Shown here: in pieces, positions 1 to 64,000 of the stretch
How the letters are laid out: each line of letters begins with the position of its first letter
Numbering within the stretch: position 1 is the first letter of the stretch
Origin: Verrucomicrobiales bacterium
Lineage (GTDB): Bacteria > Verrucomicrobiota > Verrucomicrobiia > Verrucomicrobiales > V1-33
Direction: 5' to 3'
Assembly: GCA_028293125.1 (NCBI GenBank)
Contig: JAQGPJ010000061.1
Span: forward strand, 62,001-126,000
Length of the DNA: 64,000 bases
Made by a program: the position numbers and the translations under genes
Notes under the pieces: model-generated
The model's input: the letters and a program-made list of their open reading frames with translations, nothing else
The model's database searches: none
What the model was told of the DNA's origin: nothing

Positions 1-1873
1 CCGCCTCGGGCACGGAGTATTCCGAAAAAGGATTGCCGCCCCGGTCCTCGATATACTCCAGCCGGGCCGCCGTCAGCGGGTGGTCCGGCACTGCAAACGG
101 CAGGCGGGTGATGATCACATTCGAGAGGGATTCCCCGGGCACATCCACTCCGGTCCAAAAACTTTCGGTGCCGAAAAGCACGCTGCTGATGTCGTCCTTG
201 AAGTCCTGCAGCAGCTGGTGGCGCGGGCGGCCCTTCCCCTGCACCAGCAGCGTCCAGTGGCGCTCCTGGCACCAGCTTTCCAGGCGCGCGGACATGGACT
301 CCATCAGCCGGTAGCTGGTGAAAAGCACAAAGGCCCGGCCCTGCGACTGCTCCAGGAAATGCCGGATCCACTGCTCCAGCGCGGCCTCGTAGCCCGGGGA
401 ATTTGGGTCCGGCAGGTGCCGCACGAGATGCAGGCGCATCTGATTTTCCCAGTCAAAGGGGCTGCCAATCTCCACGGCGCGGACCTTCTCCGCCCCGCAG
501 CGGCGGCGGAAGTAGCGCAGATTGGGCTCGCCCGCGCCGAAGGTGGCGCTGGTCATGACACAGGTTTTGTGACCGCTGAAAAACAGCTGCCGCAGCAGCC
601 CGCTGACATCCACCGGGGCGGCGTGCAGGCTGATATTCCGGTTTTCGATCCCACTGCGCTCCACCCAGTAAACGTGCCCCTCCCGCGACATGGTCAGAAA
701 GGCCTCCAGTTCCGCCCGCAGACCGCTGACGCGGCGGCCCATCTCCGTGATTTCCGCCACCCCGCTGTCCGCCGCCTCCTTGTCATCCGTCACCTTCCGC
801 ACACATTCCACCACCTCCTGCAGCGGCCCGTGCAGGATGTTCTCCACCAGCCCCCCCGTCCGCACGCGGAACTCCCGTCCCGCCGGCCCGAACCGGGCGG
901 CGTCCCGCACGGCGGCGAAAAACGTCTCCATGTGCTCCTGCAGCCGGGTGGAGGCCAGCACCCCCTCCACGCTTTTGGCCTGGGCGAAGAGCCCTTTCTG
1001 GGTGCGGGGGTTGTAAAGCCGGTTCAGGTCAAATTTCAAGCCCGCCTGGGAGACATGCAGGCCCAGCTGCTTCGCGGCCACATTCTCCAGGGTGTGGGCC
1101 TCGTCGAGCACCACGAAGTCATTGGGAAACAGGAATCCCTCGCCCTCCACCCCCAGCTCCTCCTGGGCGGAGAGCATGGTGAAGAAAAGCGTGTGGTTCA
1201 GCACCACCATCTCCGCCTCCGCCGCCCGCCGGCGGGCGTTCTGGTAAAAACAGCCGCTCTCCGGTCCGCAGGAGCGCGGAGTGCAGGCATGGGGCTCGCT
1301 GCACACCTGCGACCAGACATTCGGCGAGGGCGTGAAGTTGAGATCGCTGAGCGTGCCGTCCTCCGTCAGGCCGCGCCATTTCCAAAGGGCGCGCACTTCC
1401 TCGTGCTCGGCGGTGCTGAACAGATCGGAGGTGCCGCGCATGGCGCGCGAAAGCCGCTGCGGGCACAGGTAGTTCGCCCGCCCCTTCAGCAGCACCGCCG
1501 TGAAGGGGTGCGGCAGCAGCTTCTGCACGATGGGGATGTCCTTGGCGATGAGCTGCTCCTGGAGATTAATGGTGTGCGTGGAGACCACCGCCTTGCGCTT
1601 TTCCCGATGGGCGGTCAGGGCCGCCGGCAGCAGGTACGCCAGAGACTTGCCCACCCCCGTGCCCGCCTCAATGATCACGGCACGCCTTTTTTCCAGCGCC
1701 TGCCCCACCTCCACCGCCATGCGCTGCTGGCCGGAGCGGTATTCGAAGTCAGGGGACCTCGACAGCAGCCCGGTTTCAGAAAAGGCCTCGTGCATTTCCA
1801 GCGCCAGTCCGGAAAGCGCCTCCGGCGGCGGCGTGTTGTCCCGCGCCGCCCCGGCCTGGGGCGGGTCCGGCAT
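1..1873 (-). CDS. dinG: DinG/XPD-type ATP-dependent DNA helicase, C-terminus cut by window edge
   Basis: This frame is open from an ATG at 1873 to the left edge, about 624 codons. It shows a Walker A motif (EAGTGVGKS, about residues 67-75), helicase motifs STHTINLQEQ and a DEAH box (LDEAHTLENV, about residue 257), and late motifs such as GTESFWTGVDVPGE. Between Walker A and DEAH lies a cysteine cluster (YLCPQR, then CSEPHACTPRSC and SGCFYQ) matching the Fe-S domain of DinG and XPD helicases. Such enzymes unwind DNA 5' to 3' in repair and at R-loops. The family is usually 640-700 residues, so only a short tail is missing. The large plus-strand reading over the same bases is a GC-driven shadow. 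Confidence 0.9.
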   Translation of the reverse strand, partial: MPDPPQAGAARDNTPPPEALSGLALEMHEAFSETGLLSRSPDFEYRSGQQRMAVEVGQALEKRRAVIIEAGTGVGKSLAYLLPAALTAHREKRKAVVSTHTINLQEQLIAKDIPIVQKLLPHPFTAVLLKGRANYLCPQRLSRAMRGTSDLFSTAEHEEVRALWKWRGLTEDGTLSDLNFTPSPNVWSQVCSEPHACTPRSCGPESGCFYQNARRRAAEAEMVVLNHTLFFTMLSAQEELGVEGEGFLFPNDFVVLDEAHTLENVAAKQLGLHVSQAGLKFDLNRLYNPRTQKGLFAQAKSVEGVLASTRLQEHMETFFAAVRDAARFGPAGREFRVRTGGLVENILHGPLQEVVECVRKVTDDKEAADSGVAEITEMGRRVSGLRAELEAFLTMSREGHVYWVERSGIENRNISLHAAPVDVSGLLRQLFFSGHKTCVMTSATFGAGEPNLRYFRRRCGAEKVRAVEIGSPFDWENQMRLHLVRHLPDPNSPGYEAALEQWIRHFLEQSQGRAFVLFTSYRLMESMSARLESWCQERHWTLLVQGKGRPRHQLLQDFKDDISSVLFGTESFWTGVDVPGESLSNVIITRLPFAVPDHPLTAARLEYIEDRGGNPFSEYSVPEA

Positions 1874-2214
1874 GATGACCTCCAATTCCGGCGGCAGTCG
1901 GCTTTCCACCCTTCGAAGGAACACCCGCCGCGCCCGCCGTCAATCCGGGAACTGGCGATCGGCTCCCTTCCGCGCACCCGATTCTCCGCCCCGGCGGCCT
2001 ACGCGGTTCCGGCCCGGATTCTGATCAAACCGTGGAATTCCGGCTTGGCTTCGCTGGTACTGGGCCAACACCCGCAGTGATGCCCGCCCGGACGGATTCA
2101 ATACTGAGGACACCATCCGCGAGCTCTGGTCCGCGCCGCCCGCTCCCGCTGTTCCTGCCGCTGCCTCCAAACATCAGCCGCTGTCTGCGGAGCCCAAGTG
2201 ATCTTTAAAGGCCA
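1874..2214. other. Gap upstream of dinG with no convincing gene
   Basis: This 341-bp interval carries the dinG promoter side and the end of the next minus-strand gene. A plus-strand stretch from about 2028 to the TGA at 2199-2201 has protein-like composition (it includes WYWANTRSDARPDGFNTEDT), but the frame has no ATG, GTG or TTG start before that text. It may be a coincidence or the remnant of a small gene. I saw no terminator or RNA gene. Confidence 0.4.
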
Positions 2215-2670
2215 TCAGGAAATGATCCTGTCCCCGGAGCCGTCCCAGCAGTAAATCTGAATTTTGTCTGCTTTGCTCCACGGATTCACACTGCGGACAT
2301 CGTCCGAACTGCCCCGGATCAAGCCACCGTCGAGCACCCGGTCTCCCGCGTAAGCCGCGTAGCAACATGAGATTGCTCCGAAAATGCCCGCAATCCCAAG
2401 AATCATATCCTCGACAAGCTCAGCTACTGCGCGCCCCTGTCCGTAGTCCGCAATGTGATAATGGCCGGTCGCGAAATATACCGTCAATTCCCCGTTTTCC
2501 GTGGACACTTCGAGCGGGCGGTCCGACATGAGTGGATTGGCGACCGTGAATTTGACGCCAGCGTCTCTGGACTGCTCCGTCACCGCCCCGACTGTGGTGG
2601 GCAGCAGAGCGCAGTAGTCATGAATCGCATCCCGGGTCCGCGAGTTCAGTTTGGCTTGATCTATAGACAT
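2215..2670 (-). CDS. Hypothetical protein with a glycine-rich hydrophobic segment
   Basis: A 151-residue protein of unrecognised family. The ATG at 2670 is chosen because the text from MSIDQAKLNSRTRDAIHDYC onward looks like a normal protein. The open frame continues upstream to 2922, but that part has odd composition and no better start. A hydrophobic stretch (ILGIAGIFGAISCCYAAYAG, about residues 97-116) could be a membrane segment. There is no clear Shine-Dalgarno site. A longer protein with an upstream frameshift is possible, because a second minus frame just upstream (about 2860-3000) also encodes a membrane-helix-like stretch. Confidence 0.5.
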   Translation of the reverse strand: MSIDQAKLNSRTRDAIHDYCALLPTTVGAVTEQSRDAGVKFTVANPLMSDRPLEVSTENGELTVYFATGHYHIADYGQGRAVAELVEDMILGIAGIFGAISCCYAAYAGDRVLDGGLIRGSSDDVRSVNPWSKADKIQIYCWDGSGDRIIS

Positions 2671-2994
2671 GGAATAGGATGCGTGGCGACGAAGCGGACC
2701 AACGCGCAATTGGTATGCGGGCGACGAGCAGCTGATAAGCCTTCTTTTCATCTCCTGGAGCCGCTGGGGCAATGCGGTTTTGTGATCAATTGAAGTCTGC
2801 AGGGTCAAGCCTGTCCCCCGCAGCGTCAGCAGGTCATGCAGGCCTTTCCCAAGCTTACCATAAGTGAAAAAAGAGGCAGCCCGGGTGAAATGCCACCTTC
2901 CAATCTCGGGCCCTCCGTCCAAAAAGCAACGTGATGACAGACACTACTAACCACGCAAAAAATAAAAACGCGGGCACTCCAGACCGCAGCGGAT
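2671..2994. other. Gap of 324 bp with possible remnant coding text
   Basis: No intact gene is visible. On the minus strand one frame encodes a hydrophobic helix (AFLFFAWLVVSVITLLFG, about 2910-2985) that ends at a stop near 2855. Another frame stays open into the hypothetical protein downstream. This may be a decayed N-terminus of that protein or just intergenic sequence. Confidence 0.3.
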
Positions 2995-3900
2995 TCAAGA
3001 GCCAGCCAGACACAGATCGCGGAACTCCCGCGCATTGTCCACCGCGGAGCCGTCCATGGTGTTGTTGAAATAGGCCCACACCCGGCGGGCTCCGCTGCGG
3101 ATGACGCGGTCGCGCCACGCCTCCAGTTCCGCCGTGCTGTAGTTATACAAATACCACTTCGTGGCCCCATGGAAGCGCAGATACACCTCTCCCGCCGTGT
3201 TCACCAATTCATCAGGCAGATTTGGGGTGCTGCATGAGCAGAAGATGGTGCCGGTTTCCCGGAAGGCGTCATAGACTTTTTCATTCCACCAGGAGGGATG
3301 GCGGAACTCCACCACATTGCGCCGTGCCGGGTTCAGCTGAGACAGGATCCGCTTGAGCCGGTCCAGCGTGAAATCGTATCCCGGCGGCATCTGAAAGAGA
3401 AAGCACCCCATGTGCTCCCCCAGCAGGGTGGCGATATAGCCAAAATCACGCACCAGCTCCCCGGTGTCCCGGAAGCGCTTCGCATGGGTAATCAGCTCGC
3501 AGACCTTCACCGTGTAAATCAACCGCCGGGGTCCCGCCTGCCGCAGCCAGGTTTTCACGGTGTCCACGGTGGGCCAAGAGTAAAAGGGGGCATTCAGCTC
3601 CACCGTTTGAAATTGTTCAGCATAGTGGTCAAACCACCGGCCCGACGGCATGGATTCCGGATAAAACTTTCCCTTCCACTCCCGGTAATACCACCCCGAG
3701 CAACCGACATTGAGCGACGGAGGCTCCTCCATGGGGGCTTCCGTTTCCAGCCCCGGCAGGCAATCCAAGGTCGCCTCCATCCAGGCGGCATGCATTTTCC
3801 GCGCCCGTTCCTCATTGGCCGTTCGCTGCGCCGCCCTCCGCTCTTGACGGCTGTCCGGTTTTTTGGCGGGGGTGGTTTCAGATTCGGAAATGGCGTTCAT
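2995..3900 (-). CDS. DUF72 (YecE-like) family protein
   Basis: The core carries the DUF72 signature near its start (GCSGWYYREWKGKFYP), then FQTVELNAPFYSWP, a mid-domain FLFQMPPGYDF, VEFRHPSWW, and a C-terminal WAYFNNTMDGSAVDNAR motif. DUF72 proteins have a TIM-barrel-like fold and no firmly established reaction. An Arg/Lys/Glu-rich leader of about 70 residues precedes the domain. The ATG at 3900 is used here. An in-frame TTG at 3984 has a strong AGGAGAGG eight bases upstream and would give 329 residues, so the true start is open. No partner gene is evident. Confidence 0.82.
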   Translation of the reverse strand: MNAISESETTPAKKPDSRQERRAAQRTANEERARKMHAAWMEATLDCLPGLETEAPMEEPPSLNVGCSGWYYREWKGKFYPESMPSGRWFDHYAEQFQTVELNAPFYSWPTVDTVKTWLRQAGPRRLIYTVKVCELITHAKRFRDTGELVRDFGYIATLLGEHMGCFLFQMPPGYDFTLDRLKRILSQLNPARRNVVEFRHPSWWNEKVYDAFRETGTIFCSCSTPNLPDELVNTAGEVYLRFHGATKWYLYNYSTAELEAWRDRVIRSGARRVWAYFNNTMDGSAVDNAREFRDLCLAGS

Positions 3901-4400
3901 TTTTTTGAGGGAAAGCGCCTGGCGTTCCGGTTCCGGCCTTGTCCATTCCGATGACCTGACGCCTGACGGTTGGTGATGCGGCAAATATGCATCCTCTCCT
4001 CTGCAAACGGCGGGCCATCGTGATCCGCCTCAGAGTGCCGTTGTTTTTGCGGGATGGCCGGTGCCTTCTCCCGGCCCGGATCCAAAACCGCATCCGGAAT
4101 TCCGATGCGGATTGCGGCTGCCGGGCCGTATCCGGTGGGCACTTTGCGCAATCCCGGGCGTGACTGGCATGCCACAGCCCGGTTTCCGAGGCCGGGAATT
4201 GCTGCATGGACCGTGATTCCGCAGCAGTCCCGCCCGGCAGTCACAGGGCCCGCACAAATGATGCATCCGGATTTTCCAGGTTTTCGAATTACAACTCCTG
4301 GCTGCGGGCATTCTCTTTCCTGAAGCAAAGTTGCCACAGGCAGGGAAGGCCTGTTGCTGAATTAGCCGCCCGGCGGCACACAAGCCCCGGAACCGAATTC

Positions 4401-7400
4401 ATGACTGAACCAACCTCCATTTCGCCCGCAGCGCCCGTCAGCCGGACCCCGTCCGGTCTTCCCCTTTATTCCGCCTTGGCGGCGGTGATGGCTTTCTTCA
4501 TCGTGAGCGCGGGGATCTCCCACCGGAATGTGCAAACCCTGAGGGAGGCGACGGACCGGGTTTCCCATACCCACGGAGTTATTGAAGCCTTGGAGGATGT
4601 GTTTTCCCTGATGAGGGATGCGGAAAGCGGACAGCGGGGCCTGATCATCACCGGGGAGGAAAAGTATCTCGAGCCCTATACGGCGGCTCTGGCCCGCATC
4701 GAGGCCCGGCTGGCCGATGTGCAGCGGCTGACAGCCGACAATTCGGACCAGCAGGCCAGGATCCCCGCGCTTGAAAAATTTGTGCAGTTCAGACTTCGGG
4801 AGTTAGCGGATGTGATCACCCTGCGGCGTGAAAAGGGTTTTGAGGCCGCGCAGACGCGGATATACACCGGTCGGGGCAAGGGGTCCATGGATGCCCTGCG
4901 GGCGCAGGTGGCCACCATGCAGCAGGAGGAACGCGCGCTGCTCAGTGCGCGCTTCGCGCAGTCGGAAGCGGCGTTTCAGACCACCCTCCAGAGTGTGGTG
5001 GTCAGCGGACTGCTGGGCATCCTGCTGGCGGGGGCCGTGGCCTGGCTGATCCGCCGCGCCGCCATTTCCCGCCAGCGGCAGCATTGGCTGGAGGCTGGCC
5101 ACGCCACTCTGAGTGAAAAGTTGATGGGGGAGCAGCGCATTTCCGAACTCGGGGACAAGGCCCTGCGCTTTCTCTGCGAATATATGGGCGCGCAGGCGGG
5201 GGCTGTTTTCATCAATGACGGCGGGAGCATGAACTTCCGGCGGTCCGCCACTTACGGCATGCCGGCGGACGCCGCCCTGCCGGAGCAGTTCACCTTCGGC
5301 GAGGGGCTGCTGGGCCAGGCGGCGAAGGACGCCCGTCCCTTTCTCGTGAGTGAGGTGCCCGAAGGTTATCTGGCCATCGGATCGGCGCTCGGCACCCACC
5401 CGCCGCGTCATCTTCTCATCGCTCCCGCGCAGACGGACGGGGTGGTCAATGCGGTGCTGGAACTGGGATTTTTCCAGCCGGTTCCGGAGGCCTCCGCGGA
5501 ACTCCTGACCCGCACCGCGGAGGCCATCGGCATCGCCGTGCGCTCGGCCAATTCCCGGTCGCGGATCGAGGAGCTGCTGGAGGAGACCCAACGTCAGTCC
5601 GAGGAGGTGCAGGCCCAGAGCGAAGAGCTGCGGGTGTCGAATGAGGAACTGGAGGAGCAAAGCCGCGCCCTGCAGAAAACCCAGATACAGCTGGAGCAGC
5701 AGCAGGCGGAGCTGGAGCAGACCAATGTCCAACTGGAGGAGCAGACCCGGCGGCTGGAGGCGCAGAAAACCGATCTGCTGCGGACCAAGCTGGAGCTGGA
5801 GACCCAGGCGCGCATCGTGGAGCAGTCCAGCCGCTACAAGTCCGACTTCCTGGCCAATATGTCGCACGAACTGCGGACCCCGCTCAACTCCTCGCTTATC
5901 CTGGCGCAGCTGCTGGCGGAGAACCGCGGCGGAAACCTGACGGAGGAGCAGATCAAATACGCCCGCACCATCCAGAGCTCCGGCAACGATCTGCTGTCCC
6001 TGATCAACGATGTGCTCGACCTGGCAAAGATCGAAGCCGGACATATGGATATCAGGCCCCAGCGGGTGGTCATCAGCGGGCTGCTGGAAAGCCTGCGCGG
6101 ACAATTTGAACCGGTGGCCGGGACCAAGGGGCTGAGCCTGCGGATAAGCGCCGCGCCAGGCGCTCCGGCCTCCATCGAAACCGACCTGAAGCGGCTGGAG
6201 CAGGTGCTGCGCAATCTGCTGTCGAACGCGTTGAAATTCACCGGGCAGGGGGAGGTGGCGCTGGAAATTTCCGACGCCGGTCCGGGCCTTGTGGCCTTTG
6301 CCGTGCGGGACACCGGCATCGGGATTGAGGAGGAACAGCAGAAGGCCATTTTTGAGCCCTTCCGCCAAGCGGACGGGACAACGAGCCGCAAATACGGCGG
6401 CACGGGCCTGGGGCTCTCCATCTCGCGCGAGCTGTCGCGGCTGCTCGGCGGGGAAATCAGACTGGCCAGCGACCCGGGACAGGGCAGCGTCTTCACCGTC
6501 ATTCTGCCCATCACTGCGGAGGCTGTCCCGCCGGCGTCTCTGGCTGAGCCCTCCGCGCCCCCTTCCCTCTCCCTTTCCGCGCCGCTTCCACCGCCTCCGA
6601 TCCGCCCCGCGCCATCACCGGCGTCCTCCTCCTCTTCCCCGCCCGCACCGGCGCGGCGGGTTCCAGATGACCGGGAGCGGCTCGGAAGCAATGACCGGGT
6701 GATCCTGGTGGTCGAGGATGATCCTCATTTCGCCGGACTGCTGGCGGATCTGGCCCGCCAGCAGAACTTCCACTGCCTGGTGACCGCCAGCGCGCAGGAG
6801 GCCCTGGAGCTGGCGCGGGAGCACCTGCCCAGCGCGGTGCTGCTGGATGTGGGACTGCCGGACAGCTCCGGCCTTTTCGTACTGGACCGCCTGAAGCACG
6901 ACGCCCGCACGCGGCACATTCCGGTGCATGTCGTTTCCGGCAGCGACCATATGGAGAAAGCCATGGCCATGGGAGCCGTGGGCTATATGCTGAAACCGGT
7001 GGCGCGGGAGCAGATCACCGGCGCGCTGCAGTCCTTGGAAACGCAGCTCACGCGCCGGCTGCGGCGCGTGCTGGTGGTGGAGGACGACCCCGTCCAGCTC
7101 GGAGCGCTCTGCGCCCTGCTCACCTCCCGCGAGGTCGAGCCCACCGGGGCCATGGATGCCGCGGACTGCCTGGCCAAACTGCGGGAGGGCACCTTCGACT
7201 GCATGGTGCTGGATCTCAGTCTGCCGGACGCGACCGGATTCTCCCTGCTGGAGAAAATCAGCGCCGATGACTCCTATCCCTTCCCGCCCGTCATCATCTA
7301 CACCGGGCGGGAGCTCAGCGAGGACGAGGAGCAGCGGCTCCGGCGCTACTCGAAGTCCATCATCATCAAGGGGGCCAAATCCCATGAGCGGCTCCTCGAC

Positions 7401-7880
7401 GAGGTGGCTCTTTTCCTGCACCAGGTGGTCGCCGAACTGCCGGCGGAGCAGCAGCGGATGATCGAAAAGGCGCGCAGCCGGGAGGCCGCCCTGGAGGGGC
7501 GGCGGGTGCTGCTGGCGGAGGACGACGTGCGCAATATTTTCGCCCTCACCAGCCTGCTGGAGCCGCTGGGCCTGACCTTGGAGATCGCCCGGAACGGGCG
7601 GGAGGCCCTGACCGCTCTGGAGCGTGTCCAAAAGGGTCAGTCCCCCCCCGTCGATCTGGTTCTGATGGACATCATGATGCCGGAGATGGACGGCCTGACC
7701 GCCATGCGCGCCATCCGGGAAAACCCCGAATGGCGGAAGCTTCCCATGATCGCCCTCACCGCCAAGGCCATGCCGGATGACCAGCGGCAGTGCCTGGCCG
7801 CCGGGGCCAATGACTACCTGGCCAAGCCCTTGGACGTGGAAAAGCTGCTCTCCCTTGTCAGAATCTGGATGCCCCGATGA
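4401..7880 (+). CDS. Hybrid histidine kinase: CHASE3-GAF-HisKA-HATPase-REC-REC-REC
   Basis: A 1159-residue inner-membrane sensor kinase. Two membrane helices (about 20-40 and 198-217) flank a CHASE3-like periplasmic domain (AESGQRGLIITGEEKYLEPY). A GAF domain (about 237-382) and a long Gln/Glu-rich coiled coil (387-477) follow. HisKA has FLANMSHELRTPLN with His489. The ATPase domain shows N, G1 (DTGIGI) and G2 (GGTGLGLSIS) boxes. After a Pro/Ser linker come three receivers with acceptors Asp816, Asp938 and Asp1090. The second receiver has KGAKS in place of the usual KP motif. The ATG at 4401 starts just before the first helix. The frame is open further upstream but that text is not protein-like. 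The stop overlaps the next gene by 4 bp. Confidence 0.92.
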   Translation: MTEPTSISPAAPVSRTPSGLPLYSALAAVMAFFIVSAGISHRNVQTLREATDRVSHTHGVIEALEDVFSLMRDAESGQRGLIITGEEKYLEPYTAALARIEARLADVQRLTADNSDQQARIPALEKFVQFRLRELADVITLRREKGFEAAQTRIYTGRGKGSMDALRAQVATMQQEERALLSARFAQSEAAFQTTLQSVVVSGLLGILLAGAVAWLIRRAAISRQRQHWLEAGHATLSEKLMGEQRISELGDKALRFLCEYMGAQAGAVFINDGGSMNFRRSATYGMPADAALPEQFTFGEGLLGQAAKDARPFLVSEVPEGYLAIGSALGTHPPRHLLIAPAQTDGVVNAVLELGFFQPVPEASAELLTRTAEAIGIAVRSANSRSRIEELLEETQRQSEEVQAQSEELRVSNEELEEQSRALQKTQIQLEQQQAELEQTNVQLEEQTRRLEAQKTDLLRTKLELETQARIVEQSSRYKSDFLANMSHELRTPLNSSLILAQLLAENRGGNLTEEQIKYARTIQSSGNDLLSLINDVLDLAKIEAGHMDIRPQRVVISGLLESLRGQFEPVAGTKGLSLRISAAPGAPASIETDLKRLEQVLRNLLSNALKFTGQGEVALEISDAGPGLVAFAVRDTGIGIEEEQQKAIFEPFRQADGTTSRKYGGTGLGLSISRELSRLLGGEIRLASDPGQGSVFTVILPITAEAVPPASLAEPSAPPSLSLSAPLPPPPIRPAPSPASSSSSPPAPARRVPDDRERLGSNDRVILVVEDDPHFAGLLADLARQQNFHCLVTASAQEALELAREHLPSAVLLDVGLPDSSGLFVLDRLKHDARTRHIPVHVVSGSDHMEKAMAMGAVGYMLKPVAREQITGALQSLETQLTRRLRRVLVVEDDPVQLGALCALLTSREVEPTGAMDAADCLAKLREGTFDCMVLDLSLPDATGFSLLEKISADDSYPFPPVIIYTGRELSEDEEQRLRRYSKSIIIKGAKSHERLLDEVALFLHQVVAELPAEQQRMIEKARSREAALEGRRVLLAEDDVRNIFALTSLLEPLGLTLEIARNGREALTALERVQKGQSPPVDLVLMDIMMPEMDGLTAMRAIRENPEWRKLPMIALTAKAMPDDQRQCLAAGANDYLAKPLDVEKLLSLVRIWMPR

Positions 7881-8707
7881 AAACCAGCGCCGCCGAAACC
7901 GAGCATATCGAACTCCGCCTGCTGGTGGAGGCCATTTACCGGAAATATCACTACGATTTCCGGGACTACTCCTCAGCCTCGCTGAAACGGCGGCTGGTGC
8001 AGGCGCGCGACCGCTTCCACTGCGCCAGCTTCTCGGCGCTGCAGGAGCTGGTGCTGCACGATCCGGACGTCCTGCCGCAGATGCTGGGATTCCTCACGGT
8101 GCAGGTCAGCGAGATGTTCCGGGATCCCGCCTTTTTCCTCACCCTGCGGGAGCAGGTCCTGCCGCACCTGCGGACCTATCCCTCGCTGAAGGTCTGGGTG
8201 GCCGGCTGCAGTTCGGGTGAGGAGCTGTATTCCCTCGCCATTCTTTTCCGCGAGGAGGGCCTTGGGGAGCGCACCCTCTTCTACGCCACCGACATCAACC
8301 CTGAAGCCCTGCGGAAAGCGGAGGCGGGGGTCTATGAAGCCGACCGCATTCCGCTCTTCACCTCCAACCACCGGCTGTCCGGCGGGAAATCCTCCCTCTC
8401 GGATTATTACACCGCCGCCTACGGGAATGCCATCCTCGACAAGTCATTGAGGAAACGGACCGTCTTCTCAGACCACAGCCTCGTCTCCGACGCCGTCTTT
8501 GCGGAGGTGCAGCTGGTCTGTTGCCGCAATGTGCTGATCTACTTCAACCGGGACCTGCAAGACCGGGCTGTAGGCCTGTTCCGGGATTCCCTGGTGCGTA
8601 AAGGGTTTCTGGGACTCGGGTCCCGGGAGAGCCTGCACTTCTCCGCCCACGCCGAAGCCTTCACCCCCTTTGCCCGCAACGAGCGCATTTATCAGAAAAC
8701 CGTATGA
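7877..8707 (+). CDS. cheR: CheR-type protein-glutamate methyltransferase
   Basis: A 276-residue CheR-fold methyltransferase. The N-terminal helical part reads YHYDFRDYSSASLKRR. The S-adenosylmethionine site is VWVAGCSSGEELYSLA and the late motif CCRNVLIYFNRD is the typical CheR NVLIYF box. CheR enzymes methylate glutamates of chemoreceptors. No receptor is encoded here, so the target is unknown. The gene overlaps the kinase upstream (ATGA) and the CheB-like gene downstream, so the four products are probably co-translated. It lacks the TPR extension of the second CheR at 39.6 kb. Confidence 0.92.
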   Translation: MKTSAAETEHIELRLLVEAIYRKYHYDFRDYSSASLKRRLVQARDRFHCASFSALQELVLHDPDVLPQMLGFLTVQVSEMFRDPAFFLTLREQVLPHLRTYPSLKVWVAGCSSGEELYSLAILFREEGLGERTLFYATDINPEALRKAEAGVYEADRIPLFTSNHRLSGGKSSLSDYYTAAYGNAILDKSLRKRTVFSDHSLVSDAVFAEVQLVCCRNVLIYFNRDLQDRAVGLFRDSLVRKGFLGLGSRESLHFSAHAEAFTPFARNERIYQKTV

Positions 8708-9300
8708 ACCACGAACCTGTCCGGCAGGCGGCGGCGGCGGTTGTCATCGGAGCCTCGGCCGGGGCGGTGGAGGCGTTGCTGCGGATCCTGCCGGAGCTGC
8801 CGCCCGACTATCCCCTGCCCCTCCTGATAGTGGTTCACCTGCCGCCGGACCGCGAAAGCACCCTCGCGGCCCTGCTCGATGCCCGGTGCCGGATCACGGT
8901 GAAGGAGGCCGAGGACAAGGAGCCAATCCTGCCCGGCATGGCCTATCTGGCCCCTCCCGACTATCATCTGCTGGTGGAGCCGGATTTTCATCTCTCGCTG
9001 TCCAGCGAGGAGCAGGTGCTGTATTCCCGGCCCTCCATCGACGTGCTTTTTGAATCCGCTGCCGACGCCTACGGCACCGCCCTCGCCGGCATCATCCTCA
9101 CCGGCGCCAACAGCGACGGCGCCAAAGGCCTGCGGGCGGTGGCGGCCTCGGGCGGTATTGCCCTTGTGCAGTCCCCGGACTGCGCGGAGGCAACGGCCAT
9201 GCCCGCCGCGGCCCTGGCCGCCTGCCCTTCGGCGCAGGGCCTAAGTCTGGCGGAAATCACCGGCGTGCTGAAAAACGAACTTCCCCACCAACTGAAATAA
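8704..9300 (+). CDS. cheB: Stand-alone CheB-type methylesterase/deamidase domain
   Basis: A 198-residue CheB catalytic domain with no receiver domain. The expected triad is visible: Ser18 in GASAGAVEA, His45 in VVHLPPDRE and Asp138 in GANSDGAKG. CheB removes methyl groups or deamidates receptor glutamines. Without a receiver it cannot be switched on by its own phosphorylation, so control may come from the partner proteins. The start overlaps the CheR stop by 4 bp and the stop overlaps the next ATG (TAATG). Adjacent CheR and CheB resemble a split form of the CheB-CheR fusions found on some sensor kinases. Confidence 0.92.
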   Translation: MNHEPVRQAAAAVVIGASAGAVEALLRILPELPPDYPLPLLIVVHLPPDRESTLAALLDARCRITVKEAEDKEPILPGMAYLAPPDYHLLVEPDFHLSLSSEEQVLYSRPSIDVLFESAADAYGTALAGIILTGANSDGAKGLRAVAASGGIALVQSPDCAEATAMPAAALAACPSAQGLSLAEITGVLKNELPHQLK

Positions 9301-10823
9301 TGGCCGCGACGATCAAATTTCTGTTGGTGGATGATCTGGACGCCAATCTGCTGGCGCTGGAGGGGCTGCTGCGGCGCGACGGCCTCGAGCTGCTGAAGGC
9401 GCACTCCGGCATGGAGGCGCTGGAACTGCTGCTGCGGCACGATGTGGCGCTGGCTCTGCTGGATGTGCAGATGCCCGGCATGGATGGCTTTGAGCTGGCA
9501 GAGCTCATGCGGGGGGCCGAGCGCACGCGCAGCGTTCCTATCATCTTCCTGACCGCCGGGGCCATTGACCAGCAGCGGCGCTTCCGCGGCTACGAGGCCG
9601 GAGCGGTGGATTTTATTTTCAAGCCCATCGAGCCCCACATCCTCCAAAGCAAGACTCAGATTTTTTATGAGCTGGCCCGGCAGCGGGACGCTCTGCGGCG
9701 CACCGCCGAGGAGGCCCAGGCCGCCAGCCGCGCCAAGGACAACTTTCTGGCGGCCCTCAGCCATGAGCTGCGCACCCCGCTGACCCCGGTGCTCATGAGC
9801 GCCGCCGCCCTGCAGGAGGATGACCGGCTGCCGTCCGATGTGCTGGAGCAGCTGGCCATGATGGAGCGCAATATCGTCTTGGAGGCCCGGCTCATCGACG
9901 ACCTGCTGGACCTCACGCGCATTGTGAAGGGCAAGCTGGGCATCGATCCCGTGGTTTCCGATATCCACCGCCTCCTGACCCAGACCGGGGAGATCGTGAG
10001 CAGCGAGGCCCTTGATAAAAAGGTGCGCATCGGCATGGTGCTGGAGTCGCCGTGCCATCACACCATGGCCGACCCCGCCCGGCTCCAGCAGGTCTTCTGG
10101 AATCTGCTCAAGAACGCCGTCAAATTCACGCCCGCCGGCGGCACGGTGACGGTCACCACCCGCACGGACCACGACACCGGCAAACTCGTCATCAGCGTGG
10201 AGGACACCGGCATCGGCATCGCCCCGGAGTCCCTGCCGGTCATTTTCAACGCCTTCGAACAGGGCGGAGCGGACCCCCACCGCTTCGGCGGGTTGGGGCT
10301 GGGGCTAGCGATCTCCAAAACCATCGTGGAGCTGCACAGGGGCACGATCACGGCACACAGCGAAGGCCACGGCCGCGGCGCGGTCTTCACCATTTCTCTG
10401 CACCCCGCCCCTCAAACGGACCAGCCGGCCCCCTCACCGCCGACCACCACCGCCCCGCCCCTGCGGCTGCTGCTGGTGGAGGACCATACGGCGACGCGCG
10501 AGGCGCTGACCATCATGCTCCGGCGGGACGGCCACAACGTCACTCCCGCGTGCTGCATCCAGGAGGCGCTGGAGGCGGTGACGAAGGGGGACTTCCAGAT
10601 CCTCATCAGCGACATCGGTCTCCCCGACGGCAGCGGCATCGATCTCATGCGGGAAATCCGCCGCCGCCACTCCATTCCCGGCATTGTCCTGAGCGGCTAC
10701 GGCACCGAGGAGGACCAGCGCCGCAGCCGGGACGCGGGCTTTTCCGCCCACCTCATCAAGCCGGTGCGCATCGACAAGCTCCGGAGCGTTCTATCGCAGA
10801 TTCCGCTCAGCGGGCATTCCTGA
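9300..10823 (+). CDS. Hybrid response regulator/kinase: REC-HisKA-HATPase-REC
   Basis: A 507-residue cytoplasmic protein without membrane helices. The N-terminal receiver has Asp55 (LLDVQMPGMDGFE). HisKA is FLAALSHELRTPLT with His155. The ATPase domain has DTGIGI and GGLGLGLAIS. A Pro/Thr linker leads to a second receiver with Asp438 (SDIGLPDGSG). It has no input domain of its own, so it probably takes phosphoryl groups or signals from the membrane hybrid kinase at the head of the operon. The start codon overlaps the CheB stop. This is the last gene of the operon. Confidence 0.9.
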   Translation: MAATIKFLLVDDLDANLLALEGLLRRDGLELLKAHSGMEALELLLRHDVALALLDVQMPGMDGFELAELMRGAERTRSVPIIFLTAGAIDQQRRFRGYEAGAVDFIFKPIEPHILQSKTQIFYELARQRDALRRTAEEAQAASRAKDNFLAALSHELRTPLTPVLMSAAALQEDDRLPSDVLEQLAMMERNIVLEARLIDDLLDLTRIVKGKLGIDPVVSDIHRLLTQTGEIVSSEALDKKVRIGMVLESPCHHTMADPARLQQVFWNLLKNAVKFTPAGGTVTVTTRTDHDTGKLVISVEDTGIGIAPESLPVIFNAFEQGGADPHRFGGLGLGLAISKTIVELHRGTITAHSEGHGRGAVFTISLHPAPQTDQPAPSPPTTTAPPLRLLLVEDHTATREALTIMLRRDGHNVTPACCIQEALEAVTKGDFQILISDIGLPDGSGIDLMREIRRRHSIPGIVLSGYGTEEDQRRSRDAGFSAHLIKPVRIDKLRSVLSQIPLSGHS

Positions 10824-11041
10824 GTTTTTCGGGAAATCCGGCGGATGGCGGGTTCCGGCAGAGTCCGCTGAATCACGGTCTCCCAATTCCTCCCCATCAA
10901 TGACCGGATCCTGACAAAAGGTCCGCCACCACGCTGTTTCGCTGTTTCAGAGACAGAAGGAGCCGTAGCTCCGCTCCCTGTTGAACCCCTGTCCACGGCC
11001 GGCGCATTTTTCGCTGGCCTGGAACGGGCGGGCGGGCCAAA

Positions 11042-11980
11042 ATGACCTTTCTGAAATCTTATCATCCAACACGAAGGGCGGTTTGCCGCTGGTCGTTCCT
11101 CGCGGCTTTGGGCGCGGCGGGACCAGGAGCCCTCACGGCCCGGGGTCAGGCGCAGGGCCCCTCCCTGCGCACCGCCATGGAGCGGGTGTATCTGGACTGG
11201 ATGCAGGCCGTCAGCCACAAGGACGCCGTGCGCTGGGGAGCGGCCACCTCCCGCTACCGGCAGATGTGCCTGCGGAATCAGGTGGTGTCTCTGAAACAGC
11301 CTTGGCCCCAAGCGGTTTTCCGGTCGTTTTTCCGGGCTCCGCAGATCGGGCGGCTGCGGTTTGTGGACGCCTCGGCCGCCGGTCCGGTGGGCCGGTTGGT
11401 GTATTTCGGCCAAGTGGACTTCGGTTTTGTGGATGGCGAGGTCACGCCGGAGAACCCCCTGATGCTGTATTTTCTGAAGGAGGACGGCGGCTGGAAGTTC
11501 AACACCCTCCAGTATGTGAATCTGAGCGGTGACGAGGCGCTGAAGCGGGATATCCGCGCCGGCGGCAAAGAGTGGCTGAACCGGCCGGACTTCGCCATGG
11601 ACCCACGGCCTCCGGCCATGCCCAAGCCCTGTCCCGAACCTTATCAGGTGGCCACCATTTCCGTACTGGCCAATGGCTGCCGGGTGACGGTGGAGGTGAA
11701 TGACGGCCTGCATCAGGAGACCGTGGAGAATACCTCCGCCGACCACGTGATCATCGGCGGCCTGCGCAAGGGCGCGAACAAGGTCACGGTTTACCCACTG
11801 CCCAGCGCCATCGGCCAGAACGGGCCATCGGATCTGCGGATCAGGGTCATGGCCAAAACCGGCAACCCGCAGGCACCCCACGCCCTGCTGCTGAACTGGA
11901 AAATTCCTCCCGCTCCTTGGAAGAGCTCCTACGAGCTGAGTGTTTTTCTGAAGAGCGCCTACTCCGTGGGCGGCCCCTGA
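11042..11980 (+). CDS. Secreted hypothetical protein with a twin-arginine-like signal
   Basis: A 312-residue protein of no recognised family. The N-terminus (TRRAVCRWSFLAALGAAGPG) has a twin arginine followed by a hydrophobic segment and an Ala-x-Gly-Gln region, resembling a Tat or Sec signal. The middle holds a hydrophobic-aromatic domain (YFLKEDGGWKFNTLQYVNL), reminiscent of small NTF2-like folds, and the C-terminal third looks beta-rich. The gene follows a 218-bp gap after the kinase operon, and msrB lies 72 bp downstream in the same direction. Function unknown. Confidence 0.7.
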   Translation: MTFLKSYHPTRRAVCRWSFLAALGAAGPGALTARGQAQGPSLRTAMERVYLDWMQAVSHKDAVRWGAATSRYRQMCLRNQVVSLKQPWPQAVFRSFFRAPQIGRLRFVDASAAGPVGRLVYFGQVDFGFVDGEVTPENPLMLYFLKEDGGWKFNTLQYVNLSGDEALKRDIRAGGKEWLNRPDFAMDPRPPAMPKPCPEPYQVATISVLANGCRVTVEVNDGLHQETVENTSADHVIIGGLRKGANKVTVYPLPSAIGQNGPSDLRIRVMAKTGNPQAPHALLLNWKIPPAPWKSSYELSVFLKSAYSVGGP

Positions 11981-12052
11981 AATCTGAAAACCCGGACCGT
12001 CTTTCCCACGTAATTCATTCACAAGCACCTGCACCGCACCGCCGCCCGCCCT

Positions 12053-12754
12053 ATGACTCCGATTCCCGCTCTGAAAGCTCTGATCTCCCGGATGACGCTG
12101 CGCCGCAGCCTTCAGGCCTTGTGTCTGGGTGTCCTTGTGTCCGCCCTCATCAGCCATGCCGCAGAGCCCTCCGCCGCGGATGGCAAAAAGGAATCCGCAT
12201 CCGCGGTCGATGCCGTCAAAAAAGCCATGTTTGAAGAAAATCTCAAAAAGCTCACCCCCATCCAGCGCCAAGTCACTCAGAACAACGGCACGGAGCCGGC
12301 CTTCCGCAATGAGTTCTGGAACAACCACCGCGAAGGCATTTACGTCGATATCGTCTCCGGCAAGCCCCTGTTCTCCTCCTTGGAGAAGTACGACAGCGGC
12401 TGCGGCTGGCCCAGCTTCACCAAGCCGATCGAGGGCAGCGAGGTTCTGGAGAAAAAGGACACCACCCACGGCATGATCCGCACGGAGGTGCGCAGCAAAA
12501 CCGCCGACTCCCATCTCGGCCACGTTTTCGACGACGGTCCCGCCGACAAGGGGGGGCTGCGCTACTGCATCAACTCTGCCTCCCTGAAATTCATTCCGAA
12601 GGAGGACCTCGAAAAAGCTGGCTACGGATCCTACGCCAAACTTTTCGCTAAAACGGAGGAGGCCAAAAAGCTGGAAACCAAAGAAGCCGCTGCTCCGGCT
12701 GCGGCTACGGCTCCTGCTGCACCCACGCCTGCCGGCGGTGGGGAGGGCAAGTGA
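12053..12754 (+). CDS. msrB: Exported peptide-methionine (R)-S-oxide reductase
   Basis: A 233-residue protein: an N-terminal signal-like segment, a complete MsrB domain, and an Ala/Pro-rich tail. MsrB reduces the R form of methionine sulfoxide in proteins. The catalytic Cys172 lies in RYCINSASL and the resolving Cys117 in [20 protein letters not shown] is the conserved His motif. The two CxxC zinc pairs of many MsrB proteins are absent, so this is the zinc-free two-cysteine type. The export signal points to repair of oxidised envelope proteins. No MsrA is nearby. Confidence 0.93.
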
Positions 12755-12925
12755 TTTCCGCGCCTTTCTTTCTCTGTTTCCTTCAAGTACGCCCACGCAC
12801 GAGGTTGCGCGGCGACCTGACCGGATACCCGCCGGCGGGGAAGTCATCGGACTTCCGGATTTCCGTTGAATGAGGGATGGAAAGGATGCCATTGACACCC
12901 TTTCCCGCCCGCACTATGCCAGCTT

Positions 12926-13936
12926 GTGAAACTTTTCACAAAGTCACGCGCCTCAGCGGCGCTCAAGTTTCCTTTTCAACTGATCGCCGATCAGCTGCGG
13001 GAGGTCGAGGACCAGATCAAAGCGGAAGCGAATGCCTTCGATCCCGCGGTGGAAGGTTATATCTCCTATGTGTTGGGCACCAGCGGCAAGCGCATCCGCC
13101 CGGCCTTGGCGCTGCTGGTGGGCGGCGCCTGCGGGGTGCCGAACGCGGATCACCAGAAGCTCGGCATCGTGCTGGAGCTGATCCATCTGGCCACCCTTGT
13201 GCACGACGATATCATGGACGGGGCGGCCCTGCGCCGCTCCCAGCCCACCGCCGCCGCCAAGTGGGGCAACAGCCTGAGCGTGCTCCTGGGCGACTGCCTG
13301 TTCGCTCATGCGCTGGAGCTGGCGGCCAGTTTCGACAGCACCCACATCAGCCGGAAAATCGCCCGCTCGTCCAATGAGGTCTGCACCGGGGAAATCCTCC
13401 AGACGCAGCGCCGGTTCGACCTGAGCATGACCATTCCGGATTATTTCCGCATCATCAGCATGAAGACGGCGGCGCTGTTCGCCTCCGCGGCGGAGCTGTC
13501 CGCCTGGCTGAGCGGCGCCAGCTCCGAGGTGCAGGAGAACATGCGGAAATACGGCGACCTGCTGGGCACCGCCTATCAGATTTACGACGACTGCCTGGAC
13601 CTCACCGGCAACGAGGAGCAGGCCGGCAAGACGCTGGGCACGGATCTGGTGAAGGGCAAGCTTACCCTGCCCATCCTTTACCTGCTGGAGGAAAGCTCGG
13701 AGGAGCAGCGCAGCCAGCTGAACACCCTTATCCTGCGGCAGGAGCCCATCGATATCAGCATTATCGCCGGGATCGCCGGCTACGCTGGGGCCATCCGCCG
13801 CTCCGTGGCCACCGCCCGCGGCATGCTGGACGAGGCCCGCGAGGCTGTGGCCATCCTGCCGGAGAACGACCACACCACCGCGCTGAACGGAATCACGGAC
13901 TATCTGGACTCCCTGCTGGAGAACTGCAAAGCCTGA
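12926..13936 (+). CDS. ispB: Polyprenyl (all-trans) diphosphate synthase
   Basis: A 336-residue isoprenyl synthase starting at GTG. The two Asp-rich metal-binding motifs are present: DDIMD at residues 94-98 after LATLVH, and DDCLD at 221-225 within YQIYDDCLDLTG. GKRIRPAL near residue 50 binds isopentenyl diphosphate. The enzyme extends isoprenoid chains, most likely for the quinone side chain. The bulky residues before the first motif fit a long-chain product, but chain length cannot be read reliably. The symbol follows the octaprenyl synthase family. It is monocistronic and convergent with the next gene. Confidence 0.88.
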   Translation: MKLFTKSRASAALKFPFQLIADQLREVEDQIKAEANAFDPAVEGYISYVLGTSGKRIRPALALLVGGACGVPNADHQKLGIVLELIHLATLVHDDIMDGAALRRSQPTAAAKWGNSLSVLLGDCLFAHALELAASFDSTHISRKIARSSNEVCTGEILQTQRRFDLSMTIPDYFRIISMKTAALFASAAELSAWLSGASSEVQENMRKYGDLLGTAYQIYDDCLDLTGNEEQAGKTLGTDLVKGKLTLPILYLLEESSEEQRSQLNTLILRQEPIDISIIAGIAGYAGAIRRSVATARGMLDEAREAVAILPENDHTTALNGITDYLDSLLENCKA

Positions 13937-13937
13937 A

Positions 13938-13951
13938 GCCCGGCCCCGGGC
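13938..13951. terminator. GC palindrome after the polyprenyl synthase gene
   Basis: The palindrome gcccggccccgggc begins two bases after the stop, between convergent genes. The stem is six G:C pairs but no T tract follows, so it is only a weak terminator candidate. Confidence 0.25.
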
Positions 13952-14051
13952 GGGCGGTGATTTGACCCGGTGATTCCTGTCCGGAAACAGGGTGCATATG
14001 GATACGGGGCGATGTCCGCCGCTCCGTCCATCCACGCTCGCGCCCCCCCTT

Positions 14052-15035
14052 TCAGAACCGCGGATATCCCGGCATCGGAGCCCCGGAGGACAGGGTGGTT
14101 CTGACGGGCCGGTCGTACACGCACATGATATACACCATGAGCGCCAGCACGAGGATGGCTCCAAATCCGCAGGTGGCGAAGGCCCCGGCGATGAGGATGA
14201 AGGGCATGAAGATGGTCAGGATGACCACCGTCCGTGTTGGCGGGACCTCAAAGGGCAGCAGATAAATCTTCAAGTGCGCCCGGCCCAGCTGCAGACCGGT
14301 GATGGCGAAAAGCAGATGCAGCACCAAGGCGTAGCAGAAAACATAAACCTGCACCAGCAGCTCGCTGCCCAGGGAGGTGCCGCCGGCGCTGTTGATCACA
14401 CCCTCCGTGGCCGTGGTGGCCAGCAGCAGGCAGAATCCGGAATAGCAGATAAGGACAAACTTGATGCCCAGGCCGGGATAGCCGCTGACCCCCAGCACGG
14501 TCCCCGCCATGCCCATGGCCGCCGCAAACACCGACAGGCAGGTGAGCAGATTCTGCCACAGCTCCACCCCGCCAAGAAAGTAGCGCACCAGCATGTAGGG
14601 CACCAGCGACAGCAGGGCCAGCAGCGTCAGCGCCCCCTGTACCAGCCACTTCCCCCGCACGATCTGCCAGCGCGACATGCCCCCCAGCAGCAGCAGCTCC
14701 GTATTGCCCCGCAGCGCCTCCTCCCGCAGGGACTCCATGACGCGCATGGGCATGACGCCGGCGACCACGATGTAGATCATCATCCAGAACAGGCCCGGGT
14801 GCCCCCCGGCCGCCCACGCCAGACCGGGGGCGGCCCCGGCCCCGGGCCCGGTGTGCAGCAGAATCAGATACTCCAGAGCCACCGTGCCCAACGCCAGCAG
14901 GTGCAGGAAAAGAAAGGGCATCACAAACCACTTTGCCCGCAGTCCCTGCCTCATCTCCTTGACCAGCATGGGAGGCCAGCGGTCTGTAAAGTCGGACAGG
15001 CGATCGGGAAGGGTGGACGGCGCTGATGAGGTCAC
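14052..15035 (-). CDS. ABC-2-type multispanning membrane protein (permease-like)
   Basis: A 327-residue integral membrane protein starting at GTG. After a cytoplasmic start with PPMLVKEMRQGLRAKWF, typical of ABC-2 permease subunits, there are about six or seven hydrophobic helices. They are separated by a basic loop (MRVMESLREEALRGNTELLL) that is also common in this family. No ATPase gene is adjacent, so the partner must be elsewhere. The transported substrate is unknown. The gene is convergent with the polyprenyl synthase and divergent from topB. Confidence 0.72.
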   Translation of the reverse strand: MTSSAPSTLPDRLSDFTDRWPPMLVKEMRQGLRAKWFVMPFLFLHLLALGTVALEYLILLHTGPGAGAAPGLAWAAGGHPGLFWMMIYIVVAGVMPMRVMESLREEALRGNTELLLLGGMSRWQIVRGKWLVQGALTLLALLSLVPYMLVRYFLGGVELWQNLLTCLSVFAAAMGMAGTVLGVSGYPGLGIKFVLICYSGFCLLLATTATEGVINSAGGTSLGSELLVQVYVFCYALVLHLLFAITGLQLGRAHLKIYLLPFEVPPTRTVVILTIFMPFILIAGAFATCGFGAILVLALMVYIMCVYDRPVRTTLSSGAPMPGYPRF

Positions 15036-15278
15036 GGCCCTTCTATAACCATGATTTCCGGAAAGGGAAGTCCATCCCGGGCCAACGCCGCCGCCTGCGA
15101 ATGATGTTCCCCCGCCGCCCCCGCCGGCGTTCCGCGTTATAAAGTTGCTGTTGTTTATCCTTCATTCTGAATCCCCTATGCCGCCATCCCGGCTCCGCCA
15201 TTTGCATTTTGCAAAAAACACCTCCAAGGTGGGCGGCTCCGCCCGCCCCGTCCGCTTATCCCTTTTATCTTCCTCCTC

Positions 15279-17939
15279 ATGGGAAAAACCCTGATCATCG
15301 CCGAAAAACCCAGCGTCGCCACCGATCTTGCCCGCGTGCTGGGCAAACTGCCGGGCATGACCAAATTTGAGAAGGAGAAGGACTACTTTGAGAATGACAC
15401 CCATATCATCTCCTCCGCAGTCGGCCATCTGCTGGAGCTGGCGCTGCCGGAATCCCTGGACGGCAAAAAGCCCAAATGGAATTTTGAGAGCCTGCCCATC
15501 CTGCCGGACCATTTCGCGCTGAACCCCATTGAAAAATCCGCGGACCGCCTGGGGGTCCTCAAGCGGCTGATCAAGCGGAGCGACGTCACCGCCATCATCA
15601 ACGCCTGCGACGCCGGGCGTGAGGGGGAGCTCATCTTCCGCTACATCATCCAATCCGCCGGCAGCAAAAAACCGGTGCAGCGTCTGTGGATGCAGAGCAT
15701 GACGACGGACGCCATCACCGCCGCCTATAAAAATCTGCGCTCGGACCACGACATGCAGCCTCTGGCGGACGCCGCCGTGTGCCGCAGCGAGAGCGACTGG
15801 CTGGTGGGCATCAACAGCACCCGCGCCCTGACCGCCTTCAATTCCCGGAACGGCGGATTTATGAAAACCCCGGTGGGCCGCGTGCAAACCCCCACCTTGG
15901 CCATTCTCGCCAGCCGCGCCAAGGAGATCGCCGCCTTCGTGCCCCGCGCCTATTGGGAGGTTTTCGGGGACTTCCAAGTCACTGCCGGGGAATACCGGGG
16001 CCGCTGGTTCAATGAGGCTTTCAAAAAGGATGACACCGATCCCCATGCCCGCCCCGAGCGCCTGTGGGACGCCGGCGAGGCCGAGGCCATCCGGCTGCGC
16101 ACGGAGGGCAAGCCTGGCAAAATCGAGGAAACCCGCAAACCCGCCAAGCAGGCCCCGCCCCAGCTTTACGATCTGACCAGCCTGCAGCGCGAGGCCAGCA
16201 ACCGCTTCGGCTTCAGCGCCCGCCGCACCCTGCAGCTGGCCCAGGCGCTTTACGAGGCCCACAAGGTGCTGACCTATCCCAGAACGGACTCCAAGTATCT
16301 CCCGGACGACTACTTGGGCACGGTGAAGGGAGTCGTCTCCACTTTTGCGGGCATGCGGCCGTCCGACAGCGATGCCATGGCTGACGACCTGAGCCGGCAC
16401 GCCGCCACCGCCTTGGGCAAAAACTATATCAATCTGAACCGGCGTGTTTTTGACACTGGAAAGGTCAGCGACCACTTCGCCATTATCCCTACCGGGCAGA
16501 TCCCGAAAAAGCTTAGCCCGGAGGAGGGCAAGATTTTTGACATGGTCACCCGCCGCTTCATCGCGGTGTTTTTCCCCTCCGCCGAGTTTGAACTGACCAC
16601 CCGCATCACCCGCGTGGGAAGCGACGCCTTCAAAACTGACGGCAAGGTCATGCGCGCGCCCGGCTGGCTGGAGGTCTATGGCCGTCAGGCCGCCGCCGAC
16701 GGCGAGCAGTCCATCGTGCCCGCGAGGGATGGCGAGCCCGCCCAGCCCGTGGCGGTCACTGCGGAGGAAAACGTCACCAAACCGCCGGCCCAATTCACGG
16801 AGGCCACCCTGCTCTCCACCATGGAGGCCGCCGGCAAGCTGGTGGACGACGACGAGCTGCGCGAGGCTATGAGCGAGCGCGGCCTGGGCACTCCCGCCAC
16901 CCGCGCGGCCACCATTGAGGGCCTGATTTTCGAGCAGTACATCCTCCGCAACGGGCGCGAGCTCATCGCCACGCCCAAAGGCATCAGCCTCATCGACCAG
17001 CTCGGCGAGATCGGCGTGGACGTGCTGACGTCGCCGGAGATGACCGGCGACTGGGAATTCAAGCTGAAGCAGATGGAGGCCGGCAAGCTGGACCGTCCCA
17101 CCTTCATGAACCAGATCCGCCGTCTGACGACGGATGTGGTGGACCGCACCCGGCAGTACGCCCTCGTGGCCAAAACCCGCGAGTATGACGACCTGCCGGT
17201 GACCTGCCCGAACTGCGGGGAGAAATCCCTCAAACAGACGGACAAGGCCTTCCAGTGCCGCAACCCGGACTGTGGATTCCGCGTCTTCAAAACCGTCGCC
17301 GGTCGGGTCCTCACGGAGGAGGAGGCCATCACCCTCATCTCCACCCGCCACGTCGGCCCGCTGGAGGGGTTCCGGAACCGCTTCGGTCAGGAATTCGCCG
17401 CCGGCTTGGAGCTCACCCCGGACTTCAAGGTCGGATTCCAGTTCCAGAAAACCGAGGTCCAGGAAAAGCAGGCGGAGGCCTTGGAGGACCGCGGCAATGC
17501 CCTGTGCCCCTGCCCGGTCTGCAAACTGGCCGGACGCGACCGCATGATCTTCGACACCGAGACGGCCTACATCTGCGAAAGCCAGATCCGCAACGACGAC
17601 GACGCTTGCAAGCCCAAAGCCAAGCTGTCCAAGGAGATGTGCCAGTTCCAGATCTCCCCCGCCCAGGCGGTGAAGTACTTCACGGAGGGCAAAACCGACC
17701 TGATCGACAAGTTCGTCTCCAAGAAAGGCCGCCCCTTCACCGCCCGCCTCGTCTGCAAAACCGAGGGTTCCCGCATGCTGGACTGGGAATTCCCCGAACG
17801 CGAGCCCAAGGAGGGCAAAGAGGGCGCGGCACCTCCGCGCAAGCGCCCCGCCGCAGGCCCCGGCGGCAGTTACGCCGCCAAAAAAACAGCCGGCGCCCGC
17901 AAATCCCCGGCCCGCAAAGCTGCCCCAAAACGCAGCTGA
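15279..17939 (+). CDS. topB: DNA topoisomerase III (type IA)
   Basis: An 886-residue type IA topoisomerase. The TOPRIM part starts with [18 protein letters not shown] and has [13 protein letters not shown]. The nucleophile is Tyr333 in [27 protein letters not shown] and [12 protein letters not shown] are further family boxes. The C-terminus has zinc-binding cysteines (CPNCGE, then CRNPDC) and a TopB-type repeat (CPCPVCK). It ends in a Lys/Ala/Arg/Pro-rich basic tail, as in many TopB proteins. It passes single strands to decatenate DNA. The ATG follows a weak purine site (cttcctcctc). Confidence 0.95.
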
Positions 17940-18008
17940 CCGTCCGTCCGCCGGCGGGCGGGTTGAAGAACCACCACCGTGGGCGGCCCGGACACGGGGT
18001 GCCGGCCT

Positions 18009-18075
18009 TGCCATCAGCGTCGCCGTCGCCGTCGCCCTTACCATCACCATCACTGCCGCCGCCATCCCCGCCGCC
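18009..18075. repeat. Triplet-rich low-complexity tract between topB and moaC
   Basis: Runs of gtcgcc, accatc and gccgcc triplets occupy the 206-bp space between topB and moaC. The + strand is open here in frame with moaC, so the tract could also be read as an N-terminal extension, but no good start lies ahead of it. Confidence 0.5.
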
Positions 18076-18145
18076 TGCGCCTTCGGAACCATCCCTGTTC
18101 CTGCCCCTTTCCCCGCCTATCCCATCCCATTCCGCTTTCCCACCC

Positions 18146-18604
18146 ATGTCCCGTCTGTCCCATCTCGATGACACCGGTGCCGCCCGGATGGTGGATGTCT
18201 CCGCCAAGCCAGTGGTGGCCCGCGAGGCCGTGGCCGAGGGCACCGTTCTCCTCCAGCCGGAAACCTTGGACCTGATCCGCGCCGGGAAAATGCCCAAAGG
18301 CGAGGTTCTGGCCACCGCCCGCATCGCCGGCATCCAGGGGGCCAAGCGCACTGCGGACTGGATTCCCCTCTGCCATCCCCTTCCCCTGTCGGGCATTGCC
18401 GTGACCTTCAGCGACCACCCCCACGGCCTGACCATTACCGCTACCGTCCGCACCACGGCCCGCACCGGGGTCGAGATGGAGGCCCTGACCGCCGTCTCCG
18501 CCACCGCCCTGACCCTTTACGACATGTGCAAGGCCGTGGACAAAACAATGTCTATAGAGGGCATCCGCCTCGTCTCCAAGACCAAGGCGGAGAACGGGGG
18601 CTGA
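18146..18604 (+). CDS. moaC: Cyclic pyranopterin monophosphate synthase
   Basis: A 152-residue MoaC, close to the usual 160. It starts [19 protein letters not shown] and includes the conserved [19 protein letters not shown]-like segment with the CHPLPLSG metal/substrate box, [15 protein letters not shown], and [10 protein letters not shown] near the C-terminus. It converts the MoaA product into cyclic pyranopterin monophosphate for molybdenum cofactor. No other moa gene lies in this window. The ATG at 18146 matches the family N-terminus, although the frame is open far upstream. Confidence 0.95.
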
Positions 18605-18676
18605 CCCGGAATTTCCAGAGTCAGGCTTCTGAAACCGAATCCGCCTCCGGTTACCCGGCCAGCGCCGGCATGGGTT

Positions 18677-19738
18677 TCAATCCTCCTCCCCCGCCGGCAC
18701 CGCTCTCTGGCCGTAGGAAGCCGGAGCCAAGGGCTGCGGCAGGGGCTCCAGCGCCAGGGGTTCGCCGTGGTCCAGGAAGTCCCGGCAGATGGCGAAGAAC
18801 TCCTCCCGCGATCCGGCGCGGCGCAGGCGGTGGAGGAATTGCCCGTCGCCGGGGATGCCGGCTCCCAGGAAATTGAGATAGCGCTTCATGGAGTGCACAT
18901 GGGGCACCTCCTGCGACTCCTCATGCCACGTTTCATCCCAGAGCGAATGGATGTACTCCAGCACTTGGCGGCCGGTGGGCAGCCGCACCGGCTGACCCGC
19001 GCGGTGCTGGCGGATCTGCTGGAACAGCCAAGGGTTCCGGATGGCGCCCCGGCCGATCATCAGCCCTTGGGCCCCGGTCAGGCGCAGGGTCTCCTCCGCC
19101 ATTTCCGGCGTGGAGACATTGCCGTTGGCCAGCACCGGACAGTCCAGAGCCGAGGCCACGGCGCGGATGGCGTCGTAGTGGATGCCGCCCCGGTACATCT
19201 CCCTCACCGTGCGTCCGTGCACGGTGACCAGATCAGGCCGGTGCTTCCGCAGCAGCGGCACCAAGCCGTCGATGACGGAGGAGTCGAAACCAATGCGGGT
19301 TTTCACCGTGAAGCGTCCCGGAATGGCGTCGCGCATGGCCCCCAGCAGGCGGTCCACCAAGGGCAGATCCCGCAGCAGCCCGCCGCCGGCGCACTTTTTA
19401 TAGACCACGGGGGCCGGGCAGCCGAGATTGAGGTCGATGGCCGCGATGGGCAGCTCCCGCAGCGCCTTGATGGTCCGCAGTATAGGCGGGATGTCATTGC
19501 CGATCACCTGGGCGATCACGGGACGCCTAGTGGGGTTCCGGCGGATGGAGTCCACGATCCATGTCTCGGGCCGGGAGACGGAATGCACCCGCATGAACTC
19601 CGTGTAATACAGGTCCACACCGCCATACCGTGACATGATCCGCCAGAAAGGCAGATGGGTCACGTCCTGCATGGGTGCCAGAGCCAGTGGCGGCTCCGGC
19701 CCTGCGAGCACGGCGTCAAAGTCGGCTTGGGGATTCAC
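18677..19738 (-). CDS. dus: tRNA-dihydrouridine synthase
   Basis: A 353-residue flavin-dependent Dus enzyme starting at GTG. It opens with LALAPMQDVTHLPFWRIM, an FMN-binding APM motif. The catalytic cysteine sits in LNLGCPAPVVYKKCAGGGLL. VKTRIGFD, VTVHGRTVREMYRG and PVLANGNVSTPEMA are further Dus boxes, and GLMIGRGAIRNPWLF ends the barrel. It reduces uridine to dihydrouridine in tRNA. The subfamily (A, B or C) cannot be decided safely. It is convergent with moaC and divergent from the antitoxin-like gene. Confidence 0.93.
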   Translation of the reverse strand: MNPQADFDAVLAGPEPPLALAPMQDVTHLPFWRIMSRYGGVDLYYTEFMRVHSVSRPETWIVDSIRRNPTRRPVIAQVIGNDIPPILRTIKALRELPIAAIDLNLGCPAPVVYKKCAGGGLLRDLPLVDRLLGAMRDAIPGRFTVKTRIGFDSSVIDGLVPLLRKHRPDLVTVHGRTVREMYRGGIHYDAIRAVASALDCPVLANGNVSTPEMAEETLRLTGAQGLMIGRGAIRNPWLFQQIRQHRAGQPVRLPTGRQVLEYIHSLWDETWHEESQEVPHVHSMKRYLNFLGAGIPGDGQFLHRLRRAGSREEFFAICRDFLDHGEPLALEPLPQPLAPASYGQRAVPAGEED

Positions 19739-19876
19739 GTCGCATCCCTCCGGCGGCTGTGCGACTCCGGCAAGCGTGATGGAGGCGAAAGCCCTGCTTC
19801 TGAAAGGATGTCCTGTCGAGGTGTGATTTCAGGCGGCAGTTCTTGCCGGAATCTTTAAAGATGGGATTTTCCGTGT

Positions 19877-20140
19877 GTGAAAATCACACTGGATATTCCC
19901 GACGATATTTTCCGGCAGGTGAAGGCTTGGGCGGCTTTCCGTGGAATGCCCCTTCAGCAGTTTGTCATTGAGGCTCTTGAGGAGAAGATCCGTCCGGCGG
20001 CTTCCCCGCACACCAAACCTGCGGAGCCGCCATGGATGCGGGGATTTGGTGCTTTGGCCCATATGAGGGATGAAACCCGCCAGGTTGAATCATGGATTGC
20101 CCAAGCCTTTGAAAGCCCGGAGGAGGAGAACCGTGTGTGA
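19877..20140 (+). CDS. Small VapB-like antitoxin candidate, without a toxin
   Basis: An 87-residue protein starting at GTG. The N-terminus (KITLDIPDDIFRQVKAWAAF) looks like the ribbon-helix-helix segment of small antitoxins that sit before PIN-domain toxins. The rest is charged and lacks other features. The end reads GTGTGA and a second frame starts there with GTG ATT TTG ATT, the usual opening of a VapC toxin, but after four codons it turns into unrelated sequence. I see no toxin gene. Function as a stand-alone regulator is possible. Confidence 0.6.
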   Translation: MKITLDIPDDIFRQVKAWAAFRGMPLQQFVIEALEEKIRPAASPHTKPAEPPWMRGFGALAHMRDETRQVESWIAQAFESPEEENRV

Positions 20141-20243
20141 TTTTGATTCGCCACCCCGCCCCGGCACCGGGGATTCCAGTGCCGGGATGGACGGGCTTTG
20201 AAAAACAGCGATCAGCGGAGCCAAAGTCCGCCCCCTCAGCGCC

Positions 20244-21470
20244 TCAGGGCTTCTCAACGGCGGAGCTGACAAAGGCTCCGCGTTTGTTGCCGACCACGAT
20301 TTCCGGCGGGGCCTTGCCGTCCATCTCCACCACCATCACCTGGGTGCCGACCCCGGACTGGTCGTCGATGAAGTGGGGGATGAACTCCGCCTCCCCGCTC
20401 TTGCTTCCGCGCTTCACCTCATACCAGTAGAGCACCGCCGGATCATTCACGCCGGGATCGCCGCCCGTGCCGTCGGGCTTCGGCGCGTGGGCCCAGTGGC
20501 GGCGGCCGGTGACGAGGTCCTTCACGCCGTCGCCGTTGATGTCCGCCAGATCGATGGCGTGGATCATGCTGAAGACCGGGACTTTGGAGGGAGCCTTGGG
20601 ATCGGTGGGCATCAGCTCATGCTTCACAAACGTGATGGCTCCCGCTGCGTCCTTCACCTGCTCGTACCACGCCAAGCCGTAGGCGTGGGCCGCCAGGCTG
20701 GTGAAAACATCCGCATCGCCGTCGCCGTCGAAATCATACGCGAACATCTGCGCGCCGCCCTCCGGGGAGAAGGCTACGGGATGGAAGGTCCATACTGGTT
20801 GGGTGCGGGGATCGGCGGGCTGTTCCCACCAGCCGTTTTTCTCCAGCAGGTCGATTTTGCCATCGCCGTTCACATCGCCCACTCCCATGCCGTGGGTGAA
20901 GCGGCCGCTGGAGGCCTTGTCGGTGGTGACGGGCACGAACGGCCAGATTTTGGTGGGGTCCTCGCCTGGTGAGGCATAGCCAAAAGCGCCGTTCTGCGCG
21001 CAGATGATCTCCGGCTTGCCATCGCCGGTGATGTCCGCCCAGAGGGGGGACTCGCCGTCGGTCACTTTCAGCACCTCATGCCGCTTCCAATCGCCGGCCC
21101 CGGCCGCGCCCTTGGGATTCTCAAACCAGTAGCTGTCCTCGCCGGGAAAACCAAGCACCAGCACGTCCGTCCAGCCGTCCCCATTCAGGTCCGGGGCATA
21201 AGCGAGGAAGTTCCGGGAGTAGCTGCGGGGGTCGAAGGCCACAGGGGGATAGATCTGGTGCTTTTCCGTGTAGTCGGGACCGGCGAACCAGAAGGGACCG
21301 TAAGCCACATCCCCCTTGCCATCCTTGTTGAAGTCCCCGGCGGCGGCGCCTTCGGCGTAAAACTCCTTGGTCAGCTGTTTGGTGGTCCATTTCAGCTCTG
21401 GAGCGGCATGGGCGCTGAGCAGGGAGACAAGTGAAAGGCAAAGGATGGAGGGTCGGCAGGGCAAAGTCAT
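20244..21470 (-). CDS. Secreted FG-GAP/VCBS repeat protein
   Basis: A 408-residue exported protein. The signal peptide is about the first 22 residues (ILCLSLVSLLSAHAA). At least six calcium-binding repeats follow (GDFNKDGKGD, PDLNGDGWTD, ADITGDGKPE, GDVNGDGKID, YDFDGDGDAD, ADINGDGVKD), spread over the chain as in seven-bladed FG-GAP propellers. Such proteins are extracellular and often bind ligands or surfaces, but no enzymatic motif is visible. The end is close to a region of unrelated sequence upstream of the antitoxin-like gene. Confidence 0.85.
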   Translation of the reverse strand: MTLPCRPSILCLSLVSLLSAHAAPELKWTTKQLTKEFYAEGAAAGDFNKDGKGDVAYGPFWFAGPDYTEKHQIYPPVAFDPRSYSRNFLAYAPDLNGDGWTDVLVLGFPGEDSYWFENPKGAAGAGDWKRHEVLKVTDGESPLWADITGDGKPEIICAQNGAFGYASPGEDPTKIWPFVPVTTDKASSGRFTHGMGVGDVNGDGKIDLLEKNGWWEQPADPRTQPVWTFHPVAFSPEGGAQMFAYDFDGDGDADVFTSLAAHAYGLAWYEQVKDAAGAITFVKHELMPTDPKAPSKVPVFSMIHAIDLADINGDGVKDLVTGRRHWAHAPKPDGTGGDPGVNDPAVLYWYEVKRGSKSGEAEFIPHFIDDQSGVGTQVMVVEMDGKAPPEIVVGNKRGAFVSSAVEKP

Positions 21471-21601
21471 GGGAGTGCGGGTGGGGTGAATGGACCGATG
21501 TCCGGTATAGGTGACCGGAGTGCTGGCTGGCCAGCATTTACGTGCGGCGCGGCGGATTCTTGCCTGCTTGCCGCAGGCCGCCGGCGGTTTAGGGTGGGGA
21601 T

Positions 21602-22495
21602 ATGAACATCGGCATCACCGGCGCGACCGGATTTGTGGGGCGGAGGATCGCCGCCCTCGCCCGTCAGGAGGGACACCGGGTCATCGCTTTTTCCCGCAAA
21701 CCCCGGCCGGAGCCCGCTATCTTCGATGAGGTGCGGGCCTTCGCCGATCCCGGAGCTGGCGATTACTCAGGACTGGACGCCCTCATTCACCTGGCGGGCG
21801 AATCAATCGCGGGGCTGTGGACAAAATCGAAAAAGGAGGCCATCCGCCGCAGCCGGGTGGAGGCCACTCAAGCCCTGGTGCGGCGGTTGAGGGAAACGTC
21901 CGGTCCGCCTAAAGTCCTGGCCGCTGCGTCCGGCATCGCTTTTTACGGCGATCAGGGTTCCGCCACTCTCACCGAAGCCAGCCCCGGCGGCAGCGGCTTT
22001 CTGGCGGAGGTCACGCAAGCATGGGAGGCCGCCGCCGCGGAGGCCGCCGGCTTTATGCGGGTGGCGTGTCTGCGCACCGCCTTGGCGATGGGGAGCGGAG
22101 GCGGAGCCGGCAAGGTGTTGGGACCGGTGTTCCGCGCCGGGCTCGGGGGGCGGCTGGGATCGGGCAGGCAGTGGATGCCGTGGATCCATGTGGACGACCT
22201 GGCGCGGCTCTACCTTTTTGTCTGCACGCATGACCCCGTCAAAGGACCGGTCAACGCCACGGCCCCGGATCCAGTGACCAACCGGGAATTCACCACCGCT
22301 GTCGCCGCGGCCGTGCACCGGCCCGCGTTTATAGCGGTGCCGGCGTTTGCCCTGCGCCTGTTGCCCGGCGGCATGGAGGAGATGTTCCTGCAAAGCCAGC
22401 GCGTCCTGCCCGCCGCCGCCCGCGAGGCCGGCTTCCAGTGGGAGCACCCCGACCTCCGCGCCGCCGCCGCAGAGACGCTGGGCAAAAAGCACTGA
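21602..22495 (+). CDS. SDR39U1/YfcH-type NAD-dependent epimerase family protein
   Basis: A 297-residue extended SDR protein of the TIGR01777 type. The Rossmann motif is GITGATGFVGRRIAAL, then ALIHLAGESI, SGIAFYGDQGS with the family Tyr-Gly, PWIHVDDLARLYLF, and GPVNATAPDPVTNREF, all hallmark stretches. The biochemical reaction of this family is not established. The gene lies 130 bp from the FG-GAP gene, transcribed away from it. Confidence 0.92.
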   Translation: MNIGITGATGFVGRRIAALARQEGHRVIAFSRKPRPEPAIFDEVRAFADPGAGDYSGLDALIHLAGESIAGLWTKSKKEAIRRSRVEATQALVRRLRETSGPPKVLAAASGIAFYGDQGSATLTEASPGGSGFLAEVTQAWEAAAAEAAGFMRVACLRTALAMGSGGGAGKVLGPVFRAGLGGRLGSGRQWMPWIHVDDLARLYLFVCTHDPVKGPVNATAPDPVTNREFTTAVAAAVHRPAFIAVPAFALRLLPGGMEEMFLQSQRVLPAAAREAGFQWEHPDLRAAAAETLGKKH

Positions 22496-22646
22496 CGCCT
22501 CCTGACCCTCATCCTCATCCTCATTCCACACCTTTCCGCAGCGTCGCCGGCAATACCGGCGATCACCGGCTCTTCATTCCGCATTCCGCATCCAGCCTTG
22601 GTTTCATTCACGGCAATTTTCCTGACCGGCAAAATTTTCTGCTATC

Positions 22647-23528
22647 ATGTCCGTCCCGCAGACCACCATCGCCATCGTCTATGATTACGATCAGACCCTC
22701 AGCCCCACGTATATGCAGGACGAGGTGCTGTTTCCCGCCTATGGCATCGACCCCGCGCTTTTCTGGAAAAAAAGCCGCGCCTTGGTGGAGGACGACGGCT
22801 GGGAGAGCGAGCTGGCCTATTTGAAAACTCTGCTCGATTCCCTGCCCATGGATCCGCCGACCACCGAGGACCTGATCCGGCTGGGCGCGGGCCTGAAGTT
22901 CTTCCCCGGCCTGCCGGAAATGTTCGAGGAGCTGGACGCCCAGCTGAGCGAGACCCACCGCACCATCGGCATTCGCATCGAGCACTACATCGTCTCCAGC
23001 GGCATCAAGGCCCTCATCGACGGCAGCGCCCTGCGCCCGTGGATCCGGGAGACCTTCGGCTGTGAATTCGCCACCGACAGCCATGGCCGCATCTCCTTCC
23101 CCAAACGCGTCATCTCGCACACCCAGAAGACGCAGTACCTGTTCCGCATCAACAAGGGGCTGCTGGACCTTTCCCAGGATGTCAACGACCACATGCCCCC
23201 GGACCTCCGCCCCATCCCCTTCCCCAATATGATCTACATCGGCGACGGCCCCACCGATGTGCCGTGCTTCACCGTCATGCGGCAATTCGGCGGCCAGGCC
23301 ATCGCCGTTTACAACCCCGACGACTCCTCGCGCGGCAGCTTCCGCAAATGCTACCAGCTCTGCGCCCATGCCGGCCGCATCAAACACATCGCCCCCAGCG
23401 ACTACCGCCCCGGCAGTCACCTGCGCCTGATCCTGGATGAGATGATCCGCGAGATCGCCGACCGCATCCTGCGCCGCCGCCGTGAGGAGATCGAGGAGTC
23501 CCGCATCCCCGCGCCCGGGCACATCTGA
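22647..23528 (+). CDS. HAD-superfamily hydrolase
   Basis: A 293-residue HAD protein. Motif I is IVYDYDQTLSP, with the two aspartates. A cap-like insert follows (residues about 20-95), then the motif II region YIVSSGIKALIDGS, and motif IV is YIGDGPTDVPCF. This suggests a small-molecule phosphatase. The substrate is not deducible. The short gap to the preceding epimerase gene (150 bp) contains no promoter that I can identify. Confidence 0.87.
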   Translation: MSVPQTTIAIVYDYDQTLSPTYMQDEVLFPAYGIDPALFWKKSRALVEDDGWESELAYLKTLLDSLPMDPPTTEDLIRLGAGLKFFPGLPEMFEELDAQLSETHRTIGIRIEHYIVSSGIKALIDGSALRPWIRETFGCEFATDSHGRISFPKRVISHTQKTQYLFRINKGLLDLSQDVNDHMPPDLRPIPFPNMIYIGDGPTDVPCFTVMRQFGGQAIAVYNPDDSSRGSFRKCYQLCAHAGRIKHIAPSDYRPGSHLRLILDEMIREIADRILRRRREEIEESRIPAPGHI

Positions 23529-23565
23529 TCACCTGACGCGTGTGAACATAGATAGCGCGGACCGC

Positions 23566-24048
23566 TTATGACTGCCAAATGGGCACGATATCAAACGACT
23601 CCAGGGTCTCAAAAGCTCCGCTCCACTGGCAAAGAAAACCCTCCGCCGCCAATGGACCGCGGTTTTCGACACCATACATGATCATCCGGCCATCATCCGC
23701 ACGGGCGGGCGAGGAAAAGGAGAACACGGTCCGGCGGCGCGTGTCCCGGCACTGGGCACAGTAAAACGCAAAGTCCAGCTCGATCACGTTCCTGTCAGGA
23801 TGATTGGCCTTGGGATCAAGGCGGAAGCATGGAGTCCAGTCTCTATCCCCGAATACTTCCCGCCGGTCGCCACCAGACAAGTCCGTTTGATCCGTTGAAC
23901 ATAAAAACCGGCTCTCAATTTCAGTCAGCGTAAGGGATCGCCGTCGGACCAACAGCCGGGGAATCCCTCTCACCCCTGGCCGGACTCCGTCAATCCGCTT
24001 CAAAATCACCCGCTCCAATATATTGAGGGAACTCATGACAGAGGACAT
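23566..24048 (-). CDS. Hypothetical protein, second gene of a small minus-strand pair
   Basis: A 160-residue protein of unrecognised family. It carries a C-x2-C pair (FYCAQCRDTRRR) in the middle and no membrane segment. Its start at 24048 is 13 bp after the likely stop of the frameshifted membrane protein just upstream, so the two were probably co-transcribed. A nearby ATG at 24036 is an alternative start. Function unknown. Confidence 0.6.
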   Translation of the reverse strand: MSSVMSSLNILERVILKRIDGVRPGVRGIPRLLVRRRSLTLTEIESRFLCSTDQTDLSGGDRREVFGDRDWTPCFRLDPKANHPDRNVIELDFAFYCAQCRDTRRRTVFSFSSPARADDGRMIMYGVENRGPLAAEGFLCQWSGAFETLESFDIVPIWQS

Positions 24049-24061
24049 GCTAAGCAGGCTG

Positions 24062-24332
24062 TCACTTCTCCATCAGCAGCGCCGGAACAGCCAGCATGCC
24101 GCCAAGCATCAGCAGATTCAGCAGCATCGCCGTCCAAGCCATGCACCGCTGCTTTTCCCCTGCCGCCAGTGACAGCAGGGCGAAGAAAGCCCCCACCGCG
24201 CACATCAGCAATCAAATGCCACCCCGCCCACGCCGCGCCTGTAAGCCACACCAGCCCGAAAACCGCGATGCCGGCCACGAAGAAGCCAAGGGAAACCATC
24301 CACCGGTCCTGAATGGATGTGTCAAATTCCAT
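24062..24332 (-). pseudogene. Small membrane protein broken by a frameshift
   Basis: The N-terminal half reads MEFDTSIQDRWMVSLGFF with a helix (AGIAVFGLVWLTGAAWAG). After about residue 40 the original frame becomes non-protein-like. In another frame, beginning near 24217, the text LLMCAVGAFFALLSLAAG and MAWTAMLLNLLMLGGMLA continues to a TGA at 24062-24064. Joining the two would give a roughly 90-residue protein with three helices. One extra base near 24215-24220 explains the break. It could be a sequencing error or a real lesion. Confidence 0.6.
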
Positions 24333-24652
24333 AAAACGGAACTATAGTGCAGACCGTTCCGATTGAAAGCGTTCGCGGCGCTGTTTGCAAAGACCTGCGA
24401 ACAGACCATGAGGCTCATCGGAACCCGGAGGTCCCATCATCCTGCCCTGAAGGCCGGACCATTAAACGTCAATGTTTTGCCAGGTTTGCGGCGCTTTGCG
24501 GCGCTTTGCGGAGTGTGGGCGGGGCGTTCAGCGGGCACATATAAATCAAGCCTATAATTTTAAAAATTCATCAAAAATCACATAAAAAGGAAAAGTCCCG
24601 CAGGAACAGGCGGTACTTGACCCGGTATACCGACTTCCCTTAATTTCAGATT
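24333..24652. other. Divergent intergenic region with a decanucleotide tandem repeat
   Basis: No gene is visible. The end at 24552-24590 is AT-rich and includes a TATAAT-like hexamer (ctataattttaaaa) on the plus side, probably part of the promoter of the hydrolase gene at 24653. On the minus strand, tatagt at about 24341-24346 lies just ahead of the small membrane gene. Confidence 0.4.
24485..24511. repeat. Tandem repeat tttgcggcgc, 2.7 copies
   Basis: Two perfect copies of the 10-mer tttgcggcgc are followed by a partial third (tttgcgg). The unit has no evident function. Confidence 0.7.
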
Positions 24653-25564
24653 ATGCTCCGCCTCCGTCATTCCGCCCGCCGACTCCGCAGCCATGCCGCG
24701 GTTTTGTTCTCCTGTCTGACCCTCCTGGGGGGAGTCCGGGCGGAGGAGCCTGTCATCAATCTCCACCTGCGCTCCAAAGCCGCCGCCGCGGAGGGAGCCG
24801 CCACTCAGACCCAGGCGGCATGGGAAGCCAAAAAAACGGCTCTGATTGTCTGCGATATGTGGGATGATCACTGGTGCAAATCCGCCGCCCGACGGGTGGT
24901 GGAGATGGCCGGCCCTCTGAATGAGACGGTAAAACAGGCGCGGGCCAAAGGGGTTTTCATCATCCACGCGCCCAGCAGCGTGACCTCGTTTTACAAGGAC
25001 ACGCCGCAGCGGGCGCTGGCCTTGGCCGCTCCCTTCACCAAAACCCCGGTGCCGCTGGCCACGGCGGAGCGCTGGGGCACGGCTTGGTGCTGGACGGACG
25101 CGAAGCACGAGACGGTTCTGCCCATTGACGACTCCGACATGGGCTGCTCCTGCACCGGGGACAAATGCCCCATCCGGGAGGCTTGGACCCGCCAGATTTC
25201 CACCATTGAGCTCGCCCCCGGCGATGCGCTGACGGACAACGGACAGGAAACCTGGAACCTGCTGGCCGCCCGCGGCATCAAAAACGTGATTCTCTGCGGG
25301 GTGCATCTCAACATGTGCGTGCTGGGCCGCCCGTTCGCCATCCGTCAGCAGGTTTATCTCGGCATGAACGTGGCTCTCATGCGCGACATGACCGACAGCA
25401 TGTACAATCCGGAGCGTCCGCCCGGCGTGGACCACTTCACCGGCCACGATCTTGTGATCGCCCATGTGGAGAAAAACTGGTGCCCCTCCTTTCTCAGCAC
25501 CGACATCACCGGCCGCCCCCCCTTCCGTTTCAAGGAGGATACCCGGACGGTGCCGCAGCAGTGA
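24653..25564 (+). CDS. Exported isochorismatase/nicotinamidase-fold cysteine hydrolase
   Basis: A 303-residue protein with a signal peptide (AAVLFSCLTLLGGVRAEE). The hydrolase core has LIVCDMWDDHWC with Asp68 as the likely general base and Cys222 in GVHLNMCVLGRPF as the likely nucleophile, matching the family layout. Extra cysteines (GCSCTGDKC) occur in an insert. Substrates of secreted members in these phyla are not established. The 320-bp region ahead is AT-rich near the start. The next gene is convergent. Confidence 0.85.
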   Translation: MLRLRHSARRLRSHAAVLFSCLTLLGGVRAEEPVINLHLRSKAAAAEGAATQTQAAWEAKKTALIVCDMWDDHWCKSAARRVVEMAGPLNETVKQARAKGVFIIHAPSSVTSFYKDTPQRALALAAPFTKTPVPLATAERWGTAWCWTDAKHETVLPIDDSDMGCSCTGDKCPIREAWTRQISTIELAPGDALTDNGQETWNLLAARGIKNVILCGVHLNMCVLGRPFAIRQQVYLGMNVALMRDMTDSMYNPERPPGVDHFTGHDLVIAHVEKNWCPSFLSTDITGRPPFRFKEDTRTVPQQ

Positions 25565-25569
25565 GCGGT

Positions 25570-25585
25570 GGAAGCAAAGGCTTCC
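25570..25585. terminator. Small hairpin between convergent genes
   Basis: The stem ggaagc/gcttcc with loop aaag sits in the 40-bp space between the convergent hydrolase and aminotransferase genes. A T-rich stretch follows only after about 15 bases, so it is a weak bidirectional terminator candidate. Confidence 0.3.
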
Positions 25586-25604
25586 GGCCTGTTGCCTTTA
25601 ATTG

Positions 25605-26762
25605 CTAGTAACACGAAATCAGCTTCTGCAGCCTCTCCCCCGCCGCGTGGAGAATACTTTCGGACTTGGCGAAGTGGAAGCGGATGAAGCGGTGCTCCGG
25701 CTCCCGAAAGAAGGCGGAGCCCGCGACACCGGCCACACCAAGGGTGCGGATGAACCATTCCGAGGCCGCGTTGTCGTCGGCGAATCCCAGCGGGGAGATA
25801 TCGACCATGACGTAATAGGCCCCCATTGGTTCGGTATAGGACAGGCCGGTCCGCTTCAGATAGTTCAGGAAAAGCGTGCGCTTGGCGGTGTAGGCCTCCC
25901 GCATGCCGGTGTAGTAACTGTCCGGCAGCTCCAGGCCGGCAACGCCTGCCTCCTGCAGCGGGGCCGCCGCCCCCACGGTCAGGAAATTATGGACCTTCCG
26001 CGCTTGGGCGATCACCTCCGGAGCCGCCTGCACATACCCCAGCCGCCAGCCGGTCATGGCGTAGGTCTTCGACAGGGAATTGCAGGTGATGGTGCGCTCA
26101 AAAGCGCCGGGCAGCGCCGCGAAGGACACGTGCTCATAGGGTGCATAAACGATGTGCTCATAGGGCTCGTCGGTGATGACGAAGGTGTCGTGCTCCTCCG
26201 CCAGTTTCAGGATATAAAGCAACTCCTCCCGCGTGAAGACCTTGCCCGTGGGATTGGACGGATTACAGATGACGATGGCCTTGGGCTTGAGGGCAAAGGC
26301 GCGGGCCAGTTCGTCAGGGTCGAAATGGAAATCCAGGGCGTGCAGCGGCACATACACCGGCTCCGCTCCGGACAGGATGGCGTCCGCCGCGTAGTTTTCG
26401 TAAAAGGGGGAGAACACGAGCACTTTGTCCCCCGGATTGCAGGCCGTCATCATAGCCACCATCATGGCCTCGGTGCTGCCGCAGGTGACCACCAGATGCT
26501 GGTCGGGATCAATGGCCAGGCCGGTGAAGCGGTTGATTTTCCGCGCCAGCGCCGCCCGGAAGCGGGGTGCTCCCCAAGTGATGGCATACTGATGAAAATT
26601 GCCGCGCGCCGCCTTTTCCAAGGCCGCCAGGATTTCCTCCGGCGGATCAAAATCCGGAAATCCCTGGGACAGGTTGATGGCCCCATGGGCATTGGCCAGG
26701 CGGGTGGTGCCCCGGATCACGGATTCGGTGAAGACGGAAAGGCGGGGGGCGGTGGCGGGCAT
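25605..26762 (-). CDS. Class I/II PLP-dependent aminotransferase
   Basis: A 385-residue fold type I aminotransferase. The PLP lysine is Lys232 in SLSKTYAMTGWRLGY. GAINLSQGFPDFDPP, VTCGSTEAMM, VICNPSNPTGKVF and ITDEPYEHIVY are standard motifs, the last carrying the Asp that contacts the cofactor ring. Arg in FIRFHFAKS binds the substrate carboxylate. The sequence resembles the kynurenine/methionine-type subfamily, but the amino acid substrate cannot be fixed. The ATG at 26762 is used. The frame is open to 26879 but the extra text runs through a perfect palindrome, arguing against the longer start. Confidence 0.9.
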   Translation of the reverse strand: MPATAPRLSVFTESVIRGTTRLANAHGAINLSQGFPDFDPPEEILAALEKAARGNFHQYAITWGAPRFRAALARKINRFTGLAIDPDQHLVVTCGSTEAMMVAMMTACNPGDKVLVFSPFYENYAADAILSGAEPVYVPLHALDFHFDPDELARAFALKPKAIVICNPSNPTGKVFTREELLYILKLAEEHDTFVITDEPYEHIVYAPYEHVSFAALPGAFERTITCNSLSKTYAMTGWRLGYVQAAPEVIAQARKVHNFLTVGAAAPLQEAGVAGLELPDSYYTGMREAYTAKRTLFLNYLKRTGLSYTEPMGAYYVMVDISPLGFADDNAASEWFIRTLGVAGVAGSAFFREPEHRFIRFHFAKSESILHAAGERLQKLISCY

Positions 26763-26823
26763 GGGGGAAAAGGAGAAGCGTTGATGTGGGGGAATTTCAG
26801 CATTGGCAAATGCATTCAAGGAA

Positions 26824-26857
26824 ACAGGGCTCCGCCATTCCAATGGCGGAGCCCTGT
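26824..26857. repeat. Perfect 16-bp palindrome (hairpin)
   Basis: Arms acagggctccgccatt and aatggcggagccctgt are exactly complementary around two bases (cc). The element lies 62 bp upstream of the aminotransferase start. It could be a leader hairpin or a dispersed palindromic element. No T tract follows on either side. Confidence 0.8.
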
Positions 26858-26862
26858 CATTG

Positions 26863-26898
26863 CCGGTGGTGGCCCCCACCTATTTAAGCCACCACCGG
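26863..26898. repeat. Second inverted repeat, 11-bp arms
   Basis: Arms ccggtggtggc and gccaccaccgg are exactly complementary with a 14-base loop. It follows the first hairpin by five bases, so the two form a tandem structure in the leader or promoter of the aminotransferase gene. Confidence 0.75.
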
Positions 26899-27240
26899 AA
26901 AAGGGTCTGGAAACGCCGCCTGCTTTTCCCACCGCAGAAAGCCGGCGCGGAGCGGGACTGGCTTGGAATTCGATGGAGAAGGCAGGGGTGGTCATGCGTT
27001 TTAAATCATACTAATTTAGTATATATTTAACGCTGAAGTCAAGAATTTCGTATTGAAAAAAGAAATTTTCCCCGACCCCACTGCTCCTTCATGGGGAGCA
27101 GGCGGAGACTGGCCTGCCGGCTGTCCACATACCGCTTCAATCCTTCCAACCGGAAACGATGCACAGCGGTCCGCGTCCACTGTCATCCACTGAGCCCACT
27201 CTGAAGGTCCCCAGAGCGGAAACCGCAATCCAGCCCTGTC

Positions 27241-27582
27241 CTACCGGCGGATTTGCCGCCTCTCCTGCCTCAGCTGCTCCACCTCATGCAGCAGGCTCAG
27301 GATCAGGCGCAGGCCCGAGTCGTTCATGCCGCAGGTTTCGCGCAGGTGCTCGATGCGCCGCAGCTGGCGCAGGGATTCCGTGTCAAAGCGCTGCTTTTCC
27401 GGAGCGGCAGGCTCGGGCGCAGGCAGTGAGGCCGGCCGGATAAACCCCTGTTCCTGATAGTGCAGGACTGTGCGGGTGCTGACACCGGCCAGGCTGGCGA
27501 ACACTTCCAAGGAAAAATACTCCCCTTCCCCGCCGGCATAAGCGGCAGCGGACGGGAAGGCGGAGGAGGCATCGGAGGTCAT
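27241..27582 (-). CDS. cbpM: CbpM-like MerR-type modulator of the DnaJ-like chaperone
   Basis: A 113-residue protein. The N-terminus holds a MerR-type helix-turn-helix (YFSLEVFASLAGVSTRTVL) and the second half is a charged helix (LSLLHEVEQLRQERRQIRR). This fits CbpM, which binds the J domain of CbpA and inhibits it in gamma-proteobacteria. The position 40 bp downstream of cbpA in the same direction supports this role. CbpM is short like this one, and the DNA-binding ability of the family is not required for its role. Confidence 0.85.
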   Translation of the reverse strand: MTSDASSAFPSAAAYAGGEGEYFSLEVFASLAGVSTRTVLHYQEQGFIRPASLPAPEPAAPEKQRFDTESLRQLRRIEHLRETCGMNDSGLRLILSLLHEVEQLRQERRQIRR

Positions 27583-27622
27583 GGCCGTGTGGGATGGGGT
27601 GGAGTGGAGTGGATGCGGCGGG

Positions 27623-28657
27623 TCAGGAATGGGAACGCGGGCGGAAGGTGGAAATATCCCTCAATCTCTCCCAAAGCTGGCGCTCCTCCCCGGCAGGGGC
27701 CGGCGGCAGCGCCACCTTCAGCACCACAAAGAAGTCGCCGTGATCCCCGCCTTTGCCTTTGGGCAGGCCGCGGTTCCGCAGGCGGAGATTCTGGCCGTTC
27801 TCCGATCCGGCGGGAATGCGCAGTTTGACGGAGCCGTCCAGGGTGGGCACCACCACCTCCGCGCCCAGCACCGCCTCCCAGGGCGCGATGTCCAGCTCGT
27901 AGTAAAGATCCGACCCCTCCGTGGTGAAGTCCGGATGGGCCGCATGGCGCACCCGCAGGAAGAGATCCCCATCCGGTCCGCCATTCTGTCCGGGCTCCCC
28001 CTGTCCGGGCACCCGGATCCGACGGCCATCGGTGGCTCCCGGGGGAATGCGCACTTGGAAATCCCGCGTCTCCGCCTGGCCCGTGCGCCGGTTCAGCATC
28101 TGCAGGGTCAGCGGACGCACGGTGCCGTGCATGGCCTCCTCCAGCGTCACGAGGATGTCTCCCTCCACATCGCTGCCGCGCCGGGCACGGGGCTGTCCTC
28201 GGCGGGCGGATCCGGCTTCGAAATCCTCTTCCGCGCCTTCCCCCCCGTGCGGGGGAAATCCGAAGGGAGTCGCCCCGCTGAAATACTGTTCGAAAAAATC
28301 ACTGAATCCGGTGCCGCCAAAGTGGAACTCCTGTTCCGAATATCCGCCGCCACCCCCGCTTCCACTGGCACCGGGACCATATGCGCCATAGCCGGCATCC
28401 CCGCCGGGCGGCGGCTCCGCTCCGCCTCTCTCCCAGTCCGCGCCCAGCCGGTCGTATTTGCTCCGCTTGTCAGGATCGCTCAGCACCTCGTGGGCCTCGT
28501 TGATCTCCTTGAATTTGACCTCCGCCGACGCCTTGTCCTTGGCCACGTCGGGGTGATATTGCCGCGCCAGCTTGCGGAAAGCCTTTTTAATGTCCTCCTG
28601 AGTGGCGTCGCGGGCGACTCCGAGGATGGCGTAGTAGTCTTTGTAGGCGATGGACAT
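27623..28657 (-). CDS. cbpA: CbpA/DnaJ-like co-chaperone
   Basis: A 344-residue J-domain protein. The J domain (residues 1-70) starts with [20 protein letters not shown] and has the HPD triad in [11 protein letters not shown] Gly/Phe-rich stretch follows ([18 protein letters not shown]), then two beta-rich substrate-binding domains ending in [13 protein letters not shown]. The DnaJ zinc fingers are absent, which is the CbpA layout. It stimulates a DnaK ATPase. The ATG at 28657 has a GGAG about ten bases upstream. The gene forms an operon with the CbpM-like gene. Confidence 0.92.
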
Positions 28658-28975
28658 GAGGGGAAATCTCCGGAAAACGGGACCAAAACCTGTGGGGAAA
28701 GCCAGAGCGCGCCGGCTCCGGCGGACCGCCGCCCCTCCTCCTGCGGGAACAGAAACAGACGGCTGTCCACCCGGTGCCCTGCATAACGGATTCCGGTGCG
28801 AAACTGTTGGGCGTCCAGGAGCGGGGTTCAATCCCGGATTTTGCCCCGGGCCGCAGGAACTGCAAGTTTCCGACGACGGCCATTAGCGCTGTGCCTGCCC
28901 GGCAACAGCCTGGCGAGCCCTATCCTCCCGCCTTTTGCGATAGACAGCGGGAGGGCGGTCCGTCATAAGAATCCC
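28658..28975. other. Divergent promoter region of cbpA and the MDR dehydrogenase
   Basis: A 318-bp region with no supported gene. It should contain the promoters for both divergent genes. I did not find a CIRCE-like inverted repeat or a clear sigma-factor site. A motif at 28823-28835 resembles a tRNA T-loop but nothing else of a tRNA is present. Confidence 0.4.
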
Positions 28976-30007
28976 ATGAAAGCCCTGACCCTCACCGCCT
29001 ACAAGGAATTCCAGTTCGGCGAATCGCCTGTTCCCACCATCCAGCCGGACGAGGTGCTGGTCAAAGTCGCGGCCTGCGGCATCTGCGGCAGTGATGTGCA
29101 TGGCATGGACGGCAGCTCCGGGCGGCGCATTCCCCCGGTTATCATGGGCCATGAAGCCTCCGGGACCATTGTGGAGATCGGTGACCAAGTGGAAAACTGG
29201 ACGAAGGGCACCCGCGTGACTTTTGACAGCACCCTCTACTGCGGCCAGTGCGCCTGGTGCGCCGACGGCCAAGTGAACCTGTGCGACAACCGCCGCGTGC
29301 TGGGAGTTTCCTGCGGCGACTACCGGCAGAACGGCGCCTTCGCGGAATACGTGGCCGTGCCCGCGCGGGTGCTGTATGCCATTCCGGAAAATATGAGCTT
29401 CGAGCAGGCGGCCTTCGCCGAGCCCGCCGCCGTGGCGCTGCACGCCGTGAACCGTGCCCAGGCCGGTCCCGGCCAGAGCGCGCTGGTGGTGGGCGCGGGC
29501 ATCATCGGCCTGCTGATCATCCAGGCGCTGAAGGCCGCCGGTTGCTCCAAAGTTTATGCCACCGACCTCAGCGAGGCCCGCTTGGACCTGGCGCGGGATC
29601 TGGGAGCCGATGAGGTCTTCCCCGCCAAGGTAGGCGGTCTGAAGGAGGCCATGCTGGAGCGCACCGACGGCCAGGGTGTGGACATCGCCATGGAAGTGGT
29701 CGGCATCTCCCCCACCCTCACCGCCGCCATCGAGTGCGTGCGGAAGGGCGGCAACGTCGGGTTGGTGGGCAATCTGGCCCAGAAAACGGACTTCCCGCTC
29801 CAGCTGGTGGTCACCCGCGAGCTCAGCATCTTCGGCTGCTGCGCCTCCGCCGGGGAATACTCCCGCGCCTTGGAGGAGATCGCCTCCGGCCGCATTCGCG
29901 TCGAACCTCTCACCAGCGCCATCCGCCCGCTGGAGGAGGGAGCCGACTGGTTCCAGCGGCTTTATGAGGCGAAGGAGAATCTGATCAAGGTGATTCTTCA
30001 GCCGTGA
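28976..30007 (+). CDS. Zinc-dependent medium-chain alcohol/polyol dehydrogenase
   Basis: A 343-residue MDR enzyme. The catalytic zinc region is CGICGSDVHGMDG and GHEASGTIVEIGDQ. The structural zinc cysteines are in YCGQCAWCADGQVNLCDN. The cofactor fold is ALVVGAGIIGLLIIQALKAAG. This matches sorbitol/galactitol/L-threonine-type dehydrogenases, and the alcohol substrate is not resolved. The SDR enzyme 500 bp downstream in the same direction could act on a related sugar or polyol. The start ATG has no strong SD site. Confidence 0.9.
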   Translation: MKALTLTAYKEFQFGESPVPTIQPDEVLVKVAACGICGSDVHGMDGSSGRRIPPVIMGHEASGTIVEIGDQVENWTKGTRVTFDSTLYCGQCAWCADGQVNLCDNRRVLGVSCGDYRQNGAFAEYVAVPARVLYAIPENMSFEQAAFAEPAAVALHAVNRAQAGPGQSALVVGAGIIGLLIIQALKAAGCSKVYATDLSEARLDLARDLGADEVFPAKVGGLKEAMLERTDGQGVDIAMEVVGISPTLTAAIECVRKGGNVGLVGNLAQKTDFPLQLVVTRELSIFGCCASAGEYSRALEEIASGRIRVEPLTSAIRPLEEGADWFQRLYEAKENLIKVILQP

Positions 30008-30088
30008 TATTGGAGCCGGGATCATCCCCTTGCGGGACCTTGCTTTCGGGCGCCGCTCATTAACACCTGTAAGCTGATTGGATTGACC

Positions 30089-30463
30089 ATGCATCCGGTT
30101 TTCCATTGGGCAGCACGTGAGGGATTCATGCCCGAGCCAAGTCTCCGGACGTTCATCCTGCAAAATGTTATCCGTCCATTCTTTGATCAAAAGGAACTGG
30201 AGGGTCAGAGATTCAGCGTCACCATTTTATTTCAAAACGGAAAAAACAGGACCAAACCTCTCCGATGGGAATTGAAGGGCAAACCATCTGAAGCCCACGT
30301 GGTAGTCCAGTGCCACCACTGCGCCGCTGCACCGCGCGTCGCCTCATCCACCATTGAAATCACCTCTCCATCCAGTGGCCCGTCGCAGGAGGAACCCCTT
30401 AACCTCGTCGTAAAAAAGATCATAAGATGGGATAAAAATGGATTTTACCTCACCCAAAGCTAA
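30089..30463 (+). CDS. Small hypothetical protein
   Basis: A 124-residue protein of unknown family, read from ATG 30089 (MHPVFHWAAREGFMPEPSLR). It has a normal mix of residues and the C-terminal part LNLVVKKIIRWDKNGFYLTQ looks like a beta-rich end. It sits between two dehydrogenase genes in the same direction and could be part of their transcript. A TTG at 30083 is an alternative start. Confidence 0.5.
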   Translation: MHPVFHWAAREGFMPEPSLRTFILQNVIRPFFDQKELEGQRFSVTILFQNGKNRTKPLRWELKGKPSEAHVVVQCHHCAAAPRVASSTIEITSPSSGPSQEEPLNLVVKKIIRWDKNGFYLTQS

Positions 30464-30506
30464 CTGAGTCATCGATTATCCATCCACATATTCCGCACAC
30501 CCCCAC

Positions 30507-31301
30507 ATGACCCCGCCCACCTTCGACCTCACCGGAAAAACCGCCATCGTCACCGGAGCCAGCCGCGGGCTGGGCAAGGGTTTTGCCCTGACCCTGGCCA
30601 AGGCGGGCTGCGATCTGGCCATCACGGCGCGGTCCGTGGAGGATCTGGCGGGGACGGTGGCGGAAATTGAGGCCCTGGGCCGGAGGGTGCTGCCGGTGGC
30701 GCTGGATGTGCGGGACTATGACAGCATCCGGGCCGCGGGAGCGCAAATCGTGAAGCACTTCGGGAAAATCGACATCCTGGTGAACAACGCCGGCTGCAAC
30801 CGCCGCAAACCCGCGCTGGAGGTCTCCTGGGATGACTGGAACACGGTGCTGGACACGAATCTGCGCGGCACCTTCTTTGTCTCGCAGGCCATCGCGCCGG
30901 CCATGATCGCCGCCGGCAAAGGGCGCATCATCAATATCGGCTCCGTGACCTGCGTGGCGGGATACGCCGGCCTGGCCCCCTACGGCGCCAGCCGCGGCGG
31001 GGTCAAGCAACTGACCATGAGCTTGGCCTCGGACTGGGGACCGCACGGCATCACGGTGAACTGCCTGGCCCCCGGCTGGTTCAAAACCGCGCAGAACGCC
31101 GTGCTTTATGAAAACCACGACTGGGTGGACTACCTCTGCGAACGCATCCCCCTCGGCCGTCCCGGCCAGCCGGGCGATCTTGACGGCACGCTGCTGTTCC
31201 TGGCATCCGAGGCCTCCGTGTATGTGACCGGCCAGACCATCCTCGTGGACGGAGGCATCTCCGTGGGCCAGGTCCGCGCCCTGCCGGCTCCCGCAAAATA
31301 A
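30507..31301 (+). CDS. SDR-family oxidoreductase (gluconate 5-dehydrogenase-like)
   Basis: A 264-residue classical SDR. The cofactor motif is IVTGASRGLGKGFALTLAKA. NNAGCNRRKPALEVSWDDW is the NAG box. The catalytic Ser is in NIGSVTC and the Tyr-x3-Lys site reads YGASRGG, where the lysine position is Arg. The C-terminus ends with VYVTGQTILVDGGISVGQ. The lysine change is unusual, since Lys normally assists catalysis. Substrate is unresolved. Confidence 0.82.
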   Translation: MTPPTFDLTGKTAIVTGASRGLGKGFALTLAKAGCDLAITARSVEDLAGTVAEIEALGRRVLPVALDVRDYDSIRAAGAQIVKHFGKIDILVNNAGCNRRKPALEVSWDDWNTVLDTNLRGTFFVSQAIAPAMIAAGKGRIINIGSVTCVAGYAGLAPYGASRGGVKQLTMSLASDWGPHGITVNCLAPGWFKTAQNAVLYENHDWVDYLCERIPLGRPGQPGDLDGTLLFLASEASVYVTGQTILVDGGISVGQVRALPAPAK

Positions 31302-31452
31302 ACAACCCAGCTCCCAGGATTCAGTTTCCGCCCTGCCCTGAAAACCGGCTCAGAATGACCTGCCCGGTGGGATTCGGCGCCTTGGCGATCACGGTGCGGA
31401 GGCAAGCTGCGAAGCCGGTATCTCCCCGGCATGCCGGACAGTCCAATGCACC

Positions 31453-31472
31453 AATTTTATTTTAATAAAATT
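31453..31472. repeat. AT-rich palindrome downstream of the SDR gene
   Basis: The arms aattttatt and aataaaatt are exact complements around two T bases. It lies about 150 bp after the SDR stop and 120 bp before the LTD/CotH gene. It may be an operator or a weak terminator. Confidence 0.5.
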
Positions 31473-31527
31473 CCGAACGGACAAACTCCAAGGGGACGAG
31501 AATTTAACCTGGCATGAAGAAGGGGGA

Positions 31528-31557
31528 TTGACTTGGAGCGGCGTATTCCGGCACAAT
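31528..31557 (+). promoter_or_regulatory. Candidate promoter of the LTD/CotH gene
   Basis: TTGACT at 31528-31533 matches the -35 consensus at five of six bases. Eighteen bases later CACAAT (31552-31557) matches the -10 box at four of six. A start at about 31565 would give a leader of about 30 bases. Confidence 0.35.
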
Positions 31558-31594
31558 TAGGGCTCTTTCCGTCCTCCCCCTTTTTACTTTCCTT

Positions 31595-34500
31595 ATGATC
31601 CGCCCCCTTTTTGCCCGTGCGGCTGCCTCGCTCCTGCTCCTCACGGTCGCCGCCCCGGCCGGACAGGTGGTGTTCAGTGAGGTCATGTACGCCCCTCCCA
31701 CGGGGAAGCCGGAATTCCTGGAGGTCTGGAATGTGGCCATGACGCCGCAGGATATGGCCCTGTGGAAATTCACCTCCGGCATCAGCTACACCTTTCCGGA
31801 CTTCAATCCCGCCAGCACGGGTGCGCACATCCTGAAGCCCAACGAGCGCATCGTGGTCAGCTCGGCGGATGAGGCCGCCACCCGCGCCGCCTGGCCGTCC
31901 ATTCCCGCCACGGTGCGGGTTTTCGGCCCGTGGACCGGCAGTCTCAACAACGCGGGGGAGGCGGTCACCCTGGACGATAAAAACGGTGTGCATGCCTGCA
32001 CGCTGGAATACGGCGACAGCAATCCCTGGCCGCGCGCCGCGGACGGCACCGGGCACTCCCTGGTGCTGAAAAGCGGAGACCTCGCCATCGATGACTGGCG
32101 CGTCTGGCGGGCCAGCACGGAGAACGGGGGATCGCCCGGCCTGGAGGATCCGGGCCTGCCGCCGGTGACCCTGGCGCTGAGCGAGGTGCATTTCACAGCC
32201 AACAACTCCACGGACTGGATCGAGCTGCGGAACGCCTCCACTACCTCCGCCAGCGCCGACGGATTCTTCCTGGCGTCGATGCCCGACTTTTCCGACAAGG
32301 TGCCTCTCGGCGGCAGTATCGCCGCCGGGGGTTATTTCAGCCATGCCGCCACCTTCGCCGCCGACAGCGGTGGGGAGGTGACCATTTACCTGATCGACAA
32401 CGTCAACCGCGTGCGGGAAACCCTGCACGCCAAGCATAAAAATGGGCGTGTCTCCTTTCAGCGCTTTTCGGCGGACTCCGACGAGTGGTACCAGTCCCTG
32501 ACGGATTCCCGCGATGCGGCCAACAATCCCGCGCGGCAGAGCGGCGTGGTCATCAACGAGATCATGGCCGATCCTCCGGGCAACCAGCGGGACGGGGAAT
32601 TCATCGAGCTTTACAACCGCACCGCGGCTCCCATCGACCTCAGCGGCTGGAAGCTGGACGACGCTGTGGACTACGTTTTCCCGCCCGGCACCTCCATTCC
32701 CGCCGGCGGCTATGTGGTCATCGGGGCCAACGCCGACTGGCTGGCGGAGAACTACGGCGGCTTGGCGGCGCTCGGCAACTGGTCGGGATCCCTGTCCAAT
32801 GGCGGGGATCGGCTCCGGCTGGAGGACGCGGACGGCAATCTGGCGGACGGGGTGGACTACCGCGCGGGTGGCGAGTGGCCGGATTTGACCGGGGGCGACG
32901 GCAGCTCCCTGGAGCTGACGAACCCCGGCATGGACAATTCAAAAGGCGGCGCCTGGCGGGCCAGCGACGAAAGCGCCAAGGGCCAGTGGCAGAGCTTCAC
33001 CATCAACGGCGGCACCTACCGCCGGCAGGGGCACGGCGTCACGGACGATGAAATCCGCCTCTGGCTGGTGGGTGACGGCCATCTGGTGCTGCGGAATCTG
33101 GTGCTCCAGACCGTCGCCGGCGGCCCCAATCTGCTGGTGAACGGGGACGTGACCACCCTGCTGAACAACAACGTGGCGGGCTGGCAGAGCCGGGGAACCC
33201 ACTACGCCTGTTTCAGCGACGCTGAGGGCGTCCACATCATTGCCGACGGCCATGGGGACAACAAGGCGAACCACATGGAGAAAAGCGCCACCGGCATGGC
33301 GGCCAACACCGCCTACCGCCTGACCGGCGAGGTGCGTTGGGTTTACGGCAAGCCCCGGATCATCGCGCAGAGCTTCGACACCACCTGGGGCGGCATCACC
33401 CAGGCTTCGGTGCCGCAGAACCTGGGAACCCCCGGCAAGGTCAACAGCCGCTTCACCGCCGCCCCCGCCCCCGTTGTCACCGCCGGCCTGCACAGTCCCG
33501 CAGTGCCCAAAACCACGGACACAGTGACCATCACCGCCAACGTCAGCTCCGCCGCCCCGCTGGCCAGTGTGGTGCTGCGGCACCGGCTGGACAATGTCAA
33601 CGGCAACGCCGTGTGGGCCTCCCTGCCGATGAGTGATGACGGCGTCGAAGGCGACGCCGTGGCCGGCGACGGCATCTACAGCGTGCGGATCCCCACGGGC
33701 TCCGTGACCGGCTACAACAATAACGGAGCCATCGTGCAGTTTTACGTGCTGGCCACGGCGGACCATGGCGGCACCGCAGTTTTTCCGCGCGGCGGGGAGG
33801 CGGCTCCCGGCATGTGGGTGGTGAACAATACGGAGCCCGCCAAGGATCTGCGCCGCCTGCGGGTGGTGATCTCCGCCTACTGGGCCGCCGCGCTGAACTC
33901 CTCCACCGGCAACTCCCTTAAATTCAATTACAAGTTCCCGCGCCTGTCCAACCACTATTTCCCCTGCACCTTTATCAGCAATGACACCGAGGTTTATTAT
34001 GGAGCCACCGTGCGCAAAACCGGCAGCCCATGGACGCGCGGGGATGACAACTCGCTGGACCGGGCCCGCGTGGACCTGCCGGGCGACAAGCTGTTCCGCG
34101 GCAACAGCAAGCTCTACTGGGACAACGACAGCAACGGCAGCACCATGCTGCACAACCGCATCCACCGCTACTGGCTCTATCTTTTCGGCGTCAACGGGGT
34201 GCAGAACGAGGTCTGCCGCATCGCTAAAAACAACGGTGCCTACACGGTCCGCGAGACCAGCGAGGTCTTCGACAAGGACTTGCTGGACCGCCTCTGGGAG
34301 AACGGCAGCGACGGCTGGTTTTACGAGGTCGATGACAAGTTCTGGATCGGTGACGACGGCAGCAGCCGCCTGGACAGCACCGACGGCACCTGGGACTACA
34401 ATCCGGCCAACAGCCCCGGCGCGGAGAACCCGGTGACCTATCAGAACAGCTACATTCCCAAATCCCGCGAATCCGAATACGACTTCAGCCAGCTCACCGA

Positions 34501-36946
34501 ATGGTTCCGGCAGATCGAGACCCGCTCCACCACCATGACGCAGCGGCAGATGGAGAGCATGATCGACATCCGGCAGTTTGCCGCCTACGCCGCCGTCCGC
34601 GGCTACAGCGCGGACTGGGACAACTTCACCATGAGCCGTGGCAAGAACGGCTTCGTCTACAACCGCTCCACGGACCACAAATGGGTGCCCATGCACTGGG
34701 ACAGCGACCTGTCCTTCGATCCGGGACAGGCCAGTGCCCCCGCCATCGGCAGCCTGACCAATATCGGCACCTTCTACAGCCGACCCTTTGTGCGCCGCTA
34801 CCTGAACTACTACTACACCAAGATGCTGGGGGAATACGCCCCCAACGGCCCGCGTCTTAAAGCTTGGATCGCGGCGGAGGAGGCCGTGAGCAGCGGCTAC
34901 AACGTGCCCGGCACCTATGTCAGCTGGGCCACCGGCGCGCGGCCGGGGGTCATCCGCAACTTCATCGGCACCGCCACCCTGAACGCCCCCTTCGCCCTGA
35001 CCAACCCTCCGGCCACCGCCACCACGGACACGGTGGACGTCACCGGCACTGCCCCGGCGGCGGGTTATGAGATCATCTGCGTGGACCATCCGGAGGCGGT
35101 CTTCACCTGGAGTGGCACCACCACCGCCACCACCACGCTGTGGAAAGCCACCGGCATCCGTCTGGCGGAGGGGGTGAACACGCTGGTCTTCCGCCTGCTG
35201 GACGCCAGCGGCGCGCAGGTCGGCACGGACTTCACTCAGGTCATTACCAAAACAGGCAATTCCCTGCCGGTGATGCAGCTGACCACCGACCCCGCCTCCC
35301 TGAATGTGCCGGTGGGCCACGCCATCACCTTGGACGCCGGTGGCAGCACGGATCCGGAGAACGCCGCCCCTCTGACTCTGGCCTGGATGGTCTCCCCCGC
35401 CACCGGCTGGACCATCACCGCCAGCACCGCCAGCGCGCGGACTCTGGTCTTCAGCCGCTCTGGCGCCTACACCGTCACGGTGCAGGGCACGGATGCCGCA
35501 AACCAGAGCGCCAGCACTTCGCTGGACCTGACGGTTTACAGCGACACGGACTTCGACTCCTTCAGCGGCGACTACCTGACCGCCTACACCCTGCGGGATG
35601 TGAAGCTGCTGGACAACTATGCGCCGGACACCTGGGTGTCCCTGCATGAGACCGAAAACAATCTTGTCCTGCAGATCACCGACAGCGCCGCCCGGCCTCT
35701 GACCACCGCCAGTCCCGGATTCCCGCGTGTCACCCGTCCTGTGCCGGCGGCCACGGATTTCATGATCCAGACCGATCTCACCTTGGCCGGCCGCCAGTTT
35801 GGAGCTTTCATCACCGGGCTTTATCTGGAGACCACGGAGGCCGGTGTGCCGGCCGGTTATGTGTTCGGTCTTCAGGACGGCACCAGCATCGCCGTGCAGA
35901 AGGCCAGCGGCGAGGGCGGAGCCTATGCGGCTGTGGGCAGCACCCCCTGGCCGGGCAATGATTCCCCCGCCCTGCGCATCAGCCGGTCCGGCACCGCCCT
36001 GGCCTTTCAGCTGCGCGTGGATGGCCGGTGGACCACAGTGGGGTCTGTGACCCTGCCGGACGGTGCCACAGCCTCCGTCGGCGGCCTATTCTCCGCCACG
36101 CCCTTGGCCACGTCTGTGAAGACAGCCTTCGATTATCTGCTGATCGCCGATCCCGCGCACCAGAGCCGTCTCACCGAAGATCTGCGCATCACCGAAATCA
36201 TGTATAAACCCCCGGGCGGCGGTGTGGAGTATCTGGAACTCGGCAACATCGGCACTGCGCCTCTCGATCTCACAGGCGTGTATTTTGACGACGGCAAGCC
36301 CTTCGATCTCTTCACCTTCGGAGCTATCAGTCTTCCCCCCGGCGGTTTTGTGACCGTCACCCAGGACACGGCCGCCTTCCGTGCGATTTACGGCCAGAAT
36401 GCGGTGGTGGCCGGGCAATACAGCGGAGCGCTCAACAACGCCGGCGAGCGCATCGTGCTGAAGGATCCGCAGGGCAATGTCATCCAGGACTTCTCCTACG
36501 GCTCCAGTGCTCCCTGGCCCACCGCTCCTGACGGCAGCGGACGCTCGCTGGAGATTCTGTTCCCCCGCGGCACCTACGACGATCCCGCGAACTGGCGTCC
36601 CAGCGCGGAGATGGGCGGCACGCCCGGCAGCGCCGGGGCCGGCTATGACACCGACGGGGATGGCCAGAGCGATCGCACGGAAATTGCCTTCGGCACCGAT
36701 CCAACGAATCCGGGTTCCTATTTCCGGATCGATTCCGTGACCCTCAACGCCAGCGGCCAGCCGGTCATCTTCTGGCAGGGCTCCGCCAGTGTGAACTACA
36801 TCATCCAAGCCAGCTCCGATCTGAATTCCGGCAACTGGCAAACCTTGGGCACCGTTGCCGGCACCGTCCCCGTCACCAGCTTCACTGACACCACAGCCAC
36901 ACTCCCGGGACGCCGCTTCTACCGCATCGCGGGCACGGGTTTTTAA
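31595..36946 (+). CDS. Giant secreted LTD/CotH domain protein
   Basis: A 1783-residue exported protein with a signal peptide (FARAAASLLLLTVAAPAGQ). Lamin-tail-like beta domains begin at about residues 25 (VVFSEVMYAPP), 188 (LALSEVHFTANN) and 318 (VVINEIMADPPG), and again at 1526 (LRITEIMYKPPGG). A CotH-kinase-like domain spans about 790-1050 (ATVRKTGSPWTRGD, VPMHWDSDLSFDPG), followed by PKD/Ig-like folds. A TSP3-type calcium repeat (DTDGDGQSDRTEIAFG) and a C-terminal domain complete the chain. Similar LTD/CotH proteins are typical of Verrucomicrobiota and Planctomycetota. Their role is unproven. The start has no good SD site. Confidence 0.9.
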   Translation: MIRPLFARAAASLLLLTVAAPAGQVVFSEVMYAPPTGKPEFLEVWNVAMTPQDMALWKFTSGISYTFPDFNPASTGAHILKPNERIVVSSADEAATRAAWPSIPATVRVFGPWTGSLNNAGEAVTLDDKNGVHACTLEYGDSNPWPRAADGTGHSLVLKSGDLAIDDWRVWRASTENGGSPGLEDPGLPPVTLALSEVHFTANNSTDWIELRNASTTSASADGFFLASMPDFSDKVPLGGSIAAGGYFSHAATFAADSGGEVTIYLIDNVNRVRETLHAKHKNGRVSFQRFSADSDEWYQSLTDSRDAANNPARQSGVVINEIMADPPGNQRDGEFIELYNRTAAPIDLSGWKLDDAVDYVFPPGTSIPAGGYVVIGANADWLAENYGGLAALGNWSGSLSNGGDRLRLEDADGNLADGVDYRAGGEWPDLTGGDGSSLELTNPGMDNSKGGAWRASDESAKGQWQSFTINGGTYRRQGHGVTDDEIRLWLVGDGHLVLRNLVLQTVAGGPNLLVNGDVTTLLNNNVAGWQSRGTHYACFSDAEGVHIIADGHGDNKANHMEKSATGMAANTAYRLTGEVRWVYGKPRIIAQSFDTTWGGITQASVPQNLGTPGKVNSRFTAAPAPVVTAGLHSPAVPKTTDTVTITANVSSAAPLASVVLRHRLDNVNGNAVWASLPMSDDGVEGDAVAGDGIYSVRIPTGSVTGYNNNGAIVQFYVLATADHGGTAVFPRGGEAAPGMWVVNNTEPAKDLRRLRVVISAYWAAALNSSTGNSLKFNYKFPRLSNHYFPCTFISNDTEVYYGATVRKTGSPWTRGDDNSLDRARVDLPGDKLFRGNSKLYWDNDSNGSTMLHNRIHRYWLYLFGVNGVQNEVCRIAKNNGAYTVRETSEVFDKDLLDRLWENGSDGWFYEVDDKFWIGDDGSSRLDSTDGTWDYNPANSPGAENPVTYQNSYIPKSRESEYDFSQLTEWFRQIETRSTTMTQRQMESMIDIRQFAAYAAVRGYSADWDNFTMSRGKNGFVYNRSTDHKWVPMHWDSDLSFDPGQASAPAIGSLTNIGTFYSRPFVRRYLNYYYTKMLGEYAPNGPRLKAWIAAEEAVSSGYNVPGTYVSWATGARPGVIRNFIGTATLNAPFALTNPPATATTDTVDVTGTAPAAGYEIICVDHPEAVFTWSGTTTATTTLWKATGIRLAEGVNTLVFRLLDASGAQVGTDFTQVITKTGNSLPVMQLTTDPASLNVPVGHAITLDAGGSTDPENAAPLTLAWMVSPATGWTITASTASARTLVFSRSGAYTVTVQGTDAANQSASTSLDLTVYSDTDFDSFSGDYLTAYTLRDVKLLDNYAPDTWVSLHETENNLVLQITDSAARPLTTASPGFPRVTRPVPAATDFMIQTDLTLAGRQFGAFITGLYLETTEAGVPAGYVFGLQDGTSIAVQKASGEGGAYAAVGSTPWPGNDSPALRISRSGTALAFQLRVDGRWTTVGSVTLPDGATASVGGLFSATPLATSVKTAFDYLLIADPAHQSRLTEDLRITEIMYKPPGGGVEYLELGNIGTAPLDLTGVYFDDGKPFDLFTFGAISLPPGGFVTVTQDTAAFRAIYGQNAVVAGQYSGALNNAGERIVLKDPQGNVIQDFSYGSSAPWPTAPDGSGRSLEILFPRGTYDDPANWRPSAEMGGTPGSAGAGYDTDGDGQSDRTEIAFGTDPTNPGSYFRIDSVTLNASGQPVIFWQGSASVNYIIQASSDLNSGNWQTLGTVAGTVPVTSFTDTTATLPGRRFYRIAGTGF

Positions 36947-37381
36947 AGCCGGCATCCAACCGGCCGGCAGTCCTTCCGGATCCGGAGGCCACCTCTGAAT
37001 TCGGGCTTCGAACCCGGCCGGGGCCGGAATAGAGTGAAATGCCGCCCCCCTGCTTCGCGTCCATGGGAATTGAAGGCTCCCTCCACAGGACTTTGCATGA
37101 TTTGCCACCTGCTGATATTGAACGATTTTCATCAAATATCAGAGTCTGACCCAACCCGGTTCGCTGTTCAAGATTATGAACTTCTAAAGTTAGGATTGAG
37201 CACGCTCAAATTTTGAAATATTCAAAAAAGCAGGCGGTTAATTTTTGCCGCAGTAGTTGATTTAAGACTGGCTGAAGGTTAATCACGGGAAACAAATGCT
37301 TTCTCATCCGCATAGCCGGCAAGTACTGGTTTCCACCGACGGCGGAGTCATGCCGGTTCCTGGCCACTGTTCTTTTGATCT
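36947..37381. other. Intergenic region upstream of the chemosensory operon
   Basis: A 435-bp region without a gene. It becomes AT-rich from about 37110 and holds an 8-bp inverted repeat (37112-37119 with 37135-37142) plus the pair of palindromes listed next. The last 90 bases before the ATG are G+C rich and contain no obvious promoter. Confidence 0.5.
37196..37227. promoter_or_regulatory. Pair of adjacent palindromes upstream of the Wsp-like operon
   Basis: Two perfect inverted repeats lie almost side by side: ttgagc/gctcaa around two bases (37196-37209) and ttttgaa/ttcaaaa around three bases (37211-37227). They sit about 155-185 bp before the receptor start codon. Their position fits operator sites, but no bound factor is known. 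Confidence 0.5.
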
Positions 37382-39097
37382 ATGAACTGGTTTATCAATC
37401 TGAAGACCCGCACCAAGCTCCTGCTGGGTTTTGGATGCATCAATCTCCTGCTGGCTGTCGTGGCCGCCGTGACCTTCCATGCCCTCTTGGATATCCAGAC
37501 CGACTATGATGTGACCACTGATCTCAGCCATCTGGAAAGCAACATTCAGACCCAGCGGGGCAGCCTGCTGATCCTGCTTTCGATGACTGATCCTGTCCAG
37601 CAAAATGCCAAGGTAACCGAAATAAAGGGCCGGACAGAAGCGAACACCCAGCTGATCGACACCCTCAAGTCTCGGACGGCATCACTCCCCGGACTTGATG
37701 CGCGTCTGGATGCATGGGTGCGCAAGCGCAACGAATACACCACCCTCCGCGATGCAAAAATGATTCCAATCGTCATGGCAGGCAAGCTTGAGGAGGCCCG
37801 TGTCTTGGCGGTCGGTGAGGAATCACGTCTTTTTGAGGAGATGAGGGCTCTTGGCCATCAGGCTCTCGACGCCGCAAAGGAGGAAGTGCATAGGGAGGTG
37901 CGACAAGCCATGACGCTGGTGACGGGTCTGGGAGCCGGTTCCATCGTGATCGGCCTGCTGCTGGCGGTGACGCTCAACCGCATCATTGCCCGGCCGCTGG
38001 TGGAGATTGCCGGTGCCGCCGGCGAGATTGCCCGGGGAAATCTTGATGTCGCCCTCAACCACACCTGGCGCAGCGACGAGGTGGGCATGCTCAGAAATGC
38101 CTTCGGCATCATGACCGCATCCCTGCAGACCATGGCCGCCAATGCGGAGCAAGTGGCGGGCGGGAATTTGACCGTGACCATCACGCCCCAGTCCGCGAAG
38201 GACAAGCTGGGGAACGCCCTGTCAACCATGGTGCAGCGGCTTTCCCTCCTCATCGGCCAAGTGCAGCGGTCCGGCATTCAGGTGACCACCTCCGGCACGG
38301 AGATAGCCGCCACTGCCCGCGAGCAGCAGGCCACTGCCAGTGAAATCTCCTCCACCACGACGGAGATCGGGGCTACGGCCAAGGAGATTTCGGCCACCTC
38401 GAAGGAGCTGGTGAAGGCCATGAGGTCCGTAACCGGCATCGCGGAGGAGACTGCCGCCCTGGCTGTCAACGGACAGTCCGGCCTTGTCCGCATGGAGGCC
38501 ACCATGACCCAGATCATGGACGCCTCGGGCTCCATCAATGCCCGCCTCGCGGTGCTCAGTGAGAAAGCCGGCAATATCAACAAGGTGGTGACCACTATCA
38601 CCAAGGTCGCGGACCAGACGAACCTGCTCTCTTTGAACGCCGCCATCGAGGCGGAGAAAGCCGGTGAGTACGGGCGCGGGTTCGCCGTGGTGGCCACGGA
38701 GATCCGCCGGCTGGCGGACCAGACGGCGGTGGCCACCTCCGACATCGAGCAGATCGTCAAGGAAATGCAGACCGCCGTCTCCGCCGGGGTGATGGGCATG
38801 GATAAATTCTCGGAGGAGGTGCGGCGCGGGGCGGAGGTGGTGGATCAGGTGGGTGCCCAGCTGACGGTGATCATCGACAAGGTGCAGACCCTGACCCCAA
38901 ATTTCGAAACCGTGAACGAGGGCATGCAGTCGCAGTCGCTCGGGGCTCAGCAGATCAGCGAGGCCCTGATCCAGCTCGGTGAGGCCGCCCAGCAGACGGT
39001 GGAGTCCCTGACCCAGTCCAACCAAGCGATCCGCCAGTTGAACGAGGTCACCGCGGCGCTCCAGAGCGGGGTCTCCAAATTTAAAATCGAAGGCTGA
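37382..39097 (+). CDS. Methyl-accepting chemotaxis protein (WspA-like)
   Basis: A 571-residue receptor. Membrane helices are at about 12-37 and 176-203 with a periplasmic four-helix-type domain between them. A HAMP domain follows, then a long helical signalling domain. The conserved hairpin tip is LNAAIEAEKAGEYGRGFAVV, followed by EIRRLADQTAVATSDIE. It is the first gene of a seven-gene operon and acts as the array receptor. Size and domain order match WspA. Confidence 0.93.
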   Translation: MNWFINLKTRTKLLLGFGCINLLLAVVAAVTFHALLDIQTDYDVTTDLSHLESNIQTQRGSLLILLSMTDPVQQNAKVTEIKGRTEANTQLIDTLKSRTASLPGLDARLDAWVRKRNEYTTLRDAKMIPIVMAGKLEEARVLAVGEESRLFEEMRALGHQALDAAKEEVHREVRQAMTLVTGLGAGSIVIGLLLAVTLNRIIARPLVEIAGAAGEIARGNLDVALNHTWRSDEVGMLRNAFGIMTASLQTMAANAEQVAGGNLTVTITPQSAKDKLGNALSTMVQRLSLLIGQVQRSGIQVTTSGTEIAATAREQQATASEISSTTTEIGATAKEISATSKELVKAMRSVTGIAEETAALAVNGQSGLVRMEATMTQIMDASGSINARLAVLSEKAGNINKVVTTITKVADQTNLLSLNAAIEAEKAGEYGRGFAVVATEIRRLADQTAVATSDIEQIVKEMQTAVSAGVMGMDKFSEEVRRGAEVVDQVGAQLTVIIDKVQTLTPNFETVNEGMQSQSLGAQQISEALIQLGEAAQQTVESLTQSNQAIRQLNEVTAALQSGVSKFKIEG

Positions 39098-39108
39098 GGC
39101 CGTCGGTC

Positions 39109-39582
39109 ATGCTGCTCCTCATCTTCCAGATCGGCGCGCACCGCTTCGCCTTGGACACCCGGCAGGTGGTCCGGGTGCTGCCCATGGTGGAGCACCGGCC
39201 CCTGCCGCAGGCGCCTCCGGGCGTGGCGGGCGTGTTCGACTATCGGGGCACACCCGTGCCGCTGATCGATCTGTCCGCCATCGCACTGGGCTCCCACGCG
39301 TCTGTCCGGATGAGCACGCGCATTATTCTGGTGCAGTATGAGGACGGTGCCGGAGCCCATCCGCTGGGGCTGATGGCGGAGAAAACCACGGAGACCCTGC
39401 GGCGCACGGAGGCCGATTTCACTGATTCCGGCCTCACCATGGAGCGCGCGCCCTGGCTGGGCCCCATCACGCATGATGACCAAGGCATGATTCAGCGGGT
39501 GGAGGTCCAAGCCCTGCTGCCGGACTCCGTCCGGGCGGTCCTGTTCCGCCAGCCTCAACCCTCCTTCGCCACCGCGCTGTAA
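39109..39582 (+). CDS. cheW: CheW-type coupling protein
   Basis: A 157-residue CheW domain protein (LLLIFQIGAHRFALDTRQVV, then VAGVFDYRGTPVPLIDLSAI with the conserved RG). It starts 11 bp after the receptor stop and the next gene begins on its last base, so it is part of the same translational unit. The position matches WspB. It would link the receptor to CheA. Confidence 0.93.
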   Translation: MLLLIFQIGAHRFALDTRQVVRVLPMVEHRPLPQAPPGVAGVFDYRGTPVPLIDLSAIALGSHASVRMSTRIILVQYEDGAGAHPLGLMAEKTTETLRRTEADFTDSGLTMERAPWLGPITHDDQGMIQRVEVQALLPDSVRAVLFRQPQPSFATAL

Positions 39583-40883
39583 TGGATCCGGACCCCATCG
39601 CGAAGGTAATCCGGCAGGCCATCGGCGTGGATGCCGAAACCATCGGACGCCTCAGCCTAGCAAACGCCGTGCGCGCCCGCATGAAGGCCTGCGGGATTTC
39701 TGATATTCACACCTACCACCGGCAGCTGCTGGAGAGCGGCGGCGAACTGACGCAGCTGATCGAACTGGTGGTGGTGCCGGAAACCTGGTTTTTCCGCACT
39801 CCAGAGGCCTTTGCGGCACTGGCTGGGATGGTGCACCGGGAATGGCTGCCCGCCCATGCGGCCGGGCAGCTGCGTGTTCTCAGCGTCCCCTGCTCCACCG
39901 GAGAGGAGCCCTACACTATCGCCATGGCGCTGCTGGACTCCGGGTTGCCCGCCGACCGGTTTCAAATCGACGCCATCGACATCAGCTGGCGGGCGCTGGA
40001 GCAGGCCCGCCGGGCGGTCTATGGGAAAAACTCCTTCCGCGGAGGCGACCTTGGATTCCGGGGAAGATACTTCTCCGAAGTGCCGGGCGGTTTTGAGCCC
40101 GGGGCCGCCGTGAAAGAGCGCGTGATGTTCCGCCACGGCAATCTGGTGGCCGGCGAGGGGCTGCCAGGGCTGGGGAACTATGACGCCATCTTCTGCCGGA
40201 ATGTGCTGATCTATTTCGACACCCCGACTCAGGAGCAGGTGGTGCGGAATCTGGCGCGGCGGCTGACTCCGGAGGGACTGCTGTTTGTGGGCCCCTCGGA
40301 AACCTTTGCGACCCGGAGCGCCGGATTTTCCCCGGTGGATTTTCCAGGCGCCTTCGCCTGCCGCCGCTCCCCTCAAGCGGCGGTCCCCCTGTCCCAGGGA
40401 ACGCCGCCCCGTTCCCTGACTCCCTCCTTCGTTGCTTCCGCCATCACTCCGCCAAACCGGGAGCCGGCAAAAAAGGCGGGTCCCAAAGCTCCGGCGGCAC
40501 GCAAACCGGCACTGGCGGAGAAAGCCCCGCGCCTGACACCGGCACCGGCACCGGCGGCTGCCCCGCCCGCGGGCCGGGAGCTGGAGACCGCCCACCGGTT
40601 GGCCAACAGTGGAAAACTCACGGAAGCCCTGGGCCTGACCGAGGCTTGGCTCCGGAAGCACCCCCCCGCAGCGGACGCTTACTATTTGCTGGGCCTGATC
40701 CGCGACACCATGGACCATCCGGAGGAGGCGGTCCGGCATTACCGCCGGGCGCTGTATCTGAAGCCCAATCATCAGGAAACGCTTCTGCATTTCGCCCTGC
40801 TGCTGGACCGGCAGGGCGATCCGGCGGGTGCCCGGCGTCTCCGGACCCGCGCCCGGCGCGGTGAGGAGGTGAACCGCCCATGA
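39582..40883 (+). CDS. cheR: CheR methyltransferase with C-terminal TPR repeats (WspC-like)
   Basis: A 433-residue protein. The methyltransferase part has VVPETWFFRTPEAFAAL, VLSVPCSTGEEPYTIAMAL and FCRNVLIYFDTP. After a Pro/Ala-rich linker (about residues 265-325) come TPR repeats (AADAYYLLGLIRDTMDHPEE and an adjacent unit). CheR plus TPR is the WspC layout. The TPR part may bind the receptor or partner proteins. The gene overlaps the CheW gene downstream by 4 bp. Confidence 0.93.
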   Translation: MDPDPIAKVIRQAIGVDAETIGRLSLANAVRARMKACGISDIHTYHRQLLESGGELTQLIELVVVPETWFFRTPEAFAALAGMVHREWLPAHAAGQLRVLSVPCSTGEEPYTIAMALLDSGLPADRFQIDAIDISWRALEQARRAVYGKNSFRGGDLGFRGRYFSEVPGGFEPGAAVKERVMFRHGNLVAGEGLPGLGNYDAIFCRNVLIYFDTPTQEQVVRNLARRLTPEGLLFVGPSETFATRSAGFSPVDFPGAFACRRSPQAAVPLSQGTPPRSLTPSFVASAITPPNREPAKKAGPKAPAARKPALAEKAPRLTPAPAPAAAPPAGRELETAHRLANSGKLTEALGLTEAWLRKHPPAADAYYLLGLIRDTMDHPEEAVRHYRRALYLKPNHQETLLHFALLLDRQGDPAGARRLRTRARRGEEVNRP

Positions 40884-41497
40884 GCACCGACCCGCCAGCG
40901 CCCGACAGCAGCAGCAACAGCGCCGCCGTCTCCGGCCAGGACGGAGCGCTGCGTCTGCTGGACCGCGAGCCCCCCGCAGGCTATATCCACGAGTGGACGG
41001 AGAGGATCGCCGGGGAAAGGAAAGCCGCTGAGTCCGGCACCCAATCCGCGCTCGTTTTCCGCATCGGCCCGGAATGGCTGGCACTGCCTCCGGGCATCTT
41101 TCAGGAAGTGGCCGAGCGGTGCCCGGCACACAGCCTGCCCCACCGCCAGGACGGGGTGGTCAAAGGCATCGTCAACATCCGCGGCGAGCTGGTTGTCTGT
41201 GTTTCCCTGGCCACCGTGCTGGGGCTGGCCAGCGAGCCCCCGGCCATCAGGGAGCCGGGCCGCAGGATGTATGGCTTGGTGCTGGTGGCAAACCGTGCCG
41301 GCAACCGCTTGGCATTCCCGGTGAATGAGGTGCATGGAGTGCTCCGCTATCAGCCCGGGGAACTGCGCGCCCTGCCCGCCACGCTGGCGGAGAGCAAAGT
41401 CACCTACACCTTGGGACTGCTGCCCTGGGGGGGCCGGACCGTGGGCTGTCTGGATGACGAGCTTCTTTTTTACACCCTCAACCGGAGTCTGGCGTGA
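40880..41497 (+). CDS. cheW: Second CheW-type coupling protein (WspD-like)
   Basis: A 205-residue protein with a CheW core (ALVFRIGPEWLALPPGIFQE, VKGIVNIRGELVVCVSLATV). It has an N-terminal extension of about 50 residues that is not part of the standard CheW domain. Its position between the CheR-TPR and CheA genes matches WspD. The start and stop overlap both neighbours by 4 bp. Confidence 0.92.
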   Translation: MSTDPPAPDSSSNSAAVSGQDGALRLLDREPPAGYIHEWTERIAGERKAAESGTQSALVFRIGPEWLALPPGIFQEVAERCPAHSLPHRQDGVVKGIVNIRGELVVCVSLATVLGLASEPPAIREPGRRMYGLVLVANRAGNRLAFPVNEVHGVLRYQPGELRALPATLAESKVTYTLGLLPWGGRTVGCLDDELLFYTLNRSLA

Positions 41498-43908
41498 GCG
41501 GCTTTGACAGCGGCGATCTGAGCGATTTCTCCCTGACGGATCTCTTCCGCATGGAGGTGGAGGCGCGAACGGCCGCCATGACGGAGTCCCTGCTGGTCCT
41601 GGAGCAGGATGGCGATCCGGGCCCCGCCTTGGAGGAGCTGATGCGTGGCGCCCATTCCCTCAAGGGCGCCGCCGGCATGGTGGACCACAAAGCCGTGTCC
41701 GCAATCGCACACCATATGGAGGACTGCTTCGTCGCGGTGCAGAATGGACGGATCACCCTCGGGCGGGACCACATGGACCTGCTGCTGGGCGGGATGGACC
41801 TCATCTCCCGCGCCGCCCAGGGCCCGGAGGATGACGCCGCTTTCCTTCAGCCGGAGGTGGAGGCCTTTCTTCAAGCCCTCGCCGCCTCCATTGCCGAAAA
41901 GCCCGCCGCCGCCCACGCACCGCCCGCGGCCACTGAAGCCCCTGTGCCCGCTCCGGATCCCGGACCCGACCGGGGGGCGGATTCTGACTCCGTTTCAACA
42001 GCAGCATCATCCGTGGAAACAGTCACCGCCGGCACGGCTTCATTCTCGGCGCCTGCAACGGCGGCGGCATCAGACCCCGGACCTGAAATCCAGTCCCCTC
42101 CACCGCCGGGGCCGGAGAAGGAAACTCCCGCCACCTCCGCCGCCAAAAACACAGAGGCCGCCAGCCGTTCGCTGAAGGTTTCGGCGGAGAACCTGAACCG
42201 GTTGCTAGCCTTTGCCGGCGAATCCGTGGTGGCGTCGCGCTGGGTGAACACCTTTGCGGGCGGTCTTCAGCGTTTGAAGCAGCTGCATATCGGCATCAGC
42301 CAGTCCCTCACACAGCTGCACCAGCTGGTTTCCGACACCAAAATGAGTGTGCGGGTTCAGTCGCGGTTCGTGGAAATCCAGGACCGCGCCGGTGGATGCT
42401 TGGACCTGCTGGCGGAGCAACTGGACAGCCTGGAGCTTTTTGACCGGCGTTTCCACGGTCTCTCCAGCCGCCTCTACCAGGAGGTCATCGATTGCCGCAT
42501 GCGTCCCTTTTCCGAGGGCCTGCACGGCATCCCCCGCATGGTGCGCGACGCCGCCCGCTCGCTCGGCAAGGAGGTGCGGCTGGAAATCCTGGGCGGCACC
42601 ACCCCGGTGGACCGCGATGTGCTGGAGCGGACCGAGGCTCCCTTGGGGCACCTGCTGCGCAATGCGGTGGACCACGCCATCGAGATGCCGGAGGACCGGA
42701 TCCTGGCAGGAAAACCCCCGGAGGGCAAAGTGCGTGTGGAGGCCCGCCACAGCGCCGGTATGCTGCTCATCGAGGTCACGGACGACGGGCGGGGCATCGA
42801 TCCGGAGCTGATCCGCCAGGCGGTGGTCCGGAAGAACCTGACCACCCGCGAAGTGGCCGCCGGGATGTCCGCGGACGAACTGCTGGAGTTCCTTTTCCTG
42901 CCGGGCTTCAGCATGAAGGACACCGTCACCCGGCTCTCCGGGCGCGGGGTCGGGCTGGATGTGGTGCAGGCCATGATCCGCGAGGTGGGCGGCGGGGTGC
43001 GTATTTTCTCCACGCCCGGCAAGGGCACGCAGTTCCAACTGCAGCTGCCGATCACTCTCTCCGTGCTGCGGACGCTGCTGGTGGAGATCGGCGGTGAGCC
43101 CTACGCCTTCCCGCTGGCCCGCATCACGGCGGTGGTCAAGGTGCCGCGCGGGCGGATCGAGTCCATCGAGGGACGCGAGCATTTCCCCTACGGGGACCAG
43201 CAGGTGGGGCTCGTTACCGCGCATCAGGTGCTGGGCGTGGAGCAGCCGCCGTCCTCCGGTGAGGAGGTGCCCGTGATCGTGCTGGGCTCCAAATCCAACC
43301 GCTTCGGCGTGGTGCTGGACAAGTTGCTGGGGGAGCGTGAGCTGGTGGTGCTGCCACTGGATCCCCGGCTGGGTAAAATCAAGGACATCAGCGCCGCCGC
43401 CCTCATGCCGGACCAGTCCCCGGTGCTGATCGTGGATGTGGATGACATGGCCCGCTCCATCGAACTCCTGGTCTCCGGCGGCCGGCTTACCCAAGTGCAG
43501 CGCTCCGGCTCAGCGGACACCGACCGGCGGCGCAAGCGCGTGCTGGTGGTGGACGACTCCCTGACAGTCCGCGAGCTGGTGCGCAAGTCCATCAGCAACC
43601 GCGGCTACGAGGTGGAGACCGCCGTGGACGGCATGGATGGCTGGAACGCGGTGCGCACCGGGAATTACGATCTGGTGGTCACGGATGTGGACATGCCCCG
43701 GCTGGATGGGATAGAATTGGTCACTCTTATTAAAAAAGACAGCCGCCTGCATGCCCTGCCCGTCATGATTGTTTCCTACAAGGACCGTGAGGAGGACCGC
43801 CGGCGCGGTCTGGAGGCGGGGGCGGATTATTACCTGACCAAAAGCAGCTTCCACGATGAGACCCTGTTCCAAGCGCTGCATGACCTGATCGGAGAGGCCG
43901 AAACATGA
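41494..43908 (+). CDS. cheA: CheA-receiver hybrid histidine kinase (WspE-like)
   Basis: An 804-residue protein starting at GTG that overlaps the preceding CheW gene. The HPt domain has His54 in LMRGAHSLKGAAGM. A Pro/Ala-rich linker (about 130-220) precedes the dimerisation, ATPase (LRNAVDHAIEMPEDR, DDGRGIDPELI, GRGVGLDVV) and CheW-like domains. A C-terminal receiver has Asp731 in VTDVDMPRLDG. CheA-REC fusion with this order is typical of WspE. The receiver may phosphorylate or gate the downstream CheB and single receiver proteins. Confidence 0.93.
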   Translation: MSGFDSGDLSDFSLTDLFRMEVEARTAAMTESLLVLEQDGDPGPALEELMRGAHSLKGAAGMVDHKAVSAIAHHMEDCFVAVQNGRITLGRDHMDLLLGGMDLISRAAQGPEDDAAFLQPEVEAFLQALAASIAEKPAAAHAPPAATEAPVPAPDPGPDRGADSDSVSTAASSVETVTAGTASFSAPATAAASDPGPEIQSPPPPGPEKETPATSAAKNTEAASRSLKVSAENLNRLLAFAGESVVASRWVNTFAGGLQRLKQLHIGISQSLTQLHQLVSDTKMSVRVQSRFVEIQDRAGGCLDLLAEQLDSLELFDRRFHGLSSRLYQEVIDCRMRPFSEGLHGIPRMVRDAARSLGKEVRLEILGGTTPVDRDVLERTEAPLGHLLRNAVDHAIEMPEDRILAGKPPEGKVRVEARHSAGMLLIEVTDDGRGIDPELIRQAVVRKNLTTREVAAGMSADELLEFLFLPGFSMKDTVTRLSGRGVGLDVVQAMIREVGGGVRIFSTPGKGTQFQLQLPITLSVLRTLLVEIGGEPYAFPLARITAVVKVPRGRIESIEGREHFPYGDQQVGLVTAHQVLGVEQPPSSGEEVPVIVLGSKSNRFGVVLDKLLGERELVVLPLDPRLGKIKDISAAALMPDQSPVLIVDVDDMARSIELLVSGGRLTQVQRSGSADTDRRRKRVLVVDDSLTVRELVRKSISNRGYEVETAVDGMDGWNAVRTGNYDLVVTDVDMPRLDGIELVTLIKKDSRLHALPVMIVSYKDREEDRRRGLEAGADYYLTKSSFHDETLFQALHDLIGEAET

Positions 43909-44948
43909 GAGTGGCCATCGTCAATGACATGCCTATGGCCGTGGAGGCCGTATCGCGCCTGCTCAGGGCCGCGGAGCATCAGGTGGCCTGGACGGCCTGC
44001 AATGGCCATGAGGCCATTGAGCGCTGCGCCGGAGACCGCCCGGACCTGATTCTGATGGATCTTTTCATGCCCGTCCTCGACGGGGTGGACGCTACCCGGA
44101 GGATCATGCAGGACACTCCGTGCCCGATCCTGATCGTGACCGCCAGCGTGGACCACCACACCTCAAAGGTTTTCGAGGCTCTGGGTGCCGGCGCGCTGGA
44201 TGTGGTCATCACCCCGGTGCTGGGCGCGGACGGTCTGGGCTCGGGCGGCACGGCGCTGCTGGGGAAAATCCGGATGCTGAGCCGGCTGATCACCGGCCGG
44301 GCTCCCGGTCCGGCGTCGTCGGAGAACCCCCCGGACACCACGGCGGAGCCCCTTTCCAAGGCGCGGAACCAACTGGTCGCCATCGGCTGCTCCGCTGGCG
44401 GGCCGGCGGCGCTGGCCACGGTGCTGGGCAGCCTACCCCCGGATTTCGCCGCCGCCATCGTGATCATCCAGCACGTGGACGAGCAGTTCGCCCCTCTGCT
44501 GGCCAAGTGGTTGAACGAACAGTCCCCGCTGCCGGTGCGCATCGCCGACGATGGCGACCAGCCGGAGCCCGGCACCGTGCTGCTGGCCGGCCGGAATGAC
44601 CATCTCATCTTTTCCGGCGCCCGCCGGTTCAGCTACACCCCGGAGCCCGAATCCTGCTCCTACCGGCCCTCCGTGGATGTCTTCTTTGAAAGTGTGGTGC
44701 GCCATTGGAAAGGCCGGACCGCGGGTGTGCTGCTCACGGGCATGGGCCGCGACGGAGCCAAGGGACTGAAGGCGCTCCGCGACCACGGTGTCCCGACCAT
44801 CGCCCAGGACCAGACCAGCTGCACGGTCTACGGCATGCCAAAGGCCGCGGCCATGATTGGGGCGGCTGTTGAAATTTTGCCTTTGGATCAGATCGGGCCG
44901 CGGTTGGTCCGGCTCTTCCCATCCGTCCAAATGCCTGCTGCCCCATGA
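43905..44948 (+). CDS. cheB: CheB methylesterase with N-terminal receiver (WspF-like)
   Basis: A 347-residue protein. The receiver has Asp52 in ILMDLFMPVLDG. The catalytic part has Ser163 in GCSAGGPAALA, His190 in IIQHVDE and Asp283 in GMGRDGA. It removes receptor methyl groups once phosphorylated. The start overlaps the CheA stop and the stop overlaps the next gene by 4 bp. Its place in the operon matches WspF. Confidence 0.94.
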   Translation: MRVAIVNDMPMAVEAVSRLLRAAEHQVAWTACNGHEAIERCAGDRPDLILMDLFMPVLDGVDATRRIMQDTPCPILIVTASVDHHTSKVFEALGAGALDVVITPVLGADGLGSGGTALLGKIRMLSRLITGRAPGPASSENPPDTTAEPLSKARNQLVAIGCSAGGPAALATVLGSLPPDFAAAIVIIQHVDEQFAPLLAKWLNEQSPLPVRIADDGDQPEPGTVLLAGRNDHLIFSGARRFSYTPEPESCSYRPSVDVFFESVVRHWKGRTAGVLLTGMGRDGAKGLKALRDHGVPTIAQDQTSCTVYGMPKAAAMIGAAVEILPLDQIGPRLVRLFPSVQMPAAP

Positions 44949-45373
44949 ATTCCGATGTGACCACACCTTCAGAACCTTCAGCACCGCAACCCGGTGCCCG
45001 GCCCATCACCGTGCTGCTGGTGGACGATCAGGTGTTTATCGGGGAGGTGGTGCGCCGCATGCTCCTTGGCGAGCCCGATATTTCCTATCATTTCTGCGCG
45101 GATGGTGCGCAGGCGGTCCGCCGGGCGCAGGAGCTGCGCCCGGATGTGATCCTTCAGGACTTGGTGATGCCCGGCGTGGACGGCATCGATCTCGTGCGGC
45201 AGTACCGCTCCCATGAGTTGACCGCATCCAGCGCGGTCATCCTCCTCTCCTCCACCGAGGACGCCGCCACCCGCGCCCGCGCCGACGAGGCCGGCATCAG
45301 CGGATTCATGGTTAAACCCCCACCCAAAGCGGCGCTGGTGGCCCGGATCCGGGAAGTGACCGCCAGACCCTAA
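44945..45373 (+). CDS. Single-domain receiver, WspR-like but without GGDEF output
   Basis: A 142-residue receiver. Its start (ITVLLVDDQVFIGEVVRRML) and acceptor region (VILQDLVMPGVDGIDL, Asp72) resemble the receiver half of WspR, the diguanylate cyclase that ends Wsp operons. A lysine in GFMVKPP supplies the usual late position. After the stop no GGDEF coding text follows in any frame. The product can therefore be only an adaptor or phosphate sink, or it feeds a cyclase encoded elsewhere. It overlaps the CheB gene. Confidence 0.9.
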   Translation: MNSDVTTPSEPSAPQPGARPITVLLVDDQVFIGEVVRRMLLGEPDISYHFCADGAQAVRRAQELRPDVILQDLVMPGVDGIDLVRQYRSHELTASSAVILLSSTEDAATRARADEAGISGFMVKPPPKAALVARIREVTARP

Positions 45374-45481
45374 ATTTCCGGACATCCGGCATCGGAGGAT
45401 CCACTCACGCCGGGAAGGACGGGGGCTCTGCCCGGTTTGGAAAATCCGCCCCCGCGATAACAGCCATCCCAGCCCACCCCC

Positions 45482-45733
45482 ATGAGTGACCTGCTCTCCC
45501 AATTGCCGGCTGTGCTTGTCCAGTTCCTCCGTGCAAACGGAGGCCGGACTATCCGGTTCGATCCCTCGGTGATGCCGCAGATGCAGATGGATGCCGTCGA
45601 GTTCCGCACTCCGGATGAATTGAAACTCTCCAGCTTTGAGGTGGACACTGGAGAGTATTATGAGAACCACGGGGAGACCGGCGAGGACCCTGACCTCCAA
45701 TATCTGATCGAAGGCATTGGAGCATTTCCATAA
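45482..45733 (+). CDS. Small hypothetical protein truncated by the IS element
   Basis: An 83-residue reading starting MSDLLSQLPAVLVQFL and continuing with MPQMQMDAVEFRTPDE. The stop codon lies inside the left end of the IS630-like element (the last residues GAFP come from its terminal repeat), so the natural C-terminus has been lost. It follows the Wsp-like operon by 108 bp. The family is not recognised. Confidence 0.55.
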   Translation: MSDLLSQLPAVLVQFLRANGGRTIRFDPSVMPQMQMDAVEFRTPDELKLSSFEVDTGEYYENHGETGEDPDLQYLIEGIGAFP

Positions 45734-46728
45734 TTTTTGTGGTCTTGATCCGGAATCGGGTTAAATTTGTCCAATGAAGACTTTGAAGACCCTTTCCCTT
45801 GACCTGCGCGAGCGTATTGTGGCCTGCTGTGACGCCGGGGTGGAGACCCAGGCGCGGATCGCCGCCCGCTTCATGGTGTCTTTGGGCATGGTCAAAAAAC
45901 TCCTCCTTCAGCGCCGGCGCACGGGTTCGGTGGAGAACCGGCGTTTTCTTTGCGGCCGCAAGCCCGTCCTTTTGGAGAGCCAGCGTCAGGCCATGGCGGA
46001 GCTTCTGGCGAAGGAGCCGGATCTGACGCTGGCCGCGCTCAAGGAGCGCCTGGGGCTGGAATGCACCCTGGCCACCGTCCACAACGCCCTGGGGGACATT
46101 GGATTGAAATATAAAAAAAGACGCTGCGCGCCAGTGAGCAGGACCGGGAGGACGTCGCCCGGGCACGGACTGAGTGGGCGGAGCGGCAGCCGGATCTGAA
46201 TCCGGAAAAGCTGGTGTTCATCGATGAGTCCGCCGCCAAAACCAACATGGTCCGGCTGTATGGCTGGGGGCCGCGCGGCGGGCGCCTGCATGCCCATGCC
46301 CCGGCGGGCCACTGGAACACCACCACCATGATCCCTCTCCATCCGCCTGGACGGCACCACCGCGTGCATGACCATCAAGGGCGCGGCGGACACGGAGGTC
46401 TTCCGGACTTATGTCCAGGAGCTCCTGCTCCCCACGCTGCGCCCCGGCGATGTGGTGGTCATGGACAACCTGCGCGCCCATAAAAGCGCGCCCGCCATCG
46501 CCCTGATCCAAGGTGCGGGCGCGGAGGTGAGGTTCCTGCCGCCTTATTCCCCCGACCTCAATCCCATCGAAAAGATGTGGAGCAAGGTGAAAACCTCCCT
46601 GCGCAGGACTGCGGCCCGGACGCATGAGAAGCTGCTGGAGGCCATCTCGGCGGCGCTGGACGCGGTGAGTTCGAAGGATGCCAGAGGATGGTTCGGCTCG
46701 TGCGGCTACAATATTAATTGAAATGCTC
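45720..46728 (+). mobile_element. IS630-family insertion sequence, degenerate copy
   Basis: The left end begins gagcatttcc at 45720 and the right end is gaaatgctc at 46720-46728, an imperfect terminal inverted repeat (about 14 of 18 bases pair). The inside encodes a transposase of the IS630/DDE type. TA follows the right end but the left flank is TG, so the expected TA duplication is not seen. Total length is about 1009 bp. Confidence 0.8.
45774..46721 (+). pseudogene. IS630-family transposase with two frame changes
   Basis: Frame 1 (45774 to about 46120) encodes the helix-turn-helix half (LSLDLRERIVACCDAGVETQ). At seven consecutive A bases (46113-46119) the reading continues in the -1 frame as TLRASEQDREDVARA and then VFIDESAAKTNM, the first catalytic Asp. 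A-run slippage is known in some IS elements, so this shift may be programmed. A second shift near 46336-46345 (after HWNTTTMI) returns to a third frame with IRLDGTTACMTIKGAADTEV, VVMDNLRAHKS and NPIEKMWSK, holding the other Asp and the Glu. The second shift is likely disabling. Confidence 0.8.
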
Positions 46729-46754
46729 TAATTCCACTTTGTTAAATTTTGAAG

Positions 46755-46781
46755 TTAAATCGTTGACAATCAACGATTTAA
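46755..46781. repeat. Perfect 12-bp inverted repeat just after the IS element
   Basis: Arms ttaaatcgttga and tcaacgatttaa pair exactly around the loop caa. It contains an exact TTGACA hexamer (46763-46768) that has no good -10 partner at the usual spacing. It may be a binding site or a short hairpin. Confidence 0.85.
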
Positions 46782-46799
46782 GCGAATTGCACGGAATTG

Positions 46800-46827
46800 T
46801 TCACATAAGTCACAAATAATTGATAAT
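46800..46827 (+). promoter_or_regulatory. Candidate promoter of the kinase-TPR gene
   Basis: TTCACA (46800-46805) and GATAAT (46822-46827) each match the sigma-70-type consensus at five of six bases with 16-base spacing. The -10 box lies between the arms of the inner inverted repeat, so a dimeric regulator could cover it. Confidence 0.5.
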
Positions 46828-46845
46828 GAATGTTTTGTGACTTAT
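46805..46845. promoter_or_regulatory. Inner 12-bp inverted repeat across the promoter
   Basis: Arms ataagtcacaaa (46805-46816) and tttgtgacttat (46834-46845) pair exactly around 17 bases containing the -10 candidate. The arms are placed like operator half-sites. It is nested inside the outer repeat. Confidence 0.7.
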
Positions 46846-46939
46846 AGGCCATAAAACAGAACCAATACAGCACGAAACGATGTAATCCGGACAATTCCGT
46901 GCTAAAATGGGGACAGGCAGATTTGCAAATGCCCTACAC

Positions 46940-49618
46940 ATGAACGCAACTGCACGGTGCCAACAGTGTGACTTGCCGCTCGCCGGTCAGGAGATGAACG
47001 GGCAATGCATTAATTGTCTGCTCAATCTGGCGCTGAATATACCGACCGAAGTCGTATTTGCCCAAGAGGAGCTCTGCGAAGGATTGGCGGCTCTCCAGGA
47101 GTCGGCTGGATTACAGATCGGGCAATACCGGCTGCTGCAAAAAATTGGCAAGGGCGGCTTCGGGACGGTCTGGATGGCGGAGCAAAGCGAGCCGGTGCAG
47201 CGGCGTGTGGCTCTGAAAATCCTTGGCATCGGCATGGATACCCGTGAATTCATCGTCCGCTTCGAGCAGGAACGTCAGGCGCTGGCGATCATGGACCATC
47301 CGAATATTGCCAAGGTCTTCGACGCCGGCGCCACAGGCAGCGGACGGCCGTTCTTTGTCATGGAACTGGTGGATGGTCTGCCGATCACGAAGTTCTGCGA
47401 TGGGCACAAGCTGCCTCTAAAGGCGCGGCTGGGACTGTTCCTCGAAGTTTGCCGCGCCATTCAGCACGCCCATCAGAAAGGTATTATCCACCGCGACATC
47501 AAGCCGTCCAACATCCTGGTCGAGCTGGATGGCGACGTGCCGGTTCCGAAAGTCATCGACTTTGGCATCGCGAAAGCCATTCACGGCAAGCTCGCCGGCG
47601 AAACAGTGCTCACGCGAATCGAGCAGTTCATCGGGACGCCGGTGTATATGTCGCCGGAGCAGGCCGCCATGGTGCCCGACATCGATACCCGCTCCGACAT
47701 CTATGGGCTTGGAATTTTGCTCTATGAACTGCTGACGGGGAAGCCTCCATTCGATGCAAAATTGCTGATTTCAGCCGGTTTTGATGAATTGAGGCGCATC
47801 ATCCGCGAAGTCGAACCGGCCCGGCCATCCTCAAGAGTGGGTGCCGTTTCCCCGGAGGAACGCACGGCGTTGGCAACCGCGCGGCAGATCGTGCCATCGA
47901 AAATCACCCGGATGATTGAGTCGGATCTTGACTGGATCGTGATGAAGGCCATCGACAAGGACCGCACGCGCCGCTACGAAACTGTCAACGGGTTCATCCG
48001 GGACATCCAACGCTTTCTCGCCAGCGAACCGGTGAGCGCCACTCCGCCGAGCGCCGCCTACAAGTTCCGCAAATTTGCCCGACGCAATAAAGCCCTTCTG
48101 AGCATGGCAGCGGTTATCGCAGCCGTGCTGGTTGCCGCGGCCATCGTCAGCTTATGGCATGCCGCGCGCGCATCGGATGCCTGGAAAGAGGCGATGGCAA
48201 AGACCGAGGATGAAAAAGCGGCGCGCGAGGACGCTGAGGCAATCTCCGCGTTTCTGATTGACACGTTCCACAGTCCCGATCCCGCGATTGATGGACACAG
48301 GATCACCGTCTCGGAAGTTCTCGCCCGCGCGGTTGTCAGGCTGGATGCCGACCTTTCCGGCCAGCCGGCGCGGCAACGCCAGTTAAGACTGGTTCTGGGA
48401 AAGACCTACACCGGCCTTGGACTTTAAACCGAAGCTATTTCCCTGCTGGAGAAGGTTCGCGACTACGATCTCATAACATATGGGGCGGCGAATCCCGTCA
48501 CCTTGGAGACGGGCACTGTTCTGGCTGGTTTATACAGTTACGCAGGCAGGAGACAGGAGGCTTTGGAAATAAGGGAGAAGGTCCTGGCGATGCGCCGGAA
48601 GCTGCTTGGCCCCGAACATGCGGACACTCTTGCCGCAATGTATAATCTAACTCTTTCCTACGCTGAGACCGGCCGCCGGAAGGAAGAATCCGAACTGCGG
48701 CGGGAGGCCCTCGCGCTCGACCGCAGACTGGCGGGCGCTTCAAGCGTTCCCTCGCTCGTTTACAAACGTTTCCTCGCCGATGATCTCGGAGCCGGATTGG
48801 ATGGCGGCACCATCGAAGCCCGGCGGGATGCCCTGGCTTTCGCGCGCCGGGAATCCGGACCGGAGCACACTGCGACACTTTGGGCGATGACCGAACTGGC
48901 GCAGTCCCTGAGCGACGCCGGACACAAAGAGGAAGCCCTCAGAATGCGTCAGGAGCTGCTTTCGCTGCGGGAAAAAACAAGCCCTCCCAACCATCCGGAC
49001 ACTCTCTTCACAAAAGCCAATCTGGCACAGTCGCTGTATGACAACGGTCGTTTGGACGAGGCTCTGAAGCTGCGCGAGGAAGTACTGGCCCTGGACCGGG
49101 AGCATCTGGGCCGGGAGCATAAATACACGCTTTGGGCGATGTCGGAGCTTGCCCAGTCCCACATAGCCAAGGGCCGTCGGGATGAAGCGCACAGGCTCCT
49201 GGAGGAGGTGGTCGAGATCCGCCGCAAAACGGATGGCCCCGCAGGCGCCCACATGCTCGAAGCAATGCATCAACTGGCGGGCGCTTACGGGGAGGCGGAC
49301 GGGCTTCCCAAACAGGTTGCATTGCGCGAGGAGATTCTAAGAATTCGCCGCGGGGCCTTTCCCGCTGACGATCCCGATACACTCGCGGCGACGACTTATC
49401 TCGCGAACTGTTACCGGGCCTCCCGACGCCTGAAGGAGGCGATCGAGCTTCAGGAACCGGCGCTCGCCGCCATCCGGCGCGCGCTGCCCGCCGGCCACCC
49501 CTTTCTGATTGATGCTCTCACCAACATGGCGGCCTGCTATGAACTGAACGGCCAGCCGGAGAAGGCGATTCAATTGCGCGGGGAACTGGCGGGCATGCGG
49601 GAGAGGAATGGAAAATAG
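46940..49618 (+). pseudogene. Ser/Thr kinase-TPR protein broken by one in-frame stop
   Basis: From ATG 46940 the frame encodes a Cys4 zinc-ribbon-like start (CQQCDLPLAGQ, then CINC), an Hanks-type kinase (Lys93 in VALKIL, Asp186 in HRDIKPSN, Asp207 in DFGIAKA), a membrane helix (about 385-406) and a coiled segment. A TAA at 48425-48427 (codon 496) stops it. The same frame continues without any other stop to 49618 as TEAISLLEKVRDYDLITYG and several TPR units (DTLFTKANLAQSLYDNGRLD). The full protein would be about 892 residues. A single base change explains the stop. Confidence 0.82.
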
Positions 49619-49724
49619 CCGTGCCCAAGCCTCATCGATGAAACCTTTCTGTAACCAGCCTGGGTGAATCCTGTAGTAATCCATGAAGGCGGCGGGTGCC
49701 ATCCGCATGCGCCGGAGTAAAAAT

Positions 49725-52700
49725 ATGAAACTCACCAAGGACCTTAACCGATTCCTTCGTTGCCGCCGGCCCGCATTCGTTCTCCGGTCGCTGTCCTTTC
49801 TCCCGATGCTCAGCATCAGCGCCGTCGCCCGGGATTCGGTCGGCGGCGGGTGGCTTCACGGAGGAGCCGACGCGGAGTATTTCGGGAATTCGGACCTCAG
49901 CGGCGTTCCAGCCTTCACCAGGAGGGACGTGCGCGTGGATTTCGATTGGGGAACGCAACGAGGTCCGGGCGGCTCCCGGTCTCCGGGGTTTGCGGATATC
50001 GGCGCGGACCGTTTCTCAGTGCGCTGGACCGGGCAAATCATGGCGCGCAACACGGAGGTCTATCAATTCGAGGTTCGTTGTGATGATGGCGCCCGTCTAT
50101 TCATCAGGCCCGCGGGCGCCGAAACATGGACGACGCTGATCGATCACTGGAATGAGCCCGGCACTTATGTGGCGCCGATCGCGCTAACGTCCGGGGAAAC
50201 GTTTGATCTCCGATTGGAATACCGCGAAATAACCGGCGCGGCGGCCTGCCGACTGGGCTGGTCGAGCCCGGGGACCCCTCCCGAAGTGATCGATAGCGCC
50301 ACGCTTGCCGGCATCAATGTCTACACCTACGCGGCCCAGCTCTGGGCGAATGCTTTGGACGGAGGCCGGGATGAATGGCGGGATCCTGGCTTTTCAGACA
50401 ACAGCTCCCTCTGGCCCGCGCGCGACAGCAATGGATGGCCGATGGGCGACGGTGTCAACGTGGTGTGGGAAGGAGCGGACCCGGCCGACCGCGCGGGAAC
50501 CTATTTTCTGAAATTCACCGGAAGCGCGGAAGTGACGACAAGATCCAACAACGGCTATTTCCGCAGGGGAGACACCGCTCACGGACTGATTCTTCCGTCC
50601 GGCGCAGGCTACGACGCCGCCACCAACACCACCCGCGCGCTCATGGATGCGCCACCCTCCGATATCCTCTATCTGAGCTTTGCGAATACGCGGCGACACC
50701 CCGCCGACACAACATCGACGGGAGTCTCGGACGTTATACTCATGCGTCCCATCGCGCCCGGAAGCGCAACGCCGCACGCGCCGGGAACTTTTTTCACCCG
50801 CGCCCTCAGTGAGGCATTCAAGCGCTACTCAACCCTGCGCTGGATTTTGAATCAGGACACAGACCGGGACTGGTCCGACCGGGTTCCCCCCTCGTATTCA
50901 TCGCACGTGAACATCGGTGAGATGAGACATTGGGAGCGAATGGTTATGCTCAGCAATGAGACCGGAAAGGATCTGTATCTGTGCCTCCCTGTGCGGGCCA
51001 CGAATGACTATGTCACCAAAGTCGCCCAGCTCCTCCGCTACGGGTCTGATGGGATCAACCCTTACACCGACGAGCAGGCCCACCCCGTATATCCGCCCCT
51101 GAACCCGAACCTCCGGATAATTGTGGAGCGGGAAAATGAAGTCTGGAACTGGAGTTTCGCCAATTCCGAAAACAATCTCCACGACGTGCGGATGGCGGAG
51201 GCGGCAAACACCGCCGACTGGCAGGCGGTCAACTATGATGGCGCTTACACCGCGAACGTCGATGGGGCATGGCTTCGTTGGCATGCTTTGCGCACGGTGC
51301 GTGTCTCGCAACTCTTCCGCGGGGTTTTTGGGGATTCCCAAATGGGGAGCCGGGTGCGGGTGGTTTTCGAATATCAATACGACAATGCGAATGGAACGGC
51401 GGACGGCGCGCTGCCTTTTTTGGACAACTTCTTCAACAATGCCGATGGCCTGCCCCACGTTTCCGATCCGCATCCGTTGAATTACCATCTCTGGGGAGCG
51501 GGCGGGGCTGTGTATTATGGGGCGCGCAACCCGAATGGCTCCCAGACTCAATTCAGCTTCAACAATCCCGGTTTCGAAAGTCCGGCCCTCGCCGCGGGCA
51601 CCGCTTTGCAAAATCCTGATGGCGCGCAATGGACCTTCACCGGCACCGCCGGAATTTATCGCAAAGGAGAGCCGGCGCCCGCGCTGACGAATGGCACGCT
51701 GGGGGCGTCCGGCAATACGCTGACTGAACCCGGGGCCATCGGCTGCGGTTTCATGACCGGTGCCAGCCGCCTTGGTGTTTATGAACTTGGACGCTGGGCG
51801 GTGAGCGGCAACCGCGGCCTTCACGAATTGAGGATCATCCGGGCGGGTGATCAGGCAACGGTCGCCTTTGCCAGGGTCGATCTCGATGGGGCCGAAAGTG
51901 GGCAGTACTGCTATACACCGCTGCAACAGCCCGCCATCCTCGAAGCGAATACCCGATACTATCTGATGAGCAGTGAAAACGGGAACGGCGCCGGTGACAC
52001 CTACCACGATAATGCGGCGGTCGACGCCGTGGGCGGTATTTCCGTGCAGGCGCGCGTGCAGGCCACCTATGGCGAACCTTCGTGGAACAGTGCCACTTGG
52101 AATTTCGTGGAAGTGGAGAGCGGCAGCCGCACATTCGGCCCGGTGAATTTTCGCTGCATGGTGGATCCTGTCCCGGGCCTCGGGTTTCCGCCGGCGGCGC
52201 CCGCCGGATCACAGGCCGCATGGATCGCCGGCACAGGCGAAATAAGCCAGCGGATCGCCTTTCCCCGCGCCGGAGTCTACGCGCTGCGGATGCAGGCGTC
52301 CGTCAAGGAGGGCGCTCTGAACTCCGTGCGCTTTTATTTCGACAACACGGTCATTACTCCGGATGAGCGCAACCACACCGCCGCCCGCGCCGGACAATGG
52401 TGGCCAGGCGATAGTTACAACCACGATCCCCGGCGTTTTGACAATTACTCGACCTTTGTATTCCACGTTCCCGGTCCTGCCACCCACACGCTTCGTGTCG
52501 CAGGGCTCGGTCTTGATCGCTACCAGCCCCTTGACGCGCCGCCGGACCCGAATCGTTACATCTATTTCGACCAGCTCGAAATCGTCAGTGCCGATGCCTT
52601 CTTCGAAGGCGGGATTCCCGATGCGGGTGAAGCCAATGGCCAAGTGGCATCAGGCAGCTATGCGGCCGGTGTTTTCTCCCAGGCCCGGTACGCGCAGGCT

Positions 52701-54601
52701 TATGGCCTGCGGGCCGTTGCCTACGAAGGCGGTTGGTCGGTCGGCAGCGATTTTGACAGCACGGTATTTCAAACCTGGTGCAAGTATCAGGATCAGCGAT
52801 CAAGGATCGCCCAGCGTGATTCGCTGGATATATTTGCCCGCAGCGGCAGCCGGATGTATATCTTTGGCACCTATGAAACCTGGCCGGTCGGAGACACAAT
52901 CAATGCTGCGGCGTATCCGCTGACCCGGGCGGTCGACGATTGGAACGCCGCGCTCCCACCGGAGCCCTCGAACGGAATCCACATTCCAGCCATACTCACC
53001 CCGGCGGACCACCGCTGGGCGCACACCGTCTCGGGAGACAGCATCCACCAAACCGGAGGGTGGTTTTTCTGGAGTGCGCTCGCACCGGCAACGGCTGAAT
53101 ACGTGATCACCGTTGCCACGCAGGCCGGGGGCACCGCGCTCCTTGAGGTGGACGGCACACCGGTTGGCACGGCCTTTCCCAGCGGGGGGACGCGGACATT
53201 CAGCGTGCGGCTGACCCGTGGCCTCCACGCACTGAAACTGCGCTCCGCGGGCGGCTCGTTCGCGGTGACAAATCTTGCCGTCACTCAAACGGGCGCACCG
53301 GCCGCACCGGCCCTGACATCCGCCGTCGAGGGCGATTCACGGGTGACACTGACGTGGTCCGGCGCGGGAGGAGAAACTGTGCACCGCATTCGTTACGGCA
53401 CCGCAGCCGGAAGGTATGATCAGGAAATCCCCGTGGGCACAGCCAACGCGTGGACGGTCACCGGACTGGTGAATGGGACCACCTACTACTTCGCAATTGT
53501 GGCAGGCGACGCGCAGGCCCTGAGCCTGCCGTCCAACGAGCGCGGAGCCGTGCCCATCGGGCCGGGCGGGATCACGCGCCTCGCCAATTGGGAGTTCACC
53601 GGTCTCTCCGGCGCGGCGGGCGTGGACGTGAGCGCCGCGCCCCGCAGTGCGAGCGGGAATGCGATTACAGGCCTGCTGAGCCGCGGACCGGGGCTGAGCG
53701 TGGGCTATTTCCTTGGCATCCCCAATACGTTCGCCAGTGGACCCGCGGAGTCCCAGGACGAATATTACGGTCAAACCCTCGGAGAGGCGCAGGCACGCGG
53801 ACAGTATTACACCTTCACCATCACGGCCGCCCCCGGAAAGACTCTCACCCTGACACAACTCCAGTTTCGTCCGTATTTTCAAAGCCTTGATGAAGCCGCC
53901 GCGCGCGTCAGCTACTCCACGGACAATACAAATTTTATCACCGCGCCCGCACCCACCGGCACGCTTGTGGCGGGTCCGGGTCAGGGCGCACTGCTTACGG
54001 TCGACCTTTCCAGCATCGCGGCGTTGCAATCGGTAACAGCCCCAATCACTTTTCGCCTCTATCTTTTTGGCGTCTCCCGCTACGTCACGACGGGTTTGGG
54101 TGGGCTTGGCGACGACCTCACCCTTTTCGGAAGCTACGGAAAACCGCCGACTTCTTTTGATGCGTGGCGCGGGATGCACGGTCTCCCGCTGGACGGTTCC
54201 GGGGAGCTGGGGAACCCGTCGGCGACGGGGTCACGAACCTCGTGAAGTTCGCGCTTAACCTTGCTCCCGCCGCGGGGGATCTGACCCGGTCCCGCGCCCG
54301 GACCCTGGCCAACCCGGAAGGAACCACGGTGGGGGAACTCACCGGCCTTCCCTTCGCGCGGCGTGGCACCGACGGACATCTGCACTTTGTATTTCTGCGA
54401 CGGAAAGCCACGGGCATGCCTGGGGTGAGCTATCGGGTGGAGTTCTCCGATCGGTTGACGGGCGGCTGGGCGGTCAACCCGGTGGCCGCCACCGCCATTC
54501 TTGAAGTGGATGCGACGTGGGAGCGCGTGATTATACAGGACATTGTCGCCGGCCCGCGGCCATCAAGCCGCTTCGTTCGGCTTCGCATCGAGGCGGAATG
54601 A
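49725..54601 (+). pseudogene. Very large secreted PA14/glycosidase-like/FN3 protein with a late frameshift
   Basis: The frame runs from ATG 49725 (GGAG eight bases upstream) to a premature TGA near 54243. It starts with a signal-like segment (RSLSFLPMLSISAVA). A PA14 domain follows (about 60-190, VYQFEVRCDDGARLFIR), then a region with NLRIIVERENEVWNW near residue 467, resembling the acid/base NE motif of clan GH-A glycosidases. A fibronectin III-type domain lies at about 1190-1280. From about 54218 the +1-type continuation (VGDGVTNLVKFALNLAP) to 54601 completes a typical C-terminus (VSYRVEFSDRL). One missing base near 54215-54220 explains the break. Confidence 0.78.
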
Positions 54602-54796
54602 GCCTCAGCCTGAAGGCGCGGCAGGGATTTTTGGGGCGCATACCCGGGAACGGCCGCCAAATGCTTTGGCGTCCGGGTGTGAATTTTTCCGCAGCCGTTG
54701 ACGTGGTGCGTTTTCCTCCTCCCACTCCCTGTCCGCCATTTAAAATATGTTAGGATGGCCGGATTCCCATGCGATTTTTCCACTTCGCTGGCAGGG

Positions 54797-55759
54797 ATGA
54801 AAATTCATCCGGCAGGCCGCCAGATAAATGATGACAAGAGCGACGGCGGCATCAAAAGTACCGCAGTCATGGCTGCCTTTCTCATTCAGCGCCATCCTCC
54901 CGCCCATCATCCCTTGCAGGAAAATGGGTCCGTAGTGGGAAGAGGGACGGCGGCGACAGTCCGCATTGAGGAGCCATCCATTTCACGGGAGCACGCTCGA
55001 ATTCTATATCAGAGCGGAAAGTGGCGGATTATGGATCTTGGCAGTGCGAATGGCACTCTTTTAAATAATATGCCTGTGAAGGGGATGGAAGTCCTGCATG
55101 ATGGGGATGTTCTGCGGTTGGGAAATGCGACTTTCGAATTCAGCAGTGGCGCTCAGCACGGTGATTCCCCGGACACGCTGGGCTGTCCCACGTTCTTAAA
55201 CGCTCCGGAACTGCGGCAGGTGGTCATGCTGGTGGCGGATCTTAAAGGATTCACTCCTCTTTCAACCCAACTGGCTCCGGTGGTGCTGGCGACGGCCGTC
55301 CGCTACTGGTGCAGGGAGTGCCAGCGCATTCTTGAAAGCCACAGTGCCAAACTGGACAAATTTATCGGTGACTGTGCTTTCGCCTGGTGGAATTGGAATA
55401 CCGTTACCACACGCTCCCAGGCGGTTATGGCGGCCCGCGCCCTGCTTGCCATCGCCCCACCGCCGGAATCCGTGCTGGACTGCGGGGTGGCGCTCCATTG
55501 CGGGGAGGTGGCCCTGTGCCGGATGCCCGATGCATCCTTCACGCTCCTTGGAGCCGAAGTGAACACCACCTTCCGGATCGAGGCCCTCACCCGGCAATTG
55601 AAACACCGCGTGCTGGTGAGCCGTGCATTTGTGAAGGATGGAACGGATTCGAATTCCTCATATAGTGATTGCGGTCAGCATTTCCTCAAGGGGCTTTCCC
55701 TTCCCCTTGATATTTTGGCTTTGAATTTAACCCCTCCGGAGGGGGAGCCGGAAGTCTGA
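54797..55759 (+). CDS. FHA-domain adenylate/guanylate cyclase (class III)
   Basis: A protein of about 320 residues. The FHA domain (about 25-120) has GSVVGRGTAATVRIEEPSIS, SREHARI and DLGSANGTLLNN, the phosphothreonine-binding layout. A class III cyclase domain follows: VVMLVADLKGFTPLSTQL with the first metal Asp, LDKFIGDCAFAWW with the second, then CGVALHCGEVAL and GAEVNTTFRIEAL. The gene begins 200 bp after the large secreted-protein gene. An FHA domain on a cyclase suggests activation by a Ser/Thr kinase. The start is uncertain (54755 is also possible). The 3' end overlaps the gene on the other strand. Confidence 0.85.
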   Translation: MKIHPAGRQINDDKSDGGIKSTAVMAAFLIQRHPPAHHPLQENGSVVGRGTAATVRIEEPSISREHARILYQSGKWRIMDLGSANGTLLNNMPVKGMEVLHDGDVLRLGNATFEFSSGAQHGDSPDTLGCPTFLNAPELRQVVMLVADLKGFTPLSTQLAPVVLATAVRYWCRECQRILESHSAKLDKFIGDCAFAWWNWNTVTTRSQAVMAARALLAIAPPPESVLDCGVALHCGEVALCRMPDASFTLLGAEVNTTFRIEALTRQLKHRVLVSRAFVKDGTDSNSSYSDCGQHFLKGLSLPLDILALNLTPPEGEPEV

Positions 55760-57300
55760 TAAATATCCGGAGTGGAATTTTGTATTCCGAAGACTCCGAA
55801 GTGGAAATCGGCGCTCACTCGTCGGGCAAGGTCCTCCGGGAACTCATGAAACAAAAATGGGTCGCCAGCAACCGCACCGAACGCGGACTGCGGGGAGCCG
55901 TGACCGCCCTCCAAGTGACGCATTGCTCCAAAAACGAATGCGGAGCCCGGACCGATGAGGTCATGAAAGCCTGCCAGAATCCGGTCATGATCCACCTGCA
56001 GGGTTGCCACCGGACCATCACAGTCCGCACGCCACTCCCGGTCGGACGTCCAGTCCGGTTTCAATCGGAAGAGCCCCCGCTGTGGCAGGCCATCCACCTC
56101 CTCGAAATCGCCTCCAACCACTGCTCCTCCATCGGGAAGAAATGCCACATCCCTGATTCCGGCCCCGTCCCCCAGGACTCTGCGGCTCTCCAGCAAGCCT
56201 CCATTCGGATTCAGGCGGACAAAGCTTGCCACACCGGAGGCTAGCGAGAATCGCCCAAACACTCTGACCTCCTGATCATCCACCTGCACAGCCCGCAGAG
56301 CCCCGGGCCGGCCTTTGAACACACTGGATCCGATATCACGCCATTCTCCATCCACGCCTCGGAGGTGCAGCGCCGGTATCATCGCCGGCCCAATGCCGTA
56401 GTTGGATGCGGGGCTGTTGCAGATCCACAGACTGCCTTTCCATGCTGCAATCCCCTTGGCATTGTCCTTGATGTCCGGTGGAAGCGGTATGACTTGGTCC
56501 GGCTCCGACTGATCAGGGCGCACTCTTCTGATGCTGCGGTCTGTCAGAATCCACAGGATTCCACTGTCATCCAACGCCGCCGTTCTGACATACTTCTCCT
56601 TCAGGATGGAGTAGCCGGCATCACCCTTCACCGCCGGCAGGGGAAGACTCCACAGGGTCCCCCCCGACAAAACAAGCAGGCGGCCCTGATGAGCGCCGGC
56701 CCATTCCACACTGTTGATGAAAGTCCTCTCCCGGGCAAAGACAGGATTTTCAGGAGCTGGGGATGGCCCGAGCCACCATGCCTGAATATTGTTGTCCTCC
56801 CAGTTTCCAGTGATAAACAGCCATCCGCCTCCAAAAAACAGCTGGTCGGTCGTTCCCAGGGTGCGGATGGAAAAAGCCGGGTCCAGCAGGCCATCCGCGA
56901 TGCGGATGCGGCGCACCGCCCCGTAACTGCCAGTGGTGATGCCGTTGCCTTTCCCCGCCACATAGAGAAAACCGCCATCCTCGCCCATGCATTCCACGGT
57001 TCCCTTCATGGCGGGAGCCCAGCCGGGCATCACAGCGCCCTGCGCATCCAGCCGCACCAGGCTGCCGGGTGTATCCACACCATCCACCGAGGCGCTCGTT
57101 CCTCCCAGCACCATGGTCCCATCCTGCAGTTTCAGGCACACCGCCACATTTGCCGGTCCTCTCAGGCGCACATCGGGCAGAGCCTGAAGAACCTGCTGGG
57201 ACAGCGCCGTCAGCATGCTCAGAGCGTGCCACAGAATAACCAGTGCAGCCGGTCCTTGATGCAACCGGAAAAGGAACGTGGAGGCAAAGAGAGGATGCAT
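55675..57300 (-). CDS. Secreted propeller-like protein, overlapping the cyclase tail
   Basis: About 541 residues with a signal-like N-terminus (ALVILWHALSMLTALSQQ). Repeated segments of the delta-60/beta-propeller type appear, such as LQDGTMVLGGTSASVDG, FLYVAGKGNGITTG and FLPDGGAVVGGDFEEVDGLP. The C-terminal 29 codons lie antisense to the last bases of the cyclase gene. The final part (IYQTSGSPSGGVKFKAKISR) lacks repeat character, so the real end may be lost. The role is unknown. The ATG at 57300 follows a TTG that could also start the frame. Confidence 0.65.
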   Translation of the reverse strand: MHPLFASTFLFRLHQGPAALVILWHALSMLTALSQQVLQALPDVRLRGPANVAVCLKLQDGTMVLGGTSASVDGVDTPGSLVRLDAQGAVMPGWAPAMKGTVECMGEDGGFLYVAGKGNGITTGSYGAVRRIRIADGLLDPAFSIRTLGTTDQLFFGGGWLFITGNWEDNNIQAWWLGPSPAPENPVFARERTFINSVEWAGAHQGRLLVLSGGTLWSLPLPAVKGDAGYSILKEKYVRTAALDDSGILWILTDRSIRRVRPDQSEPDQVIPLPPDIKDNAKGIAAWKGSLWICNSPASNYGIGPAMIPALHLRGVDGEWRDIGSSVFKGRPGALRAVQVDDQEVRVFGRFSLASGVASFVRLNPNGGLLESRRVLGDGAGIRDVAFLPDGGAVVGGDFEEVDGLPQRGLFRLKPDWTSDREWRADCDGPVATLQVDHDRILAGFHDLIGPGSAFVFGAMRHLEGGHGSPQSAFGAVAGDPFLFHEFPEDLARRVSADFHFGVFGIQNSTPDIYQTSGSPSGGVKFKAKISRGRESPLRKC

Positions 57301-57470
57301 CAATTAACGGTACAAGGATTTTCAAGCCTTAGCCCTTTTTTGGATAGATTTTTGTTAAAATGGAGGTGTTTCAGTGCTTGGGAACAGGAAATGCGACTTC
57401 TCCAACGCCATCAGGACTCATCAAGGAACACCGGCTTGCCGCAGCCCTGATGGCATGGTCCAGTGCGCGG

Positions 57471-58889
57471 ATGGATTTGTTTGATTTCACTCCGGCGTCG
57501 TCGCGGCGGAAGGCGCGTGGGGACAATGAGGGGGAGGGAGGGGAGAAGGTGGAGAGCGTGACCCAGGTGACGCGGCGCATCCGGGAGCTGCTGGAGTCCG
57601 GGATTGGCAGTCTGTGGGTGCGGGGGGAGGTGAGCAATCACCGGAGGCAGAGCAGCGGGCACCATTATTTCACGGTCAAGGATGCGGGGGCCCAGCTGGC
57701 GTGCGTGCTGTTCCGGGGGAATGCGACGGGGGCCGGGGCGGCGCTGATGGATGGGCAGGAGGTGCAGGTTTTCGGGGAGATTTCGGTGTATGAGGCGCGG
57801 GGGCAGTATCAGATGATCGTGAAGCAGGTGCGGGCGGCGGGCATGGGCGCGCTGCAGGCCAAGTTTGAGGCACTGAAGCGGAAACTGCTGGAGGAGGGGC
57901 TATTTGAAAACAGCCGGAAGCGGCCCATTCCCCGGTTTCCCCGCACGGTGGCCCTTGTGACTTCACCCACGGGGGCGGCGCTGCAGGACATGCTGAACAT
58001 TCTGAAGCGCCGGGCTCCCTGGCTGCGGGTGCTGGTGTTCCCGGTGCGGGTGCAGGGCGCGGGCGCTGCGGAGGAGATCGCGGCGGCGCTGCGGATGATC
58101 GGTCGGAATCCGGTGGGCCTGCCAGCCATTGACACCGTGGTCATCGCCCGCGGCGGCGGGAGTCTGGAGGATCTGTGGGCCTTCAATGAGGAGGTGACGG
58201 CGCGGGCGGTGGATGCGTGTCCCCTGCCGGTCATCTCCGCAGTCGGGCACGAAATCGATTTCACCATTGCGGACTTTGTGGCGGACCTGCGGGCTCCCAC
58301 CCCCAGCGCGGCGGCGGAGCTGCTGACGCCGGACCGGGCGGATCTGCTGGCCTCGCTGGCGCAGCAAGGGGAGCGGCTGAGACGGCGGCTGGATCAGACC
58401 ATGGCCCAGTACCGCCGCGTGCTGGAGCTGGTGTCGCGCGGAGCCCTGACCCGCGACACGGAAAACCTGCTGCTGTCCTGGCGGGAGCGGACGGATGACA
58501 TGGAGGAATCGCTGGTGGACAGCGCGCGGTCAGCCATCCGGGATCGACGGGACCTGGTGCAGTCCTGGGCACAGCGTCTGGAGCGCCACCGGCCCGACCG
58601 CGTGGTGGCCGCACGACAGGCAGCACTGACCCTGATGGCGGAGCGCCTGCTGACACGGGCGCAGGCGGCGGTGCGGCAACGGTTGGCGGAACTGGACCGC
58701 AGGCGGGATCAGCTGGCGGCCCTGGGACCGGACTCCGTGCTTTCCCGGGGATTCTCCCTCACACTGGATCAGAATGGCCGCGCCGTCCGGGACGCCCGGC
58801 AGCTGCAGGCCGGCGATGAGTTCACCACCCGCCTGGCAAAAGGCAAGGTGCGGGGTGTGGTGCGGGAAGTGGAGACAGAGGAGGGATAA
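57471..58889 (+). CDS. xseA: Exodeoxyribonuclease VII large subunit
   Basis: A 472-residue XseA, read from ATG 57471 (MDLFDFTPASSRRKAR). The N-terminal OB-fold has IGSLWVRGEVSNHRRQSSGH and YFTVKDAGAQLACVLF. The catalytic core has RPIPRFPRTVALVTSPTGAA, IARGGGSLEDLWAFN and PVISAVGHEIDFTIADFV. A coiled-coil C-terminal half ends with GPDSVLSRGFSLTLDQNG. It digests single-stranded DNA with XseB, which is not in this window. The frame is open upstream to 57360. Confidence 0.95.
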   Translation: MDLFDFTPASSRRKARGDNEGEGGEKVESVTQVTRRIRELLESGIGSLWVRGEVSNHRRQSSGHHYFTVKDAGAQLACVLFRGNATGAGAALMDGQEVQVFGEISVYEARGQYQMIVKQVRAAGMGALQAKFEALKRKLLEEGLFENSRKRPIPRFPRTVALVTSPTGAALQDMLNILKRRAPWLRVLVFPVRVQGAGAAEEIAAALRMIGRNPVGLPAIDTVVIARGGGSLEDLWAFNEEVTARAVDACPLPVISAVGHEIDFTIADFVADLRAPTPSAAAELLTPDRADLLASLAQQGERLRRRLDQTMAQYRRVLELVSRGALTRDTENLLLSWRERTDDMEESLVDSARSAIRDRRDLVQSWAQRLERHRPDRVVAARQAALTLMAERLLTRAQAAVRQRLAELDRRRDQLAALGPDSVLSRGFSLTLDQNGRAVRDARQLQAGDEFTTRLAKGKVRGVVREVETEEG

Positions 58890-58966
58890 ATCCTTTCCCT
58901 GACATTTCCTTCCGTGGATACGGCAAATACGCCAACCTGCACACCCTGCGGGCTGGCCGGGGCCCC

Positions 58967-59623
58967 TTACGGCGCGGTCTCCTGCGCCCCATCCCTTTCC
59001 GCCCGCCAAGCGGCGTAGCTGGCGCGGGGCAGTTCCCGGAGGTCGGTGGTCCGCGCATACCACCCCCGGCCATGCATGCGGCCGAGAATCCGCATGCGCT
59101 CCGCATGCACATAGTGCTTCTCCGCGTCGTAAAAGCGGTCGTCGAGGTGCAGGTGCAGCACGCGGCCCAGGGTGACGTGGGTGTTGCCAATCTCCACCAC
59201 CTGCTCCAGCCGGCACTCCATCGCGGCCATGGCGTCCGCCATGCGGGGGACTTTGACCGCCGTGGAGGGCACCAAGGTGATTCCCGCCGCCGCCGCCTCG
59301 CTCTCGCCGGAGGGGAAGTCGGCACTGGTGAGATTCATGGTCTCCAGATCCGGCTCCGTCACCACATGGATCACAAACTCCCCGCCGCGCCGGATGTTGC
59401 GGGCGGTGTCCTTCAGCCCGTCCGGGGAGGTTTCCGTGGGTCCGATGCCGAGGGCCACAATCGGCGGGTCGTCCCCCATGAGGTTGAAAAAGGAGAACGG
59501 CGCCACATTCACCACTCCCTCCTCATTCATGGACGTGATCCACGCGATCGGCCGCGGCACCACCAGGCTGCTGAGAAGCCGGTAGGCGAGATCGTCAGGA
59601 TCTTGGGCGAGGTTCAGTTCCAT
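58967..59623 (-). CDS. Flavin reductase-like domain protein
   Basis: A 218-residue FMN-binding split-barrel protein. LSSLVVPRPIAWITSMNEEG and VNVAPFSFFNLMGDDPPIVA match the flavin reductase/DUF447 group. NTHVTLGRVLHLHLDDRFYD is near the C-terminus. It may reduce flavin for an oxygenase, but no oxygenase gene lies nearby. The neighbours are convergent xseA and glnS in the same direction. Confidence 0.9.
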   Translation of the reverse strand: MELNLAQDPDDLAYRLLSSLVVPRPIAWITSMNEEGVVNVAPFSFFNLMGDDPPIVALGIGPTETSPDGLKDTARNIRRGGEFVIHVVTEPDLETMNLTSADFPSGESEAAAAGITLVPSTAVKVPRMADAMAAMECRLEQVVEIGNTHVTLGRVLHLHLDDRFYDAEKHYVHAERMRILGRMHGRGWYARTTDLRELPRASYAAWRAERDGAQETAP

Positions 59624-59735
59624 GCTGGGGAGAAGTTGGGAATTTCAAGGCGCGGACTTGGGCGGCAGGGCTGCAGGCCGGACCTCCGCTTCCAGCCCGC
59701 CATCCATCCGCCCGGCCAATCAATTAAGCCTTCAA

Positions 59736-61424
59736 TCAGCCAGGCTTTGCCTGAATGGCGGCCCAGGTGTCCTTGAGGGTGACGGTGCGGTTCAGGACCG
59801 GCTTGCCCGGCTGGCTGTGTTTGGAATCCAGGCGGAAATAGCCGAGACGCTCAAACTGGAAGGTTCCCTTCTGTCCAACGGACGCGCTTTCGACAAGGGA
59901 GCCGGAGAGGATTTCCAAGGAGTCCGGATTCAGCGTGGTGGTCCAGTCCGTGCCCTCGGGAACAGTGCTGGTGTCGGGAACGGTGAGCAGGCGGTCGTAG
60001 AGACGCACCTCCGCCGGGACGGCGTGGGGGGCGCTCAGCCAGTGAATGACGGCCACGCCCTTCTTCGGTTTGCTCTCGCGGCTCTCCGGATCATAGGGGC
60101 CGCGGAGTTCGATGACGTTGCCTTCGGCATCCTTGATGACCTCCTCAACCGTCACGTTGTAGCCGTGGCGCAGGCGGGCGGTGCGGCCCGGAGCGAGGCG
60201 GAAGTATTTTGGAGCCGGCACCTCCATGAAGTCGTCCTGATCGATCACGACCTCCCGGCTGATGGGGATCTCCCGGTGTCCAGCCTCCGGATCCGCCGGA
60301 TTGTTCAGGGCTTTCAGCATCTCCACCTTGCCGGCGGGCCAGTTGGTGATGGTGAATTTCAGAGGCCGCAGGACGCCGAGGAAGCGCGGGGCCGATTTGT
60401 TCAGATCCTCGCGCACCGCCTCCTCCAGAATGCCCATGTCGGTGACGCTGTTGTATTTTGTCACTCCGATGCGGTGGCAAAAATGGCGGATGCCGGCGGG
60501 GGTGAATCCGCGACGGCGCAGGCCGGAGATGGTGGGCATGCGGGGATCGTCCCAGCCATCCACCAGCCCCTTCTCCACCAGTTCGAGCAGCCGGCGCTTG
60601 CTCATCACCGTGTAGGTCAGGTTCAGCCGGGAAAACTCGATCTGGCGCGGGTGGCAGGGGGCGCTGACGTGGTCAATCAGCCAGTCGTAGAGCGGTCGGT
60701 GGGCCTCGAACTCCAGCGTGCAGATGCTGTGGGTGATTCCCTCCAAAGCGTCGGAGTAGCCGTGCGCCATGTCGTAAGTGGGATAGATGCACCACTTGTC
60801 CCCGGTGCGGTCGTGCGGGACCTTTTTGATGCGGTAGATGACCGGATCGCGCAGGTTCATGTTCGGCGACGCCATGTCGATTTTAGCGCGCAGGGTGCGG
60901 GCCCCGTCGGGGAACTCACCGGCCCTCATGCGGGCGAAAAGCTCCAGATTCTGCTCTACGGACCGGGTGCGGAAGGGGCTGTCAGTGCCGGGCTCCGTCA
61001 GGGTGCCGCGGCTGGCGCGCATCTCCTCCACTGTCTGGTCGCAGACATAGGCCAGACCTTTCCGGATCAGCTCCAGCGCGAAGCCGTGGATTTGATCAAA
61101 GTAGTCGCTGGCGTGGAACAGATGGCTGCCCCAGTCGAATCCCAGCCACTTCACATCCTCCTGGATGCTGTCCACATACTCGATGTCCTCCCGGGCGGGA
61201 TTGGTGTCATCAAAGCGCAGGTGGCAGCGGGAGCCGGGGATTTCACCCGCCAGGCCGAAGTTCAGGCAAATGGACTTGGCGTGGCCGATGTGCAAATAAC
61301 CGTTTGGTTCCGGGGGGAAGCGGGTGACAATGGCGGGGTGCCTGCCTGACTGCACGTCCTGATGCGCGATTTCGCGGATGAAATCGAGAGATTCGGCGAC
61401 GGCTTCAGGAGCAGGGGAGGACAT
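59736..61424 (-). CDS. glnS: Glutaminyl-tRNA synthetase
   Basis: A 562-residue class I synthetase. The HIGH-type motif is RFPPEPNGYLHIGHAKSICL and the KMSKS-type motif is VMSKRRL. CHLRFDDTNPAREDIEYVDS and DMAHGYSDALEGITHSICTL follow, as in GlnRS. An anticodon-binding beta-barrel makes up the C-terminal third. It charges tRNA-Gln directly. The presence of glnS means the organism need not rely on the amidotransferase route. The start at 61424 (MSSPAPEAV) fits the family. Confidence 0.97.
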   Translation of the reverse strand: MSSPAPEAVAESLDFIREIAHQDVQSGRHPAIVTRFPPEPNGYLHIGHAKSICLNFGLAGEIPGSRCHLRFDDTNPAREDIEYVDSIQEDVKWLGFDWGSHLFHASDYFDQIHGFALELIRKGLAYVCDQTVEEMRASRGTLTEPGTDSPFRTRSVEQNLELFARMRAGEFPDGARTLRAKIDMASPNMNLRDPVIYRIKKVPHDRTGDKWCIYPTYDMAHGYSDALEGITHSICTLEFEAHRPLYDWLIDHVSAPCHPRQIEFSRLNLTYTVMSKRRLLELVEKGLVDGWDDPRMPTISGLRRRGFTPAGIRHFCHRIGVTKYNSVTDMGILEEAVREDLNKSAPRFLGVLRPLKFTITNWPAGKVEMLKALNNPADPEAGHREIPISREVVIDQDDFMEVPAPKYFRLAPGRTARLRHGYNVTVEEVIKDAEGNVIELRGPYDPESRESKPKKGVAVIHWLSAPHAVPAEVRLYDRLLTVPDTSTVPEGTDWTTTLNPDSLEILSGSLVESASVGQKGTFQFERLGYFRLDSKHSQPGKPVLNRTVTLKDTWAAIQAKPG

Positions 61425-61618
61425 GGGTGCAATCAGGGGAAACAACAATCATAAACCCGCCCCGCCGCTGGAAAAGGGAAAAAGCCGCAGAAGGACTGGA
61501 ATTAATAACGCTTCCCACCCGGTCAAGGGCCGCCTGCCCCGAATGCCTTTTCCTTTCTCCTGCCCTTCGCCCTTCGCCCTTCATGAGCCGCCCAAATCCT
61601 CACCGCCGCGGGCGCGGC

Positions 61619-62149
61619 TCAGCGGTCGAACTGGGAGTACAGCTTTTCGGGCATGTAGGTCAGATTATCCCGCTCCTGGACAATTTTGGCGAAGCGGACG
61701 GGAGTCCGGCTCATGCCGAGGCAGTTCAGAGCCTGGTCCAAGGTGGCCGCCTCGGCCGCGCGGTTGCCTGAGGCGCGGTGGGCCAGCAGCAGCTCCGCCC
61801 AAAGATCCGGGGTCAGCGGGTGGTCCTCCAACTGGCGTTCGCATTCCTCCACGCATTTTTCAAAGCACCGCTCGCTGCGGTAGGCCCGGATCAGGCGCAG
61901 ATTCGTCGGCGGTTTCTCATCCGGGCTGCTTTCCCCGAAGTAAACCCGGTCCACAAAGCCAACGAAAGGCTTGGACGCCGGTTTGACCAGCATGGAGCCG
62001 TAGCAGATTCCCATGGCCACCAGGCAGGTTGCCGCTAAAATGGCTGGCCCCAGACCTCCACCGCCTGTGGCGGCCTTCGCCAGCATGAGAGTGCCCAGCA
62101 GAAAAACGGTCCCCAAAATAAGCCGCAGCCATGAAAAACGGTGGAGCAT
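61619..62149 (-). CDS. Small membrane protein with TPR-like segment
   Basis: A 176-residue protein with two N-terminal hydrophobic helices (LILGTVFLLGTLMLAKA and ILAATCLVAMGICYG). The soluble C-terminal part holds two TPR-like helices (CVEECERQLEDHPLTPDLWA and LLLAHRASGNRAAEAATLDQ). It may anchor a partner to the membrane. Function unknown. The gene lies in tandem with glnS and the M20 peptidase gene. Confidence 0.7.
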   Translation of the reverse strand: MLHRFSWLRLILGTVFLLGTLMLAKAATGGGGLGPAILAATCLVAMGICYGSMLVKPASKPFVGFVDRVYFGESSPDEKPPTNLRLIRAYRSERCFEKCVEECERQLEDHPLTPDLWAELLLAHRASGNRAAEAATLDQALNCLGMSRTPVRFAKIVQERDNLTYMPEKLYSQFDR

Positions 62150-62234
62150 AAACGCATACTAACCGTTCACGCTGTTTTCCACAAGCTGAAAAAACAGAGC
62201 ATAGCCGTCCCTCCACCGCACCCAGGCGGAGAGG

Positions 62235-63569
62235 TCAGGCCGAAGCCAGAGCCTCCAGCAGATGCTGGTTGAGCACGATGCCGGCCTCAAAGTTCTCCAC
62301 AGGGAAGTTCTCGTTGGGCGCATGGGCCTGGCAGTCCGGCAGCGCCAGCCCCAGCAGCAGCGTCTCCGCATTCAGCACATCACGGAACGCCTGCACGATG
62401 GGAATGCTTCCCCCCTCGCGGATCAGAGCGGTGGGCTTGGCGAAGGTTTTCTCCAAGGCGCGGCGGGCGGCGAGGCCGAATTTGGAATTGGGATCCATGG
62501 CGTAGGGCTTGCCGCTGTGCCCCATGTAAACATCCAGCCGCACGGTGTCCGGACAGTGTTTGGCAAAGTGGGCCTGCACCTTCGCCAGAATGTCCTGTGG
62601 GTCCTGATCCGGCACGAGGCGGAAGGAGAACTTGGCAAAGGCGCTTTGCGGGATCACGGTCTTGGAGCCCTTGCCCTGATAACCTCCGCCAATACCGTTG
62701 ACCTCGGCGGTGGGCCGGGCCCAGCGGCGCTCGTAATCCGTGAAACCTGGCTCGCCAAAGAGTTTCGGCACGCCTGTGAGCTCCAGGGTGGAGGCCGCGC
62801 CGTCGGGCAGCTGCGCCCATGCGGTCCGCTCCCACTCCTGCAGCGGGCGCACGGCATCGTAGAGCCCATCAATCAGAATCCGGCCCTCATTGTCGTGAAC
62901 GGAGGCCACCAGGCGGGCCAGCATGGTGTTCGGATTGGCCACACTGCCGCCGAAAATACCGGAGTGCAGATCAATGACAGGTCCGTGGACGGTGACCTCC
63001 ACACAGGCGATGCCCCGCAGACCGTAGGTGAAGGTCGGGAGGCCCGGCCCCACCATGCCGGTGTCCGAGATGGCCACAATGTCGCAGGCCAGCTCGGACT
63101 GATACCGCTTCAGGAATGGCTCCAGGTTGGGGCTGCCAATCTCCTCCTCACCCTCCAGCAGGAAGATCAGGTTCACCGGCAGATCGCCGTGACGGCTTAG
63201 AAGTTCCGTGATGCCGCAGAGGTGCGCCATATGCTGCCCCTTGTTGTCCGTGGAGCCGCGGGCGAAAATGCGTCCACCCTCGATACGGGGCTCAAAAGGC
63301 GGGGACACCCACTGCTCCAACGGATCGACCGGCTGCACATCGTAGTGACCATAAAGCAGCACTGTGGGCCGGCCCGGACGCGCCGCATTCCGCGCCACTA
63401 CGATGGGATGACCGGCGGTGGGGTAAATTTTGGTGCCCAGACCGATTTCCGTCAGCTTGGCGGCCAGCCACTCCGCATTGGCTTGGACATCGCCTGCGTG
63501 GCTAGGGTCCGTGGAGATGCTGGGGAAGCGGAGAACGGTCAGAAGCTGCTCAAGGTAAGGGGTGCTCAT
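62235..63569 (-). CDS. M20-family metallopeptidase (dipeptidase)
   Basis: A 444-residue M20 peptidase. Zinc ligands are visible in VLLYGHYDVQPVDPLEQW, GRIFARGSTDNKGQHMAH, LLEGEEEIGSPN, DTGMVGPG and the C-terminal NENFPVENFEAG. An inserted dimerisation domain lies between about residues 195 and 320. Close relatives are dipeptidases that cleave small peptides. The exact substrate is not fixed. The 5' region to the right is 290 bp long. Confidence 0.92.
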   Translation of the reverse strand: MSTPYLEQLLTVLRFPSISTDPSHAGDVQANAEWLAAKLTEIGLGTKIYPTAGHPIVVARNAARPGRPTVLLYGHYDVQPVDPLEQWVSPPFEPRIEGGRIFARGSTDNKGQHMAHLCGITELLSRHGDLPVNLIFLLEGEEEIGSPNLEPFLKRYQSELACDIVAISDTGMVGPGLPTFTYGLRGIACVEVTVHGPVIDLHSGIFGGSVANPNTMLARLVASVHDNEGRILIDGLYDAVRPLQEWERTAWAQLPDGAASTLELTGVPKLFGEPGFTDYERRWARPTAEVNGIGGGYQGKGSKTVIPQSAFAKFSFRLVPDQDPQDILAKVQAHFAKHCPDTVRLDVYMGHSGKPYAMDPNSKFGLAARRALEKTFAKPTALIREGGSIPIVQAFRDVLNAETLLLGLALPDCQAHAPNENFPVENFEAGIVLNQHLLEALASA

Positions 63570-63863
63570 GAGGAAAATTCAGTAAATCCGCCAAAGGACA
63601 GCACGGAAGCCTTCAGTCTGCTCCGGACCGTTACGCGGCTGGATCACTTAACGGAAGGGTTCCTGCGGAGCAAATAAAATAAAGGTTCAGCAGGAAGCCT
63701 TCACTGGCAGGGGCTGAGAGCTGGCCAGCGCCGGAAGGGCAAAAAACGCAGTGTTATAAAGCTCACTCCTTTTCATATGAAAACGGAAGGAATGCACAGC
63801 ACCATGATTCCTTTTCATTGATTCCCTGACAAAATATCAGTACCGTCGGCCGTTTTTGACATA
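63570..63863. other. Intergenic region upstream of the M20 gene
   Basis: No gene is visible. A + strand stretch of AT-rich DNA (63675-63690 and about 63770-63860) may hold the minus-strand promoter. The right end runs into the terminator. Confidence 0.4.
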
Positions 63864-63895
63864 AAAAGCCCGGTTCTTTTCAGAACCGGGCTTTT
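63864..63895 (-). terminator. Strong rho-independent terminator
   Basis: Arms aaaagcccggttct and agaaccgggctttt are perfect complements around a four-base loop (tttc). In the minus direction a run of T residues follows the stem, so it would end the gene at 63920. It may also work in the other direction. Confidence 0.9.
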
Positions 63896-63919
63896 GCTAA
63901 AGGAATCTCAGGCTGGAGC

Positions 63920-64000
63920 TCAGTCGTTGATGACCGTCACGTCCACACCTTTTTTCGTCAGGTCGCGGATGGTCTTGCGAATGGCGCTGAGACCGGCCGG
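63920..64000 (-). CDS. C-terminal end of an unidentified protein, running off the right edge
   Basis: The last 26 codons of a minus-strand frame end with a TGA at 63920-63922, giving the residues KTIRDLTKKGVDVTVIND at the C-terminus. The strong terminator 25 bp after the stop supports a real gene. The family cannot be recognised from so short a piece. Confidence 0.6.
   Translation of the reverse strand, partial: PAGLSAIRKTIRDLTKKGVDVTVIND

Follow-up and report, generated by a model that had tools for sequence, protein, structure and literature searches.

How does a Wsp operon signal when its last gene encodes a receiver with no cyclase attached? Wsp is the textbook example of a pathway that turns surface sensing into c-di-GMP. 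In the 64,000-nt stretch of Verrucomicrobiales DNA analysed here (the window), a sequence-only reading had described genes matching WspA to WspF in order, linked by overlaps or short gaps, and ending in what resembled the receiver half of WspR without its GGDEF domain. It had left two options: that the output cyclase is lost, or that the receiver signals through a separate effector.

A complete Wsp operon ending in a single receiver

The operon is complete and translationally coupled, and occupies positions 37382-45373 of the window on the forward strand. The Pfam domains of all six upstream genes agree with the proposed order (MCP, CheW, CheR-TPR, CheW, CheA-REC, CheB), and a REC gene follows as the seventh. 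The first gene (37382-39097) encodes a 571-aa WspA-type chemoreceptor with a 4HB sensor, a HAMP domain and an MCP signalling domain (PF12729, PF00672, PF00015), and with two transmembrane helices predicted from hydropathy peaks at about residues 13-31 and 178-197; it is 69-70% identical to its Verrucomicrobium orthologues. Next come a WspB-type CheW (157 aa; 39109-39582; Pfam CheW; 73-74% identical in Verrucomicrobium), a WspC-type CheR methyltransferase with a C-terminal TPR (433 aa; 39582-40883; Pfam CheR and TPR) and a WspD-type CheW with an N-terminal extension (205 aa; 40880-41497; Pfam CheW at residues 57-197), the latter two also with counterparts in Verrucomicrobium operons. The WspE-type hybrid CheA (804 aa; 41494-43908; 66-67% identical in Verrucomicrobium) has Pfam Hpt, dimerisation, HATPase, CheW and REC domains, and the WspF-type CheB (347 aa; 43905-44948) combines REC and methylesterase domains, by Pfam and by a match over the cut-off of NCBIfam NF009206. 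The claimed linkage is likewise borne out: an 11-nt gap separates wspA from wspB, and the remaining junctions overlap by 1, 4, 4, 4 and 4 nt, the last being the ATGA shared by wspF and the receiver gene. Given a CheR with TPR and no FliM in the organism, the cluster belongs to the ACF class, that is, CheR-TPR chemosensory clusters in organisms that lack a flagellar switch.

The seventh gene (44945-45373, forward strand) encodes 142 aa with one Pfam match, Response_reg at residues 23-136 (75.9 bits), and has neither a stalk nor an output domain. A PDB sequence search returned WspR entries 3i5a and 3bre as the best matches, at 116 and 108 bits, with the next match at 62 bits. Consistent with this, a fold search with the predicted model (mean pLDDT 86) placed WspR chains at the top, at 49-52% identity, and the protein aligns over the whole domain with the REC-GGDEF WspR receivers of Azoarcus, Cupriavidus, Novosphingobium and Mesorhizobium. 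The contrary possibility, a receiver unrelated to WspR, did not materialise; by sequence matches and predicted fold, the last gene encodes a true WspR receiver. All phosphorylation residues of a WspR-type receiver are kept (acidic pair D27 and D28, phosphoacceptor D72, S102 and K124), and the GGDEF diguanylate cyclase domain of WspR is absent. With a receiver only, a full phospho-site and no output domain, the protein is a single-domain response regulator of the CheY/DivK-like kind. The operon therefore resembles the Pseudomonas Wsp pathway (wspABCDEF-wspR) in gene order, in the domain make-up of WspA to WspF and in its WspR-type receiver, and aligns throughout with the REC-GGDEF operons of Azoarcus, Mesorhizobium, Cupriavidus and Novosphingobium, but differs from the Pseudomonas system in having no stalk, no GGDEF domain and no c-di-GMP genes detected in its genome.

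The receiver of the Wsp-type CheB shows a peculiarity of its own: in all 30 operons examined, including WspF of the window (43905-44948), the expected conserved active-site Lys is replaced by Thr, or in two cases by Ile.

Conservation of the lone receiver and outputs of its relatives

An IS630-like element lies close downstream (45713-46735, forward strand), with imperfect terminal inverted repeats at 45713-45740 and 46708-46735 and two transposase ORFs carrying HTH and DDE_3 domains; it forms the downstream boundary of the operon and is not part of it. Its proximity might suggest that the receiver is a strain-specific truncation, or a sequencing error, perhaps brought about by the insertion. 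However, the stop codon lies 340 bp before the IS, no GGDEF match follows, and the same C-terminal end is found in Verrucomicrobium operons that have no IS. The same seven genes, with a receiver of 141-142 aa, are present in Verrucomicrobium sp. BvORR106, Verrucomicrobium sp. BvORR034 (G030) and a V. spinosum-like genome (G051; 8,220,857 bp), all from another family than the window organism. Between the window and Verrucomicrobium the receivers are 59-63% identical and the operon proteins 55-74% identical, depending on the gene. In each of the four genomes the lone receiver takes the very place of wspR, the output gene, and within this orthologous clade no operon ends in a GGDEF protein of which the window gene could be a one-strain truncation. 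Truncation or IS damage in this strain is thus refuted as an explanation.

If the output were simply lost, the operon might instead be decaying. Compatible with such a dead end are the IS element 340 bp downstream and the scarcity of the operon in the window organism's own genus and family, where a single sampled genome has it. However, the seven genes are intact in four genomes from two families, the catalytic residues are kept, and among the Verrucomicrobium operons dN/dS is 0.05-0.22 across the genes. The receiver, at 0.09-0.12, is close to the others and is under purifying selection. Decay is, on this evidence, quite unlikely.

We surveyed WspR-type receivers in 388 sampled Verrucomicrobiota genomes with a cut-off of >90 bits, setting aside four weak matches of <71 bits. 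Such receivers were found in 30 genomes, where the outputs were REC-SpoIIE (PP2C-type phosphatase) in 22, REC-histidine kinase in six (five of them with extra receivers) and receiver only in two; REC-GGDEF was found in none. Where the output is fused, the A-F cassette lies upstream, in whole or in large part, in most of the regions retrieved. The output is thus replaceable in the Wsp lineage of Verrucomicrobiota, and a REC-SpoIIE protein is also carried by Granulicella rosea (Acidobacteriota). These Verrucomicrobiota and Granulicella operons have the A-F cassette and the WspR-type receiver in common with the window, but their receivers carry a stalk and a phosphatase or kinase, whereas the window receiver carries neither. 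GGDEF proteins are encoded elsewhere in 17 of the 30 Wsp-bearing genomes and in none of the other 13, so the choice of output is not simply set by the absence of c-di-GMP signalling.

Some of the SpoIIE loci of other Wsp operons have an RsbW-like ATPase as neighbour. At L145, L149, L158 and L160 a look-alike small gene comes next, at 40-160 bp, and the L145 copy is an RsbW-like HATPase_c_2 protein by Pfam, which suggests that Wsp controls partner switching at these REC-SpoIIE loci. In the regions read, some WspR-type REC-SpoIIE genes (L145, L149, L158, L160) stand apart from a complete A-F cassette; at L145, the CheB and CheA genes are some 10 kb upstream. Tandem WspR-type receivers occur in one operon (G408; L150:2165-4231), where a REC-SpoIIE gene is followed by a REC with about 130 further residues that have only a weak PAS-like match.

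In a tree of WspE and WspF, the four REC-only operons form one clade (100/100). SpoIIE operons are split, at 100/99, from a half that holds the GGDEF, kinase and REC-only operons, and the window operon thus falls with four proteobacterial operons ending in REC-GGDEF. All other Verrucomicrobiota operons in this half carry kinases. This arrangement is compatible with an ancestral receiver-histidine kinase fusion that split, its kinase half now being encoded at another locus and partnering the receiver directly. However, the tree fixes no branching order inside the GGDEF, kinase and REC-only half, so the lost output domain may be GGDEF or kinase, and a GGDEF ancestor fits equally well. In addition, the G309 kinase half matches proteins of the window genome (G000), G030 and G051 at only 40-45% identity, as compared with 43-44% in Wsp-free genomes and 55-64% in true orthologues, and no stand-alone copy of the Wsp kinase output stands out in these three genomes. 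With no match above background, a preserved split-off kinase was rejected as a candidate, and we consider a split output unlikely.

Absence of c-di-GMP genes and loss of the output face

WspR is elsewhere a diguanylate cyclase, and the output could have shifted to another gene, with the lone receiver recruiting a separate cyclase in trans. The window genome (6.48 Mb, 99.1% complete) gave zero matches to GGDEF, EAL and PilZ, and G030 and G051 gave zero to GGDEF; positive controls worked in each case. There is therefore no cyclase in these genomes for the receiver to recruit, and the test for a cyclase partner that the sequence-only reading had proposed is moot for the window organism. A separate cyclase as output is refuted for the window genome, unless the enzyme belongs to an unrecognised family or its gene lies in the roughly 1% that the assembly lacks, and we regard this explanation as scarcely credible. 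FliM was likewise absent from the window genome, G030 and G051, which excludes the flagellar motor as the output. Of the two options in the earlier reading, a separate effector is the better one. Local loss of an output cyclase does not fit the conservation of the REC-only clade, and the wording sits poorly with a genome that has no GGDEF, EAL or PilZ gene and a phylum sample with no GGDEF fusion.

The active WspR dimer is formed by paired receivers and protruding stalks (PMC2270323). Stalk-bearing receivers, whatever their output, have an invariant alpha4-beta5-alpha5 signature of K110, F114, D120, Y121 and E130 (window numbering), nearly always joined by L125 and D127, and the stalk comes after it. 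None of the four lone receivers keeps the signature residue at any of these positions, and all four end just after alpha5; the window chain stops at residue 142, where the coiled-coil stalk of WspR would follow. Among residues invariant in 33 stalk-bearing receivers, five of 11 are lost in alpha4-beta5-alpha5 as against none of 15 elsewhere (Fisher p 0.007, a value that describes one evolutionary change and not four independent events, the four lone receivers being one clade). Loss of this face and of the stalk, with the phospho-site kept, is consistent with a receiver that has ceased to act through dimerisation of a fused enzyme.

The same pattern of an intact phospho-site and an altered output face would also follow if the lone receiver were a phosphate sink, which drains phosphoryl groups from WspE with the help of the WspE receiver, the true output being another regulator that is phosphorylated by WspE or reached by cross-talk. 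Other chemosensory systems are known to have single-domain phosphate sinks, and WspE and WspF carry further receivers. However, no second candidate output is found in or beside the operon, and the gene sits exactly where wspR does in all four genomes. We regard a sink as the chief rival to an output in trans, possible but doubtful.

Proposed output in trans and the search for a target

We favour, with a probability of roughly 60%, a CheY/DivK-like single-domain regulator that is phosphorylated by WspE and acts in trans, independently of c-di-GMP, on an unlinked target. Arrays of WspA with WspB and WspD would set the kinase activity of WspE, with methylation feedback from WspC and WspF. WspE, the presumed phosphodonor, would phosphorylate D72, and the phosphorylated receiver would then bind an unlinked protein as a soluble regulator like CheY, DivK or FlmD, with no alpha4-beta5-alpha5 dimer and no pairing of stalks; it would thus probably act as a monomer. 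The genome shows neither c-di-GMP enzymes nor FliM, which makes a c-di-GMP enzyme or a flagellar switch very unlikely as the target; histidine kinases and regulators of transcription or partner switching are the most likely class. DivK, for example, binds kinases. The single-domain regulator FlmD, from a chemosensory pathway of Comamonas testosteroni, binds SoxR and thereby controls biofilm independently of c-di-GMP; it provides the precedent for the output through protein binding that we propose here, although FlmD is PilH-like (Tfp class) whereas the window receiver is WspR-derived (PMC8880074). With slightly less confidence, we also lean towards a broader reading, in which surface or envelope sensing by Wsp has been rewired fully off c-di-GMP, with a free-standing, probably monomeric WspR receiver and an unlinked effector, in a phylum where the outputs (phosphatase, kinase or none) are interchangeable.

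Single-domain and output-swapped regulators in CheR-TPR clusters are known already. A 2012 survey lists 20 single-domain regulators in ACF clusters, most of them in species without flagella, besides regulators with a fused kinase, phosphatase, GGDEF or other domain; in its main text the single receivers are connected neither with WspR descent nor with c-di-GMP-free genomes (PMC3447774). As far as we have searched the literature, the new elements are the WspR descent of the lone receiver, its conservation as a clade in genomes where no GGDEF genes are detectable, the lack of any GGDEF output with this cassette in the sampled phylum and the loss of the output face in concert. That the Wsp cassette occurs, with phosphatase, kinase or receiver-only outputs, in bacteria where no c-di-GMP genes were detected shows that sensing array and second messenger can be separated; these outputs also form a natural series for asking how a receiver alters its surface on exchange or removal of the output domain. 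Since cultured Verrucomicrobium strains exist, the output is directly testable.

No target is apparent beside the operon. The earlier statement that no GGDEF domain follows before the IS is correct, but it had missed an 83-aa ORF between the two (45482-45733, forward strand), whose last residues lie inside the IS end. This ORF has no Pfam or NCBIfam match and no homologue among 57 related genomes; it was rejected as the effector on the latter ground and is probably not part of the Wsp system. Nor do the flanks of the operon share a conserved neighbour between the window and Verrucomicrobium. The downstream genes differ (the IS and a Ser/Thr kinase in the window, TetR and thioredoxin-like genes in G051, others in BvORR034 and BvORR106), and an AraC-like gene upstream in G051 and BvORR034 is absent in the window, the TetR, thioredoxin-like and AraC-like names being a reading of the sequences made without a domain scan. 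Free SpoIIE phosphatases are present in the lone-receiver genomes; none is linked to the operon or otherwise singled out, and they too were set aside.

Two further features of the window were observed. The Wsp operon and IS region are flanked by two very large, apparently secreted proteins of 1783 and 1520 aa (31595-36946 and 49683-54245). A second, receptor-free module at 4206-10823 (forward strand), nearly all of it translationally coupled, comprises a CHASE3-GAF hybrid histidine kinase with three receivers, a CheR, a stand-alone CheB methylesterase and a REC-HisKA-HATPase-REC protein.
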